Of a stretch of DNA of 64,000 bases, positions 1-64,000 are shown piece by piece. The position numbers and the translations under genes are program-made. Within the stretch, counting starts at the first letter, position 1. Every line of letters begins with the position of its first letter. The notes beneath the pieces are model-generated. The model was not told the origin of the DNA, did no database searches, and saw only the letters and a program-made list of their open reading frames with translations. This DNA is from Rhexocercosporidium sp. MPI-PUGE-AT-0058. Lineage: Eukaryota > Ascomycota > Leotiomycetes > Helotiales. The stretch is taken from NCBI GenBank assembly GCA_020746875.1, contig JAGTJL010000026.1, positions 186,001 through 250,000 of the forward strand, read 5' to 3'.

Positions 1-2583
1 GAGGATACCTCATATAATAAGGCCTATAAGCGTTATATTATTAAACGAGTCGAGGACCTTATGGAGAAGGACATTTAGTTTTTAAAATTAAAAGTTAACG
101 ACTTTATAAATTATATTACGTCGTAAGCTAACCTTACTTAAGACGAATTTTTATTATAAATCTTCTTTTTTAATTAAAACACTTTAATTATAGAGTTTAT
201 TAAACCTATTAAGAAATAATAAGCCTTTGCCGATTCTAGGATTTTATATAACTATTTTTAGCGTAATACTTATATAAATAAGAAAAAGACTTTAATGGTT
301 AAGTTAAAAAAGACGGCGCAATAATTAAGTTAAGAATGACTATTATATTACCGTAATAAAGGCGCAGAAGTTAAATTAAAGATTAGACCCGCTAATATAA
401 TCGCCTTCTTTATTTATTTATATAATTAATTTTACTTTAAAGAAGATGTTATTTTGGCGGGGCCGCGGCTTTTTTATTATTATTTCCTCGTCGCTTTTTA
501 AAACTACAACTTTAAAGATATTAATATTTACGCGGAGTATAATAGCTTTATATTAATTTAAATAGCGCGTAGTAGTTTAAATAAATAATACAAAGATTAA
601 AAAGTTAAGGCTTAGAATAAAGAAGTCGTTTATTATAACATTTTTAACGAAGAGAAATTCGTATCTTTTAAACTACTTCGTATAGCCCTCTAAATGTTTG
701 GCTCTTCTTAAGAAAGCGGCAAGTAGATCTTCGGCGGTTTGGGCTTTAAAGTATATATAAATATATTAAGAAGTATTAAGAAGGACGGAAAGGTTAAATA
801 ACTTCGCTAAAATAAAGAAGTTAATCTATATATTCGGGAAGATACGGCGATATAAAACGCTATAGTGTGAAGGCTATAACAAACAAAGAACGTAGCACGG
901 CGCAAGGCACCAGGCAAGGAGCCTAGTAACTCTAAGGGGTTAAGATTTAAGGTGGAAAAGTATTCAATTCTTTTAATTTTATATAAAGGAAAGGTCTCTT
1001 ATACAAACCTTTAAAGGTTATATGCCTAGTTCCTTAAATAACGCCTTAGGCATCATTTCCTGGCTAGAATCGCCACTTTACAATAGAATTAAAAGATTAT
1101 ATTAATATAAGTAAAACCGCAATAAATTTAAATAAAAAAAAGGATAACTCGAACGGGAATAATACTTACGAATTAGAAAATAAAAATAATTAAGTTGACT
1201 TACTTTGCTATTCTGCCGCGGCACCGCCACGGCGGTTAATTAATCTCGCTTAAGTTCCCGCGTATATTATTTTTTTATTTACTTACTTTATTATAATTAA
1301 GGCGGTTATATATAAAAGAAAAGGCAATATTAAAAGGCGGTCGCACTTACCCGCACTATAGCTATGCCTCTGCCTCTTAAAGGCACGCATTTTTTAAAAA
1401 CTTGCCTTTATAAGTTTTAAATAATATAACGTACTCTTTTTTGCTCCCTGTTTTGGTTATATTATAACATAAAACCGCTAAATAACGTCCGGTTAAAGTA
1501 TATAATATTCGACTCCCTTACGCTATTAAAGGAGTTTCAAAGCTTACGTGTATTTGAGCGTAAACTAGTTCGTTTAAACACGCCCTCTTTTATAGCTTAG
1601 TAAAGCAATAATAGGCAGATGCTCTCTTATAATAATATTATAATATTAATAGTCGAATTTCGCATTTTTAGCTATAGTTTAATTAAGTAAGTCGAAGCTT
1701 TATATAATAAACTTATATTTAACTAGTTCCTTAAGATTGATTTAAATCGGGTAAAAGATAATATAAGTAATATTAAAAAGAGATACTCTTTTATTTAATA
1801 TCTAATCAATGAATTAGTTGCGGTATATTTTACGTTATTTACTAAAGTATAGACGACTCGAGGCGGTGGACTTTTAAAAAACGGCAAGTGGGATTTTAAG
1901 GCTGTGTTTTAATATCTCAAAAGAATAAAGATAATTCGAGAAGAGTTTTTAATTATAATCTATATAATTTATAACTAATCACTACTAACCACCGAGCTAC
2001 TAAGTATTAACTACACTAGTTTCTGGCTCTTAATAGTTAGTTTTTAATAGTAATCGGCTTATTAGTGGTTTTATTATACTTATTAGTTAAAGACTAATAG
2101 CTCTTTAGCTAGCTTTAATATTTATACTTGTTAAGCTCTCTTGCCGTGACTTATAATAACATATAAAGAAGTTACGCTTTTTAATTAGTGTTAAATCGAT
2201 TAAAGAATTTAATATATATAGCTCTTTTTAATAAACAGCCTTAAGTAAAGAGAAAATTAACAAATTCAAAGGTTATAAGACGTAAAACGTATATGTAAAT
2301 AAAAACAAAAGGTATATATTATACTTATAACACTTTTATAAGAATTCAATAGTCTTATAAATACTATAACCGTCTAAAATAAAAAGTCGAGCTAAATAAT
2401 CACGTGGTTTAGTCTTAGGAATAAAGACCTTCTTAAGATATTTAAGAATAATAGCATCAATTGTCCACCTATTTTCTATTATAGTAAAGTGCTAGGAATT
2501 AAATAAGGCTAATTAAGCTAAAAACCATTATTATTAAATAAGTTTACCTTTGTAAATCACAAGAGATTTAATTAACGCTCTTA
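1..2583. repeat. RIP-degraded AT-rich repeat block
   Basis: Extremely AT-rich sequence dense in TA, with stops in all frames and no open frame of useful length. This is what RIP leaves of multicopy DNA. Less mutated islands occur near 890-960 and 1205-1240. I could not recognise a transposon protein here, so the family is unknown. Confidence 0.7.
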
Positions 2584-2745
2584 TCCCTTCGTCCGGTGAA
2601 ACATTACCCACCACTAGCAGAGGCATAAACGAGAAGCTGTTATTCGCCAGAGGATGAGGCTTAACTGGGACCCTTTCTTAAACCAATTAGGATCCTTACT
2701 TTGCTTCCCTGCTAGCGCTGGGTAATGTCTCACCGGACGAAGGGA
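2584..2745. mobile_element. 162 bp TIR element (MITE) with TA target site
   Basis: The ends form a terminal inverted repeat of about 37 bp with three mismatches. It starts TCCCTTCGTCCGGTGA at 2584 and returns as its complement ending at 2745. Each end is bordered by TA, as expected for a Tc1/mariner-type target duplication. The 80-90 bp core codes for nothing. It is GC-richer than the RIP-degraded DNA around it, which suggests it is too short to be a RIP target or arrived late. An autonomous partner is not visible in the window. Confidence 0.8.
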
Positions 2746-3486
2746 TAGCTAATATATACTTAATTAATAAGATTTAAGCACGTGAACTAAGCTATTTTCC
2801 TTAAACTCTTAATCGTTTAGTATGCCTTATAATATATCTATTGGGTCTATAGCCTTTTATAATGCCAGATTCGTTCATATTCTATTATTATATAGTTGAA
2901 ATTACCTTAATTACTGGAACTTTTAGTTTTTAAAACTATAGTTAAATAACCTTAATTGTAACGCAATTAATATATATTAAATCAACGTTAAGTTACTTTT
3001 TAACCTTAAGAATAAGGTGGCGTGCTAAAAATCGGTGTATTTAACGTTTCCTAAGTGGTAAATAATCTCCTTAACGAGCTAAGAGTCGTTTTCTAAAAAC
3101 CTTAATCTACGTATAAGTAATACCACGACTAAGGACCTTTTAATTAAGGAATTATTTTGCTAATCGATCCTTAATTACTATAAGAAGTCTTTAAAGATGA
3201 TTAGTACCTTCTTACCGTAATTCTATTATAAGTTGTCGGCCTTAAAGAGTAAACTTAACTCCCTACTTTAATATAGCTTTTTATAAAGACTTGCTATTTT
3301 TAACCTCTCTAAGTATACAATTAATATCTTACTAAGTATATTAAAGCTTTATAATAAAGATAATCTAAATTCCAAATTTAAAAAGAATTAATTAAGGAAT
3401 TAGAAAGTTATAAATTATTTAAGTGAGGGGTTATAAGTAGCGGTGAGTTAAGCGAGGTGGCCGGAAGGGGGGGTGGGGACTTAATT
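2746..3486. other. AT-rich gap ending in a short GC-rich patch
   Basis: No gene seen. 2746-3427 is RIP-type AT-rich DNA. 3428-3486 is abruptly GC-rich with a G-run (3466-3478). It separates the AT-rich block from the helicase remnant and may be the end of another element, but no matching inverted end was found. Confidence 0.5.
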
Positions 3487-3609
3487 TCTAGTTCGCGTAC
3501 ACGGCGGAGCAGGTCTCCGCGAAGGGAGACAAGGGGCAGGATCCAGATCGTGATGTCGACATTAAGGAGCACACATAGCAAGTGAACAGCATACTCTTCC
3601 CCTCTCCCG
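3487..3609 (-). pseudogene. RecQ-like helicase remnant, distal piece
   Basis: Read on the minus strand, the first codons beyond the transposon complete a Walker A motif (GEGKS) whose first residues lie at 5786-5800 on the other side of the Fot/pogo element. After a frameshift the sequence reads ILPLVSLRGDLLRRVREL, the motif Ia region of the fungal RecQ-like helicases found in repetitive, often subtelomeric, gene families. Homology stops at about 3487, so the DEAH box and the second RecA domain are absent. Dead fragment. Confidence 0.7.
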
Positions 3610-3611
3610 TA

Positions 3612-5783
3612 CTCGTATTCCCTGTCACGTGCACACCCGTTTGGCTTTACTGCTCTATCTTACCCTATAACTTTAATTATATATAAATTAATAATTATAA
3701 TTTTTAAATAAAATATTATAAACTATAAATTATATTTAAAAGGCTTTTCAATTCAGAATATTTAATTTCTTAATTAATTAGAATATCGCGCTGGCATTTT
3801 ACAAGTCCTTTCACTTAATAATTTAACCTTTGACTCATCCGTATTAATAGTCGATAATAAGGCACGTAAGTTATAAGTAACTTTATAATTAATTAAAGTT
3901 TAAGCGTAGTCTTCGTTTACTTTATCTACTTCTTTTTAAGACGATTTACCGCTTCTTTAACTATTTTTACAGCTAATTATATAATAGCTTTCTATACCTG
4001 CGCTTCCGCCTATTTACTTTCTCTTTTTTTACGTCGAATCTCTTTTTATAAAGCTTTCTTTATTTTATAAACGTCGGCCTTACTCTTTTTAATTACTTTA
4101 TCTTTCTTTTCTTACGTAGAACTCTTTTCTTTTTCTTTTTAAAAAGCTTTAGCTTTATTAATTTCTATTAATTTATATAATTTACACTTATTAGTTTTAT
4201 TTTTAATAAAATTCATTTTCTTTTTACGCTTTCTTTTTTTCTTTTTAAGCTTTAACGACTTAATTAAGTCTTTCTTAATATATTCGTTAACTTTATATTC
4301 GGTAAAAAGCTTAAAAGCGGCTTTTAATATTAAGTTAAGAGTAATAAAGTTTTTATTAATATAATATAAGCGCTAGACTTTTCGCATCGATTTATACGTA
4401 TAAGGAGTCGCTATAATAACAGGATTTCGTTCTTTAAGAGCTAGTCGGTTAATTTAAGTGAAAATGTATTGTAAATTAAAGGGCTAAATTCTTACTTTAA
4501 TAAATGCCGACGTAATGTTTTCTTTAAAAAAAGATTCCTTTTATGCCGACTAAAATATACTTTAAAATATCTTTTTTATTATACTTACGTATTTAATACT
4601 TTTAAATATAATAATTTAAAGCTTTTCCGAGTACTTTTAAATAAGAAGACTAAAATAGCTAAGATTAAGAAGTTATAAATAATGCGTAAAATGCGAGGGT
4701 AAAATTAGAATAACGATACTAAATTTGTTATACTTATTTAAGAAAGCCATATTTATATAATTAAAATGGCTATTTATTATTAAAAGACGACGACGATTTT
4801 CAGCGGATTTGCGAGTTTTTAATTTAAACACTTTTTTTAATTAACGTAAACTAAGTTTATTATTAAACTATTTATTTTTTATAATACTAAAGTATATTAA
4901 TTCGCTAAAATAATTAAAATCCTCAAGCCAAGAGTCTTGTAAATTACTAAAGGCTCCCTTATAAAGTAACGTAAAAGAGCTTTTCTTTTCGATTATTAAA
5001 ATATACGTTAAAAAAGTAATAAACTCTTTATTGCTATCTTGAATTGCCTACTTAATACGCCTTAATTTATATGCTTTTATTAATATAATTCTAAGTGTTT
5101 TTAATGCTTACTTAAAGATAAAACCCTTTTTGTCTTAATTATATATATTATTAGCGGTAATATAATAGGTTTTTATTACGTAGCTTAGTTATTCCGGAAA
5201 ATAAAAAGTATTAGTCGATAATAATACTTAACGATTATATAATAATAAATTAATAAAATTAAACTTAATTAATTAAAAAAAGTGCTTATAAAGAGGCCCG
5301 TACTTAGACTTTATACGTTATTTGTCGATATTCTTAGGGTAAACGCTTTTTAAACGACCTTTATATTAATAAATAAACTACAACGTCTAGTTCTTTCCGA
5401 CAAGTATTCCAATAACTTCCTTAGTTAGATTCTTGATAATTTAGCTTATAAGAGGCATTTTACGCTTTGTCATTCGATTAATATGCTTTATTAACACCTC
5501 CTCTTAATCGTTAATTAAACATTGAATAGATTCGGACAAAAAGTCGCCTCTAAGGCGAGTTTAGCCTTTATGCCGCCGCATAAGGGTTATATAATTGACT
5601 TTAAACTCTCGCGCAGTCGCAGAATAATTAAGAAAGTCACACAATTCTAACGTAGCAAGCGCTTTAATTATATCTTTTGTTTCGGCCATATTATGATTTT
5701 TTGAAGTGTTATTAGTAGGGGGAAAAGTGCAGACTTTTACCCTGTGCACGTATGCGGGGTGTGCACGTGACAGGGAATACGAG
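3612..5783 (-). mobile_element. Fot/pogo-type DNA transposon, RIP-inactivated
   Basis: Perfect terminal inverted repeats of 27 bp (CTCGTATTCCCTGTCACGTG onwards, 3612-3638 and 5757-5783) are bordered by TA at 3610-3611 and 5784-5785. The 2.17 kb length, the TA target and a minus-strand transposase identify a Fot1/Pot2-like pogo element of the Tc1/mariner superfamily. The TIRs stayed GC-rich while the interior is heavily RIP-degraded. It is inserted in a helicase remnant, so it is younger than that gene copy. Confidence 0.9.
3900..5689 (-). pseudogene. Decayed Fot/pogo transposase (HTH plus DDE)
   Basis: The frame opens at an ATG at 5689. The first 40 or so codons are intact and give a psq-type helix-turn-helix (SATAREFKVNYITLMRRHKG). 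Further down, despite many stops, the DDE_1 landmarks of Fot/pogo transposases can be followed: the first catalytic segment reads N-stop-DKKGF at 5117-5140 (family form NWDEKGF), an EDFN segment follows, and the second Asp motif reads INSHFNY at 4751-4780 (family form VDGHSSH), with the catalytic Asp changed to Asn. The C-terminal end at about 3900 is approximate. Inactive. Confidence 0.8.
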
Positions 5784-5785
5784 TA

Positions 5786-6495
5786 CCTAGGACAACCACC
5801 TGCTCCGCTCCAGACATCACAGTCACCATAGCACGTTCTTGCATAGCGGACCTCCATTGTAGGGGCTCGTGCTGGTGCAGTTGGCGTGCTCCTTTTAACA
5901 GAGCAGCAGCAGACCATTTGTTACGTGGACGATAGACACCCCGAGCAATCTTCTTCAGCAGACGTAGGCCATCGAGGTCAAATCGTCTCGTCTTCGCTTG
6001 CCAGCGGACTCCAAGAGGGTATCCAGACCCCAAAAGTCCTTCCATAGGGTCGACGCCAGCAGGTACCGGCGAATCAGGACATTACGAAGGCTGTTGGTCT
6101 GCTGGTTAGCATACGCCCGGTTCGTGCTGTGGTTCCGCTGGCTCGTCATAGCACGAATATCAGCATCGATATCCTCAGCCTTTTCGATCGCTTCCTGGTC
6201 CGCGTCAAAGCAAGCAATGTCAGCCGCAAACTTAGTCTTGACTATAGTAACAGTCATCTGTTGCCAGATAGCAATGCTTATCTTAGGGGCACTAGCTCGA
6301 ACGCACGCTTTGCTATTCTTCCACCAGAGGTACGGGGAGATCACAGCATTCGGGGCGGACTGGCGAAGGAAGATCTGACGCAGCGGAATCACCCAAGTGA
6401 AGTAGTCCCGCAGAAGGTCGCCGATAGCGACAGACAAAGACCGGATGTTGTCCTTGACTTGCTTGTCTGCTGCTGACCTTGGTGATAAGTAGTAT
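5786..6495 (-). pseudogene. RecQ-like helicase remnant, proximal piece
   Basis: Minus-strand frame from about 6495 to 5786, with one frameshift near 6040. It matches the region before the helicase domain of a fungal repeat-associated RecQ-like family: segments such as LLRDYFTWVIPLRQIFLRQS, an RNHSTNRAYANQ segment, and WRSAMQERAMVTVMSGAEQV, which leads into VVLGT, the start of Walker A. The reading is cut exactly there by the Fot/pogo TIR. GC content is normal, unlike the element. The N-terminal part of the gene is missing upstream of about 6495. A remnant, not a working gene. Confidence 0.75.
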
Positions 6496-6501
6496 ACAGA
6501 A

Positions 6502-6765
6502 TTAAAAGCCCATGTTTGACATATGCACGCCCGGTCCCTCGGGTGTGAAAGGGAGGTAATTTGCCGTATATTCGCAGTCCAGCGATGCTGTAGAGTTGAT
6601 TGTGGCAGAAGTTTGGGTTTCAGCGTTTGCGAAGCAGTTCAGTGCAGAGGCTGTAGTGGGGATTAGCATGAAGCTGTCGAAGCCATCAGAGCCAGCGAAA
6701 GCATCGTTGCTGCTAAAGTTCGAAAGGTGGAGGGCGGTGCCGAATCCAACTAAGTTAATTAACAA
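6502..6765 (-). pseudogene. Unidentified gene fragment
   Basis: A GC-balanced island with an open minus-strand frame of 87 codons ending HMSNMGF-stop. It is Ser/Thr/Ala-rich and coding-like in composition, but I recognise no domain. It abuts the helicase remnant on one side and AT-rich DNA on the other, so it is probably a truncated fragment left by transposon rearrangement. It could also be chance open frame. Confidence 0.25.
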
Positions 6766-7017
6766 ACCTCTTGTAATAACTAATAATAATTACTAATAAT
6801 AATTCAGGAATTATTATTCCAGAATCTACTCAAGGCACTAGACAATTAAGCCTTAAAGTATCGTTTCATAGTCAAATAATCGAAAACGAGGATTCTTAAG
6901 AAGAAAAAGAAGTATCTAGTTTTATAATAACTCATTCTAAAAGATTATTATTAAACTTTGTTGTTTTTAATAATATCTCTTTTATGGCCGTTACTAGCCC
7001 TAGCTTTCGATAGTTAA

Positions 7018-7824
7018 CGTCCCACCCCACCATTCCGTCCACCCCCCCATTCCGTCCACCTTTTACACCAAAACTCACTACTTTAAATAAGTAATATATT
7101 TATTGTTTATTAATAGGATAAGCTAAAATTAAAGAATTAGAAAGAAAACTATTAAGTCTTTCATAATATAATTATTTTAACTATTTAATATTACGTAATA
7201 TTACATATTAAGTATTTAAAGTTCAAAAACTTTTCCTCATACAAATTTGGTGTAAAAACGATTTTTGTCATTTTCTTATTAGCTTTAGTAATTATTATTA
7301 TAAATATCTAAAACTTAAAGTATAAGTATATTATATATATACAATTAAAGTTTCAAAACATAAAAAAAAATAGATTAGTAATTTTTAATTTATTAAGTAA
7401 TTAAATTTCCTCATATAAATTTTTATATGAAGCTTTATATTCTACTTAATTACGTAATAGTCACTAATACAAATGCTCTCAAACTTAAAGAACTCAATAT
7501 TATATATATAATCTATTCATAATTCAAGTTTTAGTTATTTATAGTAACAAATCTTAAAGTTATTATAAAAATATAAAAAATTGATTTTACACAAAATTTG
7601 TATGAGAGAAAATTCTTAAACTTCAAATACTTAGTTTGTAATATTACGTAATACAAAATTAACCTTCTTTTACTAGCTTAATAGATAAGATATGATGAAA
7701 CAAATTATAAAAAGATTATAAGTTTTTATTAATTAGTTGTAGAGATATTAAAGGTTTAAAAGTGTAACTTTTGGTGTAAAAGGTGGACGGAATGGGGGGG
7801 TGGACGGAATGGTGGGGTGGGACG
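7018..7824. mobile_element. 807 bp fold-back element flanked by TTAA
   Basis: The whole element is an imperfect palindrome centred at 7420/7421. The outer ~55 bp are GC-rich (CGTCCCACCCCACCATTCCG onwards, containing two tandem CCATTCCGTCCACC units) and recur inverted at 7770-7824. The inner AT-rich arms also pair, for example the CAAATTTGGTGTAAAA stretch near 7243 with its complement near 7585. TTAA lies at both borders (7014-7017 and 7825-7828), the target duplication typical of PiggyBac-type insertion. No coding capacity. Confidence 0.85.
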
Positions 7825-7828
7825 TTAA

Positions 7829-8303
7829 TGATATATCTTTATAGGTAAATACGCCCTAGTACTTGTAAATACTTGAATATGTAGCTAACTTATTATTTTA
7901 GAGAGGCACTACTTTTATACTCTCAAGTGTTAACTGATGAGTTAACTTTATACTTTAATAATGTATGATTGGCTGGAATCGTTTGAGGCGCGTGAATTTA
8001 CGTTGATTTGATATTTGTCGTTAGATGGCCTTGGGTTCGGGGAGGAAAGTTGAACGGGGAAATCTGAAGAGGCCTTTGACCCGTGTTTTGATTTTTTGGG
8101 GGGCTATTGAGGTTGGAGGAGAGGGCGAGTCCCTAGCCTTTTCCTGGCACTGTATTTCAGGGACTATGCCAGAAATATCCCTTGCATGATTGCTATCCTG
8201 ATCCGGTGATCTGCCCGAATATCCAAAATATGACAATACAATGGAGCGGTTGAGAGATGAAGGAACTTCCATAGATATGGGAAAAATGGGTATCATAATA
8301 AAT
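7829..8303. other. Intergenic, 3' flank of the CorA-like gene
   Basis: AT-rich to about 7960, then normal base composition. It holds the probable 3' UTR of the minus-strand gene ending at 8304. A minus-strand open frame at 8021-8296 shows no recognisable domain and I do not call it. Confidence 0.5.
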
Positions 8304-10170
8304 CTACCCTACAGTCCCATTAATAGAACTCATCCTAATCCCCAACTGCAAATCATTATCCGAGCCTTGCCCTCTACTCGATTCCCGCCTCCGTCTCCAA
8401 TAAAGATATAAACCGAACACCAGCACCGTCAACGGAACAGTGACAGCAACATACAGCCACACCCATGGCGACACGTCGATTGTACTGTTTGTTCCATTGA
8501 AGGTGAAGAAGACCATGCTGAAGATGGCGGATATGAATGTTCCGGGGAGGAACAGCATCGTCATCGTAGCAATCCTGCGTTCATTGTATCAGTGGTTTTC
8601 AGATAATATAGCCGGGGAGCATACGTGATCATGGAATAATTATCCTTCGCCGCCTCATCCGCGATTGTCGCTGTGAGGCGCTGGATTTCCATGTTGGTCG
8701 TTGCATTGTCCAGACTTGCTTGGTTGACGTTCTGCGCCGCGAAGCTGAAGACGAAGCGTGAGATTAGTTTCGTCCGTTCACCGAAACTGGTCACCCAACG
8801 TCGTCGAACTTTGTTTCGGGCGTGAAGAAACTGGAAAGCCTCCGCCGCCGATGTCGAATGCTTGATGCCGAGCTGCTTGAGCTTTTGTGATGTTTCAATG
8901 AGAAAGTCAAGTCGCTCCCCCAGATCCCCTAGGTCTTCGAAGAGCATGTTCCAGGTGCGTGAGAGGGTGTGGAGGTCTTGGAGATGGCTGGGTTGTAAGA
9001 CTTTATCGCGAATGGGCGGGTTCATTCTGTTGCCGCTAAGCTCGTTCTGTGGTTGTACCGTTAGTATATTCAATTTTAAGTTAGTGACAGAGAGGGACAT
9101 ACCCAATGAAAGAGTTCGTTCCATCGTTCATTGATGAATACCTCTCGCCATAGAGCACATTCCTCGGCAACCAAAAAGTCAATTGCTAAAGGTTGGAACA
9201 GGAAGTCCTTTTCTTGGCTCCTTGCCATGTTCCTAATCCTTTCCTGGACGGTGCCTGGACAGTCGATAAGAACGTATGTTGTAGAGCTTGTTAAGGTCTT
9301 GTAGCAGAACCATAGGTGAAGCGGACCAAGGTCCCAATTTTCGAAGTAATGATAAAATCCATCTGAATTGATTAGTGTTCAGGTGTCAGGGAGGGGCTGA
9401 GGAAGTTGGTACCCAATGCTTGAACTTCTCCCGCGGCGTCGTACCTATGGCATGAAGCGCCTGATTGTTTGGACCAGACGCTTGGAATCAACACCGCTTC
9501 TAGAAATGCTGAGCTGATTCCGAGTCGAACACAGAGGCTCTCTAAGATGTTCTGTGTAACTCGAATGCGCTTCGTCGCGCATCCTATGACTATTAGCTTT
9601 GTTAAGTCAATTCCAGGATACTGTTATACCGTCATGGTCACGAATTGAGCTCAAAAATCTATGAACAGTTAGAATTACAGGCATATGTGGAAATAGACAG
9701 TTACAGTATCTGGACGAAAGACTGTCGAGAGGGATTTGAAGCATTAGACGGTATTTCGTTGACGGATTCTTCGAAGACAACGTGAGCGAGGATATTATCT
9801 TCAAATGTGCTGTCGACTTCGAGGACGGAGTCACTGTCCGTTGAGGAACGTCTCAATCTCAGAAGCTCAATTGACGTTAATGATTCCTCCAGCTTCCTAG
9901 CGATGAGGCCGGACAAGGCTGTGGTAGAGAAGTAGCCGGCTGCCATTGCTTATTGTATTGTACGTAGAGCTTCCGAAAACCGAGGTGACGAGTTCTTAGG
10001 AGCAAGCAAAATAAGTTACCGATTTTGGCCTTAATGTATCTGTTCGAAGAAATGAAGTCTTGGAAAGATTGTTCACGGGGTGGGGTGTTGAAACAGTTTG
10101 GGTTGGGTTCGATCGAGAAGGCTGCCGGGCGAGGCATGCGGGGCATCGGGCAAGGCATTGAATGAACCAC
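8304..10170 (-). CDS. CorA-like Mg2+ transporter family protein
   Basis: Spliced minus-strand model: 10170-10020, 9939-9705, 9658-9630, 9589-9413, 9362-9103, 9046-8625, 8574-8304 (1,545 nt, 514 aa). Introns have GT-AG ends and CTAAC/TTAAC branch sites. The product carries the signature of the fungal CorA-like family: ENWDLGPLHLWFCY and AEECALWREV in the soluble part, then MTMLFLPGTFISAIFS, the first of two C-terminal membrane helices (about residues 428-448 and 462-485), ending in a basic cytosolic tail (WRRRR). The GMN motif of true CorA channels is not seen; the fungal branch usually lacks it, so ion transport is unproven. The first exon is the least certain part: an alternative start is the ATG at 9946. 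The exon 2/3 junction could shift by 6 nt. The gene is intact although transposons lie on both sides. Confidence 0.85.
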
Positions 10171-10640
10171 TTCCGGGCAGTAAGGCTGACTGCAAATCGT
10201 TGAGCTGCTGATTCGAGGAGGGAGGGCAATACCGATCTGGTGGCCGAGGAGTATGAAATGCGAAAGTGCTAAAATCTATCGTGGCATAGAAGGATTTGCT
10301 TGGTGGAGCTCCTCAAATGGTGGCTCTCGAAGCCCGCATTCCTAGTGCGAAGTCTTCGTCGGGGTCGTTTCGACTTTCGTCGTGAGAGAAGCCTTCTCCC
10401 CAGCAGGGCATCCAATAAGCCAATCAATCAGTCATCAGCTGGTTTAAACTTTCAGCTGATTGGATTATAACGATCACTCTAGTTGACTGGCTCAGCTTAT
10501 TAGCTGATAAGCCGCTGATCAACTAAAAACGTGATGAGAACGTGATTCGAAGTCACGTTTTAAGTGTTTTCTTTCAGGTGTTTATTCTTATAAAAGCTAG
10601 AAGAAGTTACAAGATCTTTCTAAATAAATTACAGTATATA
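10171..10640. other. Intergenic, upstream of the CorA-like gene
   Basis: Probable promoter of the minus-strand CorA-like gene, then a stretch with short inverted motifs (AGCTGAT/ATCAGCT between 10430 and 10520; AACGTGA-TTCGAAG-TCACGTT at 10540-10562). No gene seen. AT content rises toward the PiggyBac element. Confidence 0.45.
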
Positions 10641-12970
10641 TACGAGGGGCTGCTGCCAGGGTTGACTTGCCCAGACCCTTGCCCGGAGCCGCAAAAACAG
10701 TTATTCTAGAGGAACACTAAAATCTAGAGCTATTATTGATATGTAAATAAACTGTAATTTGTACCTAAAATCATTATTTTTATTATTATTATAATACCAG
10801 AGGATATAGTTACAAATCTTATAAATCTAGGAACCCGTCGCCTAGATACGCCGCTATTAAAAAGTCACGGGGATACTTTTTATCTTATGAAATTACCGGT
10901 ATTCCTCCCTAAAATCCGGCTTTTAGAACACGTTAATATAAACGATTCGCTATCCTTTTTTATTGTATATTTCACCCCTAAAATAACAAATTAAATAGTT
11001 AAGAAGACGAATAACTACGTCCGGGACGTAGAGGACTATTGTGGTGGGGTTGACCTCAGAGGCCCATTTGTCACGTGATTGAGCTGCATCTTGCTGTATT
11101 TAAGATAGCCTCTAGGGCAACATCCTTTAACGACAACAACGATTTTTACCACTACAACTTTTCCTTCTTATTCAAACTATACCTCTCCCCTCCCTTGACA
11201 AATTGTACTCCTTAGATATGTGATATCTCTAGTATTCGTCAAATGGGTATTTCCTACGTTTACCCTCCGGCACTTGCTTTGCTACCCTCTTGTTGTGTGC
11301 TTGGTGTTTTCCCCTCCACACTATTCTCAGCTATATGCATAACCCCTCCTTTAATACTTTACTACTCGTGGAGAGCTCTACGTATATTTTGCAATACGTA
11401 TTTATATGACGTATAATATATAGTACGAGATCTCTAATTATTAAGTAAATAAGGAATATCTCGCTTATTATAATATTATACGTTATATATTAAGGGATCG
11501 GTTTTAAGAGCTCTATATGCGTGTGAGGCTAACTAGAAGTGAGGCTTCGGGATTATATGAACGAATAAGTATTGATGCCCGGGTATTGAATTTATTAACT
11601 TTTAATAGGTAGATAAGCTCTTAAACTATATCCAGGATATTAATCTTCGGTATACGTGCCTAGAAGAGATATTATAATAAATAAGTACATAATCTAGTAC
11701 GAAAGGTAAGCTAAAGAAGCTACTACAGTACTAAATAAACCCACGCTTACAAGCTTTAAAGTATAAGCGATTATTTATACCGGATTTATTTTTGCTTAAA
11801 ATTAGTATATTTTAGGGGCAGGAAATAGGCTTGTGGATACTCTTATACCGGTTGTATTAAGCGATAACAAAAAAGCTGGTAAAGGAGGGAATAAGACCCA
11901 AGCGGTAGTTTTGAAGTTTTTATAGCGGTTACTAGAGCTTTTAATAAGTTACGGATATTATGCCTTCTTAAATAATCTTTTTATATTAGCCAAATTCGTA
12001 ACGTACGCAAGAACCTTAAGCTTTAGCGTCACTAGCACGTGTCGAACTAACTCCGGCGTTGTCAAAGAACTATTAAATTTAAAAAAGTTGGATAAGAACG
12101 ATATTATCTTATAAAGACAGCTTTATGCCTACCTTATAGTTGACGGCAAAACATTCCAAATCGGCTAAAAGGATTAAGCTTTTGTTTTATTTATAATATC
12201 GGTCTTGTTAACGAATGAAACTATTAAACGGAAAAGAAAACGCTTAAAAAAAACAAGCTCAAAGGCAAAGATATCCTAAGTACCCTTTGCGGAAGGAGCT
12301 ACTAAAGTATTACTTATTCCGGTAGTAGCTAATAACTATAATTATAATATAAAAGCTATAGATTAAGGGGATCATTTAATTGCTTAAAAGCCTGGTTTAA
12401 GAGAAGTACGCCGAGGAGGCCATTAAGCTATTGAGCACTAGTTATTTAAGCTTATTCTAGTAAACTGTTACTTACTAGCTAAGCGATCTGAAGTTGAAGA
12501 GCCGCGGAAGCTGTCTTTCAGAAGCCAGTAAGAGTTTCAACGGGTACTCGTTAAGGGGCTATTTACTATAGTAGATAAGGCTTCTTAACGGAGCCCAAAA
12601 AAGAGAGTTTCTATTATTAGTTAAGAAGCTGACCTCAAACCGCCACATTTTTATTAATAAGTTAAAATGGCTAAAAAGAGTTAATATGTTGCATATAAAG
12701 GAGGGAGGTTTGAAGACAAGCTTACGAAACGAGTTACATTAAGTCAAATATTAGTAAATTAGGGTCGGTTTTTTATAAAGAAATAGACGATATTTGAGTG
12801 TAAATAGTACGATATCCATTTATGTAAAGATAGGCCTTGTTTTAGTAGATTTCATAGCGAGTAACCAGAATTTAGATGAATTCGACCGAAATGCGGCTCT
12901 CTGATTGGCCAGAATTAGCCGAGGTAACCCTGCGCTTTGGCCAAGTCAACCCTGGCAGCAGCCCCTCGGA
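10641..12970 (+). mobile_element. PiggyBac-type DNA transposon, RIP-inactivated
   Basis: A 27 bp perfect inverted repeat (CGAGGGGCTGCTGCCAGGGT onwards) lies at 10643-10669 and 12942-12968. The enclosed plus-strand coding remnant is a PiggyBac transposase. The exact outer borders are unsettled: a TA at each edge is visible, while the TTAA expected for PiggyBac is present only just outside the right end (12978-12981). 11040-11340 is a less mutated 5' region with CACGTG-like and pyrimidine-rich sequence, probably promoter and leader. The interior is otherwise RIP-degraded. Confidence 0.8.
11500..12866 (+). pseudogene. Decayed PiggyBac transposase with Cys-rich C-terminus
   Basis: Plus-strand frame with many RIP stops but a continuous family match to DDE_Tnp_1_7. 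LVDTLIPVVL is at 11830-11860. The second catalytic region reads FLNNLF (11962-11982), where the family has FLDNLF, so Asp has become Asn. GKTFQIG lies near 12140 and GDHL near 12370. The C-terminus reads YDIHLCKDRPCFSRFHSE (12808-12862), the Cys/His-rich domain of PiggyBac transposases. Start not determinable. Inactive. Confidence 0.75.
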
Positions 12971-13119
12971 TAAGGGTTTAATTGTAACTGACCGAGACCG
13001 TCAGAGGGCAGTGTCACGGTATGGATAGGGCTACGGTGTCACGTGTCTACACGATGATCTACACAGGGGCCGAACTCCTATATAGACTTGAACTTCTCCT
13101 TCTCTCTTACAGACCTCGA

Positions 13120-13591
13120 AACAATTCTATCAACTCAATGGGATACCTTCTAACAGCGTTCCTTTGCTCCAACTCCATTCACATCCCGACATCGTTCTTC
13201 TCCAGCTTCTTAATCTCACTATCTACCACGCGGCGAAGTTCAGCTTTTCCTTACAAGTATACTATCTTTGTGTGCTTGGATTTATAGCTGTCCAAAAGCC
13301 CCAGAATCTTGCCATATTTCTTAAAACCCTCAGTCTTGATGAAGTTGAAATGATGCTCCTAGCTTTCCCATCCAACGAAGAGCATCTATTCGTGTCGGTC
13401 CTCGTTCTCCATCCCAATACGCCAACCACCTACTCCTTTTGTGTCTCTTGCCATATACTCATCCATCAAGTGCCGAGTCCAGTCCCATAGTTCGGTTTCG
13501 GCTCATCATCTACGCTAGCGAACGAGGCTAGGTTCACGATGCGGTGTGGAAGCTTAAAATTGACATTATCAATGTTTATAACGAAAGTCAT
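13120..13591 (-). pseudogene. Pseudogene, ABM-like alpha/beta-barrel protein
   Basis: An ATG at 13591 opens a minus-strand frame (MTFVINIDNVNFKLPHRIVN onwards). After a frameshift near 13480 it reads DEYMARDTKGVGGWRIGMEN, then LFVGWES, a stop, and HHFNFIKTEGFKKYGKILGL. The GWES..H..F..TEGF pattern is that of small dimeric alpha/beta-barrel (antibiotic biosynthesis monooxygenase-like) proteins of fungi. In-frame TAG codons after ..DRHE and ..GWES fit CAG-to-TAG and similar RIP-type changes. It lies just outside the PiggyBac element, so RIP may have leaked into it. The family call is from pattern only. Confidence 0.5.
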
Positions 13592-14298
13592 TTGATGAGT
13601 GAATAATACTATTGGAACTGAACCAGATGAAAATGTTGGACAAATAGCAAAATATAGCTTATGTTCCTCGAGAATGAAAGCCCCTTCCCTACCTAATGTT
13701 ACGGCGCTGGATGTGGCGACTCTGTGTCGTCACCTGACTACCGTCTTACAGGCCCCAACGCCCTTAGAGGTGCACCGCGGCTGCCTCCGCAAGTGGCTTA
13801 AAGATTAGTCAAGCTACCTATAGGCTACAATAGTAGCTTATAGAGTAATTGGGATTAAATAGCCTTATATACCTTAAGAAGGGCCTTCTCTCCTTAGCTT
13901 TAGATCCTCGGGGCTTCGACTTATTCGCTTAATGTCTCCATTGAATCCTAAGCATTCGGGCCTTTATAACGGATATTTATAATTGATTATACGAAGATTA
14001 TTAAATATAAGTTATCGTGACGATCGACTCATATATTGCAATGCCAAGGAGCCTTGTGCAAGAACACAGGTGGAACTTTGCTGCTGTGACGCTAGTTCCA
14101 TTCTAGCTAGCACCACTTTAAGTCCAGACGCCTCCTTAATTCCTGGCGTTGCGGGGTGTCCATCACGAAATCGCCATTCTGATTGGCTGTAATTTCTGGC
14201 ATGGGCTGCAGGTGCGGAGTTGTCAGCCACAAAACCTGCGCGACTTATGATTGCAAATCTCACACCGCTGTGAAGGACAGCGACTCACCGTTGCTACA
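13592..14298. other. Intergenic between pseudogene and HET gene
   Basis: No gene seen. 13800-14010 is AT-rich. 14050-14298 has normal composition and is the probable upstream region of the HET gene at 14329. Confidence 0.5.
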
Positions 14299-14305
14299 TA
14301 TATAA
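14299..14305 (+). promoter_or_regulatory. TATA-like box of the 14329 HET gene
   Basis: TATATAA, 24-30 bp before the start codon. This is close for a fungal TATA box and would imply a very short leader, so transcription may start elsewhere. Confidence 0.35.
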
Positions 14306-14328
14306 CCCGGTATTGATCGATCAAAACT

Positions 14329-16221
14329 ATGCGACTTCTTCGATGCAGCCTCACTGTTGACGATGAGCATTGGATCCCGACCATAGAGGAATTCTCCACT
14401 GACATTCCGCCGTACGCCATTCTTTCTCACCGCTGGGGCCGGCCAAATGACGAGGTCTCATTCAATGATCTGGGCGGAGGCCTTGATGTGTCGCAGAAGC
14501 CAGGTTATCGGAAGTTGCGACAATGCTGCGAGCTTGCCTTTCAGGCTGGGTTGAAATTTGCCTGGATTGATACATGCTGCATTGACAAGAGCAGTAGCGC
14601 AGAGCTTTCGGAGGCCATCAATTCCATGTTTGAGTGGTACGCGAACTCGGCGCTTTGCTATGCATACCTGGACGATGTCATCACGGAGGAAACGCCGGCG
14701 AACCACGCGATGGAGAAATCTTCGTTTCGAGCCAGTAAATGGTGGACACGCGGATGGACTTTGCAGGAACTGATCGCACCGGGAGCTGTTTTGTTCTTCG
14801 ATCAAAATTGGAAGCCGATAGAGACGCGAAACAGGCTGGCTTGGCTTGTGAGTGAAATCACCAGCATCGAGATCGAAGTGTTGAGAGAAGATTACGATTG
14901 GCTTGGCCACCGGACCAGCGTGGCACAGAAAATGTCATGGGCAGCTCGCCGGCAGACTACAAGACAAGAAGATCGAGCGTATTCCCTTATGGGATTGTTT
15001 GGTGTCAATATGCCACTTCTATACGGCGAAGGACCTCGATCCTTCGTTCGCCTGCAGGAGGAGATCATGCGGACGACTGCTGATCACTCGCTGTTTGCTT
15101 GGCGTGGTGGTGTTGCCTTTCGAGGACTCTTGGCTGCTTCAGTGGAAAAATTTGCTGATTGTGGTAACATTGTCTCTGTCGACTATAACAAATACGTGGC
15201 CCAATTCCAAAATAAGGAACCTATTCCCAATTTCTCTCAGACTAACTACGGAACGCAAATTCAACTACCTATGCAAGCTCATAAGATTACACCATTCATC
15301 CATCGAGCATTTATTGCGTGCACTACGCAAGATCGATACCCTCCCAAGGCTCGGGAAGATTTCTGCTCGGTGATTTTAAAAAGTCAATCCGGTGCCGAAG
15401 TAGCTACCTACCATCGGATCGATCTTCCCACTGGAGCAATGGATACCAGCTGGTGGTCCAGTTGGGGGAAACTCGAGATTAAAGACCTCTTTGTGTCTAG
15501 TCTATACTCAGACTCCTACGGATATCAGAAGTTAGCCAACAAAATCGGCAGAGAAGTCGACTTTCACTTGGCCGTGTCAAGAGAATGTGGCCCCGCCAAC
15601 TTTATCCCACTCTATGATTCCATTTCAGCCATCAATGGGGCCACGACGATCAGCTTCGAGGCAGACCGGTTCACCGCTCGATTTCCAGCAGGTAAGGCTG
15701 ACGCTTTCATGGCCCTCCACGTCGGCTCGACCAGATTTGAAGGCCTGCAGGACGATCAAAGCTCGGTTCTCCGATTCACCTTCAACTTCTTCGTACTCTG
15801 TGGCATATGTAAGGGAGTACTATGGACAGACGTGCTTATCCACCCAGGCGTCGAAACAGCCGAAGGAGTTTATAACGCGTACAAGTTGTCAACCGACCTC
15901 GGAGACAACGTACGCTCGGCAGCTCGTACCTCAACAGAAAAAGAGCTTCGACAGTTGCTTTCCCCAGCAGATATCCACGCTTTACTACGTACAAACCATT
16001 CCTTTTTGTCAGCAGAAACCCTGCACCACCATGTGCCGAATGCGAGATTCGGGGTCTACATCGCGGTCGATTCTTCAGCGAGTGCCACATCTCAGGACAG
16101 GTATCGCGCCCATGTCACTATCGAATGGAACTCCTTCCTTGTTGCGGGAGCCCTGTACCGCAAAGCAGTCCCTTTAATGCCGCAAGGTACCTGCGGACTT
16201 CGTCACAGAGCTAGTGTCTAG
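14329..16221 (+). CDS. HET-domain protein (heterokaryon incompatibility type)
   Basis: Uninterrupted 630-codon frame. The N-terminal 240 residues form a HET domain of the HET-E/HET-D type: PYAILSHRWG (29-37), KFAWIDTCCIDK (76-87), the SMFEWYANSALCYAYLDDV stretch (99-117), WWTRGWTLQELIAP (138-151) and RAYSLMGLFGVNMPLLYGEG (216-235). HET domains trigger cell death in incompatible fusions; they are related to TIR folds. The remaining ~390 residues show no NACHT or WD40 repeats, so this is a stand-alone HET protein rather than a full HET-E type NLR. Short downstream frame 16237-16419 is hydrophobic then basic but has no ATG; I do not call it. The gene lies in a cluster of HET and cell-death-like genes. 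Confidence 0.9.
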   Translation: MRLLRCSLTVDDEHWIPTIEEFSTDIPPYAILSHRWGRPNDEVSFNDLGGGLDVSQKPGYRKLRQCCELAFQAGLKFAWIDTCCIDKSSSAELSEAINSMFEWYANSALCYAYLDDVITEETPANHAMEKSSFRASKWWTRGWTLQELIAPGAVLFFDQNWKPIETRNRLAWLVSEITSIEIEVLREDYDWLGHRTSVAQKMSWAARRQTTRQEDRAYSLMGLFGVNMPLLYGEGPRSFVRLQEEIMRTTADHSLFAWRGGVAFRGLLAASVEKFADCGNIVSVDYNKYVAQFQNKEPIPNFSQTNYGTQIQLPMQAHKITPFIHRAFIACTTQDRYPPKAREDFCSVILKSQSGAEVATYHRIDLPTGAMDTSWWSSWGKLEIKDLFVSSLYSDSYGYQKLANKIGREVDFHLAVSRECGPANFIPLYDSISAINGATTISFEADRFTARFPAGKADAFMALHVGSTRFEGLQDDQSSVLRFTFNFFVLCGICKGVLWTDVLIHPGVETAEGVYNAYKLSTDLGDNVRSAARTSTEKELRQLLSPADIHALLRTNHSFLSAETLHHHVPNARFGVYIAVDSSASATSQDRYRAHVTIEWNSFLVAGALYRKAVPLMPQGTCGLRHRASV

Positions 16222-16785
16222 ACCAGGCAAGGTGTCGTGTTACCCCTGGGATTTCTGATAGCTTGGCTGGTTCTCCTGAACGCGGGAGCAGAACCTTCGA
16301 AGAGCGCGGTTGATTATGCTGAGATTGAGAGAAAATACGTCATTGCGGATTTAATCAAAGCATCAATGAGGGAGAGTGACAGCAGGGGGAAAGGCAAGGG
16401 AAAGGAGGTGGAGCGGTGAAGGTGGGAAAGCGAAATTTAGAAGAAGACAATTTGGGTAGGTGATGTTCACTCGAACGTTAGCAAGTATCCTGCTGACATT
16501 TATTGCAGAGTCACGATAGCAAGTATGAATAAAGGAGGATACTGTTTTATAGAGCTCTGGACGCGAACCACCACTATACAACTCCCAAAGCGGGGCGTTA
16601 CTCGCCCTATAGCTCACCTGAGTTCACTAGTCCTTTACATTCACAATTCCAGTGCAATCCCTTCTGAATGTCTAAAATCAAATCTACACCATCAACTCAG
16701 ACTAATTTTATAATGTGAAAAGCACAAGTGTTTGTAGAAAAATGCTACCAGCTCTTAGAACGAATATACCGACTCGTTTATAGTT
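16222..16785. other. Intergenic 3' of the HET gene
   Basis: Contains a weak 60-codon plus-strand frame (16237-16419, no ATG, hydrophobic start and Lys/Arg-rich end), possibly decayed downstream coding sequence. Otherwise nothing seen. Confidence 0.4.
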
Positions 16786-16919
16786 AGGGTTAAGGGTTTA
16801 AATTGCTGCTATTCGACACCTAGTACTAGTTATATATATTAAAGATCGCTATAGTTACATCTACTAGTAAGAATTCTACTTTACTTATCTAAGTTAATAA
16901 AAGATACCTTACGTTATCT
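16786..16919 (+). repeat. Dispersed 134 bp repeat, copy 1 (RIP-mutated)
   Basis: Aligns along its whole length with 20621-20755 in the same orientation. Nearly all differences are A/G or C/T transitions, and this copy has the A/T state at most of them. Non-coding. It begins AGGGTTAAGGG and contains TACTTATCTAAGTTAATAA, identical in both copies. Confidence 0.8.
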
Positions 16920-17188
16920 CCTTCCCTACCATGCTGCGGGCCCAAGATTTTGATCTCTGGCGTTGCAGTCTGGTATCCAGGACGCTCGTTGGTATGCGGA
17001 AATCTATCTGTGTCCTCTTCTTGCACGACCCAAATGTCGTCCATATCATGTTGTAGAAGGCCACCAAGAACCTTTGAGAGATGGTACTCTGCGATCGATG
17101 TAGCTCTTTCTCTACTACTGCACGGTTGAGAGTTTGTACCCTTGGGATGTAGAGCGTTTGGCTGCTTCCCACCGCCTCTACCAGCACC

Positions 17189-17672
17189 ATGACGCCGACC
17201 ACTTTGCAGGACACCGATTTCAACTTGCAGCTGAGTTTTGAAATACTGAGCAACAGAGTGAAATTTCCAGGCTTGTGCCATTGGCGTACCGGCAAACATT
17301 GGCGCACTCCTCAAGTACTCGACACAAAGGACTCCGGAGCCATTCTTTTGACAAAAGGTCCTTTCATAAGAGATTCCGTGTATCACAAGCAGCCATACAG
17401 ATCTTGGTTCAAAACGAACGCGGTGGGGATCCTTCAGAAGTGGCCTGACGTACGCCACTGGGGACTGTGGATTGTTACGGAGACGTACACGATATCTGAG
17501 TGTAGCATCAATGTGTGGTAAGATTCTAGCAAGGAGCTGTCAGCTGACTTTGATGCTAGCTTTGTCCTAGTGGGGGAGATATCTCCAACGTCGACATAGG
17601 ATACTGCGAGTGCAGACACTATATGGGTGATTAAAAATTCCAAGGTAAGAATCCAAGCATCCAGGCATCCAC
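17189..17672 (+). pseudogene. Decayed conserved fungal gene of unknown function
   Basis: An open frame from an ATG at 17189 to 17521 continues in the same frame past TAA (17519-17521) and TAG (17597-17599). It reads like protein throughout: KDSGAILLTKGPFIRDSVYH, then WGLWIVTETYTISECSINVW, then DSSKELSADFDASFVLVGEI after the first stop. I have the impression of a conserved fungal family with a GLWIVT.TY core but cannot name it. The TAG sits where TGG would give a Trp, a RIP-type change. Alternatively the GTAAGA at the first stop is an intron donor, but no good acceptor restores the frame. 16920-17188 upstream has no clear coding frame. Confidence 0.5.
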
Positions 17673-18720
17673 GTCTCAGCAACGCCGCTTTGTATTAATC
17701 GGTTCTAACCTGTGAGTCTCTCTCACGCTCAGCCATCCGATTGACAAGTAGCATTTTTTGGAGGCCTTTATTTCAAGTACCGCCCACTAGAACCAATCCT
17801 CCCCGCTAGCGTAAGTTTGTTCGCTCACTCGGATTTTCGAAGTTCTTTATTAAGTATCGCTAGCATCAACCCTAGGAAGTTCTAATAAAGAAATTTAAAT
17901 TCCGTAGCGGCGGTAACTTTACTATTAAAAACCCAGAAAACGAAAACGTCAAGTTGATAGTGGAAATTGAAGAGTTTCGTGATGGTGAAACGGGCACTTT
18001 GTAGCAAGTTGTGGCCCTGAGGATGACTTTTGAATTATAGTTTGCGTTTTTGTTTCCTTACTAAGGATTATAAAACCCGTTAAACCTTAGTATTAAGGGT
18101 TCAATTCTCTGATCACAATTACTAAATCAAATTGAATATATTTAAAGTCAATTATTATTATTATTATTAGGACTAAGAAAAGATAAAAACTTAATTATTT
18201 TAAATCTAAATAATATCAACTTATCCATCCTTCCAACAGCTGTAGTGCGAGCCAAGTTAAAGGAATATGGGATTATTAGCGAGTCGAAGCTAAAGAAATA
18301 AGGAAACAATAAACCTTTTTTTGCTTCAAGCAGTAGCACGATACCTAGGCGCAGTCCACGATGTCCACTATTGTCACAGTCGAGACCTATCGCTCGCAAT
18401 TGTGACATGACAGTAATAAAAGGTTCGGTTTATTTTACTGTTTTTGGTCTCGACAATGGGAAGAGAAGAAGGGACGGGTTTATACTCCAGCGGCAGACCG
18501 GTCAACCGATTTGCTGATCTTACAATTGCCAGATGACGTGACTGTTGTGGTTGTTTCCTATTTGGGTCACCGAGTCAAGCATTGCTCAGCCCCCACCATT
18601 TGAACATGCAGCCAACTTCTATATAGGTGCCACCCCGCACCTCTTTGTTTACATCTTTTTCGCGTCTTCAACGTCTTAGAAGTTCAACGACAATGCCATT
18701 TCTCGTTCGACTAGCATAAG
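17673..18720. other. Intergenic, partly AT-rich
   Basis: 17870-18200 is AT-rich with an (ATT)n run at 18152-18170. 18440-18720 is normal and likely promoter for the downstream gene. A minus-strand frame at 18148-18408 ends in a poly-Asn run encoded by the microsatellite and is not called. A tRNA B-box-like AGGGTTCAATTCT near 18088 has no matching A box or cloverleaf. Confidence 0.45.
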
Positions 18721-19089
18721 ATGTACTTTTACGACCTTAAACGATTCGCTTGCGGCTGCAGAATCTCGGAGCCAATATCTCGGTGCGAGAGAACCTCAAT
18801 GTTTGAAGCCCACTGCGGCTCCACCACTCCACATGAAATCGATAATTTGGCAGAAGGTCCCTGTGCTAAGTGTACCCTAAACCTTGGTCAGTTGCCTGCC
18901 CCCCGGAAAACATCTTTCAGCATCCGCCATCCCCTTCCGCGTTCCCTCGAGCTGCACCTTGGGAAGGCTGGTGCTTCACCGACTGGGAAAGCAGATTGTT
19001 CTGGACCGTGTATTCCAAGCCGTATGAGAATCCCATGCCTCATCAGCTTGGAAACTATGCTTGCACTCCTTGAAGAGCTGATCCTCTAA
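18721..19089 (+). CDS. Short Cys-rich N-terminal frame, doubtful gene
   Basis: ATG at 18721. The first ~55 codons read MYFYDLKRFACGCRISEPIS and then CERTSMFEAHCG..PCAKC, the Cys-spaced start seen in many small fungal proteins (M.FY...FACG...). After residue 53 the plausible protein moves to the next frame (PKPWSVACPPENIF.., WEGWCFTDWESRLFWTVYSK, 18870-19073), which meets a TGA at 19071 and then stays open into the HET gene. Either a one-base indel plus a nonsense change has broken a gene whose C-terminal part is the HET domain, or an intron is missed. The 122-codon frame as such is probably not the real product. Confidence 0.35.
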   Translation: MYFYDLKRFACGCRISEPISRCERTSMFEAHCGSTTPHEIDNLAEGPCAKCTLNLGQLPAPRKTSFSIRHPLPRSLELHLGKAGASPTGKADCSGPCIPSRMRIPCLISLETMLALLEELIL

Positions 19090-19172
19090 GCACAACCCTT
19101 GAATTCGACAATAGTGAGCGTTCTTGCACAGAGATAGACTGTATTTTATGGACGGGACACTCTGGGCCGCAT

Positions 19173-20510
19173 TTGAGGAGACATCCATGCAGTACTCAGG
19201 GCTGCTCCCTGGAAGCCGATCATCCTTCGCCCCACCGATTTCTGCTTGGGGTGCGTTTGAGGGAGCTTGCGGACGTCTGGATTGAGGCTGCAAGGGTGGC
19301 TGAAGAGCAGATGAGAACGCTCAATCATGTTGTCCTCGAAGCAATGAGAGCTTCAAGCGATACGAGAGAAATCGAGCATCGAAGACGCACTACTTTCATT
19401 CGCCAGAACGAAAGTCTCGACTGGAAGACTGCGAGCACCGCAGTGCATGAGAGCTCCGGATTGACTTACGGCACTTTGGACCGCTCAGGCCAGCAAATTC
19501 GGCTCTTTGAGCTTCTGCCAGGGACGGGCATGAGAGGTGTCGTGGGCGGATTTTACTGCACAGATTTATCAAAATGTCCTGCATACACGGCGCTCTCATA
19601 TGCTTGGGGAGACCAAACCGACTCGGAAAATATGAAGATCGATGGCGGGACTACAATCAGCGTCCGCAAAAATTTATGGTGGTTTCTTCACCTCCAGCAA
19701 TCGAAAATCACCCGACCAAAGCTTTTCTGGATCGACGCCATGTGCATAAATCAAGACGATGTTCATGAGCGAAATCACCAGGTCGGTCTGATGAAACTGA
19801 TTTATGCTACAGCTGCAGATGTATGCATTTGGCTCGGCCGCGAGTCCGAGGACAGTGATCTTGCCATGGAATTCATTGCAAAGAAAGGTACCTATGGTCT
19901 CCAGGCAAGAGGACCCGGGTTCTACCCTCTCTGGATGAAGAAAGAGGGCCTAGCTCTTGCTGAACTGTGCGATAGACCATACTGGACTCGAATGTGGATC
20001 ATCCAAGAAATTATCCACGCCAAGAAGATCACAGTCTGGTGTGGCGCGAAGGAGTTCAATTGGGCTTCATTCGAAAGCCTCTATCTTAACTTGAAGGCGC
20101 TCGAAGATAGCAGCTGGGCTGCGCATCATTACTTGGTAACGAATGTGCTGCAAAGCTCGGCATGTGTTATGGTCTGGCAGCGAGCACATTGGAGGCACCC
20201 TGAGACCCCAATACCGATTTTGGAAACACTCCTCGAAGTCTTCCACGAATGGAAATGTGCTGATGTGAGGGACAAAGTGTATGCGCTTGTTGGGATGGCG
20301 AATAAAGAGACTTCTATTGTGCCTGATTACGGGAGGTCTCCCAAACAGCTCTATTTTGCAGTGAAGGAGCGTAATCCGAGTTGTGAAGAGAAATTCTTCA
20401 ACCTGTTGTCGCAGGTGTTGGTGCTGCCGGGGAAGGACATGAACTACCGAGTCAAAGTTTGTACGTTCTACTACAAAAGAAGACGCTTCGAAATGTTTAC
20501 ATTTTCATAG
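19173..20510 (+). CDS. HET-domain protein (het-6 type), probably truncated
   Basis: Open frame of 445 codons; it is open upstream to 19074 and the first in-frame ATG is at 19311, so the start is uncertain. HET domain landmarks (numbering from 19173): YTALSYAWGD (138-147), KLFWIDAMCINQDD (183-196), ATAADVCIWLG (212-222), RPYWTRMWIIQEI (268-280), and DVRDKVYALVGMA near the end. This is the het-6 class, which typically runs 600-800 residues, so the C-terminal region is short. The last ~20 residues (after GKDMNYR) look unlike the family, and 110 bp further on sits a dispersed repeat, suggesting loss of the original 3' end. Whether the upstream Cys-rich frame belongs to it is unresolved. Confidence 0.7.
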   Translation: MRRHPCSTQGCSLEADHPSPHRFLLGVRLRELADVWIEAARVAEEQMRTLNHVVLEAMRASSDTREIEHRRRTTFIRQNESLDWKTASTAVHESSGLTYGTLDRSGQQIRLFELLPGTGMRGVVGGFYCTDLSKCPAYTALSYAWGDQTDSENMKIDGGTTISVRKNLWWFLHLQQSKITRPKLFWIDAMCINQDDVHERNHQVGLMKLIYATAADVCIWLGRESEDSDLAMEFIAKKGTYGLQARGPGFYPLWMKKEGLALAELCDRPYWTRMWIIQEIIHAKKITVWCGAKEFNWASFESLYLNLKALEDSSWAAHHYLVTNVLQSSACVMVWQRAHWRHPETPIPILETLLEVFHEWKCADVRDKVYALVGMANKETSIVPDYGRSPKQLYFAVKERNPSCEEKFFNLLSQVLVLPGKDMNYRVKVCTFYYKRRRFEMFTFS

Positions 20511-20620
20511 GATTGAGTACAAATCACACCCACCCGAAAGGATAGTACTAAGGAAGAGAATGAATGATGAGAATTGGTAGGCTATTAGAGGCCGGAAGTT
20601 TGCTGCGCAACTTTCTGCTT

Positions 20621-20755
20621 AGGGTTAGGGGTTCAGATTGCTACTACCCGACGCCTAGTGCTAGCTTTACATATTAAAGATCGCCGTGGTTACGTCTACC
20701 GGTAAGAACTCTGCTCTACTTATCTAAGTTAATAAGAGACACCTCACGCTACGCT
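20621..20755 (+). repeat. Dispersed 134 bp repeat, copy 2 (less mutated)
   Basis: Same repeat as 16786-16919, with G/C at most sites where that copy has A/T. Apart from one 1-nt indel the differences are transitions. It follows the shortened HET gene closely. Confidence 0.8.
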
Positions 20756-21744
20756 AAAGCTCTTATCGATAATTCCAAGAGATTTCTATGTCTCAATAAT
20801 TGTCTAATACCGCGACAGAGTTAATAGCCCGCTCGTGGTCCGAGATCAACCTCCTGTGGATAGCAAAAACCATAATCCCGAAACACATCCTTAAATTTAT
20901 AAAGGGTACTTCGCAGCTTAAGGAGTGATTCCAAGCAGCTGATTTGGAGTTGCGATGCCTCCAGCTTCAATCTCCCCGCCAGGATGAAACGCCAGAAACA
21001 GGCTTTCGAAGTTTCGGGTCGAACACGACAATCAGATTGTGACGACCGCGCCCGCCAAAGATACCACATATATTCCTCCTACCCCAGCAGCAGACCGATC
21101 ATTTGATCAGGAGGCAATTACACAGCCAGAATTGTCTGCGACATCAGGGACCAAGCACCTTGATTTGGTCACCTATGCCATTCGTCCGGACACAAGCAGC
21201 GCCAAGCTCCCACTTCACTGGACAGCAAAAGTCCACCGCAGAAGCCATCTCGGCGCGACAACATCTCAGAACACGCAGTTCTATCTGCCAGCCAGAGCAA
21301 ATTCAAAGGACGCATGGCAGGAGGGAAAATTGGGCAGGATGACACCTGGGAGGAAAAGAATGGGAGAAGAGGACTGTTTGGAGGCCCTTAACCTCTGATG
21401 GTTATTGCCTTTGGTGGCACTTTTATCTTGAGATAACATATATATAGCTTGTGCTACGCTGTGTGAAAAACATAGATGGTAGTGGGAAAACGTTGTAGAC
21501 TCTGGGGAGCTACCTCATTTTACCAAACTTGGCTTACCCATGTACACTGGCACGGCCGTGTGCCACAATTAATATATTCAACAAAATCAATTTGTATCCA
21601 TAAGATTGTGATCGCAGACGTGAAGTCTGTATGTCATTTTGCGTGCGGATGTTCTTGAAGCAGGAGGATGTGAGAGGGGATCATGAGCTTGGCCGATTCC
21701 AGCTAACCGATTGACTAACTATAACTTATCCTACCATTCAGTGA
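20756..21744. other. Intergenic with decayed coding-like sequence
   Basis: 21003-21398 stays open on the plus strand without an ATG start (TTAPAKDTTYIPPTPAADRS.., Pro/Thr/Ser-rich) and may be the tail of a lost gene. I recognise no domain. The rest shows nothing. Confidence 0.35.
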
Positions 21745-22775
21745 CTATCCAAAAGACTTTCCTGACCCACCAGCAACAGCATTCTTTTCCTTAGGGAATA
21801 GCACAATATCGCCTCCCGTCAAGTGGTTGGACTGAGGAAGCCAAACGCCTGACACCGAAATATAATCCTCGACTTCTTTCTTGATTAGCTCATTAAGATC
21901 ATGCTCAACGTGAATTGGCTTCTTGAGCTTGACAAGATCCTCCAGGCAGATGATTAGCCTGTTGGTGAAGGAGTGCCTGCCAGCTAATGTTGTTTGGGTA
22001 CTACCACACGCTGCGATGATGTTCTAGGCCGAGTACTACGTCAGCAAGTTTGCTCCTTGCATAAATTAGTGGCTCCCAGGGGTGGGAGCTATACCATTTT
22101 CTTGCCTTCATCGACTTGCGTTTCCAATGCGTCGGTAAGATCGACCTTCTGTGGCTCTCCGGAGTAGCAGCAATCAAGGATGACCACGACGTCACAAGTC
22201 GCATATCGAAGCGCCGTCTTGATATGGGTCCAAAAAACACCCAGGCCGCCCTTGGTATGACTGAGCGGCGTTAATTACAGTCACACATACACCCGACGAC
22301 GAGATTCATACCTGTGCAATAAGAGACTGCTTTGACCCTGGACTTTGTGGCGCATACCATGTCCGTTGTAGTAGAACAGCACAAGGTCTTCGCGAGAGAG
22401 CTTGCTGACGTAGTTCCCAATTGAGGAGATGACCTCGCCGGTCAGTGCCTCGGAAGTCTTAGTATCTTGGAGGAGATATTGCTTGACCTCAAAGTCGAAG
22501 TCTGCAATGAGGCGCTTGCCGAGTGAGTTGAACTCGCCTTCAATAGGGATGTCGGTAGCATTCTCCCATCGCACGAAGATGGCGTGGCTTTTCTTGTATG
22601 GTTTGGGCTGTTCGGGGAAGTCACTGTTTTGCTTCAGTGGAGTTTGCTGCGAGATATTGTGTTCAATCTTTCCAGTCAAGACAGGCAGCTATAGATGAAA
22701 ATTAGTGATAATGACTAGAAATGTGATTGGGTGACCTACATTCTCGAAGCCATCGCCCTCCTTTTCGATGTTCAT
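21745..22775 (-). CDS. Orphan caspase-like (C14/metacaspase-like) protease
   Basis: Spliced minus-strand model: 22775-22740, 22688-22312, 22260-22095, 22023-21745 (858 nt, 285 aa). All three introns are GT-AG, 51, 51 and 71 bp. The product has the p20 core of caspase-like cysteine proteases: KSHAIFVRWEN at the first strand, LVLFYYNGHG with the catalytic His at about residue 122, and DVVVILDCCYSG with the catalytic Cys at about 169. These are followed by the NIIAACGS segment and a C-terminal p10-like part (SFTNRLIICLEDL). There is no Pro/Gln-rich prodomain or zinc finger as in type I metacaspases, and at 285 aa it is small. No adaptor or repeat domain is attached, so it is an orphan caspase-like protein. 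It lies 2.4 kb from, and on the same strand as, the helical-protein gene at 25165. A TATAAAG at 22893-22900 is a candidate promoter element. Confidence 0.85.
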
Positions 22776-22889
22776 TGTCTATTAGTAGGTATGATGAGTT
22801 GGAAGAAGGGAGGTACCAGCGCTGGGCAGAAAAAAATAGGTCCTTCGAATGACGGGTACTAGACAGTCAATAAGACGAAGGGATAAGAG

Positions 22890-23222
22890 CGACTTTATAG
22901 TTATCCTCTTCAGAACTCTCAGAAACTGATTGGTGGTCTTCAACCGGCGTTTTCGAGAATAGAAAGTCCTGTAAGGCCCAGCTTAGACACTGTTGATAAA
23001 CTGAGTGTGCCTCCTGCAGATTTTGCCCGAAACGATATTCATTTTCAGAAGATTACGGAGGACATTGACAAGCGCTTGTTGGACTCAGCAAGACACAATG
23101 TCGGTAGCTCTGATTGCCCGGACAACGTCCCGTGTATTGAGCAGTCTAGGTCAACTAAGTTGCAGCTTCCGCCTCAGATAAACGTTTCTTCTGCCTGCAG
23201 TGAGTTATGCAATAAGCAATAA
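22890..23222 (+). other. Coding-like fragment without a start
   Basis: A plus-strand frame without a well-placed ATG reads LQPAFSRIESPVRPSLDTVD then NDIHFQKITEDIDKRLLDSA.. and ends at 23222. Its composition looks like real protein but I recognise no family. It may be the 3' end of a lost gene, divergent from the caspase-like gene. Confidence 0.25.
22893..22900 (-). promoter_or_regulatory. TATA-like box of the caspase-like gene
   Basis: CTATAAAG on the minus strand, about 120 bp upstream of the ATG at 22775. Confidence 0.35.
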
Positions 23223-23793
23223 AATACTGCGGAAGCGACGAACAACAGTAGATGGAGGTAAACTTTGAAATTCTGACCGATTTCAAGTCGTTGGAAATGA
23301 AGGGGGGATCTCCTCAGCTGTACAACGCTCTCCACATGACATGGATGCTACTGCTCCAGGGTAACAGTGGGATATATCCTAAGATCATCGACTAACATGT
23401 ACGCGTAGGTGGCGGCCTGTAAAGGTTAGCGCTAGCCACGAGACGAAGAGTTTGCAGATTTCCGATAGCACCCCCATCTTATGATCAACAAACATAATTG
23501 TGCGTAGTGTAACATTCCGTACTCTTGCTACACCAGTTTGTCGAGGCAAAACTTGGCTTAGCACATTTGCCCAGCGATGCCGCAATTAACATGGCGTAAA
23601 CGCCTCCAAGTAATTGCCAGCTGAAGCGGTTAAGAATAAGGAAACCTAGGAAAATAAATAAACACTAAACACCTGTGCAAGTGCAACTTTCCATTCTCAT
23701 CTCTAGACTAGAGTTTTAGATTGCGCACGAAGGGTGGTGGTAGGTAGACAAACTTCCAAAGGTTCCCCTCAGCGTGTACGGGAACGCCAAATG

Positions 23794-24294
23794 GAAGAGC
23801 GGTGTGTATCCCATAGAGGGTACTGCATTTGCAAAGCAGCCATCCATCAATAATCTATGTACTGAGGATCCTTGATACCTCAACTACGCAAAGTCTCAAT
23901 GCACCAAAAGTGCCCAAGCATGTATTTCACTTCCCCGCGGCAAGGCATACATTAGTCCAGAAGGAAACGGGCACAACCGCAGCTTTGACAGGAGCGCCAC
24001 ATCGCCTTGGTTATGATTCTCAATTGATCAGCATAACTAGTGGCTCTATTGTATGGAACCATGACACAGAAGAGCGGTGTACACCCAATAACTAGTACTG
24101 CATCTATGGAATGGTCATTGATTGATTGATACATGTGCTAAGAGCACTCAACACCTTTACCATGCCCAGTCTCAAGCCGCCAAGGTCGCTTAAGCATGTC
24201 ATTGACTTCCCCGCTGCAGGGACGGTCTAGAAGAAAGCGGATGAGCGGGCACAACCGCAACCCAGCCTTGACAGCGGCGCCACATCGCCTTGTT
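23794..24294 (+). repeat. Diverged direct duplication of about 220 bp
   Basis: Unit A 23794-24011 and unit B 24069-24294 share blocks in the same order: GAAGAGCGGTGT..CCCA..., TACTGCAT, GTCTCAA..., AAGCATGT.ATT.ACTTCCCCGC, GGGCACAACCGCA, TTGACAG..GCGCCACATCGCCTTG. They differ by substitutions and small indels of all kinds, so this is old ordinary divergence rather than RIP. No protein seen. Confidence 0.7.
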
Positions 24295-25164
24295 CAACAG
24301 CTGAGGTGGTTGGCTTGACCGGAAACAGTGTTCTGCCTCGCATTAGCTCCCCGTTTCTTGCCACTTGCTCTTGGAGTGTTCAAGTCAAGTCTCAGTCGCA
24401 ACTTCTCCGAGATGTTACGCTCAAGCTATTGAATGGGGCGTAAAACTGATCAAATCAAAGAAGAATGAGAGACTTCGGCAAGACTTGCCTTTCGCACATT
24501 GTTCCATATATGCACACGCAAGGGATGGCTGCGAGGAACTTGCTTTTTAGTGCTTTAGTAGTTGAGAACCACCCTTGGGGAGTTTGTGGTGATTGATGGA
24601 ACGACATGGTACTTGTGTTGTTCTGTTCAGACCGCTTCTTCCACACATCACCATCTTTGACCTATCGTGAACAAACGCATGCTTCGTACATGGCCTAAAT
24701 AAATTATGTTTGACCTCTGTGCAAATTTTTCAAAGTCATACTTGATAGGCAAAGGAGACCATGTAGAGTTAATTAAATAATTCGCTACGGAATACAAGTT
24801 TTATGGAATTCTCTAGAAGCAGGACAGACGTCAAAGGCCAGTCATTTCGGCCCTATATGAAGTAAAGAGCTTAGGGTCTGCATTGCATTGCAAGCAACTA
24901 CTAGTCTTGGCTTGCAGACAAGGAAAAAGCTCTGTGGTATCACCGATCAAGGTTGATGAAAGGTGACTGATAGGGTTGGCATGCTTGGCTTTCACAAAAG
25001 GAACGAAAATTGTGGTTACAGAGAGTATCAAACCTTCTCGGAACAGGGGTTACACAAGCAGCTCAGTCTACGATGAAGATACCGAAGAACATGAAATCAT
25101 TGCTCGACTACCAAATAACAGTCATTATGACCACAAATTCGTCTATGCTCCCTCTATTCCCTCA
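24295..25164. other. Intergenic 3' of the 392 aa helical gene
   Basis: No gene seen. Contains an AT-rich dip at 24690-24800 and short open frames without domains. Confidence 0.45.
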
Positions 25165-26473
25165 TCACAACAGGGCCTTGATGCTGGGTAATGTACTGAG
25201 CACTCTGAGTTTCTCTTCGACTGCGTACCCTGCTTCGGCAATCTCGTCTGGAATGGGACCACCATACTCTTCAAAGATTTCCCCCTTGATCATCTGCACC
25301 TCGTCGGTAAGACGAGCGTCAATTAATGCATCACTGCACATCTCCAACAAGCCCGCTACAAATTCATCTTTCATATAGGCAGTGCTCTTGGTGACGAGGG
25401 CATCACCTTGGACTTCTCGGACTTTAAGGTCGAGCTTAGCAGAAGCGTCTTTGAGAACACTGAATTGGTTTTGGAGCATGATACAGCGAGACTCAGTAAT
25501 TGCAGCATCCGTCTGCAGCGATGGAATCTCTGCCTGGAGCTGCATTTGTGCGGATCGTCTGGCTTCAAGTGTGTTTCTGGACTGGCAGAATTGTATCAAC
25601 TGCTCCTGTGCTGTTCTCAGGGATGACACCGCATCCGTGTACCGACGGCGAGCGTCGTCCAGATCACCGTGCAAGTTGAAAGGGTCCAAAGGTCCCTCGT
25701 TAACCAGATTTCCAATTCCTAGTGTCAAGATGGAAAACTTCGGCGAGTGTCAGCCTATTTTGTACAATACAGCAAGAGAAGGGAACCTTACACCGATGTC
25801 GCTGACCATCGCTGCGGCTTCGGACTCTGCAATCTTCCCCTCCAAAGATCGAACTGCATCTGATTGATTTTGAAGAGACTGTTGCATGTTTCGGCAGCTT
25901 GCCTCGGTGGTGTTGATTTGGTTTTGAACCGAGTTGAGTTCATTGATGCTTTGTTCCATCATCAGACTGATCTTCTGCATCAGAGGAGCAATCCCGGCGT
26001 TTTGGATTTCCATGACCTGCAAGAATTATTAGCAACAAGTAATGACAGGATCAGAATATTTGTCAAATTACCTGGCTGTGGAAAGTTCCGATTTGGCGCA
26101 GCCCTTCTTCTGCTCTGGCCTGTACGTCTGCAAACGCTAACACAGCAGGTTCGATGGCTTGCTTTTTGCCAGTCGTTTTCTTGTCTTCATCGTCAACGTC
26201 ACGTTCGTCGTAGGCTCCGCGAATGTATACTGCAATTTTGTAGACTTTGGTCATTGCCATCTCCAACTTGTCGATGGTTTCACGAGCGCCTGATGCGACA
26301 GCGTCGTTGAGACCAGTCGAGATCTCATTTAGCTTGTTCCCAAGTGATGTCAGCTGCATTTGAATGTCTGCAGCCTCAGATGTAGGGCCATTCAGCTGCT
26401 GGATACCTGAAAGGTTGACCATGTTGGGAAGTGCCGCTTGCAGCAATGCAACGAATTGTAGGAAATCCGCCAT
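25165..26473 (-). CDS. Helical coiled-coil protein, 392 aa (unknown function)
   Basis: Spliced minus-strand model: 26473-26072, 26016-25794, 25718-25165 (1,179 nt). Introns are GT-AG, 55 and 75 bp. The start ATG begins MADFLQFVALLQAALPNM, an amphipathic stretch. The protein is predicted almost wholly helical, with long heptad-like runs (ISLMMEQSINELNSVQNQIN; CRNMQQSLQNQSDAVRSLEG; LEARRSAQMQLQAEIPSLQT), Ala/Gln/Glu/Ser-rich and low in Pro. There is no signal peptide or clear membrane helix beyond the mildly hydrophobic N-terminus and a NAGIAPLM turn. I do not recognise a named family. It is divergent from the 772 aa helical gene at 27296 with 822 bp between start codons, so the two probably share a promoter region and function together. 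Long helical bundles of this kind occur in structural proteins and also in alpha-helical pore-formers; only structure prediction could decide. Confidence 0.75.
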
Positions 26474-27295
26474 TCTGGATTGCTGCTGTACTGTTCGAAT
26501 AATGGTGCGGTGAGGAAACCAAGGATAACCAGATGCTAGTCAAGGATGAAGTGCTGTTCGCTGGGAATGCAGCTTAGATGAAGCCAAAATTATCTTCCAG
26601 TACCATAGTGAGATCCTCTGTTAAACTTATATGATCGGCCAATATCTTCGAAGGCCCAAGTTCACTGTGTAAACTTTGGGCAAGAAGAAGGTGCGGGACT
26701 AACTGAAGACTCGCCACATCTAGACATTTGTTTAGAGAGTTCTTACCCAATGCTTTCGAAAGTCACACCGCTTTGAATGTCTCAGCTGGCTTTGCATATA
26801 TTAGCTAACCGTACACTCGCACTATCGAAGTGACGTAGACTTTCTGTCCTGTTCTTTCGCAACTTAGCTTGATATGCAAACTCATTAAGGAGACGAGCTG
26901 CATGCTTGTGGCTTGCGTAGAACGGTCTGGGGGCACATCCACAACATGATTTACTCGAATTCTACATTGCAGGACATGATGACCCTAGGTTAGTACCGAC
27001 TTCAGCTGTTCTCACACCACTGTAAGAGGGGAAATCAACTCTATTTAGCAGAATAGACCAAAGCTACCCAAGCAGAATCGTAAAACACAGAGAATAATGC
27101 TTTTATAATCTAACCAAATGCTGAATAAGGCCTATGTAGGTGTCTTGTGTGTGTGGGGGGGGGGGGGGGGGCAACGGGTTTTTCTATATAAACCATCTAT
27201 TTCGTCCCTTCTCCATATTCATCAACTTGCACTCTCCGATCACATCATCACATTACCTTTAAACATTCATCTGATCTTTCAAGCCGATCTTAACA
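26474..27295. promoter_or_regulatory. Divergent promoter region of the two helical genes
   Basis: 822 bp between the two start codons. Contains no open gene. The side toward 27296 carries a G17 tract and a TATA box (see separate entry). A pyrimidine-rich leader ending in a short run of CAT/CAC repeats follows up to the ATG at 27296, typical of fungal core promoters. Confidence 0.6.
27155..27192 (+). promoter_or_regulatory. G17 homopolymer next to TATA box
   Basis: GTGTGTGT runs into 17 consecutive G (27155-27171). The TATATAAA box at 27185-27192 lies 13 bp beyond it and about 104 bp before the start codon of the 772 aa gene. A G-run of this length is prone to slippage and quadruplex formation and would change the promoter spacing when its length changes. 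An effect on expression is inference. Confidence 0.55.
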
Positions 27296-30200
27296 ATGCC
27301 TTCCAATGCTAAGGACCTGGGAGTGGTGCTCCAAGCACAGCAGGCCCGTGATCTGGCACCCAATGTTACGGACCAAGTTGTTGGGGAGATGAAAAGCTCC
27401 CTGATCTTCCAGTACAGCTGGGAAGAACTCTTGCAATCCGCACCTACTGCCATTAGCTGCATGGGTGCGTGTCTGGCAGCGAGTTCGTCGCCCAAGGCTG
27501 TTGTTACGCTCACACCTCCAAAAGACAAGGGCTTTCTATACTTGAGGTACGAGATCTAGTACCAGGCAGGATTATTAGCATGACTGACCCGCGTAATTAG
27601 ATACACATCCATACAAGCCAATCTTGTCGAATGTGCAAACATGGGACGATTCGCATTCATTGAAGCGGAGAATGGTATGGGTATTATCATGGGTCTCTCT
27701 AAGGCCGTAGATGGCAAGGTGAGCTACCCCTTCTACATTACAGCCATCTGTTCATTGAGCTAATTTCTTTCAGATCAACCAAATTGTTGATATCATAGGT
27801 CACCCTAGAGATGCAAAGACGATGTTGAAGCCTCAGCTCAACACTTTGAAGTCTGCCGCACAGCAGTGCCTTGAAACCTCTCAAGCCATGGACAAGAAGT
27901 TCGAGGAGTGGTTACTGTACGTCTGCGAGATGCACGCAGCTTGTGTGGAACAAGAGAACACAACCCGAGATCAGGTACTGAGCAACGAAGTCTGTCTCGC
28001 TGCAGAGCAGACTCGCCTTGAATATCAGAAAGAGGCCGTTTACGAAGCTAAAAAAGCATCCGACACCATGGGAGAACAAATCAAGCTTGCATCAGAGGCT
28101 TTCAAGAAGGCGTCTGATGAGTTTCCTACTGGGTAAGCACGCTCTGCCTCTCGCGTGCCCTTATCCTCGAGCGAACACTAATGCCTCCCTTAATAGATGG
28201 GACTTGATGGGGCAACAGATCGTTGGAGACCTAGCTGGTGCATTGACCACGGGGTTGAACGCAGCAATTCCAGCCCTCTTAGATAACTTGAATCCAATGG
28301 CCAAGATAAAAACTGGCGCAAGTATCGTGGGATCGTTTGTCAACCCCTCGAAGGAGACTGGTGCTCCTGCTGCAAATGGGAACGGCGCTTCCACAACGGC
28401 TCCAGCAAGCAACGGTGCTCAACCCCAAAGTCTTCCTCCACAGGCTGCTGACCCAGCGTACACCTATGTACTAAAGATGAACGCTTTTCTGTCAACTCTG
28501 TATGTTATTCTCAATGGCAAGGACGGAAATATCAATTGGGACATGGCCGCAACGGGCGACGAATCCAAACAAGGAGCCAAGTCGAGCATCAAGTTCCTTC
28601 AAACGATGATGCAAGACCATACGGAACGGTTCAACTCTGTCGCCACTGCGGAGGAGCCAAGCCAAACACTCAAGACCATTCTAGAGGTTTCTTCTCGAGT
28701 AAGTCGTACTCAACAATTCAAAAATACCTCAATTGACAAGGCATGACAGGTTTCTAAAGAGCTTCAAGGAGAAGTTGAGAAGTCTAAAAGCCCCCAGCAC
28801 ACGTGGCCGACCAAAGAATCCGAAGTGGTCAAGAAATGGCAATCAGACTTTGCAACACAATATCAAAAGGCAAACACCCTCATGGCAACTGCGAGATCGC
28901 TCCCTGGCGCCGCCGCGAACGGGGTAGGTAAAATTTGTAGGATGAGGTATAGTTCATGGCTGATCAACCCTTCTAGATACCACTTCGGGCTCCTCTCGAT
29001 CCTGCGGTACAGACTGCTCAAATCAACGCCAAAACAGCGCAGGCTCAAGCCGTCCTTGAATCAGCTAAGAACCGCCTAACCACGACTCAGGATATGTTAA
29101 GCACGACTCAAACGAATTATGGCAAGGCGACTGAGCTTCTTGTTTCTCAACAAAATAAGCTGGGTTCCGTTCAGGCAGAGCTGACCCGACTCACGGCATC
29201 CAATTTGACTTTGGTAAGTAGCCTACAATGCAACCCAGTGCTAATCATGGCTAATGGTAATCAAAATTGCAGACGGAGATCAAGGCAATTCTCATCCAGT
29301 GCATCAAACTCATCATCAACTTGAAGCAACAGATCACCAATCTTGTCCGCTTCTTCAAGGCTATTGCCGCGGTCATTGGTATGTCAATCAAGTACCACGT
29401 CGACCCCTTTCTTGAGACTATCAAAGCAATCGTTGCTGCTGATGGCACCGATCCCAACAAGGACCTCAAGATCGGAGACTACACCCTCACCGACTTCCAA
29501 GCCTCGGTAAGTTCAAAGCTTTAATCTGTTTTCTTTGCAATAATCCAAGTATTAACCCATGCCAAAGCAAGTTTACAGTGCCGCCGTCACTATTCGTTCC
29601 TACTTTGGCGTGTTTGGCGACATCGCTAGCATGTGGTGCGAGCTTTCCATTGCAAACATCATGCCTGGTTTGAAGCTCTGCGATGAGATTTCAGTCACAG
29701 CGGACGAGAAAGATCCCGGTCAGATGAGAAAGAAGGTTACCGACTTGGAAAGATGGTCAAAGGACGCGTCCGCCCGCGTCTACAAGTTGGCACATGAAGT
29801 ATGCCCCGTTTCTTTACACATGTAATGATCACTGGCACGCTGAGGTGACTATGGTACAATAGAATAGCTAGAGAAGCGCTGTAGACTCGCTGGTAATATT
29901 TGAATTATACAGAAGCTAATTACTAAGGAAGGAAGATTACTTCTTCCCCCTCACTGTTTTTATAAGGGCAGTGATTACGTAATTAGCGCTAAAAGCATAA
30001 ACTATTATAATATCTTCCTTCTTATTCACTTTTGTCCTAAAAGTAAGAATATACTATAGCCCTTAGCCAGCGCTACACTAGCGATTCGCTAACGAACTAA
30101 ATTTTCTACTATTTATTTTAAAAATGAATTCTAAAAAGAATGAAGTAAGGTAAAAGCCACTAATAGGAGGGGCCTAGCGCCTACTAAGTATATAATACTT

Positions 30201-33200
30201 CTCCCTCTCTATAACCTTTCTTAATTAATAATAATAATTATAGCAAATTATAAGTTATAACTACCCCTCGATCTTAATAATGTCGTCTTTTAATAAGTAC
30301 TTAGCCGGCGGTTCTTTTAGCTATAAGCGTAAAAGTAAAATACTTAGCTTCACCGCGATTAACGCTAGCAATACCCCGACTAAACGCCAGCGAACCTTAA
30401 TAACCTCTTTAAAGATAACTAATATTAGCGATTAAGATAATAATAATAAGGATTTTAAGGATAACGTCTAATCTTTTTAACGAACTCTGTTTAAAGAAAA
30501 GAAAGATACGCGTATTTAATCTTTAAGTAAAGTTATTATGAATGAGAGCGACGTTCGTTAAGAGCTATGCCTGCGTTACGCCGGCGAGGTCTAAGAGTTC
30601 CTTAATCTTTAATACTTTAATAACCTTAACTTATTTATTATAAAGTATCTAAATTGCTGCAAAAATGGTAAGCCGTGTGAGTTAATAAGTTAAATTTTTT
30701 CTACTTATTAGCGAGGCATAGGCTAATAATCGGCGAAGTCCCGGCTAAGTTAAAATCATTTTTTAACGATTTCTTTAAAGCTGCTTCTTAATTCAATTCT
30801 AGTAAGATTAAGTAAATCAATCTTAATATTACTTAGTTTATCTTTAACTAAGAAAAGCGTCGCGTTAATCATTTTATTAAAGTTTTTAATATTAAAGCTT
30901 AGAAGTCTTTATAAAAGCTTATAATGTCCTTAACTGAAGAGCTTTATACTAGCGTTATATCGGCAATTAACAGGCTACGCGGCGCGCTAATCTTAATTCT
31001 TTTTTAAAAATTCGAGGACTTAAAGGAAAGTAATGCTGAGCTTATAATTAAGATTTCCGGACTCCGAAAAGTAAGTAAACTTAATATTCGCTAATAAGTT
31101 TCTTATTAATCTCCGGCGAAGGACTTCCGAAAGGTTTATTTTGACTCCTTTAAGGACGGTATAATTAAAGACCTTAAGGCCGGAGCTATTAAGGATAGTG
31201 GCTATATTAATGCTACTAAGAACTTAAGTAATAAAGATGAGTTTATTATTATTACTTAAAAATAAATCTAAGGTTTTTACTTAACGATTTATTGGCGAAA
31301 GACTAACGTTTACCCGGCGAAGCACTTTAATTTTCTGATTTTCTTAAGTATTACGTTCTTATTATAACGCAAATAAATAATATAAGCTCTTTTTTCCTTT
31401 AAGTATTATTATTTAAATTATAATATTTAATACGCTTTTAAAACTACAAAACCTTATAAATAAAAATAAAAAAGTATATAATATTATAATATATCTTTAG
31501 CGAGTCGTCGGCGTAACCCTGGCGACTCTCCCTCGAACCTTTCGAAGAAGCAAGAAGTTATAAGCTTATCTTCGCCGGCGCTTCGCCTTCTTTTCCGTAG
31601 CGTTTCGTCCTTTTAATAACTTAATTAACTCTTGGAAATTAATAAGGTTTTTTATTAATTCTTAAGAATTATACGCTAAGCTAAATCCTTTTTATTTAAT
31701 AAAGTATTATTCTTTACTTTTAATTACTCGTCGATCTAAAAGAGTCTTAATAGCTTATTATTCTTTTCTGTTAACGAGGTTAAATTGAACGACTTCCGAC
31801 GATTCGCCGGGCCTTTGCTAATACGGCTCTAGTAATAATATATAAAAGACGTTATATAAACGATTATATTTAAGAGGTAATTCTAGCTTATACGCTTATT
31901 TTCCGATTCTTTTAGTAATCTTGAAAGGCCTTAGAAATTAATAATCCAGCTTCTTATTTAAACGGATTATCTTAATATTCCTTAATAAGAGCAAGACTTA
32001 TTATTTAATTTTAAATTCTATAAGGTAATAGTTCTTATTATATTATTTCGCCTAGTTTTCTTTAGTTCTTCGCTAGCTAGTTTTTAACTTTTAGCGTTTC
32101 TTAATAATCTCTTTTATTTATTCTTTAGTAATCGGTATCTCCCTTTTTATAGAATTATCCTCGATTTCCTAACGAGAATCCAGCGATATACCGTATTTAA
32201 TCTTATTCGGAGTTATTCTAATAAACTTATAGTAAGTATTTATATACGCGAACTTCGCTAAGAGTAAGAGATTTATTTAATCGTCTTATAAATAATAAAT
32301 AAAATACTTTAGCCACGCTTTTAGGGCTTAATTTTGTTGTTTTATTTATCCGTTTATTTATAAGTAAAACGCCGTCGAAAAGCTTCTCGTCATTCGTAAA
32401 TAAAAGTAAAGTTCCGTTTAAAATTTTAAAGTAAATACAGAGCTTCTGTTTATAATAATCGTTATAAGTAGCTCGTGATCCTTAAACTAATAATTAATAA
32501 ACAAGCGTATTAAAAGCGGTATATTAATAGTTTTTAAGCACGGGATATATTTAATATCTTTAGTAAATTTATTAATAATTATTAATAAATTATTAAAGAC
32601 TTTACTTATAATATTACTTTTATAAAGTATTAAATTTGTAATAAAGTTTATTATAATTAATTTAAATAGTTTGCTAAGCTAGCTCGGCGCTTATATTTCG
32701 CTAACTACTTTCTTACGTTTTGCTTTTATTTTTTAATAAATATTATAAGTCTTAACGTATTTTTTAATATTTATTAATATCTTCGGCTAAAAATACTTCC
32801 GTTAAATAAACTTTAATATCTTTTTATAATTAAAATAGCTTGTAATTAAATTATTATAATATATTTTTATAATTTCACTACGAACAGTATTATTTTAAAA
32901 GACGTAAGCTATTCGCCGGTATTTTAGTAAATTATCGCTATCGACATTCTAATCTAAATCCCCGGTATTCTGTAATCTGGCTCGCTTTTTAATAGCTAAG
33001 GCGTCCTTTTTCTATAACTTTAAAAATAGCAAAAAAAGCGAGTTCGATTCAGGGTTTGCCGTTTCGGCTCTTATAATTTTCGCTATAAGAAACCGTAATA
33101 TAATATATTTATAATTACGCTAGCCAGCGTTTTGCCTCTCGCCGGTTTCACGCAAGAAGTTATTTATGCTTTTAAATAAATTCTAGGAATTATTAAGTTA

Positions 33201-36200
33201 TATAAAAATATACTGCTAATTAGGCGTAAAAATTACTTCTATAGCCTCGGTCGACGTATTTATTATAATATTATCGCCGGCAAGTTAAGGAATATAAGTC
33301 AATCGGTATAATATATTATTGTCTTTTTGCCGGATGCTTTCCGTCGTATAATTAGTTATACTAAGCACGCGAATTAACTTATTCTAAAATACGCTTTATA
33401 ATTTATTTTATAAGATAAAAAATATAATATTCTCCTTATTCTTCGCTGACTTATAATCAGGCTTACGTAAGAGTTTATTTACGGGATTATTCTTTCTTTT
33501 TTTATAAACTATCACAAAGTCATACTTAAACAGCTCTAGAGCTTATCTAACTTATCGCCGGCTTAATACTATCGTCGTTATAAAATAACGGAGGTTATTA
33601 TAGTTTATTAATACTTTAATAAAAGCTAAATTACCTTTTAAATAATGCCTTTAATATACGAAGCACTTAACGATCGTAAAGAGTTCCTGATTATATACTT
33701 TATAATTCAGCTTAGTAACATTTAACTTCCTGCTAAAAAATATAATAAAATATTATACGGCCTTTTCTTTATCTCTTACCGGCTACTCGCTGAGTTAAGA
33801 GAAGATTCCTGCAATTGCGAATCTAAACGCATCAGTTTTTAGCCTTCTTAGCTTATTAAAGTTAAAATATATAAGAAAAAGAGCTGACGTAAATATATCT
33901 TTTAATACGTTAAAAGCCTCTTTCTTAATAATATCTTAATAAAAAGTAAAAGTAAGTTATCTTTTCTTCTTACTTCCCGTTAAACTTATTATTAGCCGAG
34001 TAATAATTAAGAAGTTTACGATAAAGCGTTAGTAAAAGTTAATAAAGCTAATAAAAACTTAAATATTTTTAATACTTTTAAGCTTTAGTTAATCCTTAAT
34101 AGTATTTATTTAGCTTTATTTTATTAATACTTTAATAAGTAATATTATATAACTTAAAAAGTCTATACTTTAAGTGTTAAAGGAGTATTTCGATAGCTTA
34201 ACGAAGAGATTTACTTATTATAATCTTTTAAAGACTTAACGAACGTAGTTCTCGTGCTGAAATAAATCCGTTAAATATATTAAAATATTATTAAAATAAA
34301 CGATATAAATAATATTTACGAGTCTTACTAATATATCGTTAATATATGCTTAAAATATCGCCGGCGCATTAGACAGTCCGAACGATATTATTTAATACTC
34401 GTAGTACTCATAACGAGTGCGGAATATAATTTTCTACTCGTTTTCTTCTTTAATTTTAATATAATAGTATATATTTTATAAATCTAAATTAATGAAAATC
34501 TTCGCGTCTCGGAGTCTATTTAACGTCTCGCTAATTAATAATAAAGAATATTAATCCTTAATTATAATCTAATTTAAAGCCTTGTAATCGACACATAATC
34601 GAAGGCTATTATTTTTTTTTATTATAAATAAAATAAGAGCTTTAATTAAGCTCTTGCTTTTTCTTATTTATCTTTTAGCTTCGGAGGATTTAAAGTAGTT
34701 CTGGAGAACCTTTAGTTCCGTCTTAAAAAAGTTATAAATTAAAAAGTATAAGAGCTTCGCACCCGGTTCTAGGTCGATAGCATACTAACGACCTTATAGC
34801 GGAAGCAGCTCGTTCCCTCTCTTTTCTAAAAAAACGTCCTTAAATCTATAATATTATTATAAAATAGTAAGTATATCGTCGGCGTTTAGTAAGCGCGCTA
34901 TATTAAGGCTAAGTATTATAATATACGCGGACGACTCTTTCTTATTAATAACTTATATAAATTCTTTTAATTTTATAATATTAAAGTTATAAGTATTATT
35001 TAATCGGTATAAGTATTTTTATTATTTAATTTTAAAACTAATCTAAGAGTTGATTTCTTCTAGTTAAAGCTATTTTAAAATCAGGTCTATATCCGGTATA
35101 TTAATGACTTTTAGCTAAAGTATATTTAATTTTATTTATTTAAATATATTTATAATCTCTACTTAAGCGAGAATTATATTATAAATAATACTTTTATTAC
35201 CAGAAAGGGCCTAAAATATCTTTAGTTCTTCGTCGGTGAATTATAAGTCATATTCCTTTATTATAAGCCTCGAGATAAAATTGTCTTCCGCTTTATTATT
35301 AATTAAGGCTATTAGCGTCTTCTATTTTTTACTTAATAAGATCTTCAGTTAGATTTTTATTTTTTTACTTGTCGATCTTAATAAAGACGTAAAAGCTATT
35401 ATAAGTCAGGCGCTTTTCTGGCGTTTGTCTTTAGACTCGCCGATATCAGTCTCTAAGTATTCATTAGCGTAATAGCCGAGTTCATGGCATAAATAGCATT
35501 CGACTTTCGACTTATAACTTCCTTTCTTACTTTTTTTAATTAGGATTTTATTTAAATTAGTTTTATTAAATCGCTTTAGCCGGGAATTATCTCGCCTTTC
35601 GCTAACTCTTTATGAAAGCTTACGAAAAAGTTTTTCTTTTTTATTCTTTAGTTTTCTTTACTTTTTATTATTCCTTTTCGTTAAATTATAAGTTTTTTAA
35701 AGAGCGATAGCGGAAATAACTTTTTTACGGATTTATAATCTATTAGCCTGTCTACTTTCGACGATCTTCTGGCGAGCTTTAAGCCGAATTTTATTAAAGA
35801 GAATATCTTATAATTAGCGCTTTATAAAAGACTCGAGGTATTCCTTTAATCCTTTTAAGTAATTAATAAATTCACGAATAAGCTGGCTAATTCTTTGTTA
35901 AGCTGTTTTATAAGCCTAATAATTAGCTATTCTTCTTAAGACGGGGAATAGCTAGAGATTCTTTAAAAACTCCTTGTAATTTTTTTAGATTATTATATTA
36001 AGTTTCTTTAAGGTTTATTTCTTAAATTTTTCTTAAGTATTTGCCGGTTCTTTACGAAGCAGTATTACCGCTTATTTAATCTTAATTATATTAGTCGGGA
36101 ATCCTTTGAAATTATAATTAAAAATACGGTTATAAGCTTATAAATACTCTATGAGTTTTCGGTAGCTCTTTTCTTTATATTCTAAGGGGATTATATATTT

Positions 36201-37086
36201 GCCTTTCTTTCGGCGTAAAGCCTGAGGTTCGTCGGCTATTATTAAGAGGCTCTTTGCATTATCTCCGTTGTTCGTAAGAGTCTTTAATCTAGTAAGTTAA
36301 AGGAGCTGAGCTCTCGTTGCTACTTTAGGAGAGTATTACGTGAAATCGTCGCCGTATATCCGACGATACTTAACGATAAGGCTATCGAGGATATTGTTCC
36401 GCTTTTTAAGAGCCCGAAGTTGCTCTTGCATCGCGGTAATATTATTTGCTAGCGTATCTCTAGCGATTCCCTGGTGTCCCGGGGTATTCGATTGTTGTCC
36501 TTATCGGCTTAAGGCTACTATTAATAATCCTCTAATTTAAACTATTATATAATAATCAGGCTAACGGTAAGAGAATAATAATTAAAATATAATGATCACT
36601 GGCACGCTAAGGTGATTATGGCATAATAGAATAACTAAAGAAGCGCTGTAGACTCGCTGGTAATATTTGAATTATATAAAAGCTAATTGCTAAGGAGGGA
36701 AGATTACCTTTTCCCCCTTACTGTCTTTATGAGGGCAGTGATTACGCAATCAGCGCTAAGAGCACAGACCATTACAACACAAGTTAAAGCTAGACTTGGA
36801 CTAACTAGTACCTCAAGAAACAACAGCAGATTATGGGAGGCATGAGTGACCGCATCGACCAGATCAAGCAGACTACAACCAAAATCGAGGCACCACCCGA
36901 GCCAACTCGGAAGGCCATCACTCAGGGAACAGAGACGACAAAGCAAGCAGCTCTGGAGTACATCAAGGAGAAGGAAAAGGCAGCACCGCTGGCTCGGTTT
37001 GGTAAGTGAAAACGGGGTGATATATTTCCCCTGGAACTGATGCTAACTTTTCCTTAGAAGTAACTGGTGGTGATGACGAAGAGTAG
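27296..37086 (+). CDS. Helical protein, 772 aa, split by a retrotransposon in intron 8
   Basis: Spliced model: 27296-27546, 27601-27718, 27774-28132, 28197-28698, 28750-28923, 28977-29213, 29273-29506, 29568-29798, 36818-37001, 37058-37086 (2,319 nt). All introns are GT-AG and about 50-65 bp except intron 8, which holds a 6,956 bp Ty3/gypsy element. Without the element and one target duplication that intron would be 58 bp. The product is mostly helical: helices and coiled coil (residues ~90-240), a hydrophobic Gly/Ala/Leu-rich segment (IVGDLAGALTTGLNAAIPAL, ~250-275), a Pro/Ala/Gln linker (~297-330), more coiled coil, and a second hydrophobic stretch (~552-588). Coiled coil around a central hydrophobic hairpin is the plan of alpha-helical pore-formers; resemblance only, no family recognised. 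Exon 9 may begin at 36809. The 7 kb intron is far beyond normal fungal size, so correct splicing is doubtful and the gene may be disrupted, yet no exon carries a lesion. Confidence 0.75.
29821..30009 (-). repeat. LTR (left copy) of the gypsy element
   Basis: 189 bp, starting TGTAATGATCACTGGCACGC. Its end TATTATA corresponds to CATTACA in the right copy, a RIP-type change at the terminal CA. In the element's own direction this is the 3' LTR. Confidence 0.92.
30280..31260 (+). pseudogene. Antisense reading frame inside the gypsy element
   Basis: An ATG at 30280 opens a plus-strand frame (MSSFNKYLAGGSFSYKRKSK, then TPTKRQRTL) against the direction of gag-pol. Protein-like segments continue past RIP stops, such as LRYAGEV, YLNCCKNGKPCE and KVYFDSFKDGIIKDLKAGAI, up to about 31260. 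It lies between the end of pol and the 3' LTR. Some LTR retroelements carry antisense ORFs in this place, and a nested insertion is the other explanation. No family recognised. Confidence 0.4.
31500..35400 (-). pseudogene. Decayed gypsy pol (RT, RNase H, integrase)
   Basis: Minus strand. RT: RLRDAKIFINLDL near 34520, FGLSNAPAIF at 34355-34384, and the active site reads YFNNIL at 34283-34298 where the family has YFDDIL. RNase H: YNQELFTIVKCF then NNLRYFITT near 33580-33720. Integrase: INFITNL at 32631-32655, then INKFTKDIKYIPC near 32550, where the family has DF and VD, so catalytic Asp residues are Asn. All fit G-to-A RIP changes. Protease was not delineated. Ends are approximate. Confidence 0.8.
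35466..36530 (-). pseudogene. Decayed gypsy gag with zinc knuckle
   Basis: Minus strand. Capsid-like segments include TAMQEQLRALKKRNNILDS, then KYRRIYGDDFT and ALRRKKGKYI. The zinc knuckle at 35466-35515 reads CYLCHELGYYANEY, in which the His and last Cys of CX2CX4HX4C have both become Tyr, each explained by a single RIP-type transition. Start not fixed. Confidence 0.75.
36588..36776 (-). repeat. LTR (right copy) of the gypsy element
   Basis: 189 bp, starting TATAATGATCACTGG (TG changed to TA) and ending CATTACA. In the element's own direction this is the 5' LTR. Confidence 0.92.
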
Positions 37087-39184
37087 ATGGTTCAGGATGT
37101 TGCAAGGAGTGCCTGCTGAGTTTGGATTATCTTTATTTCCTTTCTGTCCCCCAAAAGCAATCGAATATAAAATGGCATATGTTTAAAACACAAGTTGTGA
37201 TGTGACATGTTTCATATAAGCAGGGTTCAAAGCCACGTCACTAACCTGGCCATTATAATAAAACATTACATACATTTCAATTAGTGAGTTTAGCGGGTTC
37301 GGCCGAGATTCTCTACAGCGAATACTTCATTTAACGAAGTATGTAGGAATACACAACAACTGAGTTTGAATTATTAGCTCCGATGAGTTTAGTCAAGTAC
37401 CGGAGAACATCCATTACTTTCGGTCCGTAAAGTCACGAGAAACACCCCCCAGTGAAGAAACGCAAGCGACAAACGTCAACACCACGCCACATCACCCCGC
37501 CCCATCCAAAAGCATCAACAGCAAACGAGCACGCATATTCACATGCATCTCCCCGACCAAGTGAACATTCTACTTTGTTGCACGTCGCATTCCACGCTAA
37601 AGATAGAGTTTTCCAGATCTCGACGCCGCCAACAAACAGCACCATCAAGTCGTCCAACCAATAGAAATACCCTCGGGGTCTCGCAGCGCGCTTACAACCC
37701 CGGGTTTGGGTGATTCTAGCCAATAAGAGGAAAGGAAAGGAATGTTTGGCAGCAAGGAGGGGAATATGCGCTCGGATATAAAAGGGGTGCGAAAGGTGTC
37801 TCGTGAGATTGGGTTGCGGTAGGTCTGTCAAAGGGGCTGCAGGAGGGGGACTTGGGAAGTGCTGGTGGCGTGGTGCACGGCTGCGGGGGAGCGAAGCGAG
37901 GGAGAGAGGAGGCGGTAAGGGGAGTTATGTTATTGGGTCTTGGTATTTTCTTTGAGGAGAAGGTATGTGCATCTGTTTGATCTAGAGTGAGCTCTTTAAG
38001 AGAATATCATGAGCCAAATACAGATGTGTGTTGAATAATTGCGCATGTCGTCTCTTTGTGGGTTTGTGCTCCAAGGGGAATGTAAAAGGGTAAAAAGGCA
38101 TAGCGAGGTGGTGTTTGTAGACGCAGATGCACGGACAAAGCTGTGCGTGAACCCCCAGCGGAAAGCTAACATTAGTGGTTCTTGTTTGCTTTCATCATGC
38201 GGCTAAGAGGAGACCTGGCTGCGTTAGGGGTAAAGAGGATATACTGTAGGTTACCAGGAATTATGACTGGATCTGATCTGCATGGTGGTGTTTGTCTCCC
38301 TCGCATGCAGGAGTGGAAGAAATAGGGGCCCTAACGAAGTACGCGATCCAACCAGCCCGTATCCTAGCTTCAGGATATTTATCGGCCACGGGCTTTGGTT
38401 GTAACGGAATGGTTCCTTATACCAGAGAGGATTCTTTCAACAGAGCGAACGACTGAAACATATGCAAACAAACTCATCAGTCCATCCATCCATCCATCCA
38501 CTTGGGCCCCAAGTCTCCTTGATAGACACCGCCTACTAAAGTCTCAAACCATCCACACTGCCGTCACGATGCAGACGAGATAACAAAGGATATCGAACAC
38601 GGTGTGCAGGCAGTCAGTGTGACTCAAGCTCGCCGTGTAGGCACCCGCTCCGCAGACCAGACCCGTCACTTCGTAGGCCGCCCAGAAACTCCGCCACTCG
38701 TTCAAGCAGCTCTCCCGCTTCAGCAGAGCCACCACCAAGTAAACTTTCCTTTGAGGCCCATAAACGAAAGAACCTGACGCATCAAACGAAGTGACTCAAA
38801 TTCAAAAGGCCGACTTTCTTTCAAAGCTACTTTTTTTTGGATTGGGATCTAGTCAGGTACGAAGCCTCCACCATTGGCTGCCATGGCGCTGTGCAGGATG
38901 AGAAACCTGGAAGTGCGGGGCTGGGCTAATTGAAAGGCTGCGATTGAAGGGAGGGGTGGGATGGATGACTGCCTGATTGAAGGGACGATAATCATAGAGG
39001 AAGAGAGGTATAAGTACTGGGCCTGCTTCCTAACATTCAAGTTCTTCGTCTTTTCGTCTGTCGATACACTTCTGATCCTCATATCTCCACCCGCCACGAC
39101 ATCACCAAAACTGTGACATATCCCCAGACCCCAACAAAGCAGCAATCATCGCACGCACGCCACTTCCCACCGCCAGAGAAAGTC
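37087..39184. other. Long intergenic region
   Basis: 2.1 kb without a convincing gene. 37087-37330 is the 3' flank of the helical gene. 37850-37920 is GC/purine-rich. (CCAT)n lies at 38478-38500. 38980-39184 has pyrimidine-rich sequence and is the likely promoter and leader of the DUF4139 gene. Open frames at 37433-37831 (minus) and 38395-38583 (plus) look non-coding. Confidence 0.5.
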
Positions 39185-41614
39185 ATGGCTACCGATACTC
39201 CCCACAAGCAAGAGTTCCGCATCCGCGATCTTTCGACTCGAAGCGTCCTCCTCTTCCCCTCCCGAGCGCAGGTCATCCGCGACATCAAGAACATCACTCT
39301 GCACCCAGGCGCCAACCAAATCGTCATTGATGGACTGTCGCCCCTCGTCGACGAGCACTCCATCAAAGTTGAAGGAACAGGTTCAGCAACCATCACAGAT
39401 GTCACCGTTGACCTCCTGCCCAACCGTGAAGTCTATGAGGATGTCTACCCCTCTGACTCTGAAGACGAGGATGAGTCCGAGTCGGAGGATTCAGATGCCG
39501 AGGTCGAACAGATGAAAATCATCAATGAGCGGATCAAGAACCTGCATGTCCGACTTCTGAATGAGCAGGAGAAGATCAACTCTGCTGCGGACCGGTTGAG
39601 GATTTGCGATAATTTCGGCAAGAGTGTCGAGAAGGAACGACCCGCCCCCAACGATCTCGAGGAGCTCATTTCCGCGTATCAAACCGAGCGGAAGAAGATC
39701 TACCAGGATCATGAAGCCGCGACTGGTACGGTAGAGGAGGTCAGAGAGGATATCCGGAAGACGGAGAAACAGAAGATGAAATTGGCCAAAGCTCTGGTGA
39801 AGGCTAATGAGAAGGCTGAGAAGGAGAAGGCGAAGGAGCGAGAGAAGAAGTTGAGAAAGAAAGCTGAGGTTGCTAAGGAGAAGCAGAGAATCAAGGCCGA
39901 GAGGGAGTCGTTCTGGCCGAAGAAGGTGTATTGTATCACCATCAACCTGGAGCCTTCCAGCCTTACGCCTGCTTCGTCTCGGAGAAGCTCAATCGATGGC
40001 GATACGGTTGTCAATCTCGCCACTTCGGAATTCCACGAGGCTTCTAATACACCACTCAAGAATGGCGAGATCTCACTGTCGTTGTCGTACATTACACATG
40101 GCGCTTCGTGGGCTCCGCGATATGATCTCAGTCTCAACACTGTCAAGTGCACTGGTCTGCTGGAGTACGGTGCGGAACTGAAGAATACCACATCTGAGAC
40201 CTGGCACGATGCCAAAGTCATTCTCTCAACCTCCCAGACGACATTCAGTGGTCTCAGCGAGACTATCCCAATCCTTCTACCATGGCACGTTCGTCTCGAA
40301 AAAGGCGCTCGGAATGCAGACAGTTCTCTGTTCAGCCAACATGAGCTTTCAGCCAAGCAGAAAGAATGGAACCAGACTAAGGGTGATCAACACCAAAAGC
40401 CTCGATGGGAGCTATTCGGACGAGACGACTCTTCGAGAGACGTATGGCTGGCTCAGCAGAACCAAGTTGAAGCCAAGAAGAAGTCTGAACGCCTTTACCA
40501 GGCTCAGAATATTCTCAAACGAACCAATAATCTTACGCCGCAGATGTTCGGTTCGTCTGCCGTACCCCCTCCTCCTGCCGCCGCTTCGTTTGGGGGCATG
40601 GCTGGAGTATCCCGTCATCGTCAAGCAGCTGACTACGAACCGGCTGATTCACGTAGGAGTCACAGTCGTTTCCTAGACATGGAGGCGGAGGTAGATGATC
40701 TGGGGTCTGACAATGAAGCGATGGGCTTTGGTACATTCGACAATGGACCAGCTGCTCCAAAGTCTCTGACATTTGAAGAGGGTGCTTGGGAGGAGACTGG
40801 GATGACTACCACATACGATGTTCCCGGTACTAAGACCTTGCATCCCAACAACTCGACCATCAAGCACAAGATCGCCAAGATCGAATTCAAGAATATCGTC
40901 TTCTCCCACATTGTCGTCGGCAAGCTCAGACAGGTCGCTTTCCTAAAGGCTCGTCTTCGAAACGCATCTAAGATCACATTGCTGAAGGGACCTCTGGGAC
41001 TGACTCTTGACGGATCATTCCTCGGCCAAGCAACATTCCCTCGCTGCTCAGCCGGCGAATCCTTTTCCCTACCACTCGGCGTCGATCCCGCCATCAACAT
41101 CGCCTATCCCAAACCCACCGTCCGTCGCAGCCAAACCGGCATCTTCACCAAGGAGGACAGCAACGTATTTACACGCACCATAATTATTACAAACACCAAG
41201 CATAACGCCCCTATCGAAATCACGGTCATTGACCAAGTCCCCGTCTCCGAAGACGAGCGCCTGAAGATCGAGATCGCTAACCCGAGAGGTTTGAAGGTCG
41301 GGGGAGAGGGTGTCCGGACTGGCCAGAGTGCCTTCGCAACTTCTACTACCGCAACTTCTGCTGGAAATGTCAAGGGTACGGCGAAGGATGTTCGTGCCAG
41401 CGTTTATGGCGCTGATGGGAAGGATGTTGGTCAGGGCGGGAAGTGGGGGAGTGCAATTGCGACAACGAAGAAGGGCGGGGAGGTTATTTGGAATGTCAAG
41501 TTAAATCCTGGACAGGGTGTTAGGTTGGCTTTGGAGTATGAGGCCACGTTCCCTGGTGGAGAGAGGGTTGTTGGTGTTCCGGTAACGAGGAATCAGAATG
41601 GGTTATTTGATTAG
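39185..41614 (+). CDS. DUF4140/DUF4139 family protein (mucoidy inhibitor A-like)
   Basis: Single exon, 809 aa from the ATG at 39185 (context GTCATGG); the frame is open a further 24 codons upstream without an ATG. N-terminal DUF4140 (about residues 12-85, with SVLLFPSRAQVIRDIKN and GANQIVIDGLSP). A strongly acidic Ser/Asp/Glu stretch follows at 89-106. Then comes a long charged coiled coil (about 107-235, Lys/Glu-rich) and DUF4139 to the C-terminus, with LSLSYITHGASWAPRYDLSL and a closing beta-rich part (VIWNVKLNPGQGVRLALEYE). The family is widespread in bacteria and eukaryotes (MuiA-like, worm F37C4.5-like); biochemical function is unknown. Length and domain order are normal. An ordinary, probably conserved gene that marks this end of the variable block. 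Confidence 0.92.
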   Translation: MATDTPHKQEFRIRDLSTRSVLLFPSRAQVIRDIKNITLHPGANQIVIDGLSPLVDEHSIKVEGTGSATITDVTVDLLPNREVYEDVYPSDSEDEDESESEDSDAEVEQMKIINERIKNLHVRLLNEQEKINSAADRLRICDNFGKSVEKERPAPNDLEELISAYQTERKKIYQDHEAATGTVEEVREDIRKTEKQKMKLAKALVKANEKAEKEKAKEREKKLRKKAEVAKEKQRIKAERESFWPKKVYCITINLEPSSLTPASSRRSSIDGDTVVNLATSEFHEASNTPLKNGEISLSLSYITHGASWAPRYDLSLNTVKCTGLLEYGAELKNTTSETWHDAKVILSTSQTTFSGLSETIPILLPWHVRLEKGARNADSSLFSQHELSAKQKEWNQTKGDQHQKPRWELFGRDDSSRDVWLAQQNQVEAKKKSERLYQAQNILKRTNNLTPQMFGSSAVPPPPAAASFGGMAGVSRHRQAADYEPADSRRSHSRFLDMEAEVDDLGSDNEAMGFGTFDNGPAAPKSLTFEEGAWEETGMTTTYDVPGTKTLHPNNSTIKHKIAKIEFKNIVFSHIVVGKLRQVAFLKARLRNASKITLLKGPLGLTLDGSFLGQATFPRCSAGESFSLPLGVDPAINIAYPKPTVRRSQTGIFTKEDSNVFTRTIIITNTKHNAPIEITVIDQVPVSEDERLKIEIANPRGLKVGGEGVRTGQSAFATSTTATSAGNVKGTAKDVRASVYGADGKDVGQGGKWGSAIATTKKGGEVIWNVKLNPGQGVRLALEYEATFPGGERVVGVPVTRNQNGLFD

Positions 41615-42865
41615 ATGGTGGAGGTTTGAACTGCGTGAGACTAGGGATATGCAAGGTTAGCCACCTAGGGTATTTGTTTGGAAGGAGGGAGGTTCCTGTA
41701 TTCCCGGATAGGCTTCGGGCCATTCCGAACAAAAGCAAAAGTGCATTTCAGTAATGATAAATGAATAGGATTGATTTCCTCTACCCTTTCCTATTGTCAG
41801 TCTCTTGAAATTTGGTGACTTTGGAGATGGACACTGGATATACCTAGGTACACTTCCTCGACAACGGACAATGTCCAATCTGTGCTTTCTTCGTGTTCTC
41901 AGCTTATTTTGGTACTTTGCAATGCCCTTTTCGCCTCCTAGGGATAATTTCCAGGACATTGGGATGTTTACTTTTGCTCGCTCTTTCGTACATGTTCTGA
42001 TTTGATTCGAGGACTTTATGTTGAGAACCCAAATGCCAGAGGGTCTGCCATAAGATAACTTGAGAAATCAAGGATACGGGTATAGAAGAATAACCGAAAC
42101 AGGTCAAACAAAGAGTTGAAGGGCTAGGTTATCCTACCACCACATCTTATGATTCTCTTCCCCTTTGAAGCACATGTCGTGTGTTCATCCTGTGACATTG
42201 GAATTAGAGAAAAGTAGGATCCAAGTCTTCTCGCTTGTCCTCATATCTCCCCGGAGAAACTCTGGGTGAAAGGGGAAAAGGTTTGGCCGTTCGAGGCGCT
42301 AGCGGTACAACCCCCGACTGCTTTTCACAACACCAACCATGTGTGTTCTTTCTTTACTCTCGAGAAACTAAACGAGCTTCACCAACTACTCTTGCCATCT
42401 ACACAATTTGGCACTCCCCTCCCAAGAGTAAGTGTCCCTTGTTATCCAAGGCACTCGCCGAGGAAGGCTTCTGTGCCCGTGGCGTTTGTTTACTTTCTCT
42501 CGGGGACCCTTCGCGTTGTATAGGGATATACCTTGCTATCAGGCTGCTGTGATCGCTGGCAAGACTATGCGCTATATTTGATTTGCCTTACGACACTGGC
42601 ACGGTGGTGACTCCTGAGGGCTCTTTGGTAATCTTGGATCTTCTGAGAAACGAATTGGGGAATTTGATGTCTAGTTGGCTTTCACTTTCAAAAATAAAGG
42701 AAGACTTTTGAGGACATGATTATAATTCTCCCAACAGGTTGCTGTAAGGACTTTGAACAGAAGCAGTTCGAAACTGGCACAGGATTTGAGAACAAGAAGT
42801 GCAAACATGTATGCAGCTCGGAAGGTTTTCTCAGCAGTTCGAGTGTGTGTAATCTTTTTCGTCTG
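41615..42865. other. Intergenic between DUF4139 gene and HET gene
   Basis: 3' ends of the two convergent genes. Open frames at 42235-42552 in overlapping phases have no domain and are not called. Confidence 0.5.
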
Positions 42866-45541
42866 TCAAACAAGCCGAATTGACAAAGGTTTATCTTGGG
42901 GCCGGTCAGGGTCAAAGACTCGTTTCTGACCTGCTTGGTCATAACGTGGGATTTTAGTCAATCCAACCCTCCGGTACTGACTACCTTGCCTCGGATCCTG
43001 TTGCAACAAGAGGCAAATCAAGTAGCCGTTGGCATCATGTCGAGCTGGTAAACAGTGCATCCTACCTCCTTGGCCTAGGACATCTGTATCATCCTGAGGG
43101 CTATCCAAGTACACGTTACTATATTCATCCTCCAACTTGTGAGAATCTCCTACCGGCTCGCGGGGAGTTCCTTTCAAATCCCAATAGTAACGGGTTCCGC
43201 TTTGGTCGATGCGTTTTTCCAGAATAATTCCCTTTACAACACCTAAAAGCTCAATGAAACACCCTTCCTTGACCAAGCCAAACTTATCAGCGCCTTTGTC
43301 CTGAAACATTTCGAACCTCTCAATCGAGATCAGAAGGTTGTCAGTTGTAAACTCGCCGTATGTTATGCCCCTCTCGGCATCAATAGCAGCCCACGAGAAA
43401 GATGGGGATCGGTAGACTGGCGGACGTGATGATGGAAACGAGAATTTGCCGTGCTCAAACACAGGATCCAAGCGCCAGAGGAGCTGACTCTCTAAATACT
43501 CACTCCATAATCCTGCGACGTAGGCAACATTGAGGAGGTTGCCTGACATAAGTTTCGCAATTCCTGAGAGTGCAATCAACTTGTCGCCGGGGTTCGTGAG
43601 TCTAGTCTTCGAGTATCTTTCGACTATTCTTTTCCAACTATTGGGAATATCATAATCAGTATTGCCACATGAATTAAATAAGATTAAATGAGTGTGTCTA
43701 AATGGCTTATAGGGTATTTTTGGTAATCTCAAAACACCTGGGGCGTTGTGATGAAGAAAAAGTGGCTTGAAGAAACCTACTGATTGTACGTAGCTAGACC
43801 TCCCTCGAGATACCCGGATGAGGAAGTGTTTTCTTGAGAGCCCGGAAGAATGCGAGGAACGAAACTTTTCAGTCTCTCGGCACGCTCTATTTCTCCCGCT
43901 CTAAGTCGGAAGCTTGCAATGCCGTCGCGAAATGACTCCGAGGCATCAACCTTTCGGCATTCCCATGCAATCTGGTCTTGGCAGAAATGGAGAACTCTTG
44001 GGGCCATTAATCTCTCCTGTAGTACCCACGCTCGCCTGTTTACGGGAGCATCGTCGATATTTCGTTCCCAGAACGACAGATCAATTATCTTGCATCTTTG
44101 TATCAGCTCGTCTGAGCTGATACCTGGAATCCCCTCAGTGTTGAGGTTGATCTCATCCTCCCACAGAAGGTGTGGCTCCCTTGGAAGAAATAGGCCTTTG
44201 GTACTATCTGTTGCTGCGGTTGCCGAGATATTGCAGTATGAGTTGTTGTAGATTAAGTGCATCTGCGCGGATTCCTTCAGCCAGTCCGACTTCTCCGTCT
44301 CAGTTGGCTTGTTCGGTTGGGCAGCTTAGGCAACTATTAGCAATGAGTTTATCTCAACAACACGGAGGCCGGAAGGGAAGAGAGAATTCTACTCGCCTTG
44401 TATGATACACAAGGAGTCGATCCAAATGTATCGTACCTGACCTGGCTTATTACCCAGACGGCGCGCAAAACGTATGGCATTCTGAAAAGTCTTTGGTAAT
44501 TCCTTCAGCTTAACTCCTCTCTTGAAATCAGCCATCTTGTCTTCGGTGAGTTTCGAAAACGATGCTCCACCCCAGCAATGACTCAGCGTCACGTAGAAGC
44601 CCTGCATCATATTGCGCTCCTCCTTGGTGGTGACCAAACGTATATACTCAGAGTCTTCTTTGCTGTCTTCTCGCCTTTTTCTCTCGGGGTCTCCTGCAAT
44701 TTGTGGGGGGTCGTCGCGGATCTCTTTGTGGCCTGGTATTTTGACCATGCTCCCCAGGTCAATCAGCCTGCTTGGGTACCATGGTTGCAGGCCTTCGGAC
44801 GGCTCACCCGGGCAGTCAGGATGCTCCTCACTTGTGCAACGATTGATCCACTTGGAGTGTGTTAACTCTTCTCTCATGGAGTCGAAACACAAAAACCCCC
44901 GAAAACGTTGCAAGAATGTAGAATCGCAAGGTATAGAAACGACGACCAAGAATATGCACTCACTGTTTTAGCAACCTCAAGAACTTCGTCTGATGACGTA
45001 CTTCTAGAGAACGGTGTATGAAGCGGGCTGCTTGATCGATCTCCTGTATTGGTGTCAAAAGATCCGCACAGAAGAATGTCGTCAACTAATTACCTAACTG
45101 CTCCAAAACAAATGTTCCCACCCTCTCGGCGTCCCGTAACTTGAAGTCAAGACGGTAGATTTTTGGGACGAACGTGTCTACTACCCTATTTGACTCTTCT
45201 TCAAGTCCAGGAAGCTCGGAGAGGTATGCACTAATAAATGCAGCCCGATCTTTCGTATTAATTGTGTTGGGTCGAAGCAATCCTGCCGACATCCATCTTT
45301 CAAAGAATTTGTACAATCCGCTTAGAGTGTTGATACGATTGTCCTGTGGTTTCAAACCTTTCTTCTGTACAAGAGATAATTCACCCAGTATGCTCCGGCA
45401 TATGCAACAGCTAACTGGTTTCGCAGCCGACTCTCTCAATGCGACTTCATCAGGTTGGTGGTCAAAGTGCAAGTCAAACGTACCTCGCCATTGACTTCCC
45501 TGATGTCCTCTCAAGACGCCATAACACACAGCACATAACAT
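42866..45541 (-). CDS. HET-domain protein, five exons
   Basis: Spliced minus-strand model: 45541-45094, 45043-44964, 44850-44397, 44324-43781, 43637-42866 (2,298 nt, 765 aa), a usual length for the class. It starts MLCAVCYGVLRGHQGSQW, with CCICRSILGEL next, typical of this HET subgroup. The HET domain reads FYVTLSHCWGG, then RYIWIDSLCIIQ, then YNNSYCNISATAA, then NRRAWVLQERLMAPRVLHFC, and continues to WKRIVERYSKTRLTNPGDKL and SFSWAAIDAERG. Intron 3 appears to use a GC donor (CAAG|GCGAGT at 44397/44396), needed to keep the CIIQ motif and the downstream frame. The other introns are GT-AG, 50, 113 and 143 bp. Intact. Predicted to act in non-self recognition and cell death; partner unknown. Confidence 0.87.
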
Positions 45542-46331
45542 TCTGGAAATTTGGTAGGTGATAGTTTGTGCCTTGCTTGTTGGATCGCTTTGAATAGCGA
45601 CGATATAAAGAACGAAAGGGGATGACCTCCCACCCGACCTCGAGCCTCGAGCCGCCAAGATATGAAGTTGGCTTACCGCAGTGCCATTCCCAAAGGGATC
45701 ATGGTCCGATGCAATACTTAATTCGTCACCAACTTCCCGCGATAGGAAGCGCCATTCCGTCTTGCGTATTCCTTGCACATTTAAGCCAATTGTGTGACGC
45801 AGCAGGCACACCACTAATTTGATCTTCGTTGCGGAACCTGATAACCTATCATGCCCAAGCTCACACACCATCAAAGGAGCCGGATGGCATCATTGTACGA
45901 CGCTGCCAGCAAGGACCACAATAGGCTTCGGAGGCGACTTCCAAAAGAAAAAGGGCCGTCTCCAATCACTTTCCAGTAAGTTGATCTCGGGTCAGCGCCT
46001 GTCACCTTTTGCTTGGTCATCGTTAAGATTGTGTGGTCCATCGCGCTGTAACACTGCGTCGTGCAACCATATCTCGAGTCCTGTGGATTACGACAAGGGT
46101 GCGGGCTTTCTCAATTGGATTACGGTACGAGCCACCTGAAAGTCACAGCAGAACCTGTACTAAGACCATCTCGGATCCCAGCGAATTTGATCCGTTAGAT
46201 TGTTTCGGAGTATACCTCAATGTGCATTTTGCTTATCTTGGAGAAGGTCCATCTCTCGAGACAGCAGTCTCTCGTGTCTGCCTCGAGTCCCCATCCCATT
46301 ACTTTCACCACTTCATGCTTCAGTCGTCGAC
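45542..46331. other. Divergent intergenic region, HET / Nudix
   Basis: Promoters of the minus-strand HET gene and the plus-strand Nudix gene. The frame of the HET gene stays open upstream to 45874 and that of the Nudix gene to 46200, but neither extension resembles its family. Confidence 0.5.
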
Positions 46332-47210
46332 ATGCCGTTCCAGCTCGAAGATTTTGAAGATCCTGTTGAAGTAATCTTCGAAACTGGGACAGACATCGAA
46401 CCAAATCAACTGGTTAAATTCCCTGCGTTCATCACCTGGCGGAAGACACTCAAGACTTCCCTCGAAGGCCAAAAAGATCCCAAACACCCCTTCCACGAAA
46501 ACCCATATAAGCTCAGATCCGTTACGATCCAATCTGTGGACTGGTTTGGAAGAGACACTCCTGACAGCAATAGATTCATAGGCTTTGTAAAGCTCAAAGC
46601 AGATGTCCGGACTGGGAGGGATAGAAATGGAAAAATTTCTTCGCTTCCCGGAATCGCTTTTCTACGAGGAGGCAGTGTTGCCATGCTCATGATTCTTCGA
46701 CCAAGCGATTCAAATACAGAGAGATGGGTCATCATGACTGAACAGCCACGCATACCATCAGGAAGCCTCCGCTTCTTGGAGATCCCAGCCGGGATGATTG
46801 ATGACAACAAAACATTTAGTGGTGCGGCAGCGAAAGAAATTCGGGAGGAGACGGGCCTCACAGTACACGAAGACGAATTTCAGGACTTAATAAAGCTTGC
46901 TCTGGGCCAAATCGAGGGGTTGGATTCCAAGGAGGATCTGCAGATTGGAATGTATCCGAGCCCAGGTGGCTGCGACGAGTTCATCGCAATCTTTCTGTGG
47001 GAGAAAGTGCTTGATAGACAGGAGATCGAGTCGTTGAAAGGGAGGTTGAGTGGTAAGAGGACGGGAGAATCTGAGATGATAACGGTCCGAATTCTGCCTT
47101 ATGAAGATCTCTGGAAGGTTGGGGCTAGAGATGCAAAAACACTAGCGGCTTGGTCTCTGTATGAAGCACTGAAGAGGTCAAGGACCTTACGTGACACAAA
47201 ATCTTGGTAG
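46332..47210 (+). CDS. Nudix hydrolase, ADP-sugar diphosphatase-like, intronless
   Basis: Single exon, 292 aa from the ATG at 46332. The frame is open 44 codons further upstream, but homology with the neighbouring Nudix paralogue begins after this ATG. Nudix box at residues 154-177: GMIDDNKTFSGAAAKEIREE followed by TGL, with the metal-binding REEXGL-type core intact (KEIREETGL). The PGG(C/S)DE loop at about 217 (YPSPGGCDEFIAIFLWEK) and the LEIPAGM lead-in fit the ADP-ribose/ADP-sugar pyrophosphatase branch. Likely reaction: hydrolysis of a nucleoside diphosphate sugar to NMP and sugar phosphate; the substrate cannot be read from sequence. It faces its paralogue tail to tail, 362 bp apart. Confidence 0.9.
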   Translation: MPFQLEDFEDPVEVIFETGTDIEPNQLVKFPAFITWRKTLKTSLEGQKDPKHPFHENPYKLRSVTIQSVDWFGRDTPDSNRFIGFVKLKADVRTGRDRNGKISSLPGIAFLRGGSVAMLMILRPSDSNTERWVIMTEQPRIPSGSLRFLEIPAGMIDDNKTFSGAAAKEIREETGLTVHEDEFQDLIKLALGQIEGLDSKEDLQIGMYPSPGGCDEFIAIFLWEKVLDRQEIESLKGRLSGKRTGESEMITVRILPYEDLWKVGARDAKTLAAWSLYEALKRSRTLRDTKSW

Positions 47211-47572
47211 CTGAGGGTACCATCGAATAATTGGATGTACCTGAACGATGATTTCAATACTCGATACTACTCCATCCTCTCTCATATTGTGATACTAGTG
47301 CTTCATTGCTCCCTTTAGTATCTTTGCAAATGCCTTTCAAATGTCTTTTATGTACTTCATCCCCCAACTGCCATTGATGCAGCGTCACGATGGGTTTGAT
47401 CGAGACAGGAATTTGACAGCCTTGGAATTGAGCAAATATTTGCCAATGAGAGACAAAAATAATAGAGTCTCGAGGGAATGACTTGAAACATCACAAGATT
47501 CGACAATTCCCTGAGCATATTGGGGAGATAAACGTGAAGTATGTCAAATTGGAGATTCGATGCTATCCCGAA
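47211..47572. other. Spacer between convergent Nudix genes
   Basis: 3' flanks of both genes; nothing else seen. Confidence 0.6.
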
Positions 47573-48653
47573 TCATAGTTTCCCACTCCTCTTCAAACCG
47601 TCGTACAATGCACATGCTGCCAAAGCCTTTGCATCTTGTGCACCTTCAAGCCACAAATCCTCTAATTTGACTAATTTTAGAGTGATCTGCATTTAAAATT
47701 AGTATTAAAACACACAGGCACAGCTGATATGAATTGACGATTTGTAGTGATGAGTGGCAAGATGAATGATGGCCCACATCACTTACCTTTTCGCCTTCGC
47801 TTCTTAGACCCGTCAACTTTCCAGTCCACTCTTTCAATTGATCTCTAGGAACTCTTTTCTCATATAAGAAAATCGGAATGTATTCATCACTTCCGCCGGG
47901 ACTCGGAAACATAGCTCTAGGACTTTGCTCTTCTCCTTCAGGGCAAGCCGGAATTGCCAACTCGCTCAAGTTGATCAGATCGTCCTCAGGAATCTCTAGG
48001 CCAATTTCCTCTTGGATCTCTTTTGCGGCTGTTCCGGAAAATGACCCATTATCCACCATTCCTGCTGGGAGCTCGACAAACTGCAAGCATCCGGTCGCAG
48101 CACGGCTTTGCACAGTCAAAACCACGTGCTTTTCGTCCTGGCTTTCTGTTGGCAGGTCGTCTGGTTGAAGAAGCACCAGCATGCCGACGCTGGCACCTCG
48201 TAGGAATATAGCGCCAGGTAAGAAGTCGCCCTCGGAGTTTGTGATGTTCGCCACAATCTTCATGAACCCAATGCGCTTGCCGAAGCGGTCAATAGCTTGG
48301 ATCTTAATGTCTCGTAGGACGAAGGGAGACTTATAATAAATGTGTTCGGGATTGCTTTGAAGAGCCATGTTTGACTGTAGTGCTGAAATCCAGTTCTGAG
48401 GTTGTTAGTGTTAAGCAAGAGTAGAATAACAGTCGAGGCTCACTTTAAAGGCTGGAAACTCTAGTGTCTCCTCTTTGGAGAGGTCATCGACCAGTGTGAC
48501 GGAGACATCAGTACCTGGAAGCTTGAAGTTGTCCATTATGCTCATACGAACTTTCTTCGAGGCAGGCAAAATAGATTTGGCAAGGCGTGAGCTTCTGCGG
48601 GACATCTGATGTCGAGTAGTGCTAGCACGAGGGGAAGCTGGTGATTCACGCAT
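47573..48653 (-). CDS. Nudix hydrolase, ADP-sugar diphosphatase-like, three exons
   Basis: Spliced minus-strand model: 48653-48444, 48395-47787, 47686-47573 (933 nt, 310 aa). Introns are GT-AG, 48 and 100 bp. Nudix box at residues 182-204: GMVDNGSFSGTAAKEIQEE followed by IGL, with YPSPGG-type loop (FPSPGGSDEYIPIFLYEK) after it. It aligns with the neighbour along the whole length (for example LFLE/FVELPAGM; EDLW..GA.DAK.LAA..LY..LKRS). The first ~40 residues are Ser/Arg/Lys-rich and could be a mitochondrial targeting sequence; starts at Met-17 or Met-40 are alternatives. Confidence 0.9.
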
Positions 48654-49731
48654 TCACTTTTTTGGCCGTAGAAAGAAGAGGTCTGCTTCTCCTTGCGTTG
48701 ATTTTTTTGAGGAACTGAGATTCAGAGTTGTTTTCGATGGTGGATGGGTAGTCACTTATCGCGTGCAAGGAAGTCGTGTTTTATGATTAGGCGCCCACCC
48801 GCATATTTTAACGAGGCTGTCAGAATGGGGCTGAGCTGAAGGCCGTGGCTTTCGGTGACTGTAAATATCAACAAACCAGATCGAGACCTGTCTCAAGTCT
48901 CAGAGGTGTAGAATAGTATCAATATACATGCACAGCTAAATCTATAAGCGAAATTGATAATTCTAGAGAAGGTCTGATAGGAGTAGCTAACAGGTTAATT
49001 GTGGTCACGTGATGTTGCCAATTTCCCCACTCGATCGATGCTAATGGCTGAATTTCCAAGCTGGGAGTGAAATGAACCTGAAAAGAACACCTGAAACGTG
49101 AAGTGTAGAGTCCGTATCTCTACTCATCTAGATTGGTAGGGATGATATCGACAGGAGACGCTTTTTCATCAAACGAAGGAATCTGCAACAGAAGCAGTGT
49201 TGAGGAGGGCTAGGCTATCAAGTGCGTTAGGATGTGGCTGATTGTGGCGAGGAGCCCAAACACGAGAGTACCGTGTTTTTGACTACGATATTGCAATTAA
49301 AAATAAACGAGAAACAATAGAATATTGTAGTATTTTTTTTTTTTTAGAAACAAATCCAAAAACTAATTCTTATTCTTATTATTATGAGTTGTACAACTTT
49401 TCCTTAAGAACCTCAACTTTAGTGTTCTGCACGTGCCTCAGTCGGCCACTTCCAAGAGCACTCGATAGCTAGGGTCGCACATCGAAGGACACGGAGAACA
49501 GGAAAAGCACATGCTCGACTAAACCACGCCTGCCAGCTCGCAGATCCCTAACCTGATTTCGAAATGGCGATGTACAGGGAAAGCTGCAAGAGACACTGGG
49601 GTTTTTCGAGACAATGCAGCTGGGTTCGACTGCTCCCAGCATGAGGTATGTGTGACGACAAAGTATTAAAGTAAACCCAAAGGCATATATGTGGAATTTT
49701 TAAGTTTGGCCTTACATGCACTGAAAACAGC
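48654..49731. other. Intergenic with T-tract
   Basis: Promoter side of the Nudix gene, then gene-free DNA. A T-run at 49333-49344 and a TTATT-rich stretch at 49365-49385 are simple sequence. A short plus-strand frame at 49242-49472 spans them and is not called. Confidence 0.5.
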
Positions 49732-50240
49732 GTGTCAAAGAATTATTCAAACTAGTTAACTAAAATTCTATTTAGTTAAGTAGAATAGAATAGAATATAA
49801 ATAACAGAAATTTAACTTAAATAGAACAGTCAATTTTAGTTAGTTAATTAGTTATTCAACTATTCAAATCTATTTTAAGAAAAAATGAAAGGAATATTAA
49901 GCTTAAAATTCTAATAAAAAAACACTTATTAAATAAATTTATAATTAATAAAGCTAAAGAAGTAAGGTTTTATGCCGATTTTAAGATTTTCTAATACTAG
50001 CTTTGCTTAATAAGCGTTAAGCACGATAAGAACTTTTCTAAATTAAGTAAAGCTGCCGTAGTTCCCGAACCTTAAATTAAGCGAGTTGCTTTAATTGGCT
50101 AAATGGCCCTTACTAAGCAACTATTCAACTAGAATAGAATAATTACTAATATTAGTTAAATAGAATAGAATAAGAGCTGATTTCATTGAATAGAATAGAA
50201 TAGTCACGTGTTATCCTATTCTATTCTATTCATTTGACAC
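49732..50240. mobile_element. Possible small TIR element rich in TAGAATAGAAT
   Basis: About 509 bp of AT-rich DNA bounded by GTGTCAAA at 49732 and its complement TTTGACAC ending at 50240, with AGAATAGAAT motifs in both orientations near each end (49777-49797 and 50162-50231). The abrupt GC change at both borders supports a single insertion. The terminal match is short and no target duplication was identified, so this is tentative. Confidence 0.4.
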
Positions 50241-51433
50241 ACTGACTGAAAAATATTACCACAAGGATCAGCTCAAGCTACCAACCAAAATTCCGCACTC
50301 AAGTTTTCATCTTAATCGAAGAAGAGCTCATCGATTTTAATCAAAACATGTGCCACTAGCACTTCGCAGCCAGCTCGTTGCTCAAGCCTATGTACGGACC
50401 CTCACTCCCCCCCGGCCTGTCATGATGAGGTTATCATGCTCGGTGCGGCAGCTTCTATTCTGCACTAGCTAATGAATATCGTGGTTGTTGAGTCGACTGC
50501 ATCAACTTTGTAAACGCATAAAATTACCTCCTTGGGCTCAGATTATACGAGAATGTTGCAGTCTTTTCTTGGGCTCTCGATTACGTCTTATATACAGTGC
50601 TAGCAGGAGCGGCTTATTGCACCGGCAAGATGCGGTCGGGTTCGGATGTCAGCAAGGTATATATACTCCTGAGAATTCCTTCTCCCCTCATAGGCCCTTG
50701 GATGCCACCACTTCGTCACGTTGCCCACATACACGAAACCTACGGATTCGGCGACTGCCTACACTTTGCTGAGACAGCAAGATTCTAGACTGCCTGCATA
50801 ATTCTTACCACCATAGTCTCCAAACTTCTCCAAAGAGCAGACAAGGTCGTGCAGGAGGAAAAGATAGGAGGTCAGAGAGGATATCAGGCTAAAATTTTAG
50901 AATGTGGAACACTTTCTCCTAAAGTGATTCGATTGTCATGCCGCGACGAAATGAGCTTTATAGCAAGGACCTGGAACTAATGTACCCGATAGTTCTTCGA
51001 TTTGTCATACTGATTGAAATTGCAATTTTTAAGCCCAGCTGTCCTCATATCAAACACTTCTAGTCCTCACCATTCTGTTGAGACAAGTAAGCACTTTTCT
51101 GCTGTCAAGTTCGATGTCTAAAACATTCTATTTCCCGTGAAATGTATAGGTACGATCAAGTGCCCTAGAAAAGCACTCCTCGAGGTGCCTCGAGGTGCCT
51201 TGTAATTAGGGCGTATAAGACGCTACAGAAGGAAAGTTTACAAGGTGAAAAAGAGCTAAATTTTAGTTGTAAGGTTTATTTGCGTTACTTAAAAGTGTTG
51301 TGGAGACGAAGTAAAAGTAATTTCGATATTAATCTCGTTAAAGAAATAAATACGAAGCCTTAAAGTAGAAATAAAACCTAATACTTCATAGATATACATA
51401 CTTTTTGTATTCCTTTGCTCTTGTTTTTATTCG
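50241..51433. other. Intergenic / decayed DNA
   Basis: A plus-strand frame at about 50540-50788 (VLYTVLAGAAYCTGKMRSGS ..) looks coding-like but lacks a start and any recognisable domain; possibly a gene fragment. 51170-51430 is AT-rich and RIP-like. A 10 bp motif CCTCGAGGTG is repeated at 51179-51198. Confidence 0.4.
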
Positions 51434-53679
51434 GAAGAACAACTTCAATTCCACATTGAAGAGAAGCACACCCACAAATGCTCAGAGTGCAATGGTCGAG
51501 TTTTCAAGTCCAAGGAAGCCCTTTCAGCCCATCAGACCTCAGATGCCCACCCTTTGAAGTGTCAACACTGTGATTCAAGATTCAAGTCCGATGCCGGCCG
51601 TAGCAATCACAACTCCGTCACTAACTTTGTCTGCCAGAAATTTAACAAGGTATACGCAACCCAAGCACTTCATGACAAGCATGTCCTCGACAAACACTAC
51701 TTCCCCTGTCGATGGTGCAACAAGAACTTCAAGAACGACGCATCCCTGAAGGGCCACAAAACCAAGGATCATCACTACCCATGCCAGACTTGCAACAGAG
51801 TTCTGCCAAACAAGGAGGATCTAAGAAGTCATGAAGACCAGAAACACCCCTTCAAGTGTGCTCCATGTGGTTTGAGATTCAGCACGGCCGATGAAGACTC
51901 AAACCATCGCCTCGCCACCCATATCAACTTGTGCGAGGTCTGCGCTGAGGCTCTCCTTCTTTCTTCTAAGACGATAAAGAGACATCATTTCTCCTGTATC
52001 AAATGCAGCAAGTGCTTCGAGACCAGCGAGGACTGCGATCGCCACATGGCCAAGGAGCATGCTTTCGCCTGCAGCAAGTGCGGAGAGGATTTCCAAACCA
52101 TCATCAAGATGGATGAGCATAAGGCTGTTGCTCATGCCCTTATTTGCATCAGCTGCAAGGAAACTTTCAACTCCGCAGCTTCGCTGTCGTTTCGCCAGCA
52201 GACTGCCCATGAATCGGCTTGTCCAAAGTGTGGAGAGACTTCCGAGAGCGCTGTCAAGCTCCTGTCGCATTGGGAATCAGCACACACGGAGCGATGCAGC
52301 GATTGTGGAGCATCCTTCGAGGCTGTCCGGAGCTTGAAGCACCATGTTAACGTTGTTCATAAGAAGTCGTCCACGTCCAGCTTACTCTGCGACCTCTGTG
52401 TTGGTACTATTTTCGTGGACCAGGCCGCTCTAGATGCCCATGTTGCGATTCACGAGAGCAAGCGGGGTTAGAATGCGATCTCTGTCCTAATACGATCCTC
52501 CTCTCTGAAACTGCCCTCGACGCACGTGCTGTGATTCACGAGGAGCACGGTGGATTGGAATGTGATGCCTGCCCAGATGTAGTCTTCCTCTCCGAGACTG
52601 TTCTCGAGAGTCATTTCTCAGCTATGCACCTAACAAAGCCACTATTGACCTGGAATCGCTGCGTCGGCACGACTTTCTTAAGCCACGGAGCAAAGGCTAT
52701 GCATGCTGCTAAGATCCACGGCGATACTTCTGCCATCACCTGTGGTCTCTGCGCCGAGTTGGCTTTCCCCAACCAAGAAAGCTTTGGCAAGCAACTTTAC
52801 ACTATCCCAGAGGAGCAGTAGCTGTTGACTTGCAATTATTGCAGAGATATTCTGTTCTTGACAGAGAAAGCCTTGACTAAGTATACCAATTCGGTCCATC
52901 TTGACAAGGCGATGTCTACTTGTAGCTCCTGCCTTGCTACAGTTCATAACTCTGAAGCCTCGCAGACTGACTACGACACCGCAGCCAACTCCGAATATTC
53001 TGAAGTCGATCGAAACACTGCAGGCCAGCCCGAAGCCTCTGCGATCGATCCCATCACCACAGTCGATTCCGATCAGCCAGAGCCAAAGGTTGCCTGCAAC
53101 TGGTGCCCGGACACGGAATTTGCCAGCACCAACGATCTCAATACCCCCATCGCAGACTACCACGGCTACAAGTGCCCCTTCTGCTACCTCAAGTTCGACA
53201 ACGCCATCCCCCTAATCCAAGATATCGACCAATCCCACTTCTTCAAATGCTTCTTCGATGAATGCCACGGCACGGTCTTCAAATAAGACAGCGACCTCAA
53301 GAAGCACCTCGCGAAATTCCATACTTCTTTCTACCTGGTACGACCCACAGTCGCAGGTACGAGTGCTGGTGCGGGTGCAGTTGCGAAGGAGAACGAAAAC
53401 ATCATGGACAGTCCCTTGGTCGATTCACTTGCTTATGATATCGTGCTTCCTAACGGTACCTCAGCTTCAGCTGTGTCGAACCCTACAGACGTGATCGAGT
53501 GTACTTTCGATTCAGCTTCGGATGGTACGCCTGCTTCTGCTTCTGATCTTTTTGTCAAGACTACGTACTTCTTTTGCGAGGAGAGTGGTCTTGATCTTGA
53601 GAACAAGGTTAGCTATGATAGCCATATGAAATTTGCTCCTACTCATCTGTGGTTTCCGAGACCACAGGCTCAATTTTAG
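51434..53679 (+). pseudogene. Decayed multi-C2H2 zinc-finger gene
   Basis: Continuous plus-strand C2H2 array: CX2C...HX3-5H units follow each other from HKCSECNGRVFKSKEALSAH to CSDCGASFEAVRSLKHHVNV, at least nine in the first frame (open to 52471). A frameshift at the GGGG run about 52465 leads to the next frame, which reads on through TAG (52819-52821) and TAA (53284-53286) to a final stop at 53679. Those segments still contain fingers (LECDACPDVVFLSETVLESH; TCNYCRDILFLTEKAL; YKCPFCYLKFDNAIPL). The tail is Ser/Ala-rich with no fingers. The 5' end is missing: the frame emerges from AT-rich DNA. Three lesions in an otherwise continuous gene mark it as a recent pseudogene. The TAA falls in KQDSDLKKH context, CAA to TAA. 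Spacing between Cys pairs is the usual two residues, but several fingers have degenerate His spacing, so DNA binding of the ancestor is uncertain. Confidence 0.75.
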
Positions 53680-54370
53680 TGAGTGGTTGGTGGCAATCTA
53701 GGCGCACTCTCATTGGATGGATGTCGCATGAGATGAGAGGGGTTAACTAAATGTTCTTTGATCTTCATTTGGTTCATCGACGGGTCCTTCTGTGCCAGAA
53801 GCGAGGCGTTTGGTGATACGTTGCTGGATGGATGATTAGATGGAGCGTCTGTTTGTTTGTATGATACCCTGTTTGAGTTCTTCCGCTTCCTCTTCTTTAA
53901 TCTTCATGTTGGGCTAGATACCTCCCCGAAGGACGGGCTGCTGATCATTGGTAGTTAATATTGATATGAGAGATGACACGACACGATACGACACGATATG
54001 GTTACGCGTTGCTGGGAGTTTGATGAGAGGTTACAGTTTACTGGAGGTCTTCGTTACCTGCTCCGCCTACTTCTGCTGCAACAGCATAAAGATGAACAAT
54101 GTTAGAAGTACAAAGAGAGAAGAGACTTGTTTGCATGTAGGTTAATAACTATCAAAGCTAATTAATACTGCCTTGCATGAGCTCGTGAAATACTTGGAGG
54201 CTTGAATGGTCCTTGCATGTCCTGGCTTGTTGACACCCCATTCTCACTTCAGGCTTGGCAGTCGCTTAAACTCAGGAGTCAGAGCATCTCCTTTTGATCC
54301 CTGCCTTCCCCTCTCGCCCCGCCTCTTCTATTTTAATGTCATGTGTATGCCCATCCATTTTATCTGTACG
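53680..54370. other. Intergenic
   Basis: No gene seen. Includes ACACGATACG-type tandem motifs at 53978-53999. Confidence 0.5.
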
Positions 54371-56365
54371 GAATCGGGCCCGTAGTATAAGGGGGCCGAG
54401 GCTTTTACAGTATTAGTAGAATTAGTTTTACTTATATATTTAATCACGCCGGCGTTTTGCTTCCTCTTACGGGTAATCTCTTTTATATATACGCTTCTCT
54501 TTTGAACTTCTTTAAAAGCTAGAGATTAATTCTTTAAATATATTTTACTTTAAATCTTTACGAAGCTTTACTTATTATAAATTTTATTTAATAAGTTAAT
54601 TTCTTTATTCTATAAGGAGGTAATACGAAAGGTAAAAGAACAGTTCTTTATTAAATAATTATATTTAATAACCCTAGACCTGCGGGTAATACTCGCTTCG
54701 GCGGTGCTACTCGTAATATTCTTCGTGAAATTATAAAATCTGTAAATCTTTTTTATATAATTAAAAGCGAAGGTGCTTTTAATAGCGAACTACCTTAGAA
54801 CACTCGTAGCGATAATAATAAGGAATCTTTTTATACTTATAATTAACTCGTTTATATTTATAAAAAGAAAAGTAAAATTATAATTTAAATTAAAAGTAAT
54901 TTAAATATATTCGATTATATAATAAATAATATAATCTTTTTTATTTTTAATATTAATATTAATTTTACGGCTTTAAGTATACTTACCGAAGAATAGATCG
55001 CTTAGAAGCAACGCGAGCTCGAAGAGTATATACGCTTATTAACTGAGTCTAAGGTTAAGGACACTTATGCGAAGACGCGGCTCGCTTATTATAAAAATAA
55101 TCTTGCCAGATTTCGCCGCCTTCGGGCAATCTCCGTCGCTTATACGGATATAATAAGTAAATAATACGCGGTTAAAGAAAGCTTCTAACGAACCCGTAAT
55201 ATAATATTAAATTTTATTATTACTACTTTAATAAGAGATTTTAGATTACCTTTAGTAGAGCGGAACCTTAATTTGGAGTTAAAAGCTAACTTGCTTAGCT
55301 TATAGTATAAGATTATATTAAGCCTCGGCTAAACTCGCTTAATAATATAAGATTATATTAAGCATACCTTTCCATAACTTAACTACCTTTGCATAAAGCT
55401 CCGGCTTCGCATAAAGCCTCGGCTTCCGTGCTTTGAACCTCGGAAGCTTTAAGCTTCCAGTAAAAGGTTATTTAAGGCTAAAACAGTGGCTTCATTAAGC
55501 CTTAAGCTTCCGTGTTTTAAACCTCGAAAGCTTTAGTAATATAAAGCTAGTCTTAATATAAAGCTAGTTTAATATAAAGCTAATAACCGATGCGAGAGCA
55601 AATAGCCGATGCGAGAGCAAATAGCCGATGCGAGAGCAAATAGCCGATGCGAGAGCAAATAGCCGATGCGAGAGCTAAATAGCTTAGCGCCTAAAAGTAA
55701 TTATATAGACTTAGTTTTTCCTAAAGTAATGAAATCATTATTTATACTAAATCTCTTCTTTTTAGGTTATAAGACTCCGATAGTACTTTCTTCTATTCTA
55801 CCTTGATTTAATTAATTAAGAGATCTTATATTACCTTAATTACACTTATATACTTCGTTTTCACGTGATACTTTTTATTCTTAAGTTCTATCGACTGGTT
55901 CGATTAGAATTCCATTCCTATATACCTTTTATACTTGATCTTTTCAACGTATAATAAACTATATATTCTTATATCTTCATACCTACGGCTTCATACCTCC
56001 ATACCTACGTCATACCTTCAATACGAAGCTCTCTTGTTAGCTAGTCTAATTATATAATTTTCAAAAAAAAACACAAAAAGCTGAATATCTTTAATATTTA
56101 TTAGTAAATACCCTTTATACTCTTAATAAACATAACTTATATATTAATATATCTATCGTATAAGTTTTAGAGTTTTTAGATTAATTATCTTTATACTAAA
56201 AGCAAAATAAAAACGTGACTTCGGCAAGAACACTTTAAAAGTTCTCATACATTAATAGGTATTTTACCTTATAACTCTTAATATATACGGGTCACGTGCT
56301 TAATAACTAATATCTGAAAACTTAAACTATTCCGAATAACCCAAACCTCGGAATCTTCAAAGATA
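54371..56365. repeat. RIP-degraded AT-rich repeat block
   Basis: Abrupt change to AT-rich RIP-type DNA. A less mutated plus-strand stretch (55000-55170) reads RELEEYIRLLTESKVKDTYA.. and looks like a coiled-coil segment of an unknown element protein. Duplicated motifs include ATAAGATTATATTAAGC (55308 and 55348) and CTTCCGTG.TTT.AACCTCG.AAGCTTTA (55422 and 55508). A 19 bp tandem repeat lies at 55587-55681. Confidence 0.6.
55587..55681. repeat. 19 bp tandem repeat, 5 copies
   Basis: Unit CCGATGCGAGAGCAAATAG, starting at 55587, 55606, 55625, 55644 and 55663; essentially identical copies apart from the last bases. It keeps its CpA and CpG sites inside heavily RIP-degraded DNA. Confidence 0.9.
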
Positions 56366-56818
56366 AAATGACTTCCGATAAAATCACTATGGCTAAGCTT
56401 AGCGGCTCGGCTAATTACCTAATTTGGGCACTTCGTATGACGGCCTTCTTAATAAAAGAAGCGCTAAGCGCTGTAATAGCGTCTAATGAAGTAAGTGATG
56501 AAATAAACGGCAAAGCCTTTTCCCATATCTAATTGCTTATTGAGAATGGCCTTCTTTTGTAAATACAGCATATAATACGTGCTTTTGAAGCTTGGCAATC
56601 GCTTAAAAACTTTTATTCCCTAAAAGGGTTTAGCTCGGAATTTTTGATTTACCGAGAATTCTTTAATACCCATTTAATTAAGTATAATTTAATAAAAGAA
56701 TACTTTAATAAAGTAAAATAGCTAAGCGATTAGTTAAAAGCTAAAAACCTTGAATTACTTAAATAAGTAATAATAGCTTAAGTTCTTAATAACTTAATTA
56801 ATAATTATAGTAGATTAG
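56366..56818 (+). pseudogene. Ty1/copia gag remnant
   Basis: ATG at 56366. MTSDKITMAKLSGSANYLIW, then ALRMTAFLIKEALSAVIAS, later EAWQSLKNFYSLKGFSSEFL and KVK-stop-LSD-stop-LKAKNLELLK. This is the N-terminal gag (UBN2-type) of fungal copia elements, with RIP stops. It ends abruptly at about 56818, where different sequence begins. Confidence 0.75.
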
Positions 56819-57427
56819 TTGTCGTATAGGCACGGGCAGCTGCTCTCTTAGCACTGCACGTGACCTAATTAGGTTCTGCTACTGTAGACCGCCTTTAAGA
56901 GAATAATTGTCTTCTCCTAATTCGGAGAGCTTTTAAAATAATAATTAATTACTTTAATTTAATTATAATTACTTATAATACTTTAATTCACTTTTATATT
57001 ATAATTATAAGCCCTATTAATAAAGCTATTAAGTTAGTATTCTTCCCTTTATACGCTATTAATTTAAATAGAGCCTATAAAATAAGTTTATAAGTAAAAA
57101 GCATTTATTATACGTTATAAAGTTTTCTATTTTATTATAAAGTGTAATTCATATTGCTGTTTTCTATTAACTCTTTAATTTTACTTTAGACGAGTATAAA
57201 AGCCGAGCAATTAGACTTAATACCTCTTTAGTCTTTCCTCTTTTATTAAATACTTAAAGCTTATAAAAGCAACTCCTTTATTATAATAAATTTAACTTTA
57301 GCTTTTTCTTTAAATAATCGAACTCCTCTTAATTATAATAAGCGCACTTAAACTCCTTAATATTAAGCGTTTAAGTCCTTTTGTGTCTTTTATAAAATAT
57401 AAAATTTAATAAATCTTACGTTATTAA

Positions 57428-57587
57428 TATAACGACGCAAGAGCCTTGGACGTGAAGATAGACTTAATACTTAAAATACAAAAACTACAGAGCTATTGTA
57501 TAAGAGGGAGCCATATATATAAGGAGTCGGAGGGGAGTCGGACCTGTTCCGGACCCCTGACCTAGTTAAAGCATACTTGTCGTTACA
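57428..57587 (-). repeat. LTR (left copy) of the gag-only element
   Basis: 160 bp. TGTAACGAC/GTCG-TTATA short inverted ends; differs from the right copy at about ten sites, all transitions. Confidence 0.9.
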
Positions 57588-57629
57588 TTATCCCTTCAGG
57601 AAACCGAAGCTCGTCCTCGTGCTTCTTAC

Positions 57630-58870
57630 CCTTTCTATTCTTTTTCTGAATTAATTCTATTATCGTATTTATACTTTAAGAGAGTATTAAGTACGGCATC
57701 GATTCCCATAATATCCACTTCTCGTTCTAATTCTTTTAATTGTAAAGCTACGTCACTTATAGGCTGACGTTGCTTATGGACCGGTAGGCGTGACCGTGTA
57801 AGATTAGAAACTATACGATTAATTTGAGTAGGCTGAAATCGCACAGTTAGTTGAATTGAGTGTATTTGAACTAGAGAATCTGGCCGTGGCGGTATAAGAC
57901 AAACGGAGACGTAATAATCAATCGATCCGTATCGGAAACAGCGGGAGCGATTGATACTTGACGGAGAAGAGGAGCGAGAGGCTACGTTAATAGCGTTAAT
58001 AGCGGAAAGGTCCATTTTGTCGGCTTTTTGAGGGTCGTACAAGGAGCGATGCTGATTCGGACCTGATCCGGAGTGGTTTCCGGAGGTGTGTGCAGCCGTA
58101 GGTGCCGCAAAAGTCGATTGAGAGGCGTATCTCTTGCAAAGGGAAACGAATTCCAAGTACTTTGAAGGAGTAGTGCCTAAAATATCGTGCTCTTGAAGCT
58201 TCCGCTTGAGATATTCGGAAAGGCATGGCCGTAACGTGTCGATTTTCCTCTTATCGTCCTAATTCTACCCTCCTGCTTCGCCGAGCGTCACTTCAAAGGA
58301 AATCAAGAACCCGTGGAAGCTACCGGTTTAAGCTAGCTTATGGAGCTTTGTCTTCGCACGCTGTACTTTGTTTTCGACTCCATTATGCTTATTAAGCTGA
58401 TCTAAGATCGCATGATAATCGTATATAGAAGTAAGGTTCGCGTGCTTTAGGAGCTCTAGGCAAAGGGCAGCCGGTCTAGAGTTAAGTCGGAGGTAAACGT
58501 ACGCAAATTGAGCTTACGCATCTCCAATTGCTTCACCATCGACGCCGAGCACGAGCTGAAGCTGCGCTAGCCAAGTGTCGTAGTATAATTGTGTGCCGTC
58601 AAACTTTGGAGGGTCCGGGAGCTGGCGCTTTTGCCGTTTCGGAGCCGTTTCGGACTGGTTCCGGACGGAGGTCAAAGAGCCTTAGAGAGAAGCGACTGTA
58701 GAAGAGAGAGCTTCGATTTGAGAGTTTCTGTGAGTAAGCTCGTCGGTAAATTGCTAGCGGAGAGCTTATAGTTGTTATTAGAAGTCTATAGTAAAAAAGG
58801 GAATCAAGGAGGAAGGTTTGATTCTGAAGTGTTGTGTAGTACTGGAAGGAACGGGCCAGATACGGAGGAG
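57630..58870 (-). pseudogene. Gypsy-type gag of the gag-only element
   Basis: Minus strand. Start region near 58870 with ETAKAPAPGPSK leading to LYYDTWLAQLQLVLGVDGEA in the next frame, the capsid start of fungal gypsy gags. Later segments are YLEFVSLCKRYASQS, then KMDLSAINA and a zinc knuckle RCFRYGSIDYYVSVC in which Cys and His are changed to Tyr (RIP-type). The last open stretch is 58156-57635, ending in LKYKYDNRINSEKE. At least one frameshift and several stops, so inactive. Confidence 0.75.
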
Positions 58871-59025
58871 TCGTATGCAAGTAAAAATGCGTATAAAGAG
58901 TAAAGGTAAGTAAGTGGTATTAACGATAGAATTAACGACTCTAATCCAATCGAGCAGCAGAAGGAACAATAGCAGCAGCGGCAGCAGTAGATACTCTAAA
59001 CGCACGTAGAGGAGTTTTTGTATAA

Positions 59026-59185
59026 TATAACGACGCAAGAGCTTTAGACGTGAAGATAGACTTAATACTTAGAATATAAAAACTATAGAGCTATTGTATA
59101 AGAAGGAGCCATATATATAAGGAGTCGGAGGGGAGTCGGACTTGTTCCGGACCCCTGACCTAGCCAAAGCATACTTGTCGTTATA
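59026..59185 (-). repeat. LTR (right copy) of the gag-only element
   Basis: 160 bp, same length as the left copy. In the element's own direction this is the 5' LTR. Confidence 0.9.
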
Positions 59186-60479
59186 ATTAATTACTTTTAA
59201 CCTTTTTAACGCCGAATTAAAACCTTTATCGCTAAATAATTTAAGAATATAATAAGATAAAAAAGCTATTAAGCACAACTTTTAGGCTTAGGCAAAGTAA
59301 AATAAAAATATTTACGACCTTATAGAGAAAGGCCTTAAGTTAAGCGTATTATTATTAATAAAGGCTATAATTAAAAATGTGGCTTTAATATATATTATTT
59401 TTATAAGAGAATATATAAGGAAGTTTATATAATAAACGGAAAAGGCTCGAGCTTATAAGGCAGCTTATAAGTAGATTTAAAAGACAATTAATCTCTTTAT
59501 TTATTAAGGAGTAATTAAGGAATACGAGAATAAGTAAGCTTATATAGAAAAGGAGTAGTTAATCGAGATAATAAACGGAGACTTTTAATTAAAGTTATAA
59601 ACTCTTTAATTATTTTTTTAAATCTTTAAAAGAGATTACGCCTCTTTGGAAATAAGTATTCGTACGCTAGCACAATTTACTTATAAGAAGAAGCTCGTTA
59701 TTATTAAGATAAGGCGAGTTAATTTTAAGAAGTGGCTTTAAGAATAAAGAGCGGCTTATTAAGATATTCTCTTATACGACTTACCGAACGTTAAAAGACC
59801 GCTAATAGTGTTTGACTTTATTAAGGCGGTATAAGAAAAGCTCGTATTAAAATAAGCGCGCAAACGGCACTCTAAATTATTAAAAGATAATATTTTTAAG
59901 GTAATAAATTAATACTTTTTACTTAATTACGTTAATTAATTATTTATTCTTAATAAGGAATTACTTATAGCCTTTAAATAATAAAAGACAATAGGCTTAT
60001 ATATTACTTTTAAAGGAAAATTAAATGCTCTCGTAACCTCGTCGATTTAATAAAACTAGTCGCTAAACACGCGAGTAAATACTTACTTATATAAGCACCG
60101 CTTTTACTATTATAAGGCTATTAATTGTCATAAATTGCGGTATTATTACGACGGCTTAACGGCGAGCAACCTTAAGAATTTATTATTAATAAAAGAAATT
60201 AAAAAGACTCGACTCCGACTAAAGAACGACTTCCTTAACCTCCGCCGAGAAATCGCTAAACTTAATAAAAATATATTATTAATAACGCAATTAGCTTCCG
60301 GACCGCCTTTCGGTAATTCCTTTTTTATTTAATTATTAATAACTCTTATAACTTTAAAGCCAGTTGCTTTAGTAAAAATAAGATACTTTAAAAACGTTTA
60401 AGCTTACTTTATAAGCTTTGAATTTCTCGATAAAGCTCTTATTACTGCGGGGGTATACGCTATTATAAATATAAATCGC

Positions 60480-63400
60480 TATCCGCTTATAAAGAGTACT
60501 TTACTTAATAGCGGAGCTATTACTTATTTAATAAATTTAAAAGCTCTTCTTATCCTTAAAAGCTTTATTAAATTTATTATAAATAATAATATTAAGGCCG
60601 GAATATTAAGCTTAATAATTAAGGGCCGCGGTACTCAAGTCTTTAAAGGTACTCTCCACGGCCTTAACGGATTAAATATAAGCGATTTAATCCTTTCGAA
60701 CGTCGCTATTATTAAAGGCTTTAATATTAATATTATTTTAAAAGCTCGCCTTTTATAAGTAAGAGTTTAATATAATAGTTTAAATTATACTTTACGCACG
60801 GAAATAATTAAAAATAATTTAATTTTAAAGTAATTATAATAATAGTTTAACTTAGCTTTTTTTAAATATAAGCCTTTTAATTACTTTTTGATTTCTTTAA
60901 ATACTTGCCGTATTTTAACTCGCTTAAATTATAGCTTTTTAATGTTTTTAACGTTAAAAAGGAGTATTTACTAAGGCTTTTAATTAAATAAATAATATTT
61001 AAAGCCACGAGTCGATAAAGCCTACTTATAGTATCTACGCGTAAGTCACCTTAAAAAGGAAGCTTTAGAAAACTTAGTAAAAAATGCGCGTAACGTCGAA
61101 ATTTAAGGCGTAACTCGATTAGAATACAAGTATTATACGGTAATTATTATATAATAAGTCATAAGTCGTCGTTAATTAAAGAGAATAGCTACCCGTCCTT
61201 TTTACCGCATTTCTTGGGATTTATTCGATTTTCTAATAAGGTTTAACGGGAATAGCTGGCTTTTATTAATTAAAGACAAATACAATAGGAAATTTTATAA
61301 ACGGCTTTTAAAAACCAAAGAGTTAATCGCCGTCTTAAATGCTCTTAAACTATTTAAGGCGTAGACGAAACGCTAATTCGGGCTCTCGGTTTATAAAATA
61401 CGCTAAAATAACGACACTTTAATTATAGGAATTAATAAATTAATTAAGTATACAAAGTAATATAAAAAAAGTGGTATTAATATTGAATTTACCTCCTTAT
61501 ATATATATTAACTTAATAAAGGAGCTAAGCACGTAAATAAAGAAATAATTAATAAATCGATTAAGATGCGCCTCTTTATTAATTTACTCTAGGCGCTTTA
61601 AACGGAATTAATAATAACGGCAATTGTTTTTTATAATATAAGTCTATTTATTTATAAAGACTTTAAAAGTCTTAATAAAGTGTTTTAAGTTTAGTTTAGG
61701 CAGTATTTTCGGTATTACGACCCTAAGCTCACGCTAAAGTTAACAACCGATTTACGGCCTAACTAAAGCAACTTATATGCGTACGGCTATAAAGCCTATT
61801 TTATAATTAAAAACTAAAAAGCTCTCCGCTAAAAAAGAGCTTTTAAAGTCAACTTACGAGCGTACTTTAATTACTTAATTAAATACGTCTTATTTAATAT
61901 TTATAAGATTTAAGTGCCTTAATTATAATATATAATAATAACTTAAAATGTTACTTTTAACGAAACCTTCTTTTATTTAAACTCTTTAAATATAAAAAAA
62001 GCGGTCGGTTAGCCGCGCTTAATATTAAAAGATTTTACGAAAATATTAAAAGAAAAAAAGGGAAATTAAGACGCTAGTTTTATTATAATTAACCGACTAA
62101 ACGCACTTAATATATTAGAATTAAAAACACCGTTTATTATTTTAAACGGAGAATAATTAAGCGAAATAATAAGCGCTATAAAAGTCGACGAGTCTGTAAG
62201 CTTAAGGGTATTAAAACCTTTAGTTAAGCTTTTAAGCTCGGGGGTAAAGTCATTTATTCCTCCTTTAATTAAGTTAATAAAAGTAAATACGCTATTTTTA
62301 ACTAATTTAATAACTTTTAATTTTATTTAGCCGCTTATTAATAAAAACTCAAGAGTAATTTAATTAAGAAAGAGTACTAGACTTTTTATTTATGAATACT
62401 TTAATTAAGTCTTAAAACAAGCCGACACTTTAAGATAATTAACATTTAAAAGCGCAATTAAGAGAAGTGTTTTACGTAATATATTAAACTTTTAAAATAA
62501 TATAGGCCCTAAGCGGAAGTCGATATTATTAATTATAATTTACTTTAAAAGGCTATATAACCGAAAGCGCGGTCTTAAGCGTCGGAAAACACTTAAAGAA
62601 AGTATCGGCTTTAAATAATTAAAAGCTTTACCTTAAGTAATTAAATATAAAAAGCATTCGCAATTATTAAAATTAAAAGAAGACAAAAAATCAGGTTTAC
62701 GCTTATTACTTTTAGTTTTAATTAAATTAAATTCCGGCTTACTTAAACCTCTTAAAAGGAAAAGAATAAAAGACTAAATAATTAATAAAAGTTAAAAGAC
62801 TCGAGTCAATAATAAAATAACGAAACCGAATTAAAGCGTTTATATAATAATTATTAAAAAGTTAATTATAAAATCATTATAACCGTTAAATAACCGCGAA
62901 TATTTAAAAGATTTTCTAAGGACTTTCTAACTTAATTAAAAATTAATATAAAGAGACAGAAAAGACTTAAGCGTAATTCACGCTATTATATTAACGTTTA
63001 TACTTAAAAATATCGAAATTCAATAACTAGTTAAGTTTTTATGAATTTATTAATTATAAATGCCTAAAGATTTATTAAATTAAAAAGACTTTAAAGACTA
63101 CTCGTTAAAAAAGCACTTCTAAGCCGACGTTATTAAAGAGATTACTAACCTTAAGTCGCGCAACTACTAAAGAGTCGTTAAACACACTTTTATTATCGAG
63201 CAATTAATTCCCTTGAAATAAGTATTTCACGCTAAAGTCGATTCGTTAGAGTATTTAACCTACTGTCGCTCCCGAGTCGTTATAAAAGGAGACTTATAGT
63301 TTAAAATATTAATTTTATTAATATATGCAGCCACTTTAGCTGCTCGCTTCTTCAGAACCGCTATAGCTATTGTAATTCAATTTAATTTAGAAATAATTCA

Positions 63401-64000
63401 ATTTAATATAATAAATGCCTTTATTAACGTTAAATAAAGTAAGACAAGTGCTCGCGTACGCTGCTATTTACCGGACGGTTTTAAATAAGACGGAATAATA
63501 GTAAAGGTTAATCGCGCACTTTACGGACTCAGGGACTTACCGGCGCTATAATACGGTGACTTTACTTATACTTTAAAAACTTTAAGGTTGATCGCTTATA
63601 AAGAGGAGCCTTATATATTTATAAATAAATAACATACGGTGTTTGTGATATTTTATGTCGACGATATTTAAGTGCTTTATTATAATTCGGCTTTTAAAGA
63701 CGCCAAATTAATTATCGACGGCTTAAATATAATATATAAGCTTATTAAAGGAGAGTAAATAGAGTAGTTTTTAAGCGTTTATATTATTAAAAATTAATTA
63801 ATAAAGACTATTTCTTTAATATACGACACTTATATTCAAAAGGTTACTCTTCGATTTAAGTTAATAAATAGAAATTGCTTAAGTATATTATTACCTTAAG
63901 TCAAGTTATTAAAAAATCAAGAACAGGCCACTTTAACTTAAATTAAAGAGTTTTAAGAGAAGGTTAGATTAGTGCTTTATATTGTAATTATATTGCGTGC
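60480..64000 (+). pseudogene. Decayed copia pol (protease, integrase, RT), cut by window end
   Basis: Plus strand. Protease region: IKGRGTQVFKGTLHGLNGLN, then LSNVAIIKGFNINII (60615-60760). Integrase region: INIEFTSLYIYLLNKGAKHV and later KSIKMRL (61470-61580), then RQYFRYYDPKLTLKLTTDLR near 61700. RT region: AATLAARFFRTAIAI near 63340, RALYGLRDLPAL near 63520 and FVIFYVDDI at 63642-63668, where the YVDD active site is still intact. Many RIP stops, so inactive. 59191-60479 upstream holds element DNA I could not assign (a residual frame at 60135-60332 lacks a known domain). Confidence 0.75.

What the first reader, a model, noticed from the sequence alone, without database searches (positions are those of the whole stretch)
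25165..37086. Divergent pair of long helical proteins of unknown family
Both genes code for long coiled-coil proteins and share an 822 bp promoter region. The larger has two hydrophobic stretches between coiled-coil arms, the layout of alpha-helical pore-formers such as two-component bacterial systems. I do not recognise either family, so this may be an undescribed fungal two-component system.
Basis: inference. Interest (0 to 1): 0.75.

Follow-up and report, generated by a model that had tools for sequence, protein, structure and literature searches.

The report
Possible two-part fungal pore-forming proteins
Two neighbouring genes in a fungus encode long helical proteins; the larger is predicted to fold like bacterial toxins that punch holes in membranes, so the pair may be a fungal hole-punching defence or cell-death system, though no activity has been shown.

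Summary
Gene A (minus strand, 399 aa) and gene B (plus strand, about 772 aa in two coding blocks) are open, intron-bearing and divergent, with exactly 822 bp between start codons.

No curated sequence family matches either protein. A good AlphaFold2 model of B's Neurospora crassa homologue (pTM 0.79) aligns best to ClyA-type alpha-pore-forming toxins: the first 13 entries of the VIA-align comparison are all of that type (XaxA, HblB, AhlB, NheA and others), and catenin comes 14th. Plain Foldseek was not clean. B looks like the ClyA frame with an unusually large head insert. A's model is weak (pTM 0.44) but also ranks ClyA-type pores first; A has one hydrophobic apex between two long helices.

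B was found in Leotiomycetes, Sordariomycetes and three agarics, not in a bacterial scan. A was found only in Rhexocercosporidium, Rhynchosporium and one unnamed record. Three HET-domain genes and a caspase-like gene lie nearby, a hint of regulated cell death.

Pore formation, A-B interaction and biological role are not shown. Most likely a new fungal variant of ClyA-type pore-formers; confidence about 0.5.

The parts
25165..26473 (-). Gene A: exons 26072-26473, 25792-26016, 25165-25737; 399 aa; long helix - hydrophobic apex (FSILTLGIGNLV) - long helix
   Evidence: Script gene models; homologues P0030, P0031, P0032; hydrophobicity
26474..27295 (.). 822 bp shared divergent intergenic region (with a run of 17 G at 27155-27171)
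27296..29798 (+). Gene B, exons 1-8 (702 codons): first helical arm, large head insert, return arm and most of the C-terminal helices
   Evidence: homologues; model of the N. crassa homologue
28198..29039 (+). Approximate stretch of B that encodes the head insert (window residues about 244-489, two introns inside), with hydrophobic helices around IVGDLAGALTTGLNAAIP and YTYVLKMNAFLSTLYVIL and a variable linker
   Evidence: secondary structure of the N. crassa model, alignment, hydrophobicity, coordinates; the boundaries are my reading
29799..36817 (+). Penultimate intron of B, enlarged to about 7.0 kb by the LTR element
   Evidence: donor and acceptor sides read separately; acceptor set from homologue P0001
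29821..36776 (.). RIP-mutated LTR retrotransposon, GC 29%, LTRs 29821-30009 and 36588-36776, flanked by ACACA at 29816-29820 and 36777-36781
36818..37086 (+). Gene B, last two exons (36818-37001, 37058-37086): C-terminal helix and stop
   Evidence: lines up with P0001 from residue 700
21748..22688 (-). Neighbouring caspase-like gene (part), with FYYNGHG and VILDCCYSGE motifs; possible regulator, link not shown
   Evidence: Pfam Peptidase_C14 28.2 bits over a cut-off of 21.4 on a splice model chosen by eye; 16.8 bits, under the cut-off, on the unspliced ORF; not among the 9 places of the exon-by-exon genome search
14329..20507 (+). Two neighbouring HET-domain genes (14329-16218 and 19074-20507)
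42866..44967 (-). Third HET-domain gene; HET domain in the ORF 44392-44967, and the joining of the further ORFs down to 42866 is by eye

Best explanation
A and B are a fungal member or analogue of the ClyA-type alpha-helical pore-formers. Shown at prediction level: B has a helical-bundle frame like the tail of XaxA, HblB, AhlB and NheA, with a very large helical head inserted between two long helices; A is two long helices joined by one hydrophobic apex. Inferred: both are soluble and stay in the fungal cell; on a trigger, perhaps proteolytic and perhaps involving the neighbouring caspase-like gene, hydrophobic head elements of B and the apex of A insert into a membrane and the proteins oligomerise into a pore that kills the cell. 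The most likely use is regulated cell death or defence. In this strain B may be expressed poorly because a retrotransposon enlarges its penultimate intron.
Confidence: 0.5

Rival explanations
1. B alone is the ClyA-type pore-former, acting by itself as ClyA and Cry6Aa do. A is a lineage-specific neighbour, such as a regulator, chaperone or inhibitor, and not a second pore component.
For: B is widespread (29 clusters) while A was found in only three records. Profile comparison finds no relation between A and B. A is only half the size of B.
Against: A's fold model also ranks ClyA-type pores first; A has a conserved hydrophobic apex; the gene order is kept in Rhynchosporium.
Confidence: 0.2
2. 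Same fold, other target: a cytoplasmic toxin stored against animals that feed on the fungus, such as nematodes, rather than a self-killing device. It would act after ingestion.
For: No secretion signal by eye in B. Cytoplasmic storage is the pattern described for mushroom defence lectins (PMC13324453, passages seen). B is present in three agarics. Cry6Aa, a one-component ClyA-type toxin (PMC6162564 section 4), is nematicidal (recalled).
Against: Neighbours are HET and caspase-like genes. No lectin or other targeting domain reached a cut-off. No expression data.
Confidence: 0.15
3. Ordinary intracellular coiled-coil proteins with scaffold, cytoskeletal or vesicle roles; the toxin-like fold is a coincidence of helical bundles.
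For: Weak sub-threshold coiled-coil matches for A (Spc24, ADIP, Filament; BLOC1S3 and CCDC93 for P0031). High helical background in fold comparison. Plain Foldseek for B gave no clean match.
Against: For B the first 13 entries come from one toxin superfamily; catenin and vinculin come lower, with 113 and 135 residues aligned against 196-242. B's tree has very long branches for some species, unlike most housekeeping scaffolds (inference).
Confidence: 0.15

Closest known systems
XaxAB / YaxAB binary ClyA-type toxins (bacteria)
   Different: Fungal, intron-bearing, divergently transcribed; B is about twice as long with a head insert of about 240 residues; no detectable sequence similarity; A-B interaction untested
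Tripartite ClyA-type toxins (Hbl, Nhe, Ahl, Smh, Mak)
   Different: No third component recognised in the window; no sequence similarity; not bacterial
Fungal gasdermins (RCD-1, HET-Q1) with clustered proteases
   Same: Putative pore-former near a caspase-related gene in a fungus (PMC10197012 section 15)
   Different: B and A are modelled as nearly all helix and match no gasdermin profile; the caspase-like gene here is a C14-type match, not shown to be a CHAT protease
HET-S / HeLo cell-death proteins
   Same: Helical (recalled), fungal, HET genes nearby
   Different: No HeLo-type Pfam match

Membership tests
ClyA-type alpha-pore-forming toxins | Five-helix-bundle tail common to the components (PMC6162564 section 4; PMC6086661 passages), for B | tested here: met
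ClyA-type alpha-pore-forming toxins | Same bundle, for A | tested here: inconclusive
ClyA-type alpha-pore-forming toxins | Membrane-active hydrophobic or amphipathic element at the tip between long helices | tested here: inconclusive
   Met as anatomy only: B head insert with hydrophobic helices; A apex <H> 0.62. Membrane activity untested.
ClyA-type alpha-pore-forming toxins | Sequence match to a curated family model (not required: members share 15-45% similarity) | tested here: not met
   No such model among the matches listed at E up to 1 for A, B or 19 B homologues (one search lists 25 of 27 families).
ClyA-type alpha-pore-forming toxins | Oligomeric pore and lytic activity | not testable with these tools
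   Needs purified protein.
XaxAB-like binary system | Two neighbouring genes encode both components | tested here: inconclusive
   Neighbours in the window and in Rhynchosporium by consecutive tags. No A could be assigned to the other 28 B clusters. No complex prediction possible.
Fungal gasdermin | Gasdermin domain profile | tested here: not met
   No gasdermin model among the Pfam matches listed.
HET-S/HeLo cell-death protein | HeLo-type domain profile | tested here: not met
   No HeLo-type model among the Pfam matches listed.

The most novel reading that the evidence does not exclude
Fungi carry their own two-component ClyA-type alpha-helical pore-forming system, in which a giant-headed component B works with a small hydrophobic-apex partner A. 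It sits in a HET/caspase neighbourhood as a third class of fungal cell-death executioner beside gasdermins and HeLo proteins.
Probability: 0.3. Interest if true: 0.85.

Novelty: new variant of a known kind. Interest (0 to 1): 0.68.

Why it matters
ClyA-type pore-formers appear as bacterial toxins in the papers looked at: the stem 'fung' does not occur in the main text of the ClyA-type review PMC6162564 and occurs once in the review PMC9558359, for the aerolysin family (passages). A conserved fungal family of that fold, present in Neurospora, Fusarium and mushrooms and named only as hypothetical or uncharacterized, would add a class of pore-former to fungal cell death or defence, and it can be tested in laboratory N. 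crassa. It would also raise a question of origin: an old shared fold, transfer between kingdoms, or convergence.

Tried and rejected
Sequence routes to the family led nowhere: Pfam and NCBIfam scans of A and B, of 19 B homologues, PADLOC on three proteins, PDB by sequence and by profile (18 weak rows, best E 0.11). The family matches shown with a curated cut-off were all under it, and those of PADLOC were weak rows. A and B are not recognisably homologous to each other (hhalign probability 0.5%). A second search for A relatives, using its conserved C-terminal half, added none (1337 candidates, the same 3 proteins). Both first protein searches scored only the 7994 candidates sharing most words. 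A scan of the bacterial and archaeal genome collection (84,980 species) for B found 30 pattern matches and no relative; only two short patterns were used, so distant bacterial relatives are not excluded.

Plain Foldseek for B gave no clean match; the toxin result rests on the VIA-align second look. Families absent from the VIA lists are not excluded.

Horizontal transfer of B between Ascomycota and agarics was considered. The three agarics form one group (92/92, not a starred branch) and their origin cannot be told from the midpoint-rooted tree, so no claim is made.

The HET neighbourhood as proof of a cell-death role was rejected. With 526 first-look candidates in 62.7 Mb about 0.54 would be expected in 64 kb, and three or more have a Poisson chance of 0.017.

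My first gene models had errors: an off-by-one start for B, a wrong acceptor for A (so searches used a 392 aa A that lacks part of the apex), and a wrong start of the second-last B exon (36809, 36818). The corrected 399 aa A was not rerun; P0030 and P0031, which hold the full apex, were scanned.

I saw the listings and abstract starts; none named a fungal ClyA-type protein. The library lacks most subscription papers. One cited paper on toxin transfer to eukaryotes (PMC3424411) was not held and remains unread.

Full report
What is there. Residues 18-399 of gene A's protein are identical, 382 of 382, to protein P0030 of Rhexocercosporidium sp. MPI-PUGE-AT-0058, so the window is very likely that fungus or a very near relative. 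Gene A lies on the minus strand, 25165-26473, three exons, 399 aa. Gene B lies on the plus strand from 27296. B has eight exons up to 29798, separated by seven GT-AG introns of 51-64 bp, and two more exons at 36818-37001 and 37058-37086 whose translation lines up with the C-terminus of homologue P0001.

The insertion. Between the two coding blocks of B lies a 6,956 bp element of 29% GC with 189 bp terminal repeats, 166 of 189 positions equal, 23 transitions and no transversions, and the same five bases (ACACA) on either side. Its dinucleotide indices (TpA/ApT 1.38; (CpA+TpG)/(ApC+GpT) 0.41) are typical of RIP (the typical values are recalled), while A, B and the next gene have 0.43-0.66 and 1.20-1.52. 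It is an LTR retrotransposon in an intron. Both coding blocks stay open. Whether so long an intron is spliced cannot be told from sequence. No B protein of this fungus was among those found, perhaps because annotation broke at the element (inference).

Relatives. B: 29 protein clusters at E below 1e-130, 86% to 38% identity, with names no more than hypothetical or uncharacterized and no precomputed Pfam domain. They come from Leotiomycetes (Rhynchosporium, Oculimacula), Sordariomycetes (Fusarium, Neurospora, Copromyces, Neoarthrinium, Clonostachys, Xylariales and others) and three agarics (Agrocybe, Phlegmacium, Mycena), with one unnamed metagenome protein (the grouping into classes is from general knowledge). 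The window protein groups with Rhynchosporium and Oculimacula (100/100), and the agarics form one group (92/92) (29 rows: 28 of the 29 clusters, P0028 left out, plus the window piece). A: three proteins only: the likely own one, Rhynchosporium secalis RSE6_05065 and an unnamed 216 aa protein, P0032. RSE6_05065 and the B homologue RSE6_05064 carry consecutive tags on contigs of the same length (22,465), so the pair is kept in a second genus. For the other 28 B clusters no A could be assigned; P0032 might belong to one of them, and the search needs shared exact words, so faster-evolving partners could be missed. No second copy of either gene was found in the own genome. No B relative was found in the bacterial and archaeal collection.

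Fold of A. The model is weak (pLDDT 59.5, pTM 0.44, three sequences). It shows helix 90-197, a loop and helix 211-294. Foldseek ranks MakA first and SmhB, SmhB and AhlB at 3-5 (E 0.0095 to 0.03, none under 0.001; a microtubule-doublet protein is rank 2). VIA-align ranks YaxAB, SmhB, MakA and two AhlB entries first with 260-267 residues aligned, but unrelated helical proteins come within one unit of Z. Independently of the model, A has one strongly hydrophobic segment (AAAMVSDIGFSILTLGIG, <H> 0.62 against 0.33 for the next) at the apex between the two long helices, and its core FS-LT-GIGNL is shared by P0030, P0031 and P0032. The Aeromonas paper reports single stretches of 22-23 hydrophobic residues in comparable toxin components (PMC6602965, passages).

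Localisation and neighbours. B and its homologues have no secretion-signal-like start by eye. The window's own A starts with MADFLQFVALLQAALPNMV (mean hydropathy 1.29), which I could not judge with a predictor; Rhynchosporium A starts differently (mean -0.95). Neither protein has a canonical transmembrane helix (best 19-residue mean 1.54 in each). Within the window lie three HET-domain genes (E 2e-12, 7e-30, 8e-14) and a caspase-like gene next to A (C14 28.2 bits over the 21.4 cut-off on a chosen splice model; 16.8 bits unspliced; not listed by the genome-wide search). About 80% of fungal gasdermin genes are reported to be clustered with their protease genes, and the same review suggests fungal defence islands with HET genes (PMC10197012, section 15). 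HET genes are, however, common here (150 of 526 candidates scored, 150 matches), so this is a hint only.

Mechanism. Shown by prediction: B has a ClyA-type frame with a large head; A has two long helices with a hydrophobic apex. Inferred: soluble storage, a trigger, insertion of the head helices of B and the apex of A, and oligomerisation into a pore. Between self-killing and defence against animals the evidence does not decide; the neighbourhood leans to cell death, and a cytoplasmic location would fit both (cytoplasmic mushroom defence proteins, PMC13324453, passages).

Verdict. It works like, and may belong to, the ClyA-type alpha-pore-formers. Membership rests on predicted fold alone. The literature searches named in Tried and rejected showed no fungal member. 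I recall, without a call, that conserved-domain databases hold ClyA-like superfamily models, which I could not test here.

Noticed in passing
29821-36776: RIP-mutated LTR retrotransposon inside an intron of gene B, with intact ACACA target duplication; LTR differences are 23 transitions and no transversions.
   Followed up: yes
14329-16218, 19074-20507, 42866-44967: Three HET-domain genes within about 31 kb around the pair.
   Followed up: partly
21748-22688 (-): Caspase-like gene with FYYNGHG and VILDCCYSGE motifs beyond gene A.
   Followed up: partly
46332-47207 (+) and 47646-48404 (-): Two NUDIX-domain genes facing each other.
   Followed up: no
39185-41614 (+): DUF4140/DUF4139 protein of 809 aa downstream of B.
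   Followed up: no
51392-52471 (+): Protein with several C2H2 zinc-finger matches; similar cysteine- and histidine-rich open frames follow to about 53.7 kb (by eye).
   Followed up: no
57635-58258 (-): Open frame that looks gag-like by eye in another AT-rich block; AT-rich blocks also at about 1-8 kb and 54-64 kb.
   Followed up: no
27155-27171: Run of 17 G in the shared intergenic region of A and B.
   Followed up: no
P0029 (Sordaria brevicollis) and the Fusarium solani-group B proteins: Very long branches in the B tree (1.09, and 1.22 for the group): fast-evolving or divergent B copies.
   Followed up: no
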